Assembly: GCA_947044365.1 (NCBI GenBank)
Contig: OX345637.1
Span: 9,785,576 to 9,849,575 of the forward strand
Direction of reading: 5' to 3'
Length of the DNA: 64,000 nt
Origin: Petrosia ficiformis
Taxonomy: Eukaryota; Porifera; Demospongiae; Haplosclerida; Petrosiidae
The notes under the pieces: model-generated
The model's input: only the letters and a program-made list of their open reading frames with translations
What the model was told of the DNA's origin: nothing
Database searches by the model: none
Shown: positions 1-64,000 of the stretch, piece after piece
Layout of the letters: the number at the start of each line of letters is the position of its first letter
How positions within the stretch are numbered: the stretch's first letter is position 1
Translations under genes and position numbers: made by a program

Positions 1-2013
1 ACTATTGATGTGATTGGAACAAGTGGAAACAGAAGTCTACAGTTAGAATATCACTGGAATGGTAAATGTTTTATAGTAATAAAATTGTCATGTATATGAG
101 CATGTTTAACTATACAGTTCCCATGAGAGTGACTAACTTTACTGCAGTTCAAAATGTTGAAACAAATGTTGTGATGATAGCCTGGAGTGTAAGTATATGC
201 ACATGCAGTATATCATTGAACATGCTGCTACATTATAATACTAAATACTGAACGCATGACCAATAATTATAATAATGAAATAATTATATCAAACCCGTAA
301 AACCATAGAAACAAGATTTTTATAGTGATAGCTATTATTATATTATATATCATCATTTAACGACAGTTCAAACACATCCACTATGGACAAACACATCCAC
401 TATGGACAAAGCAAATCTCCATAATTATAATGTAATATGTTCGTTTACTTCCTGTGGGAGAGGTGTACAACATTAGCCATTAGGTACAGTATATTATCAT
501 GGGTGAGGTAAAAAATGAATATCATTAGGAGGTGAACCCACATGATACTGGACAATCAAGAGAATATAGCAAAACACATTGAGGATGGTTATGCTCCTAC
601 GATAAAGGGGCATGGGCTCTAGGATCAACAACCACATCCATGATAACATGCTATACCTACTGTGTCTATATATTCATACATCCATTGTTTATACAGCCCA
701 CTTAAGAGGTTTACGTTGTACACATATCATAGATGTATAGGGTTGGCATTTGTTGCTAAGTTACCATCTCATGATCAACCTTGTTTTTGTGCTGTTTCAG
801 TCTGTTACTGTCCTGATATGGTTTATGTGTTTTTTTAATTTTGATATCCCTACACATTCTTTCATTTTTTAAAATTTGTTATATCAAGGTATTTCCAGTT
901 CAGATGTTACTTCTCAAATCCATACTAGAATAATAACAGGTGATACATTGTCATGTACGTAAGTTAATATAACTGAAACACAATACCATAGCCAGGCCAA
1001 AATGTATGATGAGTAGTTTTCAGTATTGCGTGACATCATATATATTTCTATGAAAACAGAATGCTTATTACTATAATTATAGTATACATATATATGGGCC
1101 CAACCCATCTGGGCTGTTCTATAAATTTAGTCATGTTGCCCCCCTTCATTGCCCAACCATACCTTATTACTATGGATATAGTACACTTTATCTGGAGTTT
1201 TTGTTTTTCACCCCTTCTACTTATCCTGGAAGTATACACTAGTAATCTCATACCATCCCCTCATCCATTCACATCACTTTTATAAACTATTATGATAACT
1301 TTTATTAGAACAATAGTACCTATTACATGAATTGAAATAGTCTGAAAAGTTATACCGTATCCATATAGTCTTAAATTTGTGGGTTTTAAATTTTGGGTTT
1401 TTCGTGAAAACTAACGGGCCACGAAATTTTTATTCACAAAAATAATGGTCACACCCACCATATGTGAGCATTTTTGATGAACATGATTGAATATCATCAA
1501 ACACAAAAATTTTACACACAAACATTTAGGGCTATACGGTATTGCAATTGAAATGTATGGCTAGCACCATCCTTACATAGGGAGTACAAACGTACTCTCT
1601 AATTATTAGATAGTCTAAACAAATGCATGTTTGTCACATATGACATTTCATTTTTTAGCATCATTGATGAAATTTACAACATCAACACCATCAGTACAAC
1701 CATCAAATACTGTGTGTGATCAATCACAATGTTCTATATCAACACCCATTGGTCAGTTATTAAATTAACTAATTCGTAAATTAAATATTCCTTTTACACA
1801 GCTGTGGCAGTACCCGTCACTGCTGTAATATCATCATTATTAACTGGAATTATTACATTTCTAATTACAAGGAGACGAGACAGTAAAGAGGCTAATAATA
1901 TTCAACTAAAACCAATTGAAGGAGGTCCAGTTTATGATACACCACAATGGAATATAAATCAAGACAATGAAGTACATGTAGAAACTAATAAAGCATATGG
2001 ACAAATAAAATAA
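1..2013 (+). pseudogene. Receptor A: Ig/FN3 family membrane protein, 5' end outside window, broken by exon loss
   Basis: Visible exons, by alignment with receptor B: 1-61 (end of an FN3 domain), 118-188, 889-954, 1659-1751 and 1802-2013 (membrane segment plus tail). The last exon encodes a hydrophobic stretch beginning AVAVPVTAVISS, a basic stop-transfer (RRR) and a short tail with PVYDTP and KAYGQI. Compared with B, the 196-nt and 36-nt exons (second half of FN3-2 and a linker) are missing, together with flanking intron. The exon ending at 188 closes in phase 0, whereas the next recognisable one needs phase 1, so joining them gives an early stop. I therefore call it a pseudogene. A cryptic exon or an assembly or haplotype deletion are the alternatives. 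The sequence before position 1 is not seen. Confidence 0.7.
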
Positions 2014-3669
2014 TAATAATAATAAGCTTTTTATTTTTCTCTTATCATGCATTCTTCTACATGTGTTCATATTATTCTTAATGTGTTATTTTATAATCAT
2101 TATTAGAATGAAACGATCATATAATTATTATGACATAATTGTATTGATACATGTGTTGCAATTATAATAATTATTTTATATACTAGACTGTATTGAAAAT
2201 TGCCATTTTTAACATGTTTATTTTAAGTTACTAAATCATCATCAATCTATTCCCCTTTTATCTTCAGTACACAAGACACTCAAACTTTTCAAAACATTTC
2301 CACACATTTCACCTTCCTATGGTCAAATCTGGTCTATTAATAAGACAAAACTCAAATAAATAAATATGCCGATCATTGGAAGAAAAGGATATTAATTAAT
2401 TAGGTGACATATTAATTATTATTAAACATTATCCTCATCTTTGAATTCATGTTTTATAATACTGAAGCTCATAATAACATTACGATAAATGTATTAAACT
2501 TTCCATGTAATATATATACTTCTTAGTAGTCATAACTGGTATTGACAAAGGAGAAAGAGAAGGTGACAATGGATACCTGATATTTGAAATAGGTGAGATT
2601 AAATACATGTGGAACCCTTCTGTTCTGGACAACCTTGAGACAAATATAAGTGTCCTGATTACAGGAGTATCCTAATTTCGGTGTCAGTGAATTTATACTA
2701 TAATGCATAGTTAGAAACTAATAAAGCATATGGACAAATAAAATAATAATAATAATGATGATATGCATTCTCCTAATATTTAATCACTATTAGAATGAAA
2801 CGATTATAGATTTTAACAATTATTTTGACATAATTATATTGATACATGTGTTGCACTTGCCCTTTATAACATGTTTGTTTTTAAGTTGCCAGAAATCATC
2901 ATTATTCCCTATATATCATCAGTAATGTCAATTATAATGAAGTTACAAGACACTCCACAAATTTCACAGTCAAATCTGGTATAATTTTTTATTGTCAACA
3001 AGATAAACTAACACAATATTATCAACTGAATCTGGACTGTACTCTACGATACTTATATTCATTTTATTGTTTGTAGCCCAAGAGTGCACGACAAAAACTG
3101 GTGCAGAAGGAATTATATATGCTGCACCTAAGCACAGACCTATTATACCATATGGCCACATAAGTAATAATTATTATGCATTATAAATAAATCGCACATA
3201 AATTTATTATATAAATCAATAATAGTGTCTTCAATGTTATAAACAAATAAATAAGCCACTGCTGCATCTTGTTATGAATAAACATAATATATACATTACC
3301 ATTGAAAACATAAACTATACATTCCATGTATAATTATACTGATAATGTTTGTGTTTCAGTATACCATATGGTATGTACACTATTGATACCATATATGGTA
3401 TGACCTTACTGTCAAATAACAGCACTACATTAAAGTTTTTGGTCTCACTGCCGTAACTTATTACTTACCTATGTACTCGTGAGGTGCAATTGATGATACA
3501 CTAGTAATCATTGAAACAACACTAAATATTTGGTTGCTCAGCTTTTGTTATCATAACTACTGAATAATTGTATCATTAATAGTTAGAGTTAATTTATAAC
3601 AATAACATCAATCTAATTAGTGCCCTTGTGATACAGTGGATTCTAGAGTGATATCAAAACTTACATAAT
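2014..3669. other. Intergenic DNA between A and B, mostly AT-rich, with relic receptor exons
   Basis: Starts with a TAA-rich 3' flank of A. It holds the relic described at 2523-2760 and a block at about 3300-3420 that recurs at about 24985-25105 upstream of receptor C. That block contains two perfect palindromes, ATACCATATGGTAT and ATACCATATATGGTAT. I see no intact gene. A short open stretch near 3068-3183 could be an orphan tail exon but has no support. Confidence 0.6.
2523..2760 (+). pseudogene. Mosaic relic: FN3 exon end joined to a receptor tail end
   Basis: 2523-2591 matches the 3' end of the FN3 exon of receptors D and E (residues GIDKGEREG are legible) including its splice donor. About 100 bases of a repeat follow, which is also found at 32385-32470 (words AACCCTTCT and TCCTGATTACAGG). 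Then 2709-2760 matches the last codons and 3' flank of receptors A and B (ETNKAYGQIK, stop, TAA repeats). These pieces come from two receptor types and cannot form a gene, so this is rearrangement debris. Confidence 0.65.
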
Positions 3670-6600
3670 ATGAGTGGTGATTTGAGATATATCAATATCT
3701 TTAACTGTATCCTGTTCATCATTGTGAGAATTAAAGGTTATATATATCTACATTATGTTTAACTATAATTGTAATTATATTCATGAATAGGAAATGTCTT
3801 TGAGATCTAGAGCCAGGTATAATTATAGGTAGTGGCTATTCTAGTGTATACTTTGGTTTGTGTATTATGATACTAAACTGTGCCACACCCTATCAGTTTG
3901 ACTGCCTTGATTATACAAGTGCCAGACGCTATGAAAATTATAATGATCATAATTAATGAGTTTGAAAGATTTTTGGTTATTATTTTTCATCTCTTTTTAC
4001 AGTGTCAGAATCAGTATTTATAACGCAAACATCTCCCTCATATTCTCCTGTGTGTCCAGAAGATGATGTAGTGTTAACATGTCAAGGAACTAGTAATAAT
4101 GCATTCCTAGCCTTTGAAGATAGTAATGATGGTCCATTTCAAACAGTATCCAACACAAGCATAATGAATACCAATCTGAATGGCATTGTCTTAAAATGGA
4201 TTGGAATGAATGGAACACATGTTACAGCTACTGCTACTATCTCTAATATATCACTAAACATGAATGGTATAATAATTAGTTGTTCAACAAGTGGAGTGTT
4301 TGGAACATTTGCAATGGAGAAAGTCAACATAACAGGTTTGATATTATAAACAGAGCAAACTATACGATGGAAAATTTTGTTGTGAAAACAGCCTACCTAA
4401 ATAACGAAATCGAATGCATGAATGTTTTCACACACTACACTGCTGTTATTCTACATTATTACTGTGAATCAATAATCAATGATAGAATTTACAAAATGGT
4501 TTCAAATGAAACCACAAATGTATTTTTATATACATACAACACTGGTAACATCCCATTTTGTCTATTCCAGATTCATCTATCATTATACACTAGACTAATA
4601 TAGATATGTCTACTATTTATCAATTGTTACTTTAATTGATAATTGATTCCTCCAATTACTAAATCAGGATTAGACAAAACAGGATTAGACGGATTAAACA
4701 GGTATAAATCTCAATATTATCCATATAGGTGATCCACCAAGTGTCACTAACCTCACTCTCACTCCACTTGATAACACTTCTGCTATATTAACATGGTCAA
4801 CTAATGAACAACCAAATTGTGTATCATTTTACACAATTGAACTCGACAGTGAGAACTCTACATTTCTTTATAATACCAGTGACTCAACTCCACAACACAT
4901 AATATCAGATCTTATGATTGGACAAACATATAACATCACTGTTACTGCTATTGATGTGATTGGAACAAGTGGAAACAGAAGTCTACAGTTAGAATATTAT
5001 TGGAATGGTAAATATTTTATAGTAATAAAATTGTTATGTATATGTGCATGTTACTTACTATACAGTTCCTATGAGAGTGACTAACTTTATTGCAGTTCAA
5101 AATGTTGAAACAAATGTTGTGATGATAGCCTGGAATGTAAGTATATACACATGCAGCATGTCATTCCTACATTATGTACTAATGACTAATTATATTAATG
5201 AAAAATAGCAAAACTGAAAAAGCAGAAAGAGATGATACCTTCGTAACAAAATTAAATTAACCACTTCTACATAACAGCCCTACATAAGTATAGATAGAGA
5301 AAAAGCAAAACATAAAGACGGTTTTAAGACGCTATACGTATGTAGGGTTGTTACTTGGAAGTGGTTAATTTAATTTTATGCACTGTAAAAATAAATGGGT
5401 TATTTGAGTTTCAATTCCTCCTAAGACCAATCCTGCTTTCTTGCCTAGCTAAGTAAAGTTTACATTGTACACATATTATAGATATACTTATGTATAGGGT
5501 TGATATATTGTTGTTAAGGTACCATCTCGTTTGTGTGGTGTTTTAATTTTAATACAGTCCTGATCTTGTTCGTGTGGTTTTTCATTTTTGATATTCCTAC
5601 ACATTTTTTCATTTTTTTGAAAATGTTTTACTATTCTTTCCATAATATAATTATAGTCATCTCCCTAGTACTCTTCAGATAATATACATCCTCCTGTCCT
5701 CTATTATGCTGTTGAACACGACATCACTGGTAGTAGAGAAGTCATTTTTCCGACAGACACAAATGTATCAATTATGATATCAATGTTAAATGAAGAAAAT
5801 ATTTTCAGTATAAGTATTGCTGCTGTGAATATCATTGGCATTGGTCCTTATTTACATAAGAATGGTACTAAAGAAGAGTTTATCATTTAGAATTGCCTTT
5901 TATATTTTATATTTCTTTACTGTAGTCATTATTGTGATATCTCCAACAACATCATCAATAGGTTTGTTAAATTTAGATATGTATATAATTGTATAGTACG
6001 TTATCTGTTATATCAAGGTATTTCCAGTTCAGATGTTACTTCTCAAATCCATACTGGAATAATAATAACTGATACATTGTCATGTACGTAAGTTAATATA
6101 ACTGAAACATAATACCATAGCCAGGCCAAAATACATGAGTAGTTTTCAGTTTGCATGACAAAATATCTGTCTATGAAAACAGAATGCTTATTACTATATA
6201 AATAGTATAGAAATATATAGGCCCAACCCATCTGGCCAGTTCTTTAAATATAGGCATGTTGCCCCTACATTGGCCAACCATACATTATTACTATGGATAT
6301 TGTGCACTTTATCTGGAGTGTTTGTTTTTCACCCCTTCTACTTATCCTGAAAGTGTACATTAGTAATGTCATACCACCCCCTCATCTATTCACAGAAAGT
6401 TTGTCACTTTTATCAACTATTATAACTATGTATTTAACTATTATTAGAACAATAGTACCTATTACATGGTCTGCCTAAATTTCATGTGTTATAAATTGTG
6501 TTTTTTTGCGAAAACTGACGACCACGAAATGTTTATTCATGGTAAATAATGGTCACACCCACCACATGTGGTGAACACAAAAAACCTAGCACATAATAGT

Positions 6601-7133
6601 TGAATATCGTAAAAACAGGAAATTTTTACCCGTGAACATTTAGGGCTATGTGGTATTGTAATTGAAATGTATGGCCAGTGCCATCCTTACATAGGGAGTA
6701 CAATCATACTCTCTAATTATTAGATAGTCAAAACAAGTGCATGCTTGTCAGATATGACATTTCATTTTTTAGCATCACTGATGAAATTTACATTAACACC
6801 GTCAGTACAACCATCCAATACTGTGTGTGATACATCACAATGTTCTATATCAACACCCATTGGTCAGTTATCAAATTAACTAATTCATAAATTAAATATT
6901 CCTTTTACACAGCTGTGGCAGTACCCGTCACTGCTGTAATATCATCATTAATAACTGGAATTACATTTCTAATTACGTGTATTGTAATGAGGAGACGAGA
7001 GAGTAAAGAGTCTAATAATATTCAACTGAAACCAATTGGAGGAGGTCCAGTTTATGATACACCACAATGGAATATAAATCAAGATAATGAATTACATGTA
7101 GAAACTAATAAAGCATATGGACAAATAAAATAA
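3670..7133 (+). CDS. Receptor B: Ig + 2 FN3 transmembrane receptor with YDTP/AYG tail
   Basis: Nine exons: 3670-3736, 4003-4335, 4729-5007, 5066-5136, 5669-5864, 5926-5961, 6018-6083, 6773-6862, 6913-7133. Their sum is 1359 nt and closes exactly in frame (452 residues). Order: signal peptide (about residues 1-22, NIFNCILFIIV core); Ig-like domain (about 23-134, with VCPEDDVVLTC and IISCSTSG as the two cysteine strands); FN3-1 (about 134-226); FN3-2 split over two exons (about 227-315); Ser/Thr-rich linker; one membrane segment (about 383-405) followed by RRR; a 45-residue tail with PVYDTP and KAYGQI. Domain exons are phase 1-1. It is likely a surface adhesion or recognition receptor; ligand and partners are unknown. 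The family call is firm, the exact first exon somewhat less so. Confidence 0.8.
5248..5377. mobile_element. MITE-like inverted repeat in an intron of receptor B
   Basis: About 45-base arms face each other: the left arm begins AAAATTAAATTAACCACTTC and the right arm ends with its complement, with a spacer of about 40 bases. There is no coding capacity. It lies in the intron after exon 4 and is absent from the matching intron of A. Confidence 0.65.
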
Positions 7134-7745
7134 TAATAATAATAATAATAAACTTTTTAAAATTTTTCTCTTTTATCATGCATTCTCCTACATGTGTTCA
7201 TATTATTCTTAATGTATTATTTTATAATCAGTATTAGAATGAAACGATCATAGATTATAATAATTATTATGACATAATTGTATTGATACATGTGTTGCAC
7301 CATAATACTTATTTTATATAGTAGACTCTATTGAAAATTGCCATTTTTAACTTAAGTTACTAAAATCATTATCAATTTATTCCCCTTTTATCTTCAGTAC
7401 ACAAGACACTCAAACTTTTCCACACATTTCATCTTCCTATGGTATTTTTTACTATTAATAAGACAATCTAGTACAAGAAATAAATAAATATGTAATTAGG
7501 TGACATATTAATTATTATTTCATAAACATTATCCTCATCTTTGAATTCATGTTTTATAATACTGAAGCTTATAATAACATTACGATAAATGTATTAAACT
7601 TTTTATGTAATATATATATTTCTGTACATGTAAAAAAGATAATTATTCATGGAGTTGAACTCATGATACTTTCACTAACATGAATACACTCATACTTGAC
7701 AATGAATAATAGTGATTATAAATCAATCCATATGAAAGAAAGAAG

Positions 7746-9538
7746 ATGAAGGGTATGTTTAAGATCTTTATTGTTTATTGCCTTCTGATTGGTAAGTTGA
7801 TAGATGCCATGTATTTATCACAATGTCACCAGTAAAATAAAGAATAATTATATATCATATTATTATTATAAATAGGTTGTTCACATGGGACAGTGGTTCA
7901 GGTTAATTGTACAAGTGATTTGTGTCCTCATGAAACAGCAACATACTCATGTAAAGTAACAAATACTATTTGGATTAAATGGTTAATTAGTTTAGCTTGG
8001 TTAAATGGTTAATTAGTTTAGCTTGGTTCTAGTATTAGTTTAGCTTGGTCACCTCCAACAAAACATACATGTAGTCAATGTGTCACAGGCTTCAGTATTA
8101 ATGTTACTAACACAATTAATAATGAAGTAACAACATATAAATCAACCAGCAGTCAAATTAATGTGAATGGGTTGACGGCTGGTGTTCAGTACTTAGTAGT
8201 CATAGCTGGTATTGACAAGGGAGAAAGAGAAGGTGAAAATGGATATCTGACATTTGAAATAGGTATGAGAAAACATCTTTGCATCATTGTAATACAGTAT
8301 ATAATTGTATACGTATCTCAATTAATATCGCTATAATACATAAATGCACTAATATATTTTATCCCAAAGCTTCTTCAACACCAACTATAACAACTACAAT
8401 TATACTATCAACTTCATCGTCAGAACAAACTAATCCAGCTATGTCAGTCCCATCAACTTCATCATCAATACAAACTATTACAGCTACAACTACAACTACA
8501 ACTACATTCATACCACCAACAACACCACCTAAAACTACTACATCTCTACTGTCAAATACCTATTCACAAAATCAAACAGAATGTACATGTGCCACATCAA
8601 CTTCAATGCCAAAGGATAATACTTCTTTTTATTATCGTGAGTGAAAATGAATAGAACTATTCTGTATTTCATTATCAACTCATTAACGTGCATTCACATA
8701 CATATGGATAGATTATATTTTCCATGAAAATCCTCTTATAAGCTACCTACAACTTATTTTGTTACATTTGAATCACTAGTAAATATGTGTGGCACTAGCT
8801 AAGATCTAGGATGTTAGGTCCATATAAGGTCATGGGGTTCTTAATGGTTTTTAGTATACCCACTTAGTGTTCAAATCTAAAGACAATAACATGTATACAA
8901 GTGTCAGATGAATAGCCACTACAAGTGAAACACAAAACATTGTCACTAGTGAATGTAATAAAAGCAGACATTTTATCCACATACAATAATACATTATACG
9001 TAGTATGAAGTAAATAGTTATGTTATAGCTTTCAATATCAATAAACAATTATTATAATAATTAAAATTTCTAGTGGTATAAAATTATGTGATGATGCAAA
9101 ATTTATTAACATTCTAATCAGCTACCATATTCACAATTAGTGGCTATTAGACTTTTGTTCATCTTTTTAGTTGCTGTTCTCAATCATAATTTATAACCAT
9201 TTCGTCAGTAAACCACAAATATCACCAAGTTGGTGATATTTGTGGTTTACTGACAAAATGGTTATAAAATTATGACACCAACATCATAACTATTATAAAT
9301 ACATTATACTGCAGGCATTGTTATACCATTGGTTGGATCTTTCACACTACTGGCAGCTGTTGTAATTATCATATTCATTGTGAGTCTCGTTATATATAAG
9401 AGGAGTAAGCGAAAGTCAAATATCAACCTAACAACTACTACAGTTGAGGAAACATCAGAACTTACAACTGTTAATATGTATGAAGCTCCAGATCAACAAA
9501 TAACACACAAATTTAAAATGCTGCAGACAAGTAATTAA
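7746..9538 (+). pseudogene. Receptor D: Ig/FN3 receptor with collapsed Ig domain
   Basis: Exon 1 (7746-7791) is a good signal peptide (KIFIVYCLLIG). The Ig exon starts at 7876 and matches E (VVQVNCTSDLCPHE) up to the WIKWL tryptophan strand. There it jumps straight into the middle of the FN3 exon, deleting the rest of the Ig domain, the intron and the start of FN3. The junction carries a short tandem duplication (GGTTAATTAGTTTAGCTT) and an in-frame TAA. Downstream parts remain readable: the FN3 end to 8262, a Ser/Thr/Pro-rich stalk exon 8370-8636, and a membrane/tail exon 9315-9538 with AAVVIIIFIVSLVIY, a basic KRSKRK and a tail tyrosine (NMYEAP). D is the partner copy of E at 34971-37247. 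Confidence 0.75.
9185..9274. repeat. 90-base hairpin (inverted repeat) in an intron of D
   Basis: Two arms of about 44 bases (9185-9228 and 9230-9274) are nearly perfect complements with a one-base loop; the core word is GTCAGTAAACCACAAATATC. In the duplicated receptor E only the left arm survives (about 37014-37060). It is either a small foldback element or an inverted duplication that arose, or was resolved, after the segmental duplication. Confidence 0.75.
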
Positions 9539-11306
9539 TAATAAGTTATATATTGTCCCAATGTTCTTTTTGAAGTAACTTTAATATAATAATGTTTGTT
9601 ATGGAAAATTACATTTAGTCACTTTGACCAAAGGTCTCATGAACACTTCTTCATAGTTATTTTTATTAAACATTATGATACTGTAGTCTAAACTATATAT
9701 TTTGTAAAGCACACAAACTCATTTCATTAATAGATACACCACAAAAATAAAATTGTTTAAATAACTAATTTATTGGTGAGTACAGTTGTAAGGAATAGTG
9801 TAAATTGTAATTTAATTGGTCATGTAGGTTTCTATGACTACATGGTGATTTATGTACTTGTACTACTTATAATCTAATAATTGCAATATCGATGTCCTTA
9901 TCTTGTCTAATAGATATACAAAAAAGCAGAATAATTATTTTAATTAAGTCCTTGTAGATTTCCAAACCTTCTTTGTCCATCTAATATGAGATATTAGGTA
10001 TGATAATTGGTAAAAACTTAAATAATCCAATTAAATTATACTTTGCATCCTTGCAACTGTACTGACCAATACATTCGTTATTTTAACATTTTACTGTATG
10101 TAAACATTTACACATAATATAATTATTATGTATAAACGTGTGTGTATTATTAGCATTATCTTCCATTACTTATTACTTACCATTACAGTAATATTATTAA
10201 CCCTCTTCCACATAGGTGGAGCAAGTTACTGTAATCATATTGTCTGTCTATCTTCATTTAATGACACTGATAACATCGTGTCATATATTAAAAAAACTTT
10301 GTGAAGCCATTTTAGTGATTAAATAATTATAATATTATACATTGTATATTGTTATATTGTTAATAGTGAGTGCATGTATTATTGTGTTCGTATGATTTAT
10401 GCACACAAGCAGATTCATAGTGGCTTTATTATTTTCACTTAATTTGGCTATTTTTTATTGAACAAAAAAACATTATTTGTGTACATTACATATTATGTCA
10501 ATACACCAATACCAACTTGTCTTGTTATCTTAAACTTAGCATACGTTTACCATTATTAACTGTATGTGTACATACATTTCTAGACATGTTTACAAAATTG
10601 TTCTACATGAGCTAAAAATATATTATTTGCTACTATAAAACAATAACAACAACTGATAATGAATCATTTATATACTGTATATACATTTTGACTCACATTC
10701 AGACCCAAATACTTTTCACAATGGAAGTTTCACTAGACCCTGTCAGTACTGTCATGGCAACCAATTGTTTGTAGTAGTCAACTGGGTGGCCCCCATGACA
10801 TTGCTGCAATAATAATAAATATTGTTATCTGATTAAAGGACAATGATATTCATGACAAGTGTTGATCCCTTTCCACATTATTAAAGTTATAAAAACAGTT
10901 ACTGTTAATACATAACACAAGTACAGTATTAAACATGACTTTCAATGTGTATGAGTTCTGCTCAATAATAATTATGTAACGTGACCACATGATGAAATTA
11001 AATAAACATTTTCACTGCTGTTTATTAAAAGTGGGATATCAATCATAAACACGTAATATGACAGTTATTAGGAAACTAAAAGTGAAGTGTCATGTAAATT
11101 ATCAATTTACAAAACGTAACTAACTAATTATGAATACAAATATAATGTAGATTTCAAACTAAAAAGAGACGATAAGCTATATAATCACTGTGATATACAT
11201 GTATGTAATTAGAGTCACAAAGAAGTACATGTAATAGTATATGTAACACTGAAATGTACCAAATAAGTATTTGTAGCGACCATCACATGAATGTGTCTGC
11301 ATCATG
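9539..11306. other. Intergenic DNA between convergent D and F, duplicated at 37248-39095
   Basis: AT-rich, no gene seen. It aligns over its whole length with the stretch between E and G, so it is part of one segmental duplication. A short open stretch at about 10216-10303 (ASYCNHIVCLS) is shared by both copies but has a stop and no clear gene context. Confidence 0.6.
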
Positions 11307-13607
11307 TCATTTAGGTATAGGGGATGTGTCAGTCATTTTAGGTGGTATAGGGGGAGGGGTCTGTGGCACCAGTTCGGAATAAATTGTTTTTTGTTGTTCC
11401 ATGGGAGCTGGCTGAATAGGAGCAGCCTTTGGTCTTGTTGAACCTATGTCTGCATAAAGTACCTCTCCTGGCTTCCTTTGTCTAGGTGGGCTTGGAGGAG
11501 GAAGGGGAGATGAGGATGTATCCTGTTGTAGAGATTGAGGATTCTTTTGTTTCATTGGTTGATGAACGTATCTGTTCTCTCGAAGCTTCATAGATTCCTA
11601 TGATGCATTATTTATCACAATACATTCATGTTATTAGGGTGTGATATGATCATATTACCTTGTCAACTACATTATCAGTAAGATCTAAAGTGGGTGAAAC
11701 TCTTCTCCTAAAATGTAATGTAACATATATTAGGTTATTGACAATTAATCAGTTGAAGTCAACTGACACTGTCCCATTTATTATTATATCTACAGTGTAT
11801 AACAGATGTCTCAATCAGCATGATTTGTATATGAAATTTCATTTGTTTTGAAGACATATATTATGTTCCTAATGGGCAATAATTATTATTGAGCATGCTG
11901 TCCTATATATGAAGACAAAACTAATCACTTAATCTGATTATACCTGGTTTACAATGCACAATGCTTGGTGATCCTGTTTGATTACAGTAATTAACAGGGA
12001 CTATCTCAATTGTATGATTCACTCCATATTGTAGTCCACTGAAAGATACTGAAGTATCAGTAGCATTAACAGTACAACTTCCATCAGAACATATACCAGA
12101 TACATTAGGGGTTGGCATGATCATAATATTATAAGATATGATGGGAACATCATTTGATGATATATTAGAGGATGTCCAGTTAAGTGTTGTCACATGACCA
12201 CATTCTTGTACTTCAAGGTTCTGAACTGCTGGAGGAGGTTCTGAAAGAGAAATAAAGAAATTTAAATTAAGTAAGACAATAAATTAAACCACATCAATTA
12301 ACCTGATTTAGGAATTGAAGCTTTGATTTCACACTCACAAATTTCAGATTTTAAAGTAAAACGGTAGTCATGTTCATTAATCATTAGTCTTGATATTGTT
12401 ATTGATGTATCAGTAGTATTATATACAAGATTCTATACATTCTCCACTAACAGGAGGTGGATCCGATGTAATATTATACAATGGATTATTGTCAGATGAC
12501 TCATCCCAACTGAGCATTACTGAATCACATGACAATACTTGAGGGACTAGATTACTACCACCTATAGAATACAAGTATAAGAACATTACAAATATATTAT
12601 AATTCACGGAATTGAATAAATCACTCATAATCTCTTACCAATACAAACTAGTTTGCTTGTATTAAGGTTGTAGTCTTTTCCGTGGGCGGATGCTACTCCA
12701 ATCAGTTTCTAGTCTTGCAAGCTTCTTGCTGCATACAATCTGGTTCCATTCCGTATTTTTTGGAAGCCACACCCACCCGGGGGTATAATTATTGGGCCTA
12801 AATGTTTTGACTGATTTATTTTCAGAAACAAACCTAAACACGCCCCACGGGTGGTGGGTGGGAAACAATGGCGGGTAACTGTAGTTGCTCTCTGAGAAAG
12901 ATCGGAGTTTGATAGTGCCTAGAAAGGTAGATTTTATGGTTTCAGTGAAAAGCTACAGAATTCAGCTTTCTTCAGCCTATTGTAACTATAAAAGTAAAAT
13001 GAATTTCCAGAAAACGGCTCTATTTGTTTTCTCTAAATGCATTGTACTTGGTGCGCGCACGCTATGATTGGTGGGCGTGGCTTTCTCCGTTTTGTACTTA
13101 TTGCGATTACAAAAATTGACATTTTATATATGTTCTTTCAATTCCAGGACCCTATAAAGGTGATTAGAAGATATGAAGGTTGCCATTACACCAGGTTAGA
13201 GTCATATTATATAATATTCTATTTTGAAACTGATTGGAGTCGCATCCACCCACTCCCTAGTACCACCTTAACTGATTCACTCATCTCTTGTTCACAAACA
13301 GATGCACCAAGTGATAGTATAATTCACATCAAATGTCAACTTATCAATAACATATGAAGTGTTATATGTAGTATAAGACTCTGAATCAATCTCCAAATGG
13401 TATTTTAATGTGTCCTCAGCTGCTCCAGTATATGAAAAAGGTTCCCATGTAATATTCAGTGCATCACATGATGGTAGTACTGATGTACTGAGAGATGTAG
13501 GGGGTGGTACATAACCTGTAAAATAATAATAATTATCAGCTGTCATCAAACAATAACAATAATTATACAATACTTAAAACCTTATTTTTTTCAATACTAT
13601 AATTTCC
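11307..13607 (-). pseudogene. Receptor F: decayed minus-strand copy of receptor G with ITIM-type tail exon
   Basis: Read 3' to 5': tail exon 11307-11597, small exon 11659-11707, and FN3 exons near 11944-12240, 12302-12560 and 12640-13517 (the last interrupted). The tail keeps a proline-rich run and two tyrosine motifs, VLYADI and TIYSEL. Damage relative to G: the acidic/membrane exon and the 28-nt exon are absent; there is a 4-base insertion in FN3-3 near 12420; a 602-base TTAA-flanked element sits inside FN3-2; a 2-base deletion lies near 13318; and homology stops at about 13607, so the first FN3, the Ig and the signal exons are lost. The sequence cannot encode a membrane receptor. Confidence 0.85.
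12666..13267. mobile_element. 602-base TTAA-flanked element (piggyBac-type MITE) inserted in an exon of F
   Basis: The intact copy G reads CTTGTATTAACTGATTC. In F the TTAA is duplicated (12662-12665 and 13268-13271) around 602 extra bases. The ends are imperfect inverted repeats of about 42 bases (GGTTGTAG... against GGTGGTAC..., both containing CTCCAATCAGTTTC). TTAA duplication with precise insertion is typical of piggyBac-superfamily elements. No transposase is seen, so it would be non-autonomous. Confidence 0.85.
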
Positions 13608-13628
13608 ATTTAACAAAAGTTAAAAAAC

Positions 13629-13778
13629 ATGAAAGGATGCCATGCAACTGAATTACCATCATATCTAGATGAACATATGTGGATGAAACGATATGCCAGA
13701 AATCCCACTGGTGGTTTTAATGTCAGGGAGTGCTTTGATAACATATGTTCTGATATAGCTACATTTTATCCTGTCTGA
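13629..13778 (+). pseudogene. C-terminal fragment of a Merlin/ISXO2-like transposase
   Basis: A 49-codon open stretch ending in TGA. The words LPSYLDEHMW and, 30 residues later, IATFYPV resemble the C-terminal part of ISXO2/IS1595-type DDE transposases found in Merlin elements. It starts about 20 bases after homology of receptor F to G ends, so it probably marks the event that removed the 5' half of F. The family call is from motif memory and should be searched. Confidence 0.5.
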
Positions 13779-14344
13779 GACTACTCCATCACAATATTTA
13801 TTTATTCACTTGTTCTACTCACCTGCATTCTTTAAGTAAGTGGGTGTGGCTGTGGCTGTGACACGTCCTAATTGTGTGTGGATGTGGCCGTGGATTTACG
13901 TTGTAGGTGTGGCTAATTGTGATCGTGCATAATTAATAAGGGGCCGTCTGTGCCAGAAGCCATATCACAGGTCGTTTTGTTCATAAACAAATGATCGTGA
14001 AATTTTGGGTAGACATTTTGCAGGTTGCACAAATGTGTATTATGAGCTGTTCCACTATCTAAAAGATGTTGGATTATTCAATATTGAAAAAATGTTTTGT
14101 CTGCACTACGTATATTTACCAAGAGACTTGCAAAAATTTCATCATTGATGAAATAAGCATCCTATGCAAAGTCAACATAATCGTACCCCCACACAGTTGT
14201 ATATTCAAGGTCTTCTTACTAGTCATAGCAGTGGAAGAACTGAAACCGAAGACATTTGTAGAGAAGGCCATGCAATAGATGAAGGTCATATTACTGAAAA
14301 TGATGACAGCACTGTGCCTCCAAACACTGTCTCCTCTAACTGAA

Positions 14345-14584
14345 TCACTCAGCTCAAAATACATTGTACTTGGTGCACGCGTGCACGCCACGTATGGTGG
14401 GCATGGCTTTCGTGGTTTTGTTAATTGGAAAAATGGAGGTTTTATATACGTTTTATCAATTCCAGGACACTATAAAGGTGATTAGAAGATATGAAGGTTG
14501 GTATTACATCCAATTTTACTCATATTATATTATATTGTATTTTGAAAGTGATTGGAGTCGCATCCGCCCACTCCCTAGTACCAC
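14345..14584. mobile_element. Second, partial copy of the TTAA-type element seen in F
   Basis: Matches the right-hand 240 bases of the element at 12666-13267 (words CATTGTACTTGGTGC, GGTGATTAGAAGATATGAAGG and the end CCTAGTACCACC) and is followed by TTAA at 14585-14588. The left end is not recognisable. Confidence 0.7.
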
Positions 14585-14767
14585 CTTAAAGAGTTGGAAA
14601 ATTCACGGATCCATGACAACTGAAGAGGTAGCACTCTATAATGGTTCCTCCAAAATCTCCCATGGCAATGGTAGTTTTAAACTTCAGCCGAAAGTAAAAA
14701 AGCAGTGGTTTTTTTTTCCAAAAAATAACAACTTTGTTGTCTAACTTTCCCACCATTATAAAGGATC

Positions 14768-15023
14768 TATGGTGGCCCATTTAGTCCACCGCTGCAGCTA
14801 AGCCGAACGTACGTGCCGACTCAAAACCGCCAATTAGCCGATGGTTTTGCCGACCTAAAACCGATCGCCACACCCGTTCCACGTGCAACGGCATGACTCA
14901 AACAACATGGATGATAACCCTAACGATCCCAGAACCCCCCCCCCCCCCCCCTTCGGCCCCCCAGGTTCGAGTCGGCACGTATGTTCGGCTTAGCCGCAGC
15001 GGTGGACTAAATGGGCCACCATA
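14768..15023. mobile_element. 256-base MITE with ~55-base terminal inverted repeats
   Basis: Both ends read TATGGTGGCCCATTTAGTCC inwards and stay complementary for about 55 bases with two or so mismatches. AGGATC flanks both sides (14762-14767 and 15024-15029), a likely 6-base target duplication. The middle holds an 18-base run of C. There is no coding capacity. The GC content is clearly higher than in its surroundings. Confidence 0.85.
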
Positions 15024-15365
15024 AGGATCAAATATTGTCTTTTCTTTTCAGTTCTTTTTGTTTAACTCTGTCACTCATAAGCCTAAGAGGCTGGACAACT
15101 TATGTTGTATATACACATATATGTGCGTGTATGTATATATATCAACTGTGTTGTGTGTGATTAATATAATTCAATTCAATATATATATATGGAACGCGGA
15201 TTGCGACAAAATTGAATTTAGTCGTGAAATCGATTTTATGAAATCGATTTTGTTAAAAAATCGATTTCATTTCACCAAAAAAGCGATGGATTCTATCTTT
15301 TCATTGATGCTCTTTAAATTAAAATATACGGTACACTAAGTCATTGATTGATTCAATGAAGGAAA

Positions 15366-18233
15366 ATGATTCTACTAGTGCTTTATAGTATTCTTGCTCA
15401 TACAAGAGCTGAAGGTATCTTTCTACATGGTCTGTTTGTACGTTTGTCTGTATTCTGATAAAATTGCCAAGTGTTAGTTTATTGTGTATAATAATATTAT
15501 AATTATATAATTATAATTATATAAATAATTATATATAATATATAATTATATTTATATAAATAAATATATAATTATATTTATATAAATAAATATATAATTA
15601 TATATATATATATCTGCATTTTTTTTTCAGCAATATATATATTGTACAACTCTGAAAAAATGTATATATATTTTTTGTAGAAGGAGTATGTTACTGTGGC
15701 TATTAGTTTTTGATAGATGATTATATATATATGTGAAATTATCACTTATAACATGTTATTTTTAATAAGCCCATAAAAACATATATTTATATATAATAAT
15801 ACATAGATCTACACAATCTATTATATCCGATGTTATAATTATAGTGTTTCTACAGCAGTCATCTCCTTCATATCATCCTGTTTGCCCTGGAGATAATGTA
15901 ACTATCACTTGTAATGTATCTAATGGTAGTGCTGCATTAAGATGGGAAGATCCAAATTCTAATGCTGTTGGTGTCCTATATACTGAAGATGACGTAGCTG
16001 GAATGGATATTAATTGTTTGGGTATTTTTAAAATTATATTAGTTGATAAAAACCAGCAAAAGTTTGAGTTCTCTTCAGAAGCTACTGTACAGAATATTCA
16101 ATTGAGTAATAATGGAAGCAGTTTAAGCTGTTCAGATGAACTATTTGGAATTAGTAACAATAGTGTATTGATTTTTATATCAGGTATATATTATTACATA
16201 CATATGCTATACAAATAAACTCCATAACACACTACAGGAGTTCCATCTAGTCCAGGCAATGTTTCATTTACTGCTGACACTACAACTCACCTCACTCTTA
16301 ACTGGTCTCCACCAACTGAGAATATTAATTGTATTGATAAATATATTGTAAAGATTAATGATCAACAAATGGAAACAACTGTCACTTCTCTATCAGTACC
16401 AAACTTATCCATTGGTTCAGTATACAATATTACTGTATATAGTCAAGATAGTGATAATAGAAATGGAAGTATTAGTGAATTACTTATGGTGACTTGGAAA
16501 GGTATATAGTAATTTCGTTCATTATTAAGTTTTATTGTTATTGTTATACAGTTCCTCTTCCAGTATCTGGTTTATCATGGAATATTAGTGAGATAGATGG
16601 AAACACAAGTATTATAGTGATTTGGGAGGTATAGAAATTTGAAGTCATTGTTATTCCCAAAAATTACATTTATATTCACAGCATGAAGATGCTTCTCGTC
16701 CACTGACTCAACAGTTTCTTATATCTCATAATATCAGTGAACCATGGAATACAACCACAGTGAATTCCAGTATCATACTCACTGGTATTAAAAGAGCAAA
16801 TTCATATGTCATAAATGTATCAGCTGTTAATATATTGGGTGAAAGTCTGCCAAAAGATATTAATGGTATTAATAATAATGTGTCACTACTAAATGTTACA
16901 ATTCTCTTCTCAACAGTACATATTAACAACACTGATGAAACCACTGTAACTACACAAACAGGTTTTCTATATAATTTACTGTATTTCATATTATTACACT
17001 AAATCTAACAGGTATGATAAGTCAGGTTTTAAAATATGATGTTATCATTAGTAATTTTCAAGGTCAGAATCATGAAGAGTGGATATATTTCTTTTTATAT
17101 ATTTATGCATAAACCCATGCTAATTCATTTTACTCTTCAGAATTAAGTACTACTACATATGAAGTTTACAAACACACCAGAAATAAATTTGCATCCTGTG
17201 AGTAAAATGTATTTTAGTATGAAACTGATAATTATGATATGTATACAGCTGTAGCTTCTGATTACAAAGCTATTGTGTCAATGTCTACATTAATTACATC
17301 TGTTACTATAACAGATAATGAAGGTACATTTCATAGTTATTATACTTCGTAATTTTATGTTCTACAAAATATTGACACCATTAGAAAATACTCTGCTTCC
17401 ATGTTTATCATGTGAAGTCACTACATGTAAGTTAATAATTATGAACATAATTATACAGTTGTACATACAATGTTTAGATATTTAAAACCTTCTCATATTT
17501 CACTGTTTACAATAAGATTATCAAATCAGTTAGCATGCTTACTATATGACAGCACAATGATAACCCTACATATAAATACAGCTCTTTGTATTTTGTTTTA
17601 TACCAGGGTAAGTACTTAGTGGTTTGTTTAATTTTGGGTCCTATGCTGGCTTCTCAACCTTGTTCACATGCTTTTTGGGTTTTGATGTCCCTACATCTTT
17701 CATTTTTATTGAAAATGTTTTTATAATTCTTTTATATTTATAAGTACATGAATATGTATGTGGAATACATGCAATGACATGGAGAAGCCTTTTAGACCCT
17801 CTGAGATTGATTCTGGTGCACTATGCATAAATGGTCATCCTCAGCTGCTTATGATGGTTGAATGTATAATTGATTTATAGAAGAAATCTGACTATACATA
17901 ATCCAAAAAGTGCACCCAATAACATACAATTGAAACTAGTAAACATAAGAGGATTAACATACTTTAGTGATCACAATTAATTCTCATATAGGCATAATTG
18001 GATCTACATTGGGTGTAGTAATATCTACTATTGTATCAGTGATAGTGACATCATTAGTGTGTTTAGTGATCACTCAAAAGAGGATTCAACAATACAAGAC
18101 ATTAGCTGAACACAAGTTACAAGATCCTGTTAATAAAACTGGTCCAGTGTATGATATTCCAAATATGAATATTAAACCTGTTCAGGATACATTTGAACTA
18201 CAAACAAATACTGCATATGGAACAGTTAATTAG
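15366..18233 (+). CDS. Receptor H: Ig + 2 FN3 transmembrane receptor with YDIP/AYG tail
   Basis: Eleven exons: 15366-15414, 15845-16183, 16238-16501, 16552-16628, 16682-16865, 16917-16961, 17012-17062, 17141-17197, 17249-17323, 17385-17426, 17992-18233. The sum of 1425 nt closes in frame (474 residues). Order: signal peptide (about 1-16); Ig domain (about 17-129, VCPGDNVTITC and SLSCSDELF); FN3-1 (about 130-217); FN3-2 split in two exons (about 218-304); a 90-residue stalk made of five small phase 1-1 exons; a membrane segment (IVSVIVTSLVCLVI); a tail with PVYDIP and TAYGTV. It has the same plan as B but a much more divided stalk. The small stalk exons are the least certain part and some may be alternative. 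A cell-surface recognition role is inferred from the family only. Confidence 0.75.
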
Positions 18234-18847
18234 AATTACTATTATGAGGTTATTCTATACCTTTTGTTAGTAAATTAAAGTTGTATGTTTTAGATAAACA
18301 AAAAAATTTCATATAATTACTTGTATAGACATACTGTGAGAAACAACAATACTACCTGCCGGTGTGGTTTGTAAAAATAGAAATGATGACATCAAATGTT
18401 TCTAAAGTTATGTATTAGATGCTTATAATATTATATAAATTGATTTAAACAATGCCTGGAGTCTGTACTTTGCAAAAAGCAGCAGGCATCCAATGTTAAT
18501 TGTGGTCATTAAGGTTTGTTACAGTTAGGTGGCACTCGGAGTGGGTGTTATGCTTATGACTAAGTAACCATGGAGATATATATTTCATAGGCATATTTTA
18601 ATGTTGTGTTCCTTTAATGTAAAGAATTTAACTTAGTAGTTTAAAGTTAATATTTTCATTAATAAGAAAGTTAATTAGAGCTAGGATTTTTGTATTGTGG
18701 TATTCTTAATAACTGTTTGAACACATGGCAATACCCTATAATCATATCAATGTTATTAATAATAAAATTACAATAACTCACAGTTACAGTGGTCACTCCC
18801 ACATCTCTCTTTGGGGAGGGTTAGAATCTCTGTGAAGATCAGATTGT
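18234..18847. other. Intergenic DNA downstream of H
   Basis: The 3' flank of H and AT-rich sequence. No gene or clear repeat seen. Confidence 0.5.
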
Positions 18848-19350
18848 AATACCAGAGCGTAAAGGAGTCATGATCTGTCGAGGTGGAGTAGAGATTGGTT
18901 TGCCTGGTTCGGTAAGTACTGATTCAATTTCAGGTATGACATTAAGGTGGTGACAGTTTCTCCTTACTTGACCACTGGGAGTATCGACCAGATATGATCA
19001 TGGAGTATCAACTGATGCAATTACACGTCTTGGTGTCAGTGACTTGTTGGAAGTAATCTATACTTTAGTTTCATCTGGAATAGGAGGCAATGAGTGGACT
19101 CTGTGATATCGATCATAGTATTGTTTTTGTTTTATTTTGAATTCATCGTTCTGCTCTCGAAACGTCTTCAAATATGGCCAACTGGGCTTCAACAATTCTT
19201 TGAGGTAGGTTGGTGCGTAGCTTCCTGCCCATTAGCAGTTCTGCAGGGATGAGATTGCACCAGTGGAGTAGAGTTGTGTGATAGTGACATGTACAGATCC
19301 TTTGAATCATTGAGTAGTCTTTTTACTATCTAGACAGCTCGTTCAGCATG
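18848..19350 (-). mobile_element. Gypsy (Ty3) retrotransposon remnant, end of polyprotein
   Basis: On the minus strand the stretch reads as the region just after a Gypsy integrase core: LIPAELLMGRKLRTNLPQR near 19200-19260, then a basic segment, LPPIPDETKV, and VDTPSGQVRRNCHHLNVIPE near 18950-18990. This is the usual C-terminal order in animal Gypsy elements. It contains several in-frame stops and frame changes, with no LTR recognised. Its left-hand limit abuts receptor I exon sequence with no intron border, so the insertion or a linked deletion removed the 5' half of I. Confidence 0.8.
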
Positions 19351-21960
19351 CCCATATGTCATAAATGTATCAGCTGTTAATATATTGGGTGACAGTCTAC
19401 CAAAAGATATTAATGGTATTAATAATAATGTGTCACTTCTAAATGTTACAATTCTCTTCTCGACAGTACATATTAGCAACACTGATGAAACCACAGTAAC
19501 TACATATGCAGGTTTGTTATATAGTTTACTGTATTTCATATTTTTACACTAAATTTAACAGGCATGACAAGTGTTTTATCAAATGATGTTATCAGTAGTA
19601 CATTTCAAGGTCAGAATCATGAAAAGTGGACAATTCTTTTTATGCATACACTATGCTAATTCATTCTAGTATTAAATTCAGCAGATTTACATATAAACAT
19701 ACAGGAAATAAATCTACTTACTGTGAGTTAAATATAGTTTAGTATGAAGTTGTGTTAATATATGTATACTGCTATAGCTTCCCCTTACAAGACTATTGTT
19801 TCAATGTCTACTGTAACAGATAGTATAGGTAACATATATACATGTTCTGCAATAAATTTTGTTACTTCTGCTTCCTGTTGTATACTATTACTTTTTATGC
19901 CAAATTTCATGTAATGAAATACATTAAATATGCAGGGTTTCATTTAGGGGGGGGGGGATGCCTTTGAATTTTTTTTACCAATATGCGCACTATGATATGT
20001 AGTATGTCGCCCCCCAAAGTCTTTCAAATTCACGTTTCACCTTCCTTCCCATGCATTCAATTTTTAATAGTACTCGTGTAATAGCATCTAAAGAATCATA
20101 GGTTTTAAAATTGTCAAAACTCGCATGCATTTAGTGTAACAGTTGGTGGCAATAACACCCAATAAAGGGGGTGTGAGGCATTCTCCTCCACGGACATTTG
20201 GCCTCTGAGATTGTATACATATACATACACATACATACATATATACACACATACAACAATATACATATTTGACAACTACATGCACTAGCAGAAGTGAAAT
20301 GCTCTAGCAAGTGATCAGTCATGACTATATGCTCAAATGATCTTTTCATAATATTAGCATGCATTTATAAGCTTTTAGTAAAGCAATATATAACATATCT
20401 CCTGATGACTTTATAATAAATAGTATTACATTATACATATAATTCACATACTATTGTTTAACTTAGTTGTTAGCAGTACATCTGAAGTGATGAATACAGA
20501 TAGCTCTAAATCAACCTCACCTTTGGTACCTATAGTTGTTGCTTTGGTTTGTGGTATAATCTTAGCTCTTCTCGTAGTTCTCATTTGTGTAACTGTGTAT
20601 ATAGTGTACAAAAGACGATCAGGAAGTAAGTAAAATTAACACATTCTGCACTTGTACCTTTAAATCTTTTCTGAATGTAGAATACAAAACAATTGTAACC
20701 AAAGAACTTAGGTAAAGTATCATTAATTAAGCATAAAACTTGAAATCCTTTAATATAATTTATAATTCCTATAGCACTAACAATATGGACAAAAAATTGG
20801 TATGCTGACTATCATTATGCACATATTCACATAAAATTTTACAATAATTATCATTCAGAGTTCTGAACCTGGTTTTAACTCCAATGGCATGGATCAAACA
20901 GAGGTAATATCATCAGCTTAACTTACAACATCTAACATACACATATCCAATTTTATTCAGTGTAGAGTGAAATAAATGCGTCCTCCTTTACTCTTTTATT
21001 TGTTCCATTCCTTCCGGTTTTTTTAGTCAACCTTAGGCCCCACTTATGAAGCTGTTATAAAGAAACCACAACCCACTCCATTATCACAATATGATGAAGT
21101 GCCTCCTCCAGTTCCTCCATATAACTATAATGATGAAACTCCTAAAATACCTCCTTATATGGGAGGTGATGAACCACCTCCTATTAAACGAAGTGGTGGA
21201 GAGTATTCAGTATTATAGAGAGAAAAGAGAAATGTGAGCACCAATAAATAATTTATTAGTATATCAAGGAATTATCTATTGTGTAATACCAAAAGAAAGG
21301 AAGCCGGAAAACATTCCTCCTGGTTTGTACTCAACAATAAACCAGAGAAAAGATGAACCATTTGTGCTTGAACCGAGTGGTAAGGAATACTCAGTATTGA
21401 AAAGAAGTGAAAGAGAGGTAAATATGATATGTTTCATAATGTTAACTTATATTCAGAATAATATTTAATATATAGCAAAGGGAAAGAGAAACTAATCCTC
21501 AATTAGAATCAAGTGGTTCTGGTCAATATTCTGTTCTGAACCAAAATGTGGTAATTACACATACACCTACACTGCATATATCTATTTTATACACGTTTAT
21601 TATTATACCTATATATACACACATTCACTCCTAAGAACAGACCTATTGTACCACCTCCATCAGGTTTCTCTGAACCTGTTGTATATTCATTGATTACAAA
21701 TCCACCTCCAGTTCCTAAAAGAGTGAGTATACACAGAGTTATGAATTATATTATGTTGATACATTCAATTATAGTTATCACAGAAAAAGAAAGACATGAT
21801 TTATACTCAACTACAGCTGGAACTACCACCATCTGTCACTCCTCCTCCTCCTCCTCCTCCTCCTCCTGGTGTTAATATACAACAGGAGAAAGTCTTCAGT
21901 AAACAAGCAGTTGTAATAACAACAATACTGTCACTTGATATGTATAATAATTTGATTTAG
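19351..21960 (+). pseudogene. Receptor I: 5'-truncated receptor with long multi-tyrosine, proline-rich tail
   Basis: Begins abruptly at 19351 within an FN3 exon matching H (INVSAVNILG...); signal peptide, Ig and FN3-1 are absent. Further exons: to 19415, 19467-19511, 19562-19609, one near 19670-19722 with a frame problem that skipping it would solve, about 19780-19830, membrane exon 20467-20625 (VVALVCGIILALLVVLICV), then tail exons 20681-20711, 20775-20799, 20859-20903 and 21027-21218. The tail has TYEAV, SQYDEVPPPVPP and EYSVL, then TAG at 21216-21218. Further phase-0 exons follow: about 21313-21419, 21477-21551, 21640-21721 and 21783-21960. They carry LYSTI, EYSVL, QYSVL, VVYSLI and IYTQL plus a long proline run. 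The tail looks like a docking platform for SH2 and SH3 proteins. Truncation makes the gene non-functional unless another 5' exon is used. Confidence 0.65.
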
Positions 21961-22631
21961 TTTTCATTTTATTATATATGTTGTGGAGACATTTTACTGT
22001 ATATGCTTAATTACTTATGTCCTATAATACATGTGTTGTGTTCCTTTTTCCTTCAAGTTTATTTATTCATTAATTAGACGTTTTTGATGATCAGGTGAAA
22101 TGAAATTTATTTACAAAAATTGTCTATACAATTCACATTTACAAATTTGCATTTGTACTGTCATAGAATGATGCAACACAATTAATTTTATAAGGTTATC
22201 ATAATTATTATAATATACATATCCTTTATGTAATAATATTTAATCTATATAGTAATTATAAGCATACAATTTCCTTTTGTCACTTCCACAATTTCCTTTC
22301 TATCTTCCTCTAGCTATAGAGACTGTCATCTTGTCTTTACAAGATACTATCAAATGCAAACACATTATAATTATCAATACACTAGTCACTTAAAACTAAA
22401 TCAGTATTTAAAGGAAACATCTCACCACATTTATACCTATCAGTTAGTCAACCACGATAATTCAAACATATATCCTTTGTGAAACTGACACATGTGTATT
22501 TATCATTCAGTTTGTGGTGATATTGTACTTAAATTTTACTGTGAAGATGGTGCAGATAATGTCCATCATCAACAGCTTAATAACATAGTATGTATCTATA
22601 TGTTTGCATGTATGTATGTATTATGTAATAG
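21961..22631. other. Intergenic AT-rich DNA
   Basis: No gene or structured repeat seen. Confidence 0.5.
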
Positions 22632-22783
22632 ATAGAACATGACCGCGAGGGATATAACGAAAATGATATTCATAATCCCGAGGGCGTATCTCGTGGCGTA
22701 TCAGGTATACGTATACACGTACACTCAAATTATGAATATCATTTGAGTGTACTGATACGCCACGAGGTGAGGTCATGTTCTAT
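22632..22783. mobile_element. 152-base inverted-repeat element
   Basis: Ends are ATAGAACATGACC and its complement GGTCATGTTCTAT. Inside, CGTGGCGTATCAG and its complement, and TCAAATTATGAATATCATTTGA, make nested foldbacks. MITE-like, no coding capacity. Confidence 0.6.
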
Positions 22784-22961
22784 ATGCATGGCCGGCTTGT
22801 ATTGATAGGAAGCCATAAGATGAAAGACGCCACTCACGCAGTTGCTATGCAATTATTTTGGTATCCTAGCAATATCTATTGCGTCATGACTGTTGCGGTT
22901 TATATATCTCCTAGTAACTACCATTACGTCACAATATTTTAGCGTGTGAGACTGTTCGAAT

Positions 22962-23340
22962 TTGGATATCGAAGTAATCGAACTAGTGAAAGAGAAGGGA
23001 GATCCGGAAATTCAAGACGTTCGAAAAAAGTGTCTAAAGAATCATTTTGCGTACATACAAAAGGAAGAAACAGATGGATGGTTTTCAACTTTCATAGTTG
23101 AGGTTCGCCGCGTCGATGGTTACCAATATCCTCCAAGAAACATTCACAAATTGCTTTCAGGTATTCTTCATTCTTCGATATATGAGATATTACAGCTGTG
23201 ATACTCCCAATGTATTGTACAGAAGAGACTCCCGGTTCAAGGTGTTTGCGAGGTCGTGTTTCGTGAGCTTTGTAAAGCTATTGGAACTAGTGTCTGACAC
23301 ATAGGTGTTATTAAGATGGAAGAGGAAGATCAACTATTAT
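22962..23340 (+). pseudogene. Decayed Crypton-derived / KIAA1958-like domain fragment
   Basis: The open stretch contains FIVEVRRVDGYQYPP followed by a histidine/leucine-rich helix. This matches the 'E-V-R-x-x-D-G-x-x-Y-P-P' signature of the DUF3504 domain of Crypton-derived and QRICH1/ZMYM/KIAA1958-like proteins. Further on, in shifted frames, come CDTPNVLYRRD, a VFRELCKAIG-like helix and MEEEDQLL, each with a family counterpart. An in-frame stop and at least one frameshift break it. The family call is from recognised motifs, not a search. Confidence 0.6.
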
Positions 23341-23433
23341 TAAAAACTATTGTTTTGTTTTGTTCTATTACTATGTTGTTAAAAAACATCTGGTGGAATA
23401 TATATATATATATATCACTGTCAGTTGCTTTAA

Positions 23434-23900
23434 CCGATTAACTGCCATAGACGCCAATTGGCGTCTTGGATGCCACACCTTACTCTTATGCTTATATCTC
23501 ACGAAGGATATTAGTTAGGGCCCTGATATTTTGGCAACACTGAGAGGAGTTCTTGTGCTAAAAATAATCTGTACTGAGTCTAGAGGCGTACCATAAGAAA
23601 ACATGGAGTTTTTTCAGTGTGAAAATTTATTGTGGTTTTACAGTGTGTTTACACTGTTTAGATTATTATAATAATAATTATTTCTATAAACAAGTAAAAT
23701 AAGTATGACACAGAAGACAAAGATATGAGACAAGTGATGTCTTGAAAATGATGGTCAGCAATACTGAATCTGAAGATCCACTGATGTATAGCACAGATTG
23801 ATGATTTTGACAATGATAACAGTGAGCCCTCTAACGATGAAAGGATCCTTCACCATTACACCTTACTACATCACCAGTAGACTGTACTATATAATATATA

Positions 23901-23944
<44 letters not shown>

Positions 23945-24439
23945 TACATAATGATTATTCTAAATTTTATATATCATTTTCAAATATAGCAACTAATAAT
24001 ATAATATAAACTCACTATATTCCCAATCATCATTATTTATCAAGCTGCAAAACATTTGTTTACATCTAAACATACTTATAACATCCAATAGAGTCATTCA
24101 CTTACTTTTGATATGGCAAGTGTCCAGAGCACTCCACATCATCATTTCAGTGTTCAAAGCCTCTGTCATGAGCTTTAGGAAGCTTTTTAGTTGTAAAACA
24201 ATGGGTAATAACACACTTTCAGACAAAAAGAAACATAACTTTCCACCAGATTATCACAGCCCTTCAAGAAAAACATCGTTCGATTCCTCATCACGTGCTC
24301 TACAATGTTATAATACTGTAAAAGCAGTTTTGACGCTTGTTTCGTCATCTATAGGGGTTTTCCCTGTCTAGTAGATATTTTTGTGATGCCTTTGGCGTTT
24401 GAGGGCAAGTCAACGCCCACGCACGTGGCTGTTAATCGG
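23434..24439. mobile_element. 1-kb TTAA-flanked (piggyBac-type) element, degenerate
   Basis: Terminal inverted repeats CCGATTAACTGCCA and TGGCTGTTAATCGG are directly flanked by TTAA (23430-23433 and 24440-24443). Near 23745-23860, codons for a strongly acidic Ser/Asp/Glu-rich stretch (with a stop in it) resemble the acidic N-terminus of piggyBac transposases. A long (TA)n tract follows at about 23905-23935. Nested inside the 22796-24560 element. Confidence 0.75.
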
Positions 24440-24560
24440 TTAATCGGTTAATCTTATAGTGTCATGTCCGGTGGAATATGTATATTTAACAGGAAGTTGG
24501 GGTCTACGTAATATACACTGATCGCGGTAGCTTTCATCTTATGGCTTCCTATAATACAAG

Positions 24561-26984
24561 TAACTATGTATGTATGGATATATGTATGTATGGATATATG
24601 TATGTATATTATGTTTACATAACTATTTGAATGCTAAAGGTTTGGTATTATTATCTTTTATATATGTATTTGGATGTACATTTAAGTATGTATGTGTAAT
24701 TTTGAGGTCACAATGATTCATGTTTATAGATAAACATTATGCACTACCAAACATAAACATCATGTATCTATCATAAACTTTTCAAATTCTAGATAAACAA
24801 TTTAAATAAACATTCAATTACCATGTCCACAAATAATAATGATAATGATATTAATATAATAAACAACACATAAAATGATTATACATAATATATACATAAT
24901 AATTATATATACAAATAATATTATAGACACTACTACATAAATATACAAATACATTAGCTACTGTTACACCTTGTAATGGACATGTATACATTGAAGCATA
25001 AACTATTCATTCCAAGTATAATTATACTGATAATGTTTGTGTTTAAGTATACCATATGGTATGTACACTATTGATACCATATATGGAATGACCTTACTGT
25101 CAAATAACAGCACTTTATAATTATATATATTAATGAGTGGTGGATATATAGTAGATACTCTACAACATAAGCTATAATTGATTTCAATACAGTATATCCC
25201 ATGTTGTCTAACCACACATGTATAATATATGGCTTCAAAACTATTATTATGTCTATTAGTCTGTTGTAGTCAATTGTGCATAACATGACTACTACTATTT
25301 ATTTCTAGATCCATATAAAAATGGTGTGATATCTATACTAAATTACATGCCATTGTTAATGTGAACATTCACTAGTGATGTTTTTGAACAAGTGCCTCAG
25401 TCCATGCAGTTGTCATATGTTCAACTACCCAATTATGATATGTTAATACATGTAGTACATTATATATCATAATGTGTTATACAAATTGTATATGAATATG
25501 TATTTCACATCATTTGGTATATATATAGTAATACGTAGTAACTAGTATTTGGTAATATTAAATTATAACCACATTGAAGGAAATATGGTGAAATTATAAA
25601 TAAACCATTTTATTGTGTACAAAACTTGATATGGTATGGAATTTTGTGTATCATAGAATGACAGTAATTAGATTTACTTATAATTATTATCATGAGATTC
25701 AATTATTGTTATGAACAATTATAATCTTCCTGATATATTCTACTTGACTAAGTATAATCCCCATAAAATGATTAATCAATATATATTCACACCCACATCA
25801 TAATCATTACTCACTTATTCAAAATTTACACTTCTTAAAGTGAAAATGCCTCACATCAACACAAACTAAAAATGGTAAAATACACTTACAGGTTACAGAA
25901 AATAGTACCAAGTGAGAAAGGATTATTAATGAACATATGTGATTGAGTTCATCACACCATTATAGTGAAATACCTGATCTTATTAACCTCTCTACACTTA
26001 CTATGAGGGGTTTTATTAATGTGTATTGACCTTTATAAAAATTACATTAGTTATGTGCATGTATGTAACAGGAAGTATGTCTGACAGTCTATAATACATG
26101 AATAATAGTAAAATCCCTATAAGTAGTATGGTATTGTAACTATACGAGAATTACAGCCTATTGATGCATCAAAATATTCAAGCATGTTTTGCTGTTTGAT
26201 ATGAGTAACTATAAATGTATATGACAGATTCTGTCATGCTCATGAACATGTTGTTACATAAACAGGAAGTTAATTAGTGTACATTCATTAGGCTTCATAC
26301 ATCACTACAATAAATTATGAGTTTATGTCAGCAATGCAATTCCAAAAGCAATTCCAAAAGCAATGAAACAAGAAGATATATAAGTGGATATGGCCACTAA
26401 CTGAAACAAATGGATTTGACTAGGGGATTCAAATTACCATTTAACACAAACTTTATCACTATATAGTAAAAATGTTTTATTACAAACCTGTCATATATGT
26501 AACTGCTATTTTTGGGTCATAATGTTACCAACTTTAGTTTGGAATGTCCAACAATCATTTTACCTGCACCATTTTCATATAATTATCCTTCACATCTCTT
26601 TTTATGTATGTCAAATTTCAATCCATTGCTTCATTATTGAGTTACAGTATAATTATGTATTAACCTTATGACATTAAACTATACACTATAGTACATGTAA
26701 AGTCATTACATCATAATTCTGAGGACAATGTGAACATACTTTAATTATTACATACCTACTCATGAAGATGTAACATTGATGTCCAATTGATTGATACACT
26801 TGAGTGAACACATTGACCCATGTGTACAAATTAATCATTGACAAATCTAAATAAATGACATAATAGTTCAACAATAATAATAGTTATCATAATCATTAAT
26901 AATTAGAGTTAATTATAGCAACAAAGTAAATCTAATTAGTGCCCTTGTGATACAGAGGATTGTAGAGTGAGATCAGAACATAAT
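24561..26984. other. Intergenic AT-rich DNA upstream of receptor C
   Basis: Opens with tandem GTATGTATGGATATAT words. A block around 24985-25105 and the last 400 bases or so match the upstream flank of receptor B (about 3300-3670), so the upstream region was duplicated with the gene. No gene seen. Confidence 0.6.
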
Positions 26985-29900
26985 ATGAGAGTTGATTTGA
27001 GACATGCCAATATCTTTAACTGCATCTTGTTGATTGTTGTGAAAATTAAAGGTTATACTTATAATTATAATTACATGAATAGAAAACATCTTTGTGAGTC
27101 CGGTATAATTATGGGTATTATTTGTCATTGGGCCAAATGTGTATACTTTGGTTTGTGTATTAATCATACAAAACTGTGCCCCACCCTATCAGTTTGACTG
27201 CCTTGATTATATAAGTGCCAGATGAATAGCAATGGGTGATTTGATACCAAAGCATTCGATACATCAATACTACGTCTGAAATTTCTGGTTTCAAGTAATG
27301 TCTAAGTATCGATACCTATACTATTGCTAGTTACCACACCTCTATTTTGATCTGACACACCCATTTAAGAGTTAAAATTTCATAGCACTACCACATTTTT
27401 AACTGAATTTGTATAAAATTTGATGTTTATGTAAGCACGTGCATTATCAAGTATCAGTATCATACTCAATACTGATTCCCATTTTACTCAGTATCATATC
27501 AAAATGAAAATTACTGGTATCGCCCACCACTACAGATGAATACCCACTATGATAATTATAATAGTTGTAATTAACCACACAGTAATTATCATGAATGATG
27601 AGTTTGAAAGATTATTAGTAATTGTTTTCATCTCTTTTTACAGTTTCAGAATCAGTAACTATAACACAAACATCACCCTCATATTCTCCCGTGTGTCCAG
27701 AAGATGATGTAGTGTTAACATGTCAAGGGACTAGTGATGATACATTCCTAGTCTTTGAAGCTAGTAATGGTGGTACACTTCAAGCAGTAGACAGTACAAA
27801 CATTATAAATACAAATCTGAATGGTATTGTTTTACAATGGATTGGAATGAATGGAACAGATCTAACAGCTACTGCTACTATCTCTAATATACCACTAAAC
27901 ATGAATGGTGTAATAATTAGTTGTTCAACCAGTGGAGTGTTTGGAACATTTCCAATGGAGAAAGTTAACATAACAGGTTTGATATTATAAACAGAACAAA
28001 CTATATGACGGAAACATTTTGTAGTGAAAACTCTTTTATGCATACCTGAATAACGAAATCGAATGCATAATACATTAATTCACACACTACATGACTATAT
28101 TGATTATCACTTTAATTACTTTTGAATGATAATTGATTACTTCAATTACTAAATCAGGATTAGAGGAAACAAGTGATGTCCAAGATTGCCATCAAAGACT
28201 AAGATCACTTTGATACTGATTGAACCCTACCCTAAATGAACCACATAATGATATTCATGAGATTTTGATGGCCATGTTAGACATTAATAGATGAAACAGG
28301 AGTAGATGAAACATGTATAAATCTCAATATTACCCATATAGGTGACCCACCAACTGTCACTAACCTCACTCTCACTACACTTAATAACACTTCTGCTATA
28401 TTAACATGGTCAACTAATGAACAACCAAATTGTGTATCATTTTACACAATTGAACTCAACAGTGAGAGCTCTACATTTCTTTATAATACCAGTAACTCAA
28501 CTCCACGACAGATAATATCAGATCTCATGATTGGACAAACATATAACATCACTGTTACTGCTATTGATGTGATTGGAACGAGTGGAAACAGAAGTCTACC
28601 TCTATTATATCACTGGAATGGTGAGAAATAACAAATGATTTTAGTTAGCTAACTAAAACTAACTAAAATATTTCTTAAACAATCTTAACTAACTGAAACT
28701 AATTTTCTAAACTAAAACAACATTAATTTAGTACTAAGTATAATAATAATTATGTTCTTGTTCTTGTACGTAGTACCGTCCAGTGTGAATGGAATAAGTG
28801 CCGTCTATATTCAAGAAATAAATACTATTGTCCTAAACTGGAATGTAAGAATACATGTTGTTATATTGAATTAATAGTTAATTATTATCTATAATTGTTT
28901 TAACATAGTCTATTCATTTGGTAAATTATCATGTTAATTAGGTCAGCTAAAGTAGATTCATCAGTGCTCACCACTACTTTAAAACTCACCATCTCAACTG
29001 TCATTAACCAAACCCTCTTTTAAATCATCTCATGGTAGAATTCAAATTTGTTATAATTACTGTCTGTCTGCCCACATGGGAAATTACAAAGATGATGAGA
29101 AGTATTAATGTACTTTGCCTGGCCTATCTCTCAAGAAATATTCGTATAAAACAATGTATATACTAATATAACAAATGCTTTTTAACATAATCATCACCAT
29201 AGTATATACACCATATATATAATATAATGTACATAATTATAATTAACATAATTTATATAAACTGTTAACTTTGACAAGTAGTAATTTAGTTCTGATTTAT
29301 ATTGACTAGTATATATAGTATGTGCCATAATAAGGAATGGTAACAAAAGCAATACAATGTACATGTACTTTAAACATGTAAATCCTATACTAGTTACATA
29401 CGGTACATGTGCTGACTTCTCAAATATCAGTGGAGTACATCAAATGTTATTAGTACAAATTCATGTACATATTTATATTAATTAGTTACTCTGGAATGAG
29501 CTAATAACATTTATTTTTTCGCATATTGGAATTGGAATACTAGTAATACACCACAGGTTTTGTACCTATATAATACTATGCTACATATATAGCTACATTA
29601 TATTAATACGTTTGTTATCATATGCCTTATTATGACATGTACTTTATACTAGTCAATATAGGTCAAGATCAAATGAACTGTGCATGACTGGTATATATTA
29701 CCTATTGGGAAATATAAATCGGCATGGAGGAAAACATAATTTCATTTAAATTCCTGTAACCTACTGAAGGTTAAAATAACCTATTGCTTTTTACAGTGTA
29801 GCTTTTATATAACCATTTAACTTGACAATCACAGAGATACTAACCCAAATGTGTATAGTATGTGTATAGAAAGTCAGAAGTGTACAAATGTAGCCAAAGA

Positions 29901-32900
29901 CAGACAAGCAAATCTCCATAATTAAAATGTAATATGTTCATTTACTCCTGTGGGAGAGGTGTACAACATATTCATGCATTTGCAAAGCAAGAAATAAGGT
30001 CTAAAATTTGCTTGGACATTAATGATTTTTGATTGGTCATGTAATGTATTGTGTATGTGATATAAGCAGACATTTGTTTAAAACGGTTGGAAATTGTCCA
30101 GTGACCAGTAGCTATTTCTTGCCCTGCATTTGGACAAGCCATTAGGTACAGTATATTATCATGGGTGGGGTAATAGATGAATATCATTAGGAAGTGAACC
30201 CACAATGATGCTGCACAATCAAGGGAATAAAGTGAAATACAATGAGGATGGTCATGCTCCTAGGATAAAGGGGCATGGACTCTAGGATCAACAACCACAT
30301 CCATGATAACATGCTATACCTGATGTCATTGTTTAACAGCCCACTTAGGAGGTTTACATTGTACACATACCATAGATATATATACTTATATATGTCCCGA
30401 TACGGCGAAACATCAAAGTAAGCCACAGGGATATATAGCACTGCGGTCAGCAGATATAGCACTGCGGTCAGATATAGCACCTGCCATCGAAACAGACTAC
30501 AAGAAAACAACGCTTACCTTCTCCAAAGTGCCGACAAAAAGGTAGGAGAAGCATCAGACATCAACAAAGGTTTTGTCTTTCGTGACATATATTGGTTATA
30601 TCCCGCTACTCGTGCAATATCAGATATATAATCGCCTTGCCCTCAAGCTACGCCCTCGGCCTTGGTGATTATATATCTGATATAGCACTCGTACCGGGAT
30701 ATAACCTATACGTAGAGGATTGTTATTGTAACTATTTGTTGCTAAGGGACATCTTGTTTGTATGCTGTTTCAGTTTAAATACTGTCCTGATCTTGTTTGT
30801 GTGGATTTTTAATATCCCTACACATTTTTGAAAATGTTTCACTAATCTTTCTATAATGTCATCTCCCTAGTACTCTTCAGATAATATACATCCTCCTGTC
30901 CTCCATTATGCTGTGGAACATAACATCACTGGTAGTGGAGAAGTCATTTTTCCGACAGACACAAATGTATCAATTATGATATCAATGTTAAATGAAGAAA
31001 ATATTTTCAGTATCAGTATTGCTGCTGTGAATATCATTGGCATTGGTCCTTATTTACATAAGAATGGTAAAAGAAGATTGTAATTTAGAATTGCTTTTAT
31101 ACTTAATATTCCAATCCTGTAGTCATTATTGTGATATCTCCAACAACGTCATCAATAGGTTTGTTAAATTCAGATATGTATATAATTGTATAGTACTTTA
31201 TCTGTTATATCAAGGTATTTCCAGTTCAGATGTTACTTCTCAAATCCATACTGGAATAACAGCTGATACATTGTCATGTACGTAAGTTAATATAACTGAA
31301 ACATAGCCAGGCCAAAATACATACATGATGAGTAGTTTTCAGTATTGCATGACAAAATATCTATCTCTATGAAAACAGAATGCTAATATTATAGTGTAGA
31401 AATGTATAGGCCCATCCCATCTGGGCAGTTATTTAAATCTAGGCATGTTGCCCCCTACATTGGCCAACCATACATTATTACTAAGGATATATTGAGAACT
31501 TTATTTGGAGTGTTTGTTTTTCATCACTTCTACTAATCCTGGAAGTGTACACTAGTTATCTCATACCATCCCCTCATCCATTCATAGTAAAGTTTATCAC
31601 TTTTATAAACTATTATGATAACTACGTATATAAACTTTTATTAGAACAATAGTACCTATTACACGAATTGTAAGAGTCTGAAAAGTTATACCGTATAGTC
31701 CTACATTTTGTGTTTTTCGTAAAAGCTAATGAACCATGAAATTTTTATTCACGAAAATAATAGTCACAACCACTACATGTGAGCATTTATGATGAACATG
31801 AAAATTTAAGCACAAAATAGTTGAATACTGTACAAGCACGAAAATTTTACCCACAGACATTTAGGGCTATACGGTATTGTAATTGAAATGTATGGCCAGC
31901 CCCATCCTTACATAGGGAGTACAATCATATTCTCTAATTATTAGATAGTCAAAACAAGTGCATGTTTGTCACATATGACATTTCATTTTTTAGCATCATT
32001 GATGAAATTTACATCAACATCATCAGTACAACCATCAAATACTGTGTGTGATCCATCACAATGTTCTATATCAACAGCCATTGGTCAGTTATAAAACTAA
32101 CTAATTCATAAATTAAATATTCCTTTTACACAGCTGATTCACACTAACGGGTAGTAGCACTACTACTTATTAGTGTGAATTGCATATTTGTGAATAATAA
32201 TGTGTTGGATACTCATTGTATCATGCTCATTTTCAAGCATATGTGTGTAGCTAGTGATAGTAGAACTATTGTAGTTGTAATGCTGCTCTTTGTTGAGAAC
32301 GAGTATGAAATAGGTAAAACTGTCCGAAGTTTGGGCGTGTCCGGAGTTACCCACGATTACCTTATACAGTAGAACCCTTCTATTCTGGACACACCTTTGG
32401 GACAAATATAAGTGTCCTGATTACAGGAGTATCCTCATTTCAGTGTCAGTGAATTTATATTATAAAGCACAGTTTGGGACATTTTTTAGTGTCCTTAATA
32501 CAGGGGTGTCCTCATTCCAGGGTGTCCTCAATAGAGGCGTTTCACTGTATATGTATCATACACGTTTGCATCCTCATAACCATTAGATCAATAAATGTAC
32601 ATGTAAATGTCATACCTTTATCCTCAGATAATGAATGTACTTGTGTGTCATCTTTGACGCCAACTGTGACTACATCTGTACTATCAACTTCATTTTCAAC
32701 ACCAACAACAACAACCACAGATGTAACTTCTACTATATACTCACAAACCCAAACTGAGGATATGTTAATGCTAACATCATTTATCAGCAGTATGACAATT
32801 TCCACATCACCCACTCCTGTAGTGTCAAATGAAACACCATCTTCTTCTACCCCATCTTCAGCAGTGTCTGTGAAGTACAGCATATCTCGTAAGTAAATGT

Positions 32901-33342
32901 AACTTGTGAATTTATTCTGTGTTATGATATTGTGTTTATTAAATACATAAAGAACAAAAAAGGCAACAGAGGAACAGACAGACACACAAATATATTTACT
33001 GGACAATGATTCACTAAGTTGATTAGCAGCAAATGTTTATTACAAAACATGATTTTTCAATCTATAACCTTTTTTAAGTGTTGAAAAAATGTCATAAACC
33101 AAATCTTTGTGTTTTGTAATAAATATTTGCTGCTAGAATCGTTGTCCAGTAACTTAATATAATAAATATATTCATACAATCACTGTGACTGTGGATGACA
33201 ACTTTTGTTGTTTGGACTACCACAAAATACTGTCAGACACACAAATAGACAGATAGAAAATGAACTCATTGACAAATTCATTATTATTTTCTTTATTACA
33301 GTTGGAGCCATACTTTTGATTGGATTGCTAATTCACTTATAA
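26985..33342 (+). CDS. Receptor C: Ig + 2 FN3 protein with hydrophobic C-terminus and no tail
   Basis: Ten exons: 26985-27051, 27644-27976, 28342-28620, 28774-28844, 30871-31066, 31123-31158, 31215-31277, 31994-32083, 32628-32888, 33302-33342. The sum of 1437 nt closes in frame (478 residues). The first eight are clear counterparts of B (same lengths and phases, one 3 nt shorter). B's membrane/tail exon is missing: at the expected acceptor (about 32133) unrelated sequence with a small inverted repeat occurs. Splicing can continue in phase to a Ser/Thr-rich stalk exon (DNECTCVSS...) and a tiny last exon encoding LGAILLIGLLIHL and a stop. A short hydrophobic end after small residues and no tail is what a GPI-anchor signal looks like. 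A short type I anchor or a broken gene are alternatives. The first eight exons are firm, the last two plausible. Confidence 0.65.
27229..27533. mobile_element. 305-base MITE in the first intron of receptor C
   Basis: Inserted relative to B. The ends are near TGGGTGATTTGATACC and GGTATCGCCCACCA, short imperfect inverted repeats. AGATGAATA flanks it on both sides (27220-27228 and 27534-27542), an 8-10 base target duplication as made by hAT or Mutator-type elements. Confidence 0.7.
30385..30720. mobile_element. Inverted-repeat insertion in the large intron of receptor C
   Basis: About 330 bases absent from the matching intron of B (near 5490). It contains tandem copies of TATAGCACTGCGGTCAG and a foldback whose arms (30595-30635 and 30670-30710) share GGTTATATCCCG and GATATATAATC in opposite sense. 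No gene. Confidence 0.65.
32367..32547. mobile_element. 181-base pogo/Tigger-type MITE in receptor C
   Basis: Begins CAGTAGAACCCTTCTATTCT and ends with a near complement (AGAGGCGTTTCACTG), flanked by TA on each side. CAGT ends plus TA duplication are typical of Tc1/mariner-pogo derivatives. The internal words TCCTGATTACAGG also occur at 2650-2670. It sits between the vanished membrane exon and the replacement stalk exon. Confidence 0.65.
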
Positions 33343-33536
33343 ATGTACAATATCATAGTTAATGTCATACCTGTATTCTTTGAATCAGTTTGAGTATATA
33401 CATGCACTGGTGTTAAATGTATTTCATTAACAATTAATACGTATGTATTATTATTATTGTTATAATTATAATTATTATTTCTTGTGGTTAAATGTTTAGA
33501 CACATTACTGTATGGTCCCATGAAGTTGTTCATATA

Positions 33537-33624
<88 letters not shown>

Positions 33625-34970
33625 TATGTATATTTATATAATAATTATACTGATGTAATTAATATAATGTGAGTACTAAATGTTTAAAATATCATTAATA
33701 CTGTGTACATAATTATAAACATAGTTAGGATGTTTATGACATGTTGTGGCTTTGAAAGGAAAGGAAAGGGACGAACAGTTGTCATGAATATTATCATCAT
33801 GATTAATAAACAAATTCATAGTCATTACAAACAACAAAAACATCTCATGTTACAGTTACTATGACAACAAATTAGGGTCTGGAAGTTATTAAATTACTAG
33901 TTCCAGTAGAATATAAGCTTAGGTCTGAGTCTGAATCTGTGTGTATGGAATTGAGTCATACACTACAATTATAAAAATAAATAAGAACATAAGACTACTC
34001 TGTATGTAAACAGCTTGTACATACATGTGGGAATAATAAACATTTTTACATCAATAAAATAGTGCTAGTGAGCCATATAATGGATTGAATATTTTGGGTA
34101 AAAAAATAGCTTCATAATTATGTATAGAATAAAAGATCATAATAATATAATAGTTGCATTACAAATTAGTGACTTAATGTCCATAAAAGGTTCTGATCTG
34201 CTTACAAATGCAAAGTACTTATTTAGTATGCAATTGATTATACATCATGTATACATGCATTACCAAACATTATAAATATATTTTAGCTTTTTTTTTCAAT
34301 AATGTATTATAATTATAATATAATAACAATATAAAAATTTCTGTTGATCGCATAAAACTATTAATTTTCATAGATTTTCATTTTGTACATGCCTAAAAAA
34401 CTGCTTTTATTTCTTGTGTATTGCGCATAACATTAATTTTATTAAATTTTTTTTCTAAAATTAAAATTGCTGAGTGTAACTACTAGTCACTGAGCAGTAA
34501 TTACGATGATTCTGTAAACAAGTCTACATTTGCTTAGAAAAGTAAACTCATAATTAACTCCAGTATGGGAAGTAGCTAATGTCATAAAGTATTGTAAAGT
34601 ACTGAAGCTATTGTATATTAGAATGAAAACAGATTCATCATTATAGTCAAATGGGATATGTATATTTTTGTAATCTAAATGTAAACGTATTCTTGAATAG
34701 AACAAATTGTATATAAACCAACTATACTATGACGACTGAGTAATGAATAACATACAAATAATACCAAACAATTGAATGATGGGAGGAAGAAAAACAGAAT
34801 ACACACTTGTGATGTTGGATATTCGTCATTGGTAAGTTAAATTTCTGTAAAAATATTATAATCAATTTTATAATTCTAGATGCTAATCTCCAGTGTATAC
34901 CATTTCATCGTGATCGTCAAAATACTGATCTAACATTTTCAACACATTGTCAAGTATACATATCATAATT
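33343..34970. other. Intergenic DNA between C and E with a long (AT)n tract
   Basis: A (TA/AT)n microsatellite runs from about 33530 to 33622 with one AATT interruption. The rest is AT-rich without genes. Confidence 0.7.
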
Positions 34971-37247
34971 ATGAAGATTTTCTATTTGATCTTCTCAGTT
35001 TTATTATTCATTAGTAAGTGATATCAATATATTGAGAGTTATGATTGTATTATTGATAAAGGGTCCAAACATTCAATTCACAGAATGCATTGTGATCTTC
35101 CTACATAATGTTATAGATGCTTATTACCATGTTGTAATAATTCAGTGGAGTCTTTTATTGAGCCTTATTAACACGATAGAATTTTCTTTATTAATAAAAA
35201 TTTATGAATAAAAACTAAACATTTTAACCCATAGGTCTTCTTCAGCACGAATCAGCAATAGAAGACCTTTGGGTTGAAACATTCAGTTTTAATTCATAAA
35301 TGTTTATTAATAAAGAAAATTCTACCATGTTAATAAGGCTCAATAAAAAAACTTCACTGAATCTTCCTACATAGTTTATTATATGCATGATGTGATAGTT
35401 AATAATTTATAATAATGTCTGTTTATATTCTCAGGTTGTTCACATGGGACAGTTGTTCAGGTTAATTGTACAAGTGATTTGTGTCCTCATGAAACAGCAA
35501 CATACTCATGTAAAGTAACAGATGCTACTTGGATTAAATGGTTAATTCAGAGAGGACCTGATATTGATGCAGCATTGCTCAATTCTAATAGTTATTTAGG
35601 CGATACAAATTCAATTGAAGGTCTAACTATGACCTTAGTTAGTAAAACTGGTGGACTTACTGCTACTGCAACTTTTAAGATGACACTTGATGTTAATAAT
35701 ACTTCAATATTATGTGATGATGAATTTATTAGTATACCTGATCCTAATGATGGATGCTATGTTGCCCTACAAGGTGAAATTAGTTTCATTATCCATAGTA
35801 TTATATATATCGAATTCTTATGTCAATATAGATTTCAGTGTTCCTTCACCTCCTACTAACATCACTATACAATACATTGATGATACCGGTATTAGTTTAG
35901 CTTGGTCACCTCCAACAAAACACAGTAAATGTGTCACAGGCTTCAGTATTAATGTTAATAACACAATTAATAATGAAGTAAAAACATATAAATCAACCAG
36001 TGGTCAAATTAATGTGAATGGGTTGACAGCTGGTGTCCAATACTTAGTAGTCATAGCTGGTATTGACAAGGGAGAAAGAGAAGGTGAAAATGGATATCTG
36101 ACATTTCAAATAGGTATGAAAAAATATCTTTGCATCATTGTAATACAGTATATAATTGTATACGTATCTCAATTAATATCGCTATAATACATAAATGCAC
36201 TAATATATTTTATCCCAAATGCTTCTTTAACACCAACTGTAACAACTACAACTATACTATCAACTTCATCATCAGAACAAACTAATCCAGCTATGTCTGT
36301 CTCGTCAACTTCATCATCATTGACATCAATACAAACTATTACAGCTACAACTACATTCATACCACCAACAACACCACATAAAACCACTACATCTCTACTG
36401 TCAAATACCTATTCACAAAATCAAACAGAAAATACTTTATATGCCACATCAACTTCAATGCCAAAGGATGGTACTTCTTTTTATTTTCGTGAGTGAAAAT
36501 GAATAGAACTATTCTGTATTTCATTATCAACTCATTAACATGCATTCACATACATATGAATAGATCATGAAAATCCTCTTATAAGCTATCTAAAACTTCT
36601 TTTGTTACATTTAAATCACTAGTACATATGTGTGGCACTACCTAAGATCTAGGATGTTAGGTCCATATAAGGTCATGGGGTTCTTAATGGTTTTTAGTAT
36701 ACCCACTTAATGTTCAAATCCCAAAACAATAACATGTATACAAGTGCCCGATGAATAGCCACTACAAGTGAAACACAAAACATTGTCACTAGTGAATGTA
36801 AATAAAAGCAGAGATTTTTATCCATATACAATAATACATTATATGTAGTATGAAGTAAATAGTTATAGCTTTCGATATCAATAAATAATTATTATAATAA
36901 TTATAATTTCTAGTGGTATAAAATTATGTGTTGATGCAAAATTCATTAACATTTTAATCAGCTACCATATTCACAATTAATGGCTATATCTTGTCCAAAT
37001 ACTTCAATCATAATTTTATATCCATTTTGTCAGTAAACCACAAATATCACCAACATAATAACTATTATGAATACATTATACTGCAGGCATTGTTATACCA
37101 TTGGCTGGATCTTTCACGCTACTGGCAGCTGTTGTAATTATCATGTTCATTGTGAGTCTCGTTATATATAAGAGGAGTAAGCGAAAGTCAAATATCGACC
37201 TAACAACTACTACAGCTGAGGAAACATCAGAACTAAAAAACTGTTAA
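34971..37247 (+). CDS. Receptor E: Ig + FN3 membrane protein with truncated tail
   Basis: Exons 34971-35013 (signal peptide, IFYLIFSVLLFI), 35435-35773 (Ig; VNCTSDLCPHETATYSC and TSILCDD), 35832-36113 (one FN3), 36291-36488 (Ser/Thr/Pro stalk), 37087-37247 (membrane segment and tail). The sum of 1023 nt closes in frame (340 residues). Two oddities against copy D. First, the stalk exon's original acceptor (CCCAAAG in D) is CCCAAATG here, so I use an in-phase AG 60 bases downstream. Second, one extra A in the tail (GAACTAAAAAAC) shifts the frame to TAA at 37245-37247, removing the only tail tyrosine (MYEAP). The extracellular part is intact, so E may still reach the surface but without that signalling motif. 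Confidence 0.7.
35140..35362. mobile_element. 223-base MITE in intron 1 of receptor E
   Basis: Both ends read ATTCAGTG(G/A)AGT inward, and complementarity continues for about 90 bases (TTATTGAGCC, AAGAAAATTCTA). It is absent from D, so it inserted after the D/E duplication or was lost from D. Confidence 0.75.
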
Positions 37248-39095
37248 TAACATGTATGAAGCTGCAGCTCAACAAAAAAACACACAAATTACCGAATTTA
37301 AAGTGCTGCGGACAAGCAATTATTAATAAGTGATATATTGTCACAATGTTCTTTTTGAAAGTAACTTCTAATAATGTTTTGTTATGGAAAATTACATTTA
37401 GTCACTTCAACGAAAGGTCTCATGAACACTTCTTTATAGTTATTTCTATTAAACATATTGATATTGTAGACTAAACACTGTGATAGCCTTAACTATATAT
37501 TTTGTAAAGCACACAAACTCATTTCATTAATAGATACACTGCAAAAATAATATTGTTTAAATAACTAATTTATTGGTTAGTATAGTTACAAGGAATAGTG
37601 TAAATTGTAATTTAATTGGTCGAGTAGGTTGTTATGACTACATGGTGATATATGTACTTGTACTAATTATAATCTAATTGCAATGTCCTTATCTTGTCTA
37701 ATAGATGTACAAAGAAGCAGAATAACTATTTTAATTAAATCATTGTAGATTTCCAAACCTTCGTTTTACATCTAATGTGAGATATGAGACATAATAATTG
37801 GTACAAGTATGTTATCATGACAACATGAATCACTTATTAAATTATAATTTGCACCCTTGTAACTGCACTAACCAATACATTTGTTATTTTAACATTTTAC
37901 TGTATGCAAACATTTACACTTAATAAATATAATTATTATAATAGTGTGTGTATTGGTATTATCTTTCATTACTTATTACTTATATCATATACCATTGCAG
38001 TAATATTATTAACCCTTGTCCATATAGGTGGAGCAAGTTACTGTAATCATATTGTCTGTCTGTCTGTTCTATGTTCATTTAATGATAATTTAAACACTGA
38101 CAACATTGTGTCATATATAAAATACTCTGTGAAGTCATTTTAGCATAATTATAATAATTATAATATACATTGTATATTGTTAATTGCTATTGCATGTATT
38201 ATTGTGTTCATATGATTTATGCACACAAGCAGATTCATAGTGGCTTCATTATTTTCACTTAATTTGGCTATTTTTTATTGAACAAAAAAACATTATTTGT
38301 GTACATTACATATTATGTCAACTTGTCTTGTTATCTTGAAAGTTAGCATACGTTTAACTGTATGTGTACATACATTTCTAGACATGTTTACAAAATTGTT
38401 CTACATGAGCTAAAAATATATTATTTGCTACTATAAAACAATAACAACAACTGATAATGAATCATTTATATACTGTATATACATTTTGACTCACATTCAG
38501 ACCCAAATACTTTTCACAATGGAAGTTTCACTAGACCCTGTCAGTACTGTCATGGCAACCAATTGTTTGTAGTAGTCAACTGGGTGGCCCCATGACATTG
38601 CTGCACTAATAATAAATATTGTTATCTGATTAAAGGACAATGATATTCATGACAAGTGTTAATCCCTTTCCACATTATTAAAGTTATAAAAACAGTTACT
38701 ATTAGTACATACACAAGTACAGTATTAAACATGACTTTCAACATGTATGAGTTCTGCCCAATAATAATTATTTAACGTGACCACATGATGAAACTTGAAT
38801 AAACATTTTCACTACTGTTTATTAAAAGTGGGATATCAATCATAAACACATAATATGACAGTTATTAGGAAACTAAAAGTGAAGTGTCATGTAAATTAAC
38901 AATTTACAAAGCGTAACTAACTAATTATCAATACGAATATAATGTGGATTTCAAACTAAAAAGAGACGATAAGCTATATAATCACTGTGATATATGTAAT
39001 TATAATCACAAAGAAGTACATGTAATAATATGTAACACTAAAATGTACCAAATAAGTATTTGTAGCGACCATGACATGAGTGTGTCTGCATCATG
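37248..39095. other. Intergenic DNA between convergent E and G (copy of 9539-11306)
   Basis: Aligns end to end with the D-F spacer, apart from small insertions and deletions. No gene seen. Confidence 0.6.
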
Positions 39096-42000
39096 TCATT
39101 TAGGTATAGGGGGTGTGTCAGTCATTTTCGGTGGTATAGGGGGAGGAGTCTGTGGCACGAGTTCGGAATAAATTATTCTTTGTTGTTCCATGGGAGGTGG
39201 CTGAATAGGAGCAGCCTTTGGTCTTGTTGAACCTATGTCTGCATAAAGTACCTCCCTTTGTCTAGGTGGGCTTGGAGGAGGAAGGGGAGATGAGGACATA
39301 TCCTGTTGTAGAGATTGAGGATTCTTTTGTTTCATTGGTTGATGAACGTATGAGTTCTCTCGAAGCTTCATAGATTCCTATGATATATTATTTACCACAA
39401 TACATTCATGTTATTATAGTGTGATATGTATTACATGATCATATTACCTTGTTGTCTACATTATCAGTAAGATCTACAGTGGGTGAAACTCTTCTCCTAA
39501 AATATAATGTAATACGAGAAATACAAATCAATTATTAGGTCAATTAATCAAATGAAGCCAAATAAGACACTGTACATATCACCCATTTATAAAAGAGCTG
39601 ATTGGATGTTTCAATTAGCTATAGCTTGATTTGTATATAGACTCTATATAAAATTTCATTTGTTTTTTGCTGTTCATATAAATAAAATAATAATCATTGT
39701 TTTGAGACATGTTCCTAATGAGTAGTATACATTACATTAAGAAAAATTAATTGTACAATGTACAATTGTAATATCCAGGAACATGTTTGGCTTCTATGAA
39801 GTATAACACAATCATCTAACAGCCTGCAGAACATCTATAATCAGTTTAATTGCCACTATAAATTTGAAACACTATGCTATAAAAGGGTCACAAAATTTAC
39901 ACTCATACAATATCGCATCATGATATTTAGATGTACATGTATAAGGCAAATTAAAAACACGAACCAATCAAGTTGTTTGAAGCAACAAAAAATGTCTTAC
40001 AGTCTAACTGGTCTGCTTGGTTGTTTATTTGTTATCTGTTCTTCTGTCTGTCCATCTGTCTGTCTGTCCATCCATCTGTCCGTCTGTCTGTCTGTCTGTC
40101 TCTCGATTTGTCTTGTTGCTTTCTACTTACTTGGGCTTTCTTTCCTCTGCCGCCATACCTAAAAAGTTACAAACATTAAAACATGTAAGAGTAACACAAA
40201 TTATAACATTAACACATTTATTATCTACAAAATGGAACACTAACCTCTCTTATGACAATAATAGCATAATGAAATAAAGAGAACCAGAGCTACTAATAGG
40301 AAACCTCCACAACCTCCCACAATAATCCATACAAAAACTTTAATATCATCATCAGCCTCGTCTTCGTCATCTTCATCATCATCTAGAAAATAATATTCAT
40401 TTAACAGAAAATCTATAAATTTGTTGTTAGTTTGATACTGTACCTTGCATTGGTTTGCAATGCACAACTTTCGGGGATCTTGTTTGATTGCAGTAATTAA
40501 CAGGGACTATCTCAATTGTATGATTCATTCCATATTGTAGTCCACTGATGGATACTGAAGTATCAGTATTATTAACAGTACAACTTCCATCAGAACATAT
40601 ACCAGATACACTAGGGGTTGGTGTAATCATAATGTTATAGGATGCGATAGGAACATCATTAGATGATATATCAGGTGATATCCACTGAAGTATTACACTT
40701 TTTGTTGCATTATCACATTCTTTTAGTTCAAGATTCTGAATTGCTGGAGGAGGTTCTGAAAAAAAAAAAAAGAATTCAGAAGTTAAAATTAAGTAAGTTA
40801 AACCACATTAGTAATTAACCTGATTTAGGAATTGATGTTTTGATTTCACATTCACAAAATCCAGACTTTAAAGTAAAATTGTACTCACGTTCATTAATCA
40901 ATAATCCTGATATTGTTATTGATGTATCAGTAGTATTACAAGATTCTATACATTCTCCACTAGTAGGAGGTGTAATAATATACAATGAATTATTATCAGA
41001 TGTCTCATCCCAACTGAGCATTACTGAATCACATGACAATACTTGAGGGACTAGATTACTACCACCTGTAGATTACAGGTATAAGAACATTATAACTATA
41101 ATTATTCATAATAATACATCATGATAATTTTAAAATAACGTTATATATATATATATATAATAGCTTACCAATACAAATTAGTCTGCTTGTATTAACTGAT
41201 TCACTCATCTCTTGTTCACAAACAGATGCATTAAGTGATATAGTATAGTCCATACCAAATGTCAACTGATCAATAACATATGAAGTGTTATATGTAGTGT
41301 AAGACTCTGAATCGATCTCCAAATGATATTTTAATGTGTCCTCTGCTACTCCAGTATATGAAGAAGGTTCCCATGTAATATTCAATGCATTACATGATGT
41401 TAGTACTGATGTACTGAGAGATGTAGGGGGTGGTACATAACCTGTATAGAAATATATTATAACACCATTTCTATATCATTACTTATACTTACCAACACTT
41501 AAAACCTTAGTTTCTGTATTAGAATAATTTCCATTACCAGCACAGTTAATAGCCTTCACTCTTATACTGTAGCTTACACTATACTGTAGTTCAGTGAGAA
41601 TATAGAAACTGTTATTTGTATTACATGTTCCTCCTATACAACTCCCATCCTCAGGGGGTGGTTCAACATCTATCATATATTTCTCAACATTGATCTCATC
41701 ATCTTCACTGTCATATACCCATGAAACATTCAAGGCATGACAATTAATAATTGATGTTGACATGATAATAGGGACATTAGATGGTGGATCTGTATAAAGA
41801 AGCAGTAGTATAACACATAAACACACATTATAATACTTGTAAAAGGTTTTACTTGTAATATGAATTGTACAGTTTTTGTTGTCCTCAGTACTCCCTCCAT
41901 CAGCACATTTGATAATCCATTTATCAAGTGATTCATTTGCAGTGAATTGTATTTCAGAAGTAACTCCATTATTATCATCAGTAAACACTACTGTGAAGTC

Positions 42001-42314
42001 ACCATTAGTTTCAGAAGCACCCTTTGAATTAATTCCTAAAGGCAGTATTGTTGACACAGTGAATCCTAATGGATCACTACCACTATAAGGATAAACACTC
42101 CAAATAAGTGTAGGTGATGCAACACTACAAGTGAAAGTTACTTCACTACCAGGACAGGAGGAATTACTACATGTGAAAGATATACCTAAGAAATTTTGCA
42201 AAAAAAAAAAAAAGAGGGCATCATCAGTTATTAATCATCAAAAATATTCATGTTCTTACCTTCTATTTCATGAAAAATACCAAGAGCGCACAGAATAGTG
42301 AAGAGCAACAACAT
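39096..42314 (-). CDS. Receptor G: Ig + 4 FN3 receptor with two ITIM-type motifs
   Basis: Ten exons on the minus strand: 42314-42260, 42185-41853, 41789-41493, 41441-41169, 41065-40820, 40755-40444, 40382-40245, 40158-40131, 39496-39448, 39377-39096. Total 2013 nt, exactly 670 codons plus stop. Order: signal peptide (LLLFTILCALGIF, about 1-18); Ig domain (about 19-129, CPGSEVTFTC, LIWSVYP, WIIKCADGG); four FN3 domains (about 130-505), each one exon; an acidic DDDEDDEDEADDD stretch next to one membrane segment (about 518-545); a tail of about 120 residues. The tail has a PLPPPSPPR segment, VLYADI (Tyr near 622), IIYSEL (near 647) and PPPIPPK. Both tyrosines fit the ITIM consensus (S/I/V/L)xYxx(I/V/L), 25 residues apart. 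By family logic this is a candidate inhibitory receptor recruiting SH2 phosphatases; that function is inference. The 28-nt and 49-nt exons rest on phase closure. Confidence 0.85.
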
Positions 42315-44187
42315 TGTTATAGTCTACAAATGGGTGGAGCTATCGGATTTAAAGAGATGACCCTATATTTTGCTGCTATTATTTTCTTATTTATAGTTAA
42401 CAAGTCTTCAGGTAAGTTATAGTTACTAATTTGTTTCCTGAATTTTAAACTTTTGTACAGGTATATCTTTCACATGTAATAATTCCTCCTGTCCTGGTAG
42501 TGAAGTAACTTTCACTTGTAGTGTTGCATCACCTACACTTCTATTCAGTGTTTATCCTTATAGTGGTAGTGATCCATTAGGATTCACTGTGTCAACAATA
42601 CTGCCTTTAGGAATTAATTCAAAGGGTGCTTCTGAAACTAATGGTGACTTCACAGTAGTGTTTACTGATGATAATAATGGAGTTACTTCTGAAATACAAT
42701 TCACTGCAAATGAATCACTTGATAAATGGATTATCAAATGTGCTGATGGAGGGAGTACTGAGGACAACAAAAACTGTACAATTCATATTACAAGTAAAAC
42801 CTTTTACAAGTATTATAATGTGTGTTTATGTGTTATACTACTGCTTCTTTATACAGATCCACCATCTAATGTCCCTATTATCATGTCAACATCAATTATT
42901 AATTGTCATGCCTTGAATGTTTCATGGGTATATGACAGTGAAGATGATGAGATCAATGTTGAGAAATATATGATAGATGTTGAACCACCCCCTGAGGATG
43001 GGAGTTGTATAGGAGGAACATGTAATACAAATAACAGTTTCTATATTCTCACTGAACTACAGTATAGTGTAAGCTACAGTATAAGAGTGAAGGCTATTAA
43101 CTGTGCTGGTAATGGAAATTATTCTAATACAGAAACTAAGGTTTTAAGTGTTGGTAAGTATAAGTAATGATATAGAAATGGTGTTATAATATATTTCTAT
43201 ACAGGTTATGTACCACCCCCTACATCTCTCAGTACATCAGTACTAACATCATGTAATGCATTGAATATTACATGGGAACCTTCTTCATATACTGGAGTAG
43301 CAGAGGACACATTAAAATATCATTTGGAGATCGATTCAGAGTCTTACACTACATATAACACTTCATATGTTATTGATCAGTTGACATTTGGTATGGACTA
43401 TACTATATCACTTAATGCATCTGTTTGTGAACAAGAGATGAGTGAATCAGTTAATACAAGCAAATTAATTTGTATTGGTAAGATATTATATATAATTACA
43501 TTATTTTAAAATTAATCATGATCTATTATGAATATAGTTATAATGTTCTTATACTTGTAATCTACAGGTGGTAGTAATCTAGTCCCTCAAGTATTGTCAT
43601 GTGATTCAGTAATGCTCAGTTGGGACGAGTCATCTGATATTAATCCATTGTATATTATTACACCTCCTATCAGTGGAGAATGTACAGAATATTGTAATAC
43701 TACTGATACATCAATAACAATATCAGGATTATTGATTGGTGAATCTGGATACACTTTTACTTTAAAGTCTGGATTTTGTGAATGTGAAATCAAAACATCA
43801 ATTCCTAAATCAGGTGAATTACTAATGTGGATTGACTTACATATAATTTTAACTTCTGAATTCTTTTTTTTTTTTCAGAACCTCCTCCAGCAATTCAGAA
43901 TCTTGAACTAAAAGAATGTGATAATGCAACAAACAGTGTAATTCAGTGGATATCACCTGATACATCATCTAATGATGTTCCTATCATATCTTATAACATT
44001 ATGATTACACCAACCCCTAGTGTATCTGGTATATGTTCTGATGGAAGTTGTACTGTTAATAATACTGATACTTCAGTATCAATCAGTGGACTGCAATATG
44101 GAGTAAATCATACAATTAAGATAGTCCCTGTTAATTACTGTAATCAAACAGGATCACCGAAAGTTGTGCATTGCAAACCAATGCAAG
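40444..44187. repeat. Large inverted repeat (palindrome) containing the G and K ectodomains
   Basis: Left arm 40444-42185 and right arm 42461-44187 flank a non-matching centre of 275 bases. Five exons and their introns correspond in order (333, 297, 273, 246 and 312/309 nt). Near the centre the arms are almost identical, introns included. Further out, amino-acid differences appear: several in FN3-3, and one codon indel in FN3-4. Homology ends before the membrane exons. Confidence 0.9.
42186..42460. promoter_or_regulatory. Shared 5' region of divergent genes G and K
   Basis: The start codons (42314-42312 minus; 42330-42332 plus) are separated by 15 bases. If K starts at its second in-frame ATG (42357), 42 bases remain. 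Any core promoter must overlap the signal-peptide exons or lie in the first introns, or unseen 5' non-coding exons exist. No TATA box is evident between the starts. Co-expression of both receptors, or mutual interference, would be expected. Confidence 0.6.
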
Positions 44188-44569
44188 GTGAGCAACTGTA
44201 CATATGTAATCCATCACTTTCAGTGGAAATAATAATGAAGCATATAATTATTGCTATTTTTCCTTAGACTTGGAAGATTCTACTACTAGTACTGAAAAGA
44301 CATCCTGCATTAGTATTGGTGTTTGTGCTGGTATAGCAGTCACACTATCTTTGTTTACAGCAATTCTAACAGCATCCATTACCAGTATGTTGATGTGGTA
44401 TGTGTGCATTAGATATAAAAACAGAAACAAGCAAACAAATAACAATATGACAATGATTCCACAACCAATGTATGAAGAAATATCATCCACTTCTAATAAA
44501 CAACAAGACATTCAAATGAGTAGTAATTTAGCTTATGGACCAACTAACATAACTGCAAGACCTTCATAA
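42330..44569 (+). CDS. Receptor K: Ig + 4 FN3 receptor with YEEI tail, divergent partner of G
   Basis: Seven exons: 42330-42411, 42461-42793, 42857-43153, 43205-43477, 43568-43813, 43879-44187, 44268-44569. Total 1842 nt, in frame (613 residues; 604 if the second ATG at 42357 is used, which gives a better signal peptide, TLYFAAIIFLFIV). Ig (about 28-138) and FN3-1 are almost identical to G; FN3-2 to FN3-4 diverge progressively. The last exon is unrelated to G: membrane segment (about 522-550, VTLSLFTAILTASITSM), then a tail with PMYEEI (an ideal Src-family SH2 ligand once phosphorylated) and LAYGPT, like the AYG motif of A, B and H. It ends 58 bases from convergent gene L. The Ig tryptophan strand reads LLFSVYP instead of LIWSVYP. 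It could be an activating or adaptor-coupled counterpart of G; function is inferred. Confidence 0.85.
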
Positions 44570-44627
44570 ATTATTCTTTTGTTTTTAATATTATAGTATG
44601 TGGTTGTCATAATTTTTGTAGTTAGAT

Positions 44628-45923
44628 CTAATTGTTCTGTTCCTCTTTGGAAACTGTATTCTGATTCGCTTCTTTAAATTCTTTGGTGTCAGATTCATTT
44701 ACCAATATTTGGAATGAGTTCTTGTCCATTGTTTTCATATCACATAGAGGGGGGGATGAGGTCATATGTTGCTGATGGTTTGAGTGGTGTATATATTTGG
44801 TTGGATGTTTTTTATAATGACAATAACAAACTATTAAGAAAATGAAAAATACGAGAGCAACTAGCATAGACAGGATCCCAATAACGATAATGTAAGCTGG
44901 ATGAATGGATGAAAAATTAATGATAAATGATACATTATAATTATTTAAGGATGCTGGATTGATGGATGGCAAATGATTAATGGACAGGATCAATGGACGA
45001 ATGGATGCATGAATGGATAATTGATATTGATGAATGGATTTTGAGAGAGCAGACAGATGGATGGATGCATGATAGTTTTTTTTTGTGTAACCATTTGCCA
45101 CAAAGAAAAGCTGATCATTGTTACATGATGATGACATACCAACTTCACTTGTTGGGACTGTATTTTTAGAATGTGTAGTAGTCTGGGTGGGACTGCTGCT
45201 AGTACTGTTCTGAAGATAGTATGAGGAAGAGAATGGGGTAGATAAGGCGGGGAAAGATGAGGGAGAGGATGTGACGTAGGAATTTATATATCCAGTTGTC
45301 GATGAAGAGACACTTGAAGTGACACAGGTAGTATCATATACTAGTGAAGGTGAGATATTAACAATGGAACTATAGACTCCAAAGTCTACAGAGGAACTAA
45401 TCATAGGGGTGTCTTCGTTTGATATTTCAACTATTATTGTATTTAGTTTATTACAGTTCTCATTATAACAATAACACCGATAAGGACTATTATAGATATC
45501 AGAGATAGATGAACGCTGAAAAAAACTAGAGCAATTTGGTGATACAGAGATCATGATTTGACCAAACTGTGCATAGATCGTATCGCAAGTATCACCATAG
45601 CTAAACTGAATGTTTGTTGCTAATAATGTCCAGGTTCCATTAAAGAAATTTAAGTGATACAAACAAACACGAGGAAGATCTGGTGGAATATCAACAACAG
45701 AACAATTATCATCTATATCCTCACAGGATATTTCATAGTGATGCTCTGATATATTCTTAACAACACAATCAATTTGTTGACTATAAGACCCAAAAGTTCC
45801 TATTGTAGCACACTGCATACATTTTGTGGCAGTGCAATTACTAAAATCATTAGTTCCTTGAGACAATGAAGAGAAGACACAAACGAACAAGATAACAATG
45901 ACCACCATTTGACATACAGTCAT
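44628..45923 (-). CDS. Gene L: single-exon membrane protein with cysteine-rich (three-finger-like) ectodomain
   Basis: One 431-codon reading frame. Signal peptide about 1-23 (VVIVILFVCVFSSLS). A cysteine-rich domain about 28-170 starts with CTATKCMQC and ends CYCYNENCNKL. A closing C-x-C-x4-CN is typical of LU/three-finger and activin-receptor-type ectodomains, though the spacing here is long, so this is a suggestion. Then comes a Ser/Thr-rich stalk (about 175-270) and a low-complexity stretch rich in Ile, His and Ser (about 275-335) encoded by ATGGATG-like repeats. One membrane segment follows (about 344-367, YIIVIGILSMLVALVFFIFLIV) and a basic/polar tail of about 60 residues. No introns, unlike all neighbours. 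It is convergent with K and divergent from the HEAT gene. No kinase domain, so it is not itself a TGF-beta-type receptor kinase. Confidence 0.75.
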   Translation of the reverse strand: MTVCQMVVIVILFVCVFSSLSQGTNDFSNCTATKCMQCATIGTFGSYSQQIDCVVKNISEHHYEISCEDIDDNCSVVDIPPDLPRVCLYHLNFFNGTWTLLATNIQFSYGDTCDTIYAQFGQIMISVSPNCSSFFQRSSISDIYNSPYRCYCYNENCNKLNTIIVEISNEDTPMISSSVDFGVYSSIVNISPSLVYDTTCVTSSVSSSTTGYINSYVTSSPSSFPALSTPFSSSYYLQNSTSSSPTQTTTHSKNTVPTSEVGMSSSCNNDQLFFVANGYTKKNYHASIHLSALSKSIHQYQLSIHASIRPLILSINHLPSINPASLNNYNVSFIINFSSIHPAYIIVIGILSMLVALVFFIFLIVCYCHYKKHPTKYIHHSNHQQHMTSSPPLCDMKTMDKNSFQILVNESDTKEFKEANQNTVSKEEQNN

Positions 45924-46069
45924 TTTCTCTTTCTTAGAAGTATTTGTAAGGTATCAGTTGGCATACTTAAGTACAAGTATAGAGTAGTGAATCCCTTCAT
46001 CTGCATGTGCGGGTGTTAAAAAAGTTAACCCATACTATGAGTATAGGCCCTATAGTAAATTTATCAAAA
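45924..46069. promoter_or_regulatory. Short divergent intergenic region between L and the HEAT-repeat gene
   Basis: Only 146 bases separate the two presumed start codons, so the promoters must be compact or shared. No clear TATA box. An earlier in-frame ATG for the HEAT gene at 46037 would shorten it to 113 bases. Confidence 0.5.
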
Positions 46070-49000
46070 ATGGATGATTCGAAGCCTGAAGCAATTCCCT
46101 CCTTGGATATTGTTCTAACTTCTTTAAGGAGTAATCGTCGTTTAGAAAGAGAGAAAGGAATATCAGAATTACAGAAACTCATTGATAAAGATGTTTTACC
46201 ATCTGATGATCTGGATAACCTGAAGGAATCAATGCTGGAAGTTCTTAACAATCCATTATCTACTTGGGAAGAGAAGCATGGAGCTATAATGGCTACCTGT
46301 CTGTTAGTGAAGAGAATGAATATAGATGATGTGTTTGTTAATGCTATTAAGAGACTGATACCAGAACTCCTGGAACATGTAGAATCCAGAATCAGGATTG
46401 AAACAGGTGGGTGGTACTCATAGCTAAATGATTGTCTGGTGTACTAGCCTCTTTCCTTTTGACAATCAGACAGCTGAGAGAGTAATTGGAATGCAATTGC
46501 AGTTGGTGACACGCCCTCATAAACACGCAATGGTGTCACAACTGCAAGGAAAGAGAGCAAGAGACATAACATTTAGTTTATTCAGTTATTAAACAAAAAC
46601 TATAATACATTCATTCGTAGTGTAATTATATAAATTATGATTCTAGATAATAATTCTTTCAATGACCATACTACATTTGCCTAGCTTAAACCGCTGAAGG
46701 CGGTATTAAGCTAGTACTGTAATATTGTCCATACCCAGAATATTGACATCACTTAAAAGTATATACTTGTATTCAGGATCTTATTAAGTGAATCTTCTAT
46801 TCTTTATATACATGTAGGTGAACTGATTGGTCTGTTATGTTGTCATTATGGAGTTAAAATATATGATGAACTAGAGGAGTGTATAGTAAAAGGAATTAGT
46901 GATACTATAGATAGAGATATCACATCAGCTGATCCGGATCTGATGATGAAACTAGGGAGAGGAGATAATGAAGAGAAAGAGGAAAGGGTATGGAAATCAA
47001 TAGCATTTGACTAGTAGCTGTTAAAAGATAAGTTTTCAGGATATGTTAAAGTTGCAGGGGACTTAGAATTCCCCCTTCTCTCACTCCAAAGCATTCATTT
47101 GTTCAAACTAATTTGCTGCCAAACAAATCTCGCAACATCTAGACTTCAAACATTTCCCGGAATAAGGGAAAGCTCAGACTCCCCTGCAATTAGGCCATTG
47201 ATTGTCATCATAAAAAAAGTATTGTTAAAGAAGGTATAGAATACTGATGATTGACTACTAGCCACTTAATGACCATAGCTATTAATTCTGTACTATACAA
47301 TATTTATGATACTCTAGTCTATGATATAGTTCTGTCATATCACCATCTGTTATCTCATTAGCCATCATCACCAACTGCTGCTCAAATATTTCATGATACA
47401 GCCGGATGGAAGACACTAGAGACTTATATGAAGTAAAAAGACAGTCTTTATTTACCATGCAATCATTCAATTCCATTATATCATACTTTCTGTCATTTCC
47501 ATTTATTCTTTCTATTTGTTTCTCTCTGTTTCTTCATCACTCTCTTGCTGTCTCTTTTTATTTTTTATGTCTCTCTCTCTGTCTCCCTATTTATACAACC
47601 TATATTCTCTAGTGCTCTTCATCATGCTGTTGAAGGATGTGGTAATTCTTTTGAACCTCATATCACTTCTGATCTATTGGATATTCTCTTTACTGCTCTC
47701 AAACATACTAATAGATTTGTTAGAGAGATGGGATATAAAGTGATGTCATCAATTGTAAAGTGTCCAGGTAAAAACAAGATTTAAATGCTTCTGTTCTTCT
47801 GTTTTAGCTTCTCTCTCTCTCTCTCTCTCTCTCAGGTCTATCACAGGAGACCATTAATAAATATTGGATGTTAGTAACTCAACAATTAGCTGAAGGACTT
47901 GCTGATAACTGGAGTCAGGTACTTCTAAACACTTACAACATGTAGATTATACAGGATATTTTGGTGATAAATAGAGGAGATACCTTTCCTCTTATTTAAA
48001 TGCTATCATAACTGTAGACACAAAAGCTAATATTAAAGATGGACTGAGGGATTAAATTTAGGACTACACAGATACTAAACTTTACCTTTACTTTCATACT
48101 AGAATACATACTGGCCACTAGCACTTGTATTAGTCCTGATATGATTACAGATACCAGTATCAGTGGAAACATAATTACAATTAAATTGTAGTATTTTTGC
48201 TTGTTAGCCATATTATTGAGTTTGGTGTTACAGAAGATCCTATTAGAATGTTGTACATGTATATGCATGAGATATTCTCACTAGCATGTCACAGATTTTT
48301 ATATATTATTATCAGGTACGAATGTCAGCTTCCATAGCAACCAGAGAATTCTTAAACCACATACCAAAAGACAATCGAATGCAGTATCTCCCAGTCCTGC
48401 TTCCTCCAATGTGTCTTAACAGGTTTGATAAACAGGTTATAATATAATAACATATTAATATCTGACTAAAGGTATTATGTAGCTGAAGGTGTACGTCTAT
48501 ACTCACAAGAGACTTGGAGACAAGTAACAGAGGGTAGAGGTATACAACTAGTTGAGGAGTATATTCAGAATGTGGTAAGTATATCACTAACATCATTATT
48601 GCAGTGTATAGGGATTAATGTAGATTTGGTGCCATGGCACACAACCCCATTATGTAAGTGACTAGTTTCGTTTTAGTATAACAAAGTGACCACTTTTAGT
48701 TATAGTTATAGTATGACTAGTTTATCAAATTTTAGTTAGTTATAGTTTAATTAACTAAAAGCTTACTAAAAGGGTAAGTGTCCATTATAGGCCAATTTTC
48801 ATTTTAGTTAGTCATATATAGTTACTACAATAGACTTGTAATTTAGTTATAGTTTAGTTAACTAAAAGTCATAATGGCTTCCTAAAAGTGGTTTTTTTTT
48901 CCATTTTTTCTAATATTTGTTAATTTCTATGAAGAAAGTAAGTTAATAACAACCACTTAATACTCAAACCTGTCTCACTGATTTGGACTGGGTTAGCATA

Positions 49001-52000
49001 ATGATGCGTTGTGATAAAATTCTGAAACTGATTGGTCAAACACAATGCAGCTGACACAAAGATAGAATCAGATCCTATCCTCGCATTACGTTGCGTCTGA
49101 TGGCATTAAAGGTAGCATATCATATTTACAATACTAACAATGCATTGATGCGACACAAGGGTCTACATCATGATGTGAATCAGACTTTAGTCTACTTTAA
49201 CAATTTGCTATCCCTCTTCTTATTACCATAGTCTCACTATTTCTTTATCTTCTCTTTGTAAGGTGTCTTTCTACATTGTTGAGAGTCAAGCATCTAATCA
49301 TGCTGTAAGAGAAGCAGCTTGTGCATGTATTGCTGAACTAGGTACTAAAGTATCTCCAGATAGACTCAGGACTCATATCAGTAGTCTAATAGGAGCTTTA
49401 CTGGATTGTTTTAAAGATGATAGCTGGCCTGTCAGAGATGGTGAGTTATTGAGATATGACAAAAAGAGCATTGAATAGAGTCAGTAAACTGATTGGAGTA
49501 TAGAGTTCAGAGTACCACATGTACTTATAATTATACATGTATGTGTACATATAGTAAAATACATGTAGATATTGTTCGTACATGTTATCATATACTATAG
49601 ATATCACATACATGTATATTATTGATATAGATATGTAGTACACAGGCAAGGGTGGGCTAGTCCATCATTTAATCCGAATTAACACTACTATCATAACTGA
49701 TTATAGTATTGATTTATGATAGTACTGGTGATACTCAATATAACTTACTACTTTTTATATATGTACTCATCCTAGGGAGGACCAGAGCCACTGTGGTTTT
49801 CTATAGCTAATAGTTGTAGTAGCTGATTACACATATTATTATCCCACATCAGAGTTTTTGATAAGTTTTGAAGCATGTGCCAAATAGACTCAAAAATGGT
49901 TGGTGTGTGTGCCATTGGGAATACATCTTGAGCCAATTAACAAAGAATTAATGCTGTTAGTGACAATATAATCATAATTAACTGTGCCACTGGCCGGCCC
50001 AAAGAGCAAACTGTGCAGTGCCATATAAGCTTATCAAAAACACTGTCTCACATGTATAATATACCAAGCAGATTATTTTAGTCTTTCACTCTTACAAATC
50101 TTTTTTATTCCTCCTCGATCCCTCCTCCATTTATCCCTCTTCCATCTTACCCTCTTCTCTTCTTCATTACAGCTGCCTGTCTAGCTTGTGGTAACTTCAT
50201 ATCTTGTTTCCCTGAGGAATCTCGAACTTTCATGGATGAACTCTTCCCACTGTTCCTCAAAAACCTGGAAGACAGTATTCCATCAGTGAGACAGGGAGGT
50301 GCTGTAGCAATTGCTAGCATTGTTAAAGCTTATGGTAAGTATGGAAGATTAAGGATGGTGTGGAAACAACCAGTCATACATGTATAGGACATTGTCCAAT
50401 CTAGTGAATGTCTGGTAAATTTGAAACGGAACTTTATACAAAGTACATGTGTGTGGTGAATATGTTAGTTGACTCGATATTTCCACACCATTGATAGCAA
50501 AGGTCAACACCTCAAAGGTCTGTCTCTTTGAATTACACAGGAACAGATATGGAAGTTAAAGTTGTTGATGTGATCAAGGAAAGATTACCATTAGTAAAAG
50601 AACAGCCAGCTAATGTGGATGATAAGTTAGTATCTATTTATCAATAGATGTATATCTGTGTGACTGCATGTGATAATGCATGCAGATGGATGGATGGGAA
50701 CGGATGGGGATTATGAATGAACAAAATAAATAAACATGTATATGTAGTATATACATATATCTACATGTACATGTACCTATTTATAATATTATTATACCCC
50801 CTCTATCCATTCATCTACATGTACATGTATCTATCTCTTGTCTACTAATCTATCTTATAATCTAGTGCTCCCAGACATCCAGATGTGGATTCAAGACCAG
50901 CCATCTTTGGTGTAGTCAGAAGTCTGAGAGATAGTGATTATGAAGCTCATAGCAACCAGCAGGTAAAACCTGTTTGAAAAACCAGATACATGTACATGTA
51001 TACAGCTGCATTTTTTGGGAATACTGAAACTTGTCATGATACATAATTATACATGTTGGATATCATTGGTGTTGTTTTAGTATGACAAAAGAGTTATAGT
51101 ATGATAATCACATGTGTGATAATAGTTTATTACATGTAGTTGCACTTCATTAACAATACAGTACCTGAGTTTACATACTATCACTGTACTTCCATTGACT
51201 ACAGTGTACTTTGTGAGTGAAGTACACTGTACTTTGAATGTACTACACAATATTACACCTTAGTACTATGCTATCACATACACATGTAAAGGTAATTTAC
51301 ACTACAGTACAAAGTAGTACTATAGTACTGCTTAGGAGTACACTTAACTATCACCTTATTAAAGTGTAGCTCCCATTATAGTATGTAAACTTAATAAAGT
51401 CAAGTACTGTACTAAAAGCATTTTAGTTACCTAACAAAAGTGTCCATTATTGAACAATTTTTAGTTATAGTTACTGCTATAATAATTTATAGCTGTTAAC
51501 TAAAAGTCACCATCCCTTACTAAACGCCTTTCCAGACCCCCTTCCCTCCAGAATAGCCAAAGTTTAATACTATAAGGCAGCTGTTAAACCATTGTGGGTT
51601 TTGAATGTAATGAATATTTACTTTTAAATATCATGAGCTACGGGCCCAGATTGCCCCAGAAGTAACTTGAAGTAACCTTGAAGACCCTACATTTAAAACT
51701 TTTCATGGGGGTGAATACCCCCACACCTCAATCCTATGATAATTCACTTTTTCACAATCTTCTCACCAACACATAAAATTCCTATGGAAACCCTTATAGT
51801 ATAGATAACTACAACAACACATGTGCAAATGTACATGTACCAACAGAAATTGTGAACTACTAAATAAATGTAATAACTAGATGATATTGTATTCCATTCT
51901 TTGATTTGTTTCTTATCGTCAGATGTACTCTTGTGGTTCTTTAGCTCCTAAAATGAAAAGAGGTGGAAGTGGTGGATGTATGGATCATCAGTTTCATAAA

Positions 52001-55000
52001 CCATCCCAACCATGGGAGAAGAGTGAAGGGTAACTATTATATATTGAGCAGTAATTCATTGAATCAACATAATGTGTTTATCAGGTATGGGACAAACACT
52101 TCAGTGCTTGTGCTTAAAATTTTTAGAAGTGCTTCAAGGTGCTTAGAAGTACATCTGCACTTGTTCTTGTTCTTATGTAGTTCATGCTTGTTAACCACTT
52201 TTTCAAGCACTATTAAGCATCTTTATCTAGTATCAGCTCACAATCTGTTTACTTTCTTGATTTTGTGCTTAAGCACTCTATTCATGCCAAATAATAATGT
52301 ATAATATACATGTACACTGTAAGTGTGCTTGTACTTGTGCTTCAACCACTAAGGTCAGTGCTTGACCCCATGCTTGGTGTTTCGGTCAGTGCTTCACCCC
52401 ATGTTTGGTGTTCAGGTCAGTGCTTGACCCCATGTTTGGTGTTTAGGTCAGTGCTTGACCCCATGCTTGGTGTTTAGGTCAGTGCTTGACCCCATGCTTG
52501 GTGTTTAGGTCAGTGCTTTACCCCATGCTTGGTGTTTATTGTACATGTAGTTCAAACACAACTGTCTTTTTCCAAAGTGCAGAAAGTAGTGCTGTTTGTA
52601 GCGATCCTAACCAGTATTTTTGATATCTTTTGAAGCATGGCCCAAATTGGCTCAAACATGGTTAGTGTGTGCGCCATTGAGAATACATCTTGAGCCAATT
52701 AATTAAGAGTTAATGCTATTAGTGATAATATAATTGCACCATCTGGCCGAAAGAGAGAACTGTGCAGCGCCAAATAAGAAGTTCTTTGGGCCAATGGTGT
52801 GCCATATGAGCCTATCAAAAACTCTACTACTAATCTTTTCATCAGTACATGCACTCTGGAAAGAAGCACTGATCGATGTTTTAAACTTCACCAGCGTTTT
52901 TATTTTGGTGTAGCAGTGATCTGGTGATGAAGCTGTTGATTGAAAGGGTAATGGTTCCATCCCATCCATCAATACTGCTTTCTGCTCTCTGGAAAAAGAC
53001 ACTGGTTACATTTGAACTTATAATAAAGTACTATCTATAGCATGATTCTAATAAGTAATAAAATATTATACCAATATCATCTATGTTCTACTGTCACTAC
53101 ATGTGTGTTCTATATTGCATGGTCATTACAACACAAATGCTATTATTTACTCACATGGTGTATACATGTACTATGATTAACCTATTAATTTAAACCTCTT
53201 TGAGCAGTAGATTATTCAAATTTTTAGCGCTAAAATACTACTTAATGTAAAATTAATACCTGCTAATAATAGTCTTATTATTTTTATTCAGGTGTGTTTA
53301 TCTCTTAGCTGAATTGAGTCAGTTGAAACAGTGTCATGATAATGTATTATCGCTACTACCTGTTTTGGCTGATACTACAAGACATAAACATTATATTCAA
53401 CATTACAACTACTTTGAAACTATAGTAAAACAGGTTAGTGAAACAAGTTAGTGAGGTGTGTATACATTATAATAAATATAGTTTATATGCATGAAGATTA
53501 ACTTTAGAGTTCAGTTAATTTGGTATAATTGTCCATCACTGCTTACTAATATTCATTCTTTTTTTTAACGTAAATCAGTAACTTATTTAGCAGTGAATTC
53601 TCAAGAAGTAAAATGGTACACTTAATATTTGTGTTGGATAAATAAACAGAGCTTTAAAAGACATGTACAGCGTACTGTTATATGTGGCATAGTATTAATG
53701 AGTTGGAGTAGTAATCCAAGATAATGACTACAGTACTGTCCACATAATAATAATTAGTGGGAGTGGTAATCCAAGATGATGACTACAGTACTGTTACATG
53801 TGGCATAATATTAATTAGTGGGAGTGGTATTCCAAGATGATGACTACAGTACTGTTACATGTGGCATAATATTAATTAGTGGGTGTGGTAATCCAAGATG
53901 ATGCATGACTACAGTACTGTTACATGTGGCATAATATTAATTAGTGGGAGTGGTAATCCAAGATGATGACTACAGTACTGTTACATGTGACATAATATTA
54001 ATTAGTGGGAGTGGTAATCCAAGATGATGCATGACTGACTACAGTACTGTTACATGTGGCATAATATTAATTAGTGGGAGTGGTAATCCAAGATAATGAC
54101 TACAGTACTGTTACATGTGACATAATATTAATTAGTGGGTGTGGTAATCCAAGATGATGCATGACTACAGTACTGTTACATGTGGCATAATATTAGTTAG
54201 TGGGAGTGGTAATCCAAGATAACGACTACAGTACTGTTACATGTGACATAATATTAATTAGTGGGAGTGGTAATCCAAGATGATACATGACTACAGTACT
54301 GTTACATGTGACATAATATTAATTAGTGGGAGTGGTAATCCAAGATGATGTATGACTACAGTACTGTTACATGTGGCATAATATTAATTAGTGGGAGTGG
54401 TAATCCAAGATGATGACTACAGTACTGTTACATGTGACATAATATTAATTAGTGGGAGTGGTAATCCAAGATAATGACTACAGTACTGTTACATGTGGCA
54501 TAATATTAATTAGTGGGAGTGGCAATCCAAGATGATGACTGGAGAGATTGAGTGATTGTCCTGAGGACAAGCTAAAACTTTTTTGGTTGTCCCAAAGTGA
54601 AAAATGATTGTCAGGACATGTAGACAAGTGCCAATTTCAAGCCTTGTGCATAACTATATTATACTGCAGATGAAAGGAGGGGCCCCATTTGGTAAATACT
54701 TACCTATAAACATTTGTTACATTGTACATATTACCCATCAAGAATAAGAAAAGGGTCAACCACAATGATAATATAATATGTAGTAACTGAGTGGGCAAAA
54801 ATGGTGCTTTTATGTATGAACACCGATCACACTTTTTCTCAATAACTAAAATCCTGTATTAAACCTGTAGTGTACATGATACTGCCTACAATAGTTTGTA
54901 TGACTGATGTTGAAATATATCTTGCATTCATGTAAATTTCAAATTCAAGAGTTGATTGTATTGTCATTTCAATACATTGTGTTTCTCACATGACATATTT

Positions 55001-56404
55001 TCACCTATCATATACCTGTATTAGCTTCCAGTGATTGCGAAGTCAATTGGAAAGAGACAATTCAAACAATACTTAGAAATATTCTTTGATGTTATATTTT
55101 ATGGATTAGTAAGTCGAGTCTACCTGTTTATATACATACATATACCTGTACTTCAATCTATTCTACTCCATCTGTATTATAATTATATTCATGACTTCCA
55201 TGTACCATTTGTATACCATCTGTCCATCCATACATAAATCCATCATCCATCTGTATCTATCCATACATCCATATGTTTGTCTATCTCTCCCTCCCCACCT
55301 ATCCATCCAACATCAAATTACCAGATATTCATACATGACATTACATGTACATACACTTATCTATCTATTTGTAAAACTGTCTGTATAGCCATCTACATGT
55401 ACATGTGTATTTATACATTCATATATCTAACGACATATATCTATTTATCAATCATTAATGTTGATATGATTTCATTTGTAGTCAAGTGATAGTCCTCAAC
55501 TCAAAATAGCCTCTTCGGACTGTCTTCATCAACTCACTAATCTGATTGGTCGAATGATTATGAGAGGAAGAATAGAACAACATAACCCAAGGTATGTTCA
55601 TAATAATAATAATAATAATAATGGGAAAGACTAATGGCGAGGTTATCCAATCGGTACGAACAAGATTGCAATAATGAGAGACTTTTGTTTACGGAGTTCT
55701 CCTATGAAGTGGAGGAGTCTTGGTATAAAGATGAAGCACCCATACCTTGGTATGAAGATGAAGCACCCATACCTTGGTGTGAAGATGAAGCACCCATCGC
55801 TTTTTACATGGACTAATTAAAATTTATCAATAATAACTACATGTATGTTTTTGCATAAATCTAACTACTATGGTACTCGTAATAATACTCACAATACTAA
55901 TATTAATGTATTACTAGTGAAATAGTGGCCTTCGGCCGTTATTTCGCTAGGTGCTCGTAAAGTCATAATGTGTTATAGTCTTAAAATAAATCATTGATCA
56001 ATTAAAAATTATTATAAATTATGGAGATGAAAGAGTAATGATGAATAACAAAAATGATACATAAATAAAAAATTACTAATTAAAATGAATAAATTATTAA
56101 TAATTATAATTTAAGATATTAATTTATTGATTAAGTTATTTTTATTATAATTTTTTAGATATAAAATTAAAATATTCATAGATTATATATTAATCACTCT
56201 CTTTCATCCTCCTATTATTAATCCATTTCCGTTAACTTAACACTTCACGACAAACAATGTTTTTGGTTATAATTTTAGCTTGCTTTTTACCCTGTTGATC
56301 AGTATCTCTAACCTGTACTCCGACATGTTTTTCCATAAATCTAACTACTCTGGTACTCATAATAATACTCACAATACTGTATTATATTATATATTTTGGC
56401 CTTG

Positions 56405-56440
<36 letters not shown>

Positions 56441-56675
56441 CATAATGATAATAATAGTACTACAATGTGTGTAATTAAGCTATATAATACGTGTACATCA
56501 GAAATGTTTTACTAATGAGTATGTACATCATTCACTTTTAAAGATCAATAATTATTGATATATATAAAATTAATATTGTAGCTAATTAAATATTCATAAA
56601 CCAGTAATATTATTAATTATTAATTCTTTTTGTTTATATAGTTATCTTTCACACATGGATGGAAACAGTGTTTGA
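46070..56675 (+). CDS. HEAT-repeat protein, 16 exons, 674 residues
   Basis: Exons: 46070-46406, 46818-46987, 47362-47432, 47613-47767, 47836-47918, 48316-48422, 48472-48574, 49263-49440, 50173-50334, 50541-50625, 50866-50962, 51923-52029, 53292-53433, 55025-55108, 55482-55591, 56642-56675. Total 2025 nt, exact in-frame closure. The start at 46070 has a good context (AAAAATGG); an upstream in-frame ATG (46037) would add 11 residues. The product is nearly all helical repeats of HEAT/ARM type: VREMGYKVMSSIVKCPG, VREAACACIAELGTKV, WPVRDAACLACGNFI, VRQGGAVAIASIVKAYG, LKIASSDCLHQLTNLIG. Each has the Arg or Lys / Ala-Ala pattern of HEAT helix A. There is no signal peptide or membrane segment, so a cytoplasmic or nuclear scaffold is likely. 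I do not recognise the orthologue. Segment PSSPTAAQIFHDTAG (exon 3) and GSGGCMDHQFHKP (exon 12) look like loops and could identify it. Confidence 0.85.
46681..46714. repeat. 34-base hairpin with CTAG ends in HEAT intron 1
   Basis: CTAGCTTAAACCGC and its near complement around a TGAA loop. A second hairpin of the same design (CTAG ends, GC-rich tip, CTTCGG-like loop) lies in intron 15 at 55914-55950. Confidence 0.55.
52321..52545. repeat. 30-base minisatellite in HEAT intron 12
   Basis: About seven copies of a 30-base unit (GGTCAGTGCTTGACCCCATG then CTTGGTGTTT) with few mismatches. Confidence 0.85.
52617..52825. repeat. Interspersed repeat, second copy at 49855-50040
   Basis: Two copies in different introns of the HEAT gene share long stretches (TTTTGAAGCATG, ATACATCTTGAGCCAATTAA, CTGTGCAG, CTATCAAAAAC), clearly above chance. 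No coding capacity recognised; this copy has about 20 extra bases near its right end. Confidence 0.7.
53690..54540. repeat. ~61-base minisatellite, ~14 copies, in HEAT intron 13
   Basis: The unit contains GACTACAGTACTGTTACATG, TGGCATAATATTAATTAGTG and GGAGTGGTAATCCAAGATGA. Copies differ by a TGCA(T)-type insertion after GATGA, by GGCATA/GACATA and by GGGAG/GGGTG, so sub-types alternate along the array. Confidence 0.9.
55634..55816 (+). other. Small open frame with three EDEAPIPW repeats in HEAT intron 15
   Basis: A 60-codon frame with three tandem 27-base units (YKDEAPIPW, YEDEAPIPW, CEDEAPIAF). No splice context ties it to the HEAT exons. It may be a short minisatellite that happens to be open, or a relic exon of something else. 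I do not claim a gene. Confidence 0.25.
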
Positions 56676-57418
56676 AAACTTACATTCATGTATTTATAAT
56701 TATTATACCCTTTTAGTAATTATTGATGTGTTGTTCAGTTGTTATATCTCATCATAAAGTCATGTCAATGATTATAATAATAATTCACCATACTAATGAG
56801 TAATAATGACTGATGTACATACAATCATGATACTGTTATGATTTTCAATGAGTCATACATAACATGCATCGCAAATAACAAAGCAGTACCTGAATCACCA
56901 CACACACATAATACCATGAATAATGTTAAGGTATAGTTTGTACACTAATCCCCCACCATATGTACATGTACAATTATATAATTGATTCTCTTCTATAATT
57001 CAGACATGTGGTCAATTACAATGCAATGTAATGTATTACTATTACTATCACCTCCTAAGTCAATGTAAGTCAGATATGGATAGCATTGAGTTTTCTTTGA
57101 AATTCTTTCATATTTTAAACTAAATGGCGATTGCATTTAAGTACATGAGTTTCTCAAAAGAGAATCATTAAGTCTGTACCTTTCTGGCCGAAAACATTTC
57201 CCTTCATTATTACCCCAATAATTACTTAAGGTCAGTTACTATTACTATTACCTCAACATTGAGATTGTATATTACTATTACTATTACCTTGAAACATGTA
57301 ATCTTTACTATTACCCCATGTCTGTTCTATATAAGAAATTCTACAACAGATTGTAACAGTTTGGAAGCAAAGGCTTCAAATAATTGTTATGATATCAGTT
57401 AATTGTGTGGTGTTAATT
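56676..57418. other. Intergenic DNA between the HEAT gene and the EF-hand cluster
   Basis: AT-rich. Repeated TTACTATTAC words occur at about 57030-57320. No gene seen. Confidence 0.5.
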
Positions 57419-57495
57419 ACCTCTGCAGGGCTGTTTAGAGTAAGGGCTAAAAACAGTTTGTTACATTCATTCTAGTTAAGCATATATATACTGCA
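57419..57495 (+). promoter_or_regulatory. Conserved upstream block of the EF-hand genes
   Basis: The 75 bases or so before the start codon are conserved in the upstream regions at 59569-59640, 60239-60321 and, less well, 63520-63587: ACCTCTGTAGGG(C/G)TGTTTA, GAGTAAGGGCTAAAAAC, ACATTCATTCTAGTT, then CATATATATACTGCA next to ATGGCTAG. The AT-rich CATATATATA may be TATA-like. It is missing before the third gene (62114), which has diverged most. Confidence 0.6.
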
Positions 57496-58399
57496 ATGGC
57501 TAGTCTTAGCAGGCAACTTGTGTCTCTGTGTTCACGTATCAACACAAGAGCTATACTGACTAAACAACCTCAAAGGTTTTTAGCTTTACAAAATATTCGA
57601 TTCACAAGCACACCAGCAGGGATTAGCAAAGATGAGCTTTGGGAGAAGAAGAATAAGATGATTTTTCGAACTGTTGATTATAATGGAGATAATTTGGTAT
57701 CACAAGAGGATTTTAAATTGATGGCTGAGGACTACAAAAAGAGTGGAAAATATCGTCATGAAGATATCACTGCATTTACAAATAGGTATTAATTATTTTA
57801 TCTAGTTATTTAGTTTCTGGTTCTGAATCTATCATTCATCGTTTCAACTATAATATTATGTCACTGCAAAATAAGCCAAAAAACTGTATATACTTAAGCC
57901 ACTGATACTTGCTATTGTGTTACTCTTTGTTCATATAAAACCAGAGAAACAGAAAGAATACCAAATGAGAAAATATTTCTAAGCTACACTCATTTGTTTA
58001 ATTATAGTATCTCCATTTACATACAGATGTTCACACAGTGCTGCTCTGATGGGTTTATCATTAGGGATTGAATGGTCATTGGAAGAATGGTCCAAAGCTC
58101 ATAAAGATCACTTGATATATCCAGAATATGTATCTGGAATGAAAGTGATGTTTGACAAGATGTTTACCATGGTAGACAAAGATCGTAAAGGTTACCTTAC
58201 TATGGATGATTGGGAAGATATGGCAGAAATACTTCATTTAAATAGCCGTGAAGAAGCAAAGTCTGGTTTCGATGCTATCGATGCGAACCAAGATGGAAAA
58301 TTAAGCCGTGAAGAATTTACTGATTATATGTACGAGTTCTACTGTACTACTGATAATGAACTGGGAACTATTAATATGCTGGGTCCACTTCCTAAATGA
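57496..58399 (+). CDS. EF-hand protein 1, sarcoplasmic calcium-binding type, mitochondrial-type N-terminus
   Basis: Exons 57496-57785 and 58027-58399; 663 nt, 220 residues. The first 45 or so residues have no Asp or Glu, several Arg and many Ser/Thr/Leu (ASLSRQLVSLCSRINTRAIL) and end RFTSTPAG, as expected of a mitochondrial presequence. Then come EF-hand loops DYNGDNLVSQED (exon 1), DKDRKGYLTMDD (position 5 is Lys, so probably weak) and DANQDGKLSREE (canonical). The second EF-hand unit seems to lack a proper loop (WSLEEWSKAHKD). The layout resembles sarcoplasmic calcium-binding proteins and the related luciferin-binding proteins. A calcium-buffer or sensor role is likely; the organelle assignment is inference. 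First of a tandem family. Confidence 0.85.
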
Positions 58400-58879
58400 A
58401 CTGTTACATGAACTGAAATAAGAATATTGAATTAAACACAATAGTAATTGTACTAATTCTTAAACGAATCACGATTAATTTTGTTTAATGAAACATCATC
58501 CATTCATTTCTATTATAGTATATATTAGCCTGGTCTGATATATTTATCATTAGTGGTCAAATGGTTTTTGGATGAATGATCCAAATGTCTCTATGTATAG
58601 TAGTAGATACATCAATGGATGTAGTTAAATGTTATGTACATACTGATGTATTGATAAATGAGCGCTGTCGTGACAGAACCCCTTAGCTACATGGGAAAGT
58701 AATATTACATGTGTGTAGCAAACAATAATTATTTATAAATACAATATGCCTATCAACCGAATTCAATTCAAAATCTAGTATAAAAATCAACATATCAAAC
58801 ATAAGGTTTTGTTATCAGCTAAGTCTCACAGATGGTGAAGTGATTCAGAAATATTTGTGACACAGGAGCTAGGCATAAT

Positions 58880-59200
58880 TGGTTATTGTAAGAATAGTCC
58901 AAAGCTCATAAGGAACGTCAAAACCATTCAATATTTAATGTATGATGCAATGTTTAACATGTTACAAATATCCTAAAGGATACTTCATCTTGGAAGATTG
59001 GGAAGATATGACAGAAATATTTTGTCTCAGTAGCCATGAGGAAGCAAAGGCTGGTCTTGATTCTGTTGATGCAAATAACAATTGAAAAATAAGCAGTAAA
59101 GAATTTACTAAGTATACGTACGAATTCTTCAGTACTACTGATAATGAACTAGGAACCATTGATATGCTGGGTCCACTACCTGAACTGTTACATGAACTAA
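58880..59200 (+). pseudogene. EF-hand pseudogene 1 (exon-2 remnant)
   Basis: Matches exon 2 of the family from the SKAHKERQ region to the GPLP end. There are internal deletions, a broken EF loop at the 'DKD' position, and an in-frame TGA in the last EF loop (after DANNN). No exon 1 is seen. Confidence 0.85.
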
Positions 59201-59640
59201 AATACGATGAATCAGTATTCAGTTACTTTTGACAATATTTTGTGTTGTTGTTGCTTTTTGTTTGCCCAATGATTTTTAGTTTTGTAAAATTCATATTTTT
59301 AGTTAATATGTACTTAACTATGAAAGCAAGCAACTTTATTTAACAAAATAAAATATTATTTATAAGGATATTATGAAATATTAGTTTTAAGGATGTATAA
59401 TTACATTTTACATCATTGAGTAACTATTATGTAGGTATGGTATAAGATATTAGGGTTTGGTTATGGTCATATCACTCACTCATTTATGAGACGTACTTGT
59501 ATATACAAAGTGGTTACAGTTAATTGTGTGGTGCATTAGTGGTGTCTGTCAACAATTAAATTATATACCTCTGTAGGGCTGTTTATAGAGTAAGGGCTAA
59601 AAACCGTTCACTCATTCTAGTTAAACATATATATACTGCA

Positions 59641-59862
59641 ATGGCTAGTCTTATGCAATGTTAGTCAAATATCCTAAAGGATACTTCACCCTGGAAGATT
59701 GGGAAGATAATTATGACAGAAATATTTTGTCTCAGTAGTCATGAGGAAGCAAAGGCTGGTCTTGATTCTGTTGATGCAAATAACAAGCAGTAAAGAATTT
59801 ACTAAGTATGCATATGAATTCTTCAGTAGAACCATTGATATGCTGGGTCCACTACCTAAATG
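59641..59862 (+). pseudogene. EF-hand pseudogene 2 (exon-1 start fused to exon-2 remnant)
   Basis: The conserved upstream block and ATGGCTAGTCTTA are present, but after 15 bases the sequence jumps into the middle of exon 2 (CCTAAAGGATACTTCA). It has further deletions, including most of the last EF loop, and ends with the family's GPLPK stop. Cannot encode the protein. Confidence 0.85.
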
Positions 59863-60321
59863 AACTGTTACATGAACTAAAATACGATGAATCAGTATTC
59901 AGTTACTTTTGACAATATTTTGTGTTGTTGTTGCTTTTTGTCTGCCTAATGATTTTTAGTTAGTTAAGTTTTGTAAAATTCACATTTATATTTAATATGT
60001 ACTTAACTATGAAAACAAGCAACTTTATTTAACAAAATAAAATATTCGAATTCTTTATAAGGATATTATGAAATATTAGTTTTAAGGATGTATAATTACA
60101 TTTTACATCATCATTAAGTAACTATTATGTAGGTATGGTATACATAAGATATTAGGGTTTGGTTATGGTCATATCACTTACTCGTTTATGAAATGTACTT
60201 GTATATACAAAGTGGTGATGTCAGTCAACAATTAAATTATATACCTCTGTAGGGGTGTTTATAGAGTAAGGGCTAAAAACCATTTGTTACATTCATTCTA
60301 GTTTAGCATATATATACTGCA

Positions 60322-61539
60322 ATGGCTAGTTTTACAAGACAACTTGTGTCTCTGTGTTCAAGTATCAACACAAGAGCTATACTGACTAAACAACCTCAAA
60401 GGTTTTTAGCTGTACAAAAAATTCGATTCACAAACACACCAGCAGGGATTAGTAAAAATGAGCTTTGGGAGAAGAAGAATAAGATAATTTTTCGAAATCT
60501 TGATCATAATGGAGACAATGTGGTATCACAAGAGGATTTCACATTGATGGCCGAGGACTTCAAAAAGAGTGGAAAATATCGTCATGAAGATATCACTGCA
60601 TTTACAAATAGGTATGATGTATAATTATTTTAATGTATTAGTGTGTACTAGTGTGTTATGTTTATAAACTATACATATACAATGGAAGAGGTTCAGAACC
60701 AGAATGATCTAAACATTTAGTTACATTATATATCTTGTTTAAAACAGTGATGAAGAAATTATACTCTCAAAAATAGGTGCTCATTCTATAACAAGATTAG
60801 CTATTAATTATTTTTTTAGTTTCTGGTTCTGAATCTATCATTCATCGTTTCAACTATAATAATATGTCACTGCAAAATAAGCCAAAAACCTGTATATACT
60901 TAAGCCACTGATACTTGCTATTGTGTTACTCTTTTTTGTTATAATACCAGAGAAACAGAAAGAATACCAAATGTGAAAATATTTCTAAGCTACACTCATT
61001 TGTTTAATTATAGCTTAATGTCACTGTGACATACTCTATTCCTTCAACCAAGGAATTAATTTTCAATTGTAATAATCAGTACATGACAAATTTTGTTTTT
61101 AATACTGATATTACTCCATTGATTCATCTGTTGATTCCATCCATTTTACAAACATACATACAGATGTTCACACAGTGCTGCTCTGATGGGTTTATCATTA
61201 GGGATTGAATGGTCATTGGAAGAATGGTCCAAAGCTCATAAGTATCACTTGACATATCCAGAATTTGTAACTGCAATGATGGCGTGTTTTGACCTGATGT
61301 TTACTATGGTAGACAAAGATCGTAAAGGTTACCTTACTCTGGAAGACTGGGAAGATATGACAGAAATATTTCACTTCAATAGTCGTGAAGAAGCAAAGTC
61401 TGGTTTTGATGCTATCCTTGACGTAAACAAAGATGGAAAATTAAGTCGTAAAGAATTTTCTAATTACATGTACGAGTTCTGCTGTACTACTGATAATGAA
61501 CTGGGAACTATTAATATGCTGGGTCCACTTCCTAAATGA
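60322..61539 (+). CDS. EF-hand protein 2
   Basis: Exons 60322-60611 and 61164-61539; 666 nt, 221 residues. Same N-terminus (ASFTRQLVSLCSSINTRAIL, RFTNTPAG) and same loops as protein 1: DHNGDNVVSQED, DKDRKGYLTLED, DVNKDGKLSRKE. One extra residue lies just before the last loop (AILDVNKDG against AIDANQDG). The conserved upstream block is present. It presumably has the same role as protein 1. Confidence 0.85.
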
Positions 61540-62113
61540 ACTGTTACATGAACTGAAACATGAATATTGGCAATAATAACCGTACCATTTCGTAATTGAA
61601 TTACCATGCCTTAATTTTAATTTACTTTAATTTTATGAAACCTTATCATTCATTATAATTAGTCTTGTGGGCTTTACAAATCTGGTGTATAGTTTGAGTG
61701 TATGGGATCATAAGAATAGTTTTGATAAGAATGTTGTGATGGCTAATCTCAAACATGCAACATGTGTGTCTTTGTTTAAGTAGCATCTCTAAAGTACATT
61801 TGTAATTAGTAATTACAAAGCATTTGTCCACACTGTACATGTGCTGCTCTGATGTATTTGACAATAGACATTAAATGGTCATTGGAAAAATGGTCCAATG
61901 GCTCTTAATGTAATCTAGAATATAGTAGTGATATGTGATGTAATGTTACTGTGATGGACAAAAGGTTTAAAGGATATGCAACTAATTAACATAATACATT
62001 GAATGAACCACAACATTCCACAATAATTTGGCAAATAAATTAATTATAAAACATAGGCACATGCTTTTCTCCCCCTAAATACACAATTCCGGGGTTCAGT
62101 TGCTAATATTGTG
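61540..62113. other. Intergenic DNA between EF-hand genes 2 and 3
   Basis: Near 61770-61930 short words resembling the exon 1/exon 2 border and WSLEKWSNG can be read (for example TGGTCATTGGAAAAATGGTC), a faint relic of another copy. No intact gene. Confidence 0.5.
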
Positions 62114-62945
62114 ATGGCTAGTCAGAAACTTGTGTCTTTGTGTTCAAGTATCAACACAAGAGCTATACTGACTGGACAACCTCAAAGGTTTTCAGCTGTA
62201 CAGTTTATTCGATTCACAAGCACACCACCAGAGATTAACAGAGATGAACTTTGGAAGAAGAAGAATCAGATGATTTTTCGAGCTATTGATCATAATAGAG
62301 ACAATTTTTTTTCACAAGATGATTATCCAGCATTGACTGAGCAGTTGATCAAGAGTGGGAAATATCACCACAAAGATATCACTGCATTTGTAAACAAGTA
62401 TGTTTAGTTTATCAACTTTTATTATTAAGTACATTTTATCAATGCATCAGTATGTACATGCATTAAGATAAGCTAAACGATACCGTGTAATATGCAATTT
62501 CATATTTTACTAAATTTATGGTTAATTAGTTTTACATATTTATCCTTTAATTGCTTTTGCATTTCATAATAGATGTTCACATGGTACTGCTCTGATGGGT
62601 TTGTCAGTGGGGCTTAATTGGTCATTGGAAGAATGGTCCAAAGCTCATAAGGAACGTCAAAATCATCCAGTACTTGTGTCTGTACTGCTAGAGATGTATG
62701 ATGCAATGTTTACCATGTTGGACAAAGATTGTAAAGGATACCTCACCTTGGAAGATTGGGAAGATATGACAGAAATATTTCATCTCAATAGTCGTGAGGA
62801 AGCAAAGGCTGGCTTTGATTCTGTTGATGCAGACAAGAATGGAAAAATAAGTCGTGAAGAATTTACTAAATATACGTACGAGTTCTTCTGTACTACTGAT
62901 AATGAACTGGGAACTATTGATATGTTTGGTCCATTACCTAAATGA
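62114..62945 (+). CDS. EF-hand protein 3, most divergent copy
   Basis: Exons 62114-62397 and 62573-62945; 657 nt, 218 residues. The N-terminus is shortened by two residues (ASQKLVSLCSSINTRAIL) but keeps the presequence character and RFTSTPPE. Loops: DHNRDNFFSQDD, DKDCKGYLTLED and DADKNGKISREE. The last has Asn at position 5, still able to bind calcium. The upstream block shared by the other genes is not recognisable, suggesting different regulation. Confidence 0.85.
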
Positions 62946-63519
62946 ACTGTTTCATGAACTGAAATATGAATTAGTATTGAGATATGAATAGTAATCAATT
63001 TTGCAAACACAATTTTCAAAAGAAGAACAACATGATAGAAATCATAATTATGTTATTAGTTAATTAACAGAAGTTTTAGGCCGCCCAAAATATTATCAGG
63101 CAAAAAAAGCAACAATAATTGAAATTCAAATAACATGTATTGGAGTATGTTAAATTAATAAAGTAATCCAAATAAATCAACAAATATATAGCAAATTCAT
63201 TTAACAAAGACATTGTGGTTATTTCTTCATATAAGTAATATATAGGAATAATATGTATAGGGTTTGGTTAGGAAGTTGTATACTCACTCAGTCATAAACT
63301 TGTATTCTGTTGTAGTAATATACAAGGTGGGTAAGGTTAGTGATGACAGTATCGACATGCATTTGTGTCACTCAACAACTAAATTCCCCGTAGGGTAGGT
63401 ATGGTATGTATAGGGTTTGGTTAGGATGATATCAGGTTGTACAGCTACTCACTCAATCATGAAAAATTAACACAACTTGTGACTTGTATCACACCATACA
63501 TGGTGGCACTTAAATTCCC
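62946..63519. other. Intergenic DNA between EF-hand genes 3 and 4
   Basis: AT-rich. The words GGTATGTATAGGGTTTGGTTAGGA occur in part twice (about 63252 and 63402) and recall the upstream flanks of the other copies. No gene. Confidence 0.5.
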
Positions 63520-63587
63520 TCTACAGGGCTGGTTGGATCAAGGGCTGGTATAAAAAAAACAATTTGTTACATAGAATATATACTGCA

Positions 63588-64000
63588 ATGGCTAGTCTTA
63601 GCAGGCAACTTGTCTCTCTGTGTTCAAGTATCAACACAAGAGCTATACTGACTAAACAACCTCGAAGGTTTTTATCTGTACAAAATATTCGATTCACAAG
63701 CACACCACCAGAGATTAACGAAGATGAGCTTTGGAAGAAGAAGAGTCAGATGGCTCTTCGTTTTATTGATCATAATGGAGACAATGTGGTATCACAAGAG
63801 AATTTTAAATTGATGGCTGAGAATTGCAAAAAAAGTGGAAAATATCGTTATGAAGATATCACTGCATTTACAAATAGGTATGATGTATAATTATTTTAAT
63901 ATATTAGTGTCTACTAGTTTGTTATGTTCAATGGTTCATCAACTATATAATGGAAGAGGTTTAGAACCAGAGTAATCTAAAAAAAATAACATTTAGTTAC
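63588..64000 (+). CDS. EF-hand protein 4, exon 1 only (cut by window end)
   Basis: Exon 1 is 63588-63877 (290 nt, the same as genes 1 and 2), ending in the same donor (AATAG|GTATGATG). N-terminus ASLSRQLVSLCSSINTRAIL and RFTSTPPE; first EF loop DHNGDNVVSQEN, where the last, normally acidic, position is Asn. Exon 2 would lie beyond the window. The start at 63588 is chosen because it aligns with the family; an in-frame ATG at 63570 or earlier is not conserved. Confidence 0.8.

Follow-up and report, generated by a model that had tools for sequence, protein, structure and literature searches.

Head-to-head receptor genes with near-identical ectodomains and unrelated cytoplasmic tails in the sponge Petrosia ficiformis

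Two divergent genes and their inverted arms

The window analysed here is a stretch of 64,000 nucleotides from the sponge Petrosia ficiformis (odPetFici3.1). It holds two divergent genes: G, on the minus strand (39096–42314; 10 exons, 670 aa), and K, on the plus strand (42330–44569; 7 exons, 613 aa), with start codons at 42314 (−) and 42330 (+) and a gap of 15 bases between them. Both gene models have GT-AG introns, in phase 1 all through the ectodomain, and the products of both are type I membrane proteins whose outer parts are almost the same and whose tails are unrelated.

The likeness is confined to an inverted cassette made up of an Ig-like exon, four FN3 exons and the intervening introns. 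Its two arms (40442–42187 and 42459–44189) are 96.5% identical over 1749 columns, and 1.7 kb at 96% is no chance likeness. The spacer of 271 nt that separates them (42188–42458) contains both signal-peptide exons and would also contain any shared promoter. Exon 1, which carries the start codon and signal peptide of G (42260–42314; MLLLFTILCALGIFHEIEG) and of K (42330–42411; MGGAIGFKEMTLYFAAIIFLFIVNKSSG), is unrelated between the genes at 36% nucleotide identity, as is intron 1 (54%). Identity is then 98.5% in exon 2, the Ig-like domain (G 41853–42185, K 42461–42793), and 100% in intron 2, in exon 3 (FN3-1; G 41493–41789, K 42857–43153) and in intron 3. Further downstream it is 99.3% in exon 4 (FN3-2; G 41169–41441, K 43205–43477), 92% in intron 4, 93.9% in exon 5 (FN3-3; G 40820–41065, K 43568–43813), 93.7% in intron 5 and 95.8% in exon 6 (FN3-4; G 40444–40755, K 43879–44187), where exons 3 to 6 of K are assigned from the gene model and their identity to G. 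Intron 6 (47.5%) and exon 7 (46%) are again unrelated. Between the two copies there are 46 mismatches and 6 indels from exon 2 to exon 6; the amino-acid changes number three in the Ig exon, none in FN3-1 and one in FN3-2.

An earlier note on this DNA had described start codons 15 bases apart, unrelated signal, membrane and tail exons, and a probable sponge origin, all of which is borne out. Its near-identical inverted copies of the Ig and first FN3 exons, introns included, are also there, but the cassette reaches through four FN3 exons. The pair that it placed at 40444–44569 is real, but those limits omit the membrane and tail exons of G (39096–40382), which contain both ITIM-type motifs.

Long-read assembly is known to fail at palindromes with short spacers, so a fold-back or a haplotype misjoin had to be considered as the source of the arms. 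We rejected this explanation as very improbable. The arms carry the mismatches and indels counted above, end at splice sites and run into two different open membrane and tail exons, and seven other pairs with the same layout are found on the chromosome. In addition, the assembly is described, in the available extract of its source, as built from HiFi reads at about 25x with a QV of 62.8 (PMC12648040).

Domains and cytoplasmic tails

The label Ig for exon 2 of G rests on a pattern of cysteines and a tryptophan together with a predicted all-beta model. Among 14 rows of related exons C19 and C93 are invariant and W28 is present in 13, the exception being K, which has phenylalanine. The best of the predicted models has 9 strands at pLDDT 77 (the other four score 57–65), and C19, W28 and C93 each fall within a strand, so that the B- and F-strand cysteines, the C-strand tryptophan and the beta sandwich of the Ig superfamily can all be placed, in part on a predicted structure. 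Curated profiles do not recognise the domain: Pfam gave no Ig match for G and PF00047 in only one of the 14 related exons (E 0.03), and a comparison with solved structures returned one antibody chain at E 0.071. The FN3 assignment is firm, with Pfam fn3 scores of 75 bits for G and 67.8 bits for K against a cut-off of 25, in three stretches each; exon 3 also matches solved structures of Titin, Dscam, Contactin-1, NCAM2 and DCC (seven rows). So few amino-acid changes in the Ig-like and first two FN3 domains suggest that G and K would present an identical binding surface, though one of those in the Ig exon affects the near-invariant tryptophan.

Beyond the cassette, exon 7 of G (40245–40382) encodes an acidic stalk and a membrane segment (FVWIIVGGCGGFLLVALVLFI). 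It is followed by a juxtamembrane exon 8 (40131–40158), predicted by the gene model only, a predicted tail exon 9 (39448–39496) and exon 10 (39096–39377), whose tail contains the ITIM-type motifs VLYADI and IIYSEL as well as PPIPPK. The two strict ITIM matches are equalled by 0.8% of 20,000 shuffles of the tail, while the looser YxxI/L/V count is ordinary (15% of shuffles reach it). An additional exon offered by the gene finder at 40001–40075 was rejected, as it overlaps or adjoins a TCTG repeat.

At E below 0.09 the ITIM exon matches only itself and an incomplete, decayed copy of G that lies on the same strand at a distance of about 28 kb (11310–13573). This copy retains the ITIM exon (11310–11597, 94% identical) and a stretch similar to exon 9 (11659–11709, 76%), but FN3-2 and FN3-3 are broken, no whole FN3-1 exon was found, and tblastn at E 1e-3 over window positions 1–20000 found no Ig exon. 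We therefore rejected it as a second working pair. A protein database search with G returned 6506 candidates, none of them at E 0.001.

In K, exon 7 (44268–44569) encodes both the membrane segment and a tail of a recurrent type (PMYEEISST...NLAYGPT), assigned from the gene model and from matches to its tail family. A motif scan of the K model turned up no ITAM and no strict ITIM, and none of the residues in the membrane window is charged. We accordingly rejected the reading of K as a receptor of the ITAM kind; it has neither an ITAM of its own nor the charged membrane residue through which an ITAM adaptor would be held, and with strict ITIMs lacking as well any activating role for it is a guess.

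The two ITIM-type motifs of G and the YEEI motif of K that had been noted before are thus present, in exon 10 and exon 7 respectively, and the comparison with paired receptors stands: near-identical ectodomains on two clustered genes, one of them with a cytoplasmic ITIM-type tail. The further proposal that the two receptors send opposite signals is not borne out by the K tail. In sum, there is good support for a paired-receptor architecture in which one side carries inhibitory-type motifs.

The chromosome 2 cluster and the origin of the twin arms

The head-to-head layout recurs in a cluster on the same chromosome, chromosome 2. For Ig exons of the FSCDAELC type, all 14 strong matches (of 22 rows) fall into seven −/+ pairs with the Ig exons 384–686 nt apart. 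For those of the LQC type (20 exons at E 5.3e-25 or better, of 50 rows, two of the 20 holding a stop), half are arranged head-to-head with a FISPES-type Ig exon no more than 1.6 kb away (10 exons of 35 rows). These pairs are less equal, and in five of the ten the FISPES exon has in-frame stops.

Two classes of tail recur downstream of related ectodomains, one ITIM-rich and one short and K-type. Specifically, an ITIM-rich tail follows on the same strand within 4.3 kb for five of the 20 LQC-type Ig exons and a K-type tail within 4.7 kb for 13, leaving two with neither. The tally uses nine ITIM-tail places (of 45 exon rows) and 36 K-type tails, and omits weaker matches as well as the rows located at 7.3 and 10.1 Mb. 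In one comparison of an ITIM-tailed with a K-tailed receptor of this type the Ig protein is 93% identical. The modelled ITIM-rich tail has nine YxxI/L/V motifs, a number reached in none of 20,000 shuffles. Its similarity to the G tail is weak (E 2e-5 in a single comparison), and a genome search for the ITIM-rich tail gave no match to that of G at E 0.01. The tail of K belongs to the large K-type family, whose members carry N-x-A-Y as well as YDxP/YEEI-like sites but lack an ITAM.

Note that G and K themselves were the training set of the gene finder, and its models elsewhere are therefore rough: it modelled P6+ without a signal-peptide exon and added doubtful exons in other places. In the minus-strand partners of the seven FSCDAELC pairs an ITIM exon was not identified, and the tails appear short where legible, so these pairs need not be ITIM/K pairs. 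A string IKYSSV occurs in some frames, but the exon models conflict, and we rejected these partners as ITIM receptors.

The genome also encodes a possible reader for ITIMs, a SHP-like phosphatase with tandem SH2 domains in one 576-aa frame (C14:54079–55581; SH2 at 54079–54306 and 54397–54624, PTP at 54847–55581). A second SH2-SH2-phosphatase set lies at C18:634554–637335.

How did the arms come to be alike? Their edges fall on the splice acceptor of exon 2, where 49 of 50 nt are identical inside and 20 of 50 outside, and on the donor of exon 6, where the last 50 exon nt agree at 47 positions and the first 50 intron nt at 15. Such splice-site-bounded edges favour gene conversion, which is expected to end at the last homologous exon; a single recent duplication fits less well because both breakpoints would have hit splice sites by luck. 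The other pairs back conversion in part only. In the seven FSCDAELC pairs mean Ig identity is 94.4% within pairs and 91.5% for other −/+ combinations, a within-pair value reached by 14 of 5040 re-pairings. However, only in three of the seven (P1, P4 and P5) does each member have its own partner as its nearest Ig relative; in P6 this is true of one of the two. When 900 nt are compared, counted from the start of the Ig exon, copies that lie on one strand but in different pairs average 89.2%, as compared with 88.1% for partners.

An unlikely alternative, in our estimate, is plain birth-and-death of adhesion receptors, in which a recent inverted duplication joined the ectodomain exons of G to a K-type tail, so that the likeness reflects youth instead of selection and the two proteins do not act jointly. 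The low divergence (dS 0.037 and dN 0.022 over 481 codons) fits a young pair, duplications (in the window, with about 28 kb between the copies) and broken copies abound in the cluster, and the 900-nt comparison makes copies on one strand from different pairs as alike as partners. Youth alone does not account for the fall in identity from 98.5–100% in exons 2–4 to 94–96% in exons 5–6, the abrupt ends at splice sites, the head-to-head pairs in other subfamilies, or the two tail classes repeated over related ectodomains.

A rather unlikely reading is that these are general adhesion or allorecognition receptors whose tails differ in trafficking or adaptor use (N-P-x-Y-like, YxxP/YxxI), not in inhibition versus activation. 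The sites in the K-type tails would suit this, as would the structural matches of FN3 exon 3, and sponge IgSF proteins are portrayed, in the extract available, as mainly adhesive and acting in cell recognition (PMC11999971). Against it, the strict ITIMs of G exceed those of shuffled tails, there are ITIM-rich tails elsewhere in the cluster, and the genome has a SHP-like reader.

A paired-receptor reading and known systems

A characteristic feature of NK and myeloid control in vertebrates is the pairing of inhibitory with other receptors. The explanation that we prefer, and consider moderately probable, is that G and K are such a paired unit, kept alike outside and unlike inside. Both would bind the same ligand through their membrane-distal domains. 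On binding, the tyrosines of G would be phosphorylated and recruit a SHP-like phosphatase, damping the signal, while K may recruit other SH2 or PTB proteins through PMYEEI and N-x-A-Y, with an output that differs from that of G and probably counteracts it. Gene conversion confined to the homologous exon cassette would keep the ectodomains matched, and selection for matched binding would maintain the pair.

More tentatively, and with the balance leaning somewhat against it, more than 1 Mb of chromosome 2 could be an NK-complex-like locus: conversion-homogenised Ig/FN3 ectodomains joined to ITIM-rich, SHP-recruiting or to K-type tails, often from one bidirectional control region, would turn one ligand into two opposed signals. 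If so, balanced ITIM receptor pairs are as old as animals or were reinvented in sponges. With its head-to-head twins and two classes of tail, and a SHP-like reader in the genome, this mapped sponge cluster offers concrete candidate genes for work on self/non-self and symbiont recognition, and lets one ask whether balanced tyrosine-motif recognition dates to the first animals. G and K are also a possible natural example of concerted evolution bounded by exons.

In our literature search by title and abstract opening, mostly of open papers and hence a weak guide to absence, no title pointed to sponge receptors that are paired or of ITIM type; the text available for two other sponges mentions Ig genes without the word ITIM (PMC6208332). 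The sponge aggregation factor is, like the present cluster, a candidate for self/non-self recognition (PMC12065747) and, from excerpts, for cell reaggregation, but it is described as an extracellular proteoglycan complex, not as Ig/FN3 receptor pairs (PMC11999971).

One tunicate and one cnidarian are reported, in excerpted text, to have recognition receptors of the ITIM type (PMC12065747). The cnidarian Hydractinia has, as here, clustered Ig-superfamily genes, the Alr family with 41 members in one complex, including candidates with ITIM/ITAM motifs (PMC12065747, PMC11999971); compared by description, the available passages mention no head-to-head pairs with twin ectodomains. The fester/FcoR system of Botryllus likewise consists of clustered receptor pairs, with Ig type I receptors bearing ITIM, hemITAM or core tyrosine motifs, and some loci exchange one motif for another by alternative splicing (PMC12065747). 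In the parts available, and again by description, this chordate system differs in the V-type Ig, sushi and C2 Ig domains of FcoR and in pairing an FF member with an FcoR member.

Human SIGLEC11 and SIGLEC16 have one inhibitory and one activating member (PMC5701461), whereas in G and K only the inhibitory-type side is seen. As far as the extract goes, they lie about 9 kb apart, compared with 15 nt between the start codons here, and Siglec-16 signals via an ITAM adaptor, for which K has no handle. Like G and K, however, they are arranged head-to-head and are highly similar in the region of their extracellular exons, which in the Siglecs is described as maintained by gene conversion (PMC5701461).

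The G/K pair and its common cassette

The earlier note took the DNA to come from what looked like a sponge, and this is borne out: the window is C2:9785576-9849575, a part of chromosome 2 (C2) of Petrosia ficiformis (Demospongiae, Haplosclerida), in a whole genome of 191,215,263 bases. According to the excerpted description of the odPetFici3.1 assembly (PMC12648040), it was built from HiFi data at ~25x and Hi-C, with a QV of 62.8.

In our gene models G, the receptor gene with an ITIM-type tail, lies on the − strand with ten exons from 42314 down to 39096 (670 aa), and its divergent neighbour K lies on the + strand with seven exons from 42330 to 44569 (613 aa). Both genes have GT-AG introns throughout, those of the ectodomain being uniformly in phase 1. 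With only 15 bases between the start codons, we infer that G and K must have a common or overlapping control region at their 5' ends. Exons 2–6 of the two genes are twins, encoding one Ig-like and four FN3 domains, whereas the two genes are unrelated in exon 1, in intron 1 and from intron 6 onwards. Identity is 98.5–100% for exons 2–4 (4 amino-acid differences) and 94–96% for exons 5 and 6 (16 amino-acid differences); over 481 codons, dN is 0.022 and dS 0.037.

The FN3 domains are recognised by Pfam (75 bits in G, 67.8 bits in K). The Ig domain of G has no Pfam match, and the Pfam Ig model matches one of 14 related Ig exons, at E 0.03. A Cys19-Trp28-Cys93 pattern runs through the 14 aligned Ig rows, with Trp in 13 and Phe in K, and the predicted structure of the Ig exon is a nine-strand beta model with a mean pLDDT of 77 (the best of five models; the others reach 57–65). 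Pattern and predicted model are compatible with an Ig fold. Compared by sequence with solved structures, the Ig profile had a sole match, an antibody heavy chain (E 0.071). In the Ig domain of K (window 42463-42792, +) Phe replaces a near-invariant core Trp, and four of the five G–K nucleotide differences in exon 2 sit within 8 nt around this site.

The limits of the twin region are the exon 2 acceptor and the exon 6 donor. Identity is 49/50 in the opening 50 nt of exon 2 and 20/50 in the adjoining intron, and it is 47/50 in the closing 50 nt of exon 6 and 15/50 in the adjoining intron. The inner introns are 92–100% alike, unlike the outer ones. Since both edges are splice sites, one recent inverted copy would need breaks exactly at both. 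Two older genes with non-homologous outer exons would end up with such edges through repeated gene conversion, because conversion can cross the short inner introns, and homology is absent before exon 2 and past exon 6. The pattern of identity favours gene conversion as the putative process that homogenised the cassette.

Tail-to-tail behind K lies a 441-codon open frame (window 44631-45953, −) with a signal-like start, a Cys-rich part, a Ser/Thr-rich stretch and a hydrophobic segment, by its sequence a candidate further receptor. Self-comparison also shows a tandem repeat array at window 53672-54540, with units of ~60 nt that are ~90% alike.

The tails of G and K

The G tail contains two strict ITIMs (VLYADI and IIYSEL) and PPIPPK. 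Two strict ITIMs are matched by 0.8% of 20,000 shuffles, and the looser YxxI/L/V count by 15%. The K tail contains PMYEEI and NLAYGPT; a motif scan found neither a strict ITIM nor an ITAM in it, and the membrane window of K has no charged residue. In a genome search the K tail appears as a distant member of its family (25 rows at E 0.1, the best besides itself at 4e-5). Across a ten-row alignment of such K-type tails, a short tail class, P-x-Y is invariant and N-x-A-Y-G is present in 7 rows.

The ITIM exon of G has one close copy, at window 11310-11597 inside a decayed partial G, where the second motif is TIYSEL and fails the strict ITIM form. Compared singly with a tail of the other, ITIM-rich class, this exon shows a weak likeness (40% over 43 residues, E 2e-5) in which both tyrosine motifs line up; a genome search with the ITIM-rich tail at E 0.01 did not return G. 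By self-comparison, the decayed copy is carried by a duplicated segment (window 5504-13610 and 30733-41535; copies ~25–28 kb apart, longest pieces 85–91% identical); the partner position on the far side is taken by a gene at 15.8 kb, not by K. A single Ig/FN3 ectodomain at window 15859-21960 (+) has two same-strand tails behind it: first a K-type tail frame (17958-18230), then an ITIM-rich tail together with a truncated stalk repeat (20424-21960, +). One gene may use the two tails as alternative 3' cassettes, or two genes may be present.

Head-to-head pairs elsewhere on chromosome 2

At E 0.1, 45 of the 49 rows found with the G Ig exon fall on C2, at 8.7–9.83 Mb. The FSCDAELC-type subfamily has 14 strong Ig exons (among 22 rows) at 9.14–9.29 Mb, all of which alternate as seven −/+ head-to-head pairs, P1 to P7, with 384–686 nt between the Ig exons of a pair; one − exon has a stop, and the match to one + exon starts only at residue 14. 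Rough gene models of P7 and P6 repeat the G/K plan, with common Ig and FN3 exons and unlike membrane and tail parts. The signal peptides of the P7 partners differ, and the + strand member of P6 has none in its rough model. Throughout the pairs, the − partners have membrane segments other than those of the + partners, and no ITIM exon was identified in the − partners, whose tail models are uncertain. A tail search found 16 strong K-type tails (PMYEVVENI...NPAYGPVQ; among 36 rows), every one on the + strand; with only 7 FSCDAELC-type + Ig exons, at least 9 must come from other genes. The − partners of P2 and P3 (C2:9148411-9148508 and C2:9155660-9155757, −) are near-identical duplicates; in uncertain gene models, an arginine sits at the centre of their membrane segment, IAGIAVVIVIIIVVRIIIFFV. 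Such an arginine is a feature of adaptor-coupled activating receptors in vertebrates.

Within-pair identity of the Ig exons, from P1 to P7, is 98.1, 91.2, 92.3, 96.9, 99.1, 95.4 and 88.1% (mean 94.4); other −/+ combinations average 91.5% and same-strand combinations 91.7%. The within-pair likeness is equalled by 14 of 5040 re-pairings, or by 1 of 5040 when 900 nt from the Ig start are used, but as tandem duplicates the pairs have a common history, from which the test is not independent. Over the same 900 nt, same-strand copies of different pairs average 89.2% and partners 88.1%. Only in P1, P4 and P5 are the two members each other's closest Ig relatives. A recent duplication links P2 and P3, whose − Ig exons are 99.7% identical, and the arm likeness of P4 ends early, at ~315 nt. 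Overall, there is support for gene conversion in some of the pairs, not in all.

The LQC-type subfamily of the same cluster has 20 strong Ig exons (among 50 rows) at 9.34–9.77 Mb, two with a stop. Ten have a FISPES-type Ig exon head-to-head; the partner ectodomains are ~40% alike and 5 of the 10 FISPES exons contain stops, which suggests that these pairs are older or decaying. In total, C2 has 18 head-to-head pairs, G/K and broken ones included. Judged by position, the nearest same-strand tail downstream of the LQC exons is ITIM-rich in 5 cases (≤4.3 kb) and K-type in 13 (≤4.7 kb); for the other two it is 6.8 and 16.9 kb off. Three LQC genes were modelled through to the tail, which is ITIM-rich for 9393205 and K-type for 9673769 and 9578535. 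The modelled ITIM-rich tail (exons 9396115 to 9397612) contains nine YxxI/L/V in 249 residues, matched by 0 of 20,000 shuffles, and three strict ITIMs, matched by 1.5%. The Ig at 9618307, followed by an ITIM tail, has 93% protein identity to the Ig at 9578535, followed by a K-type tail. With both tail classes over related LQC ectodomains, the G/K tail contrast recurs in the cluster.

A possible reader and known paired receptors

In other animals, paired ITIMs are read by SH2-SH2-phosphatases (SHP-1/2). The sponge genome encodes an SH2-SH2-phosphatase in a single open frame (576 aa; C14:54079-55581, +), so its three domains have no introns between them, and a second set is present on contig C18. 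The genome analysis shows the receptor architecture, the motifs, the recurrence in the cluster and the putative reader gene. As a mechanism, we propose that G and K would bind one common ligand, that G would signal inhibition, and that K would give a different output, perhaps opposing that of G. The pair may act in allorecognition, in the sensing of symbionts or pathogens, or in adhesion.

The open-licence literature searched, available in part, yielded no sponge report of such paired or ITIM-type receptors. In excerpts of one article (PMC12065747), the Botryllus fuhc receptors have a mixture of ITIM, hemITAM and core tyrosine motifs, and ITIM/ITAM motifs are present in the Hydractinia candidates. 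The nearest organisation to G/K is that of human SIGLEC11/SIGLEC16, which a partial text (PMC5701461) describes as a head-to-head pair in which gene conversion homogenises the extracellular exons, one receptor is inhibitory and the other acts via an ITAM adaptor. K, however, lacks the defining feature of the vertebrate activating partner, and G/K is therefore not classed in the vertebrate paired-receptor family. In its layout and its predicted inhibitory side, the pair nevertheless resembles vertebrate paired receptors and, by analogy, would work like them.
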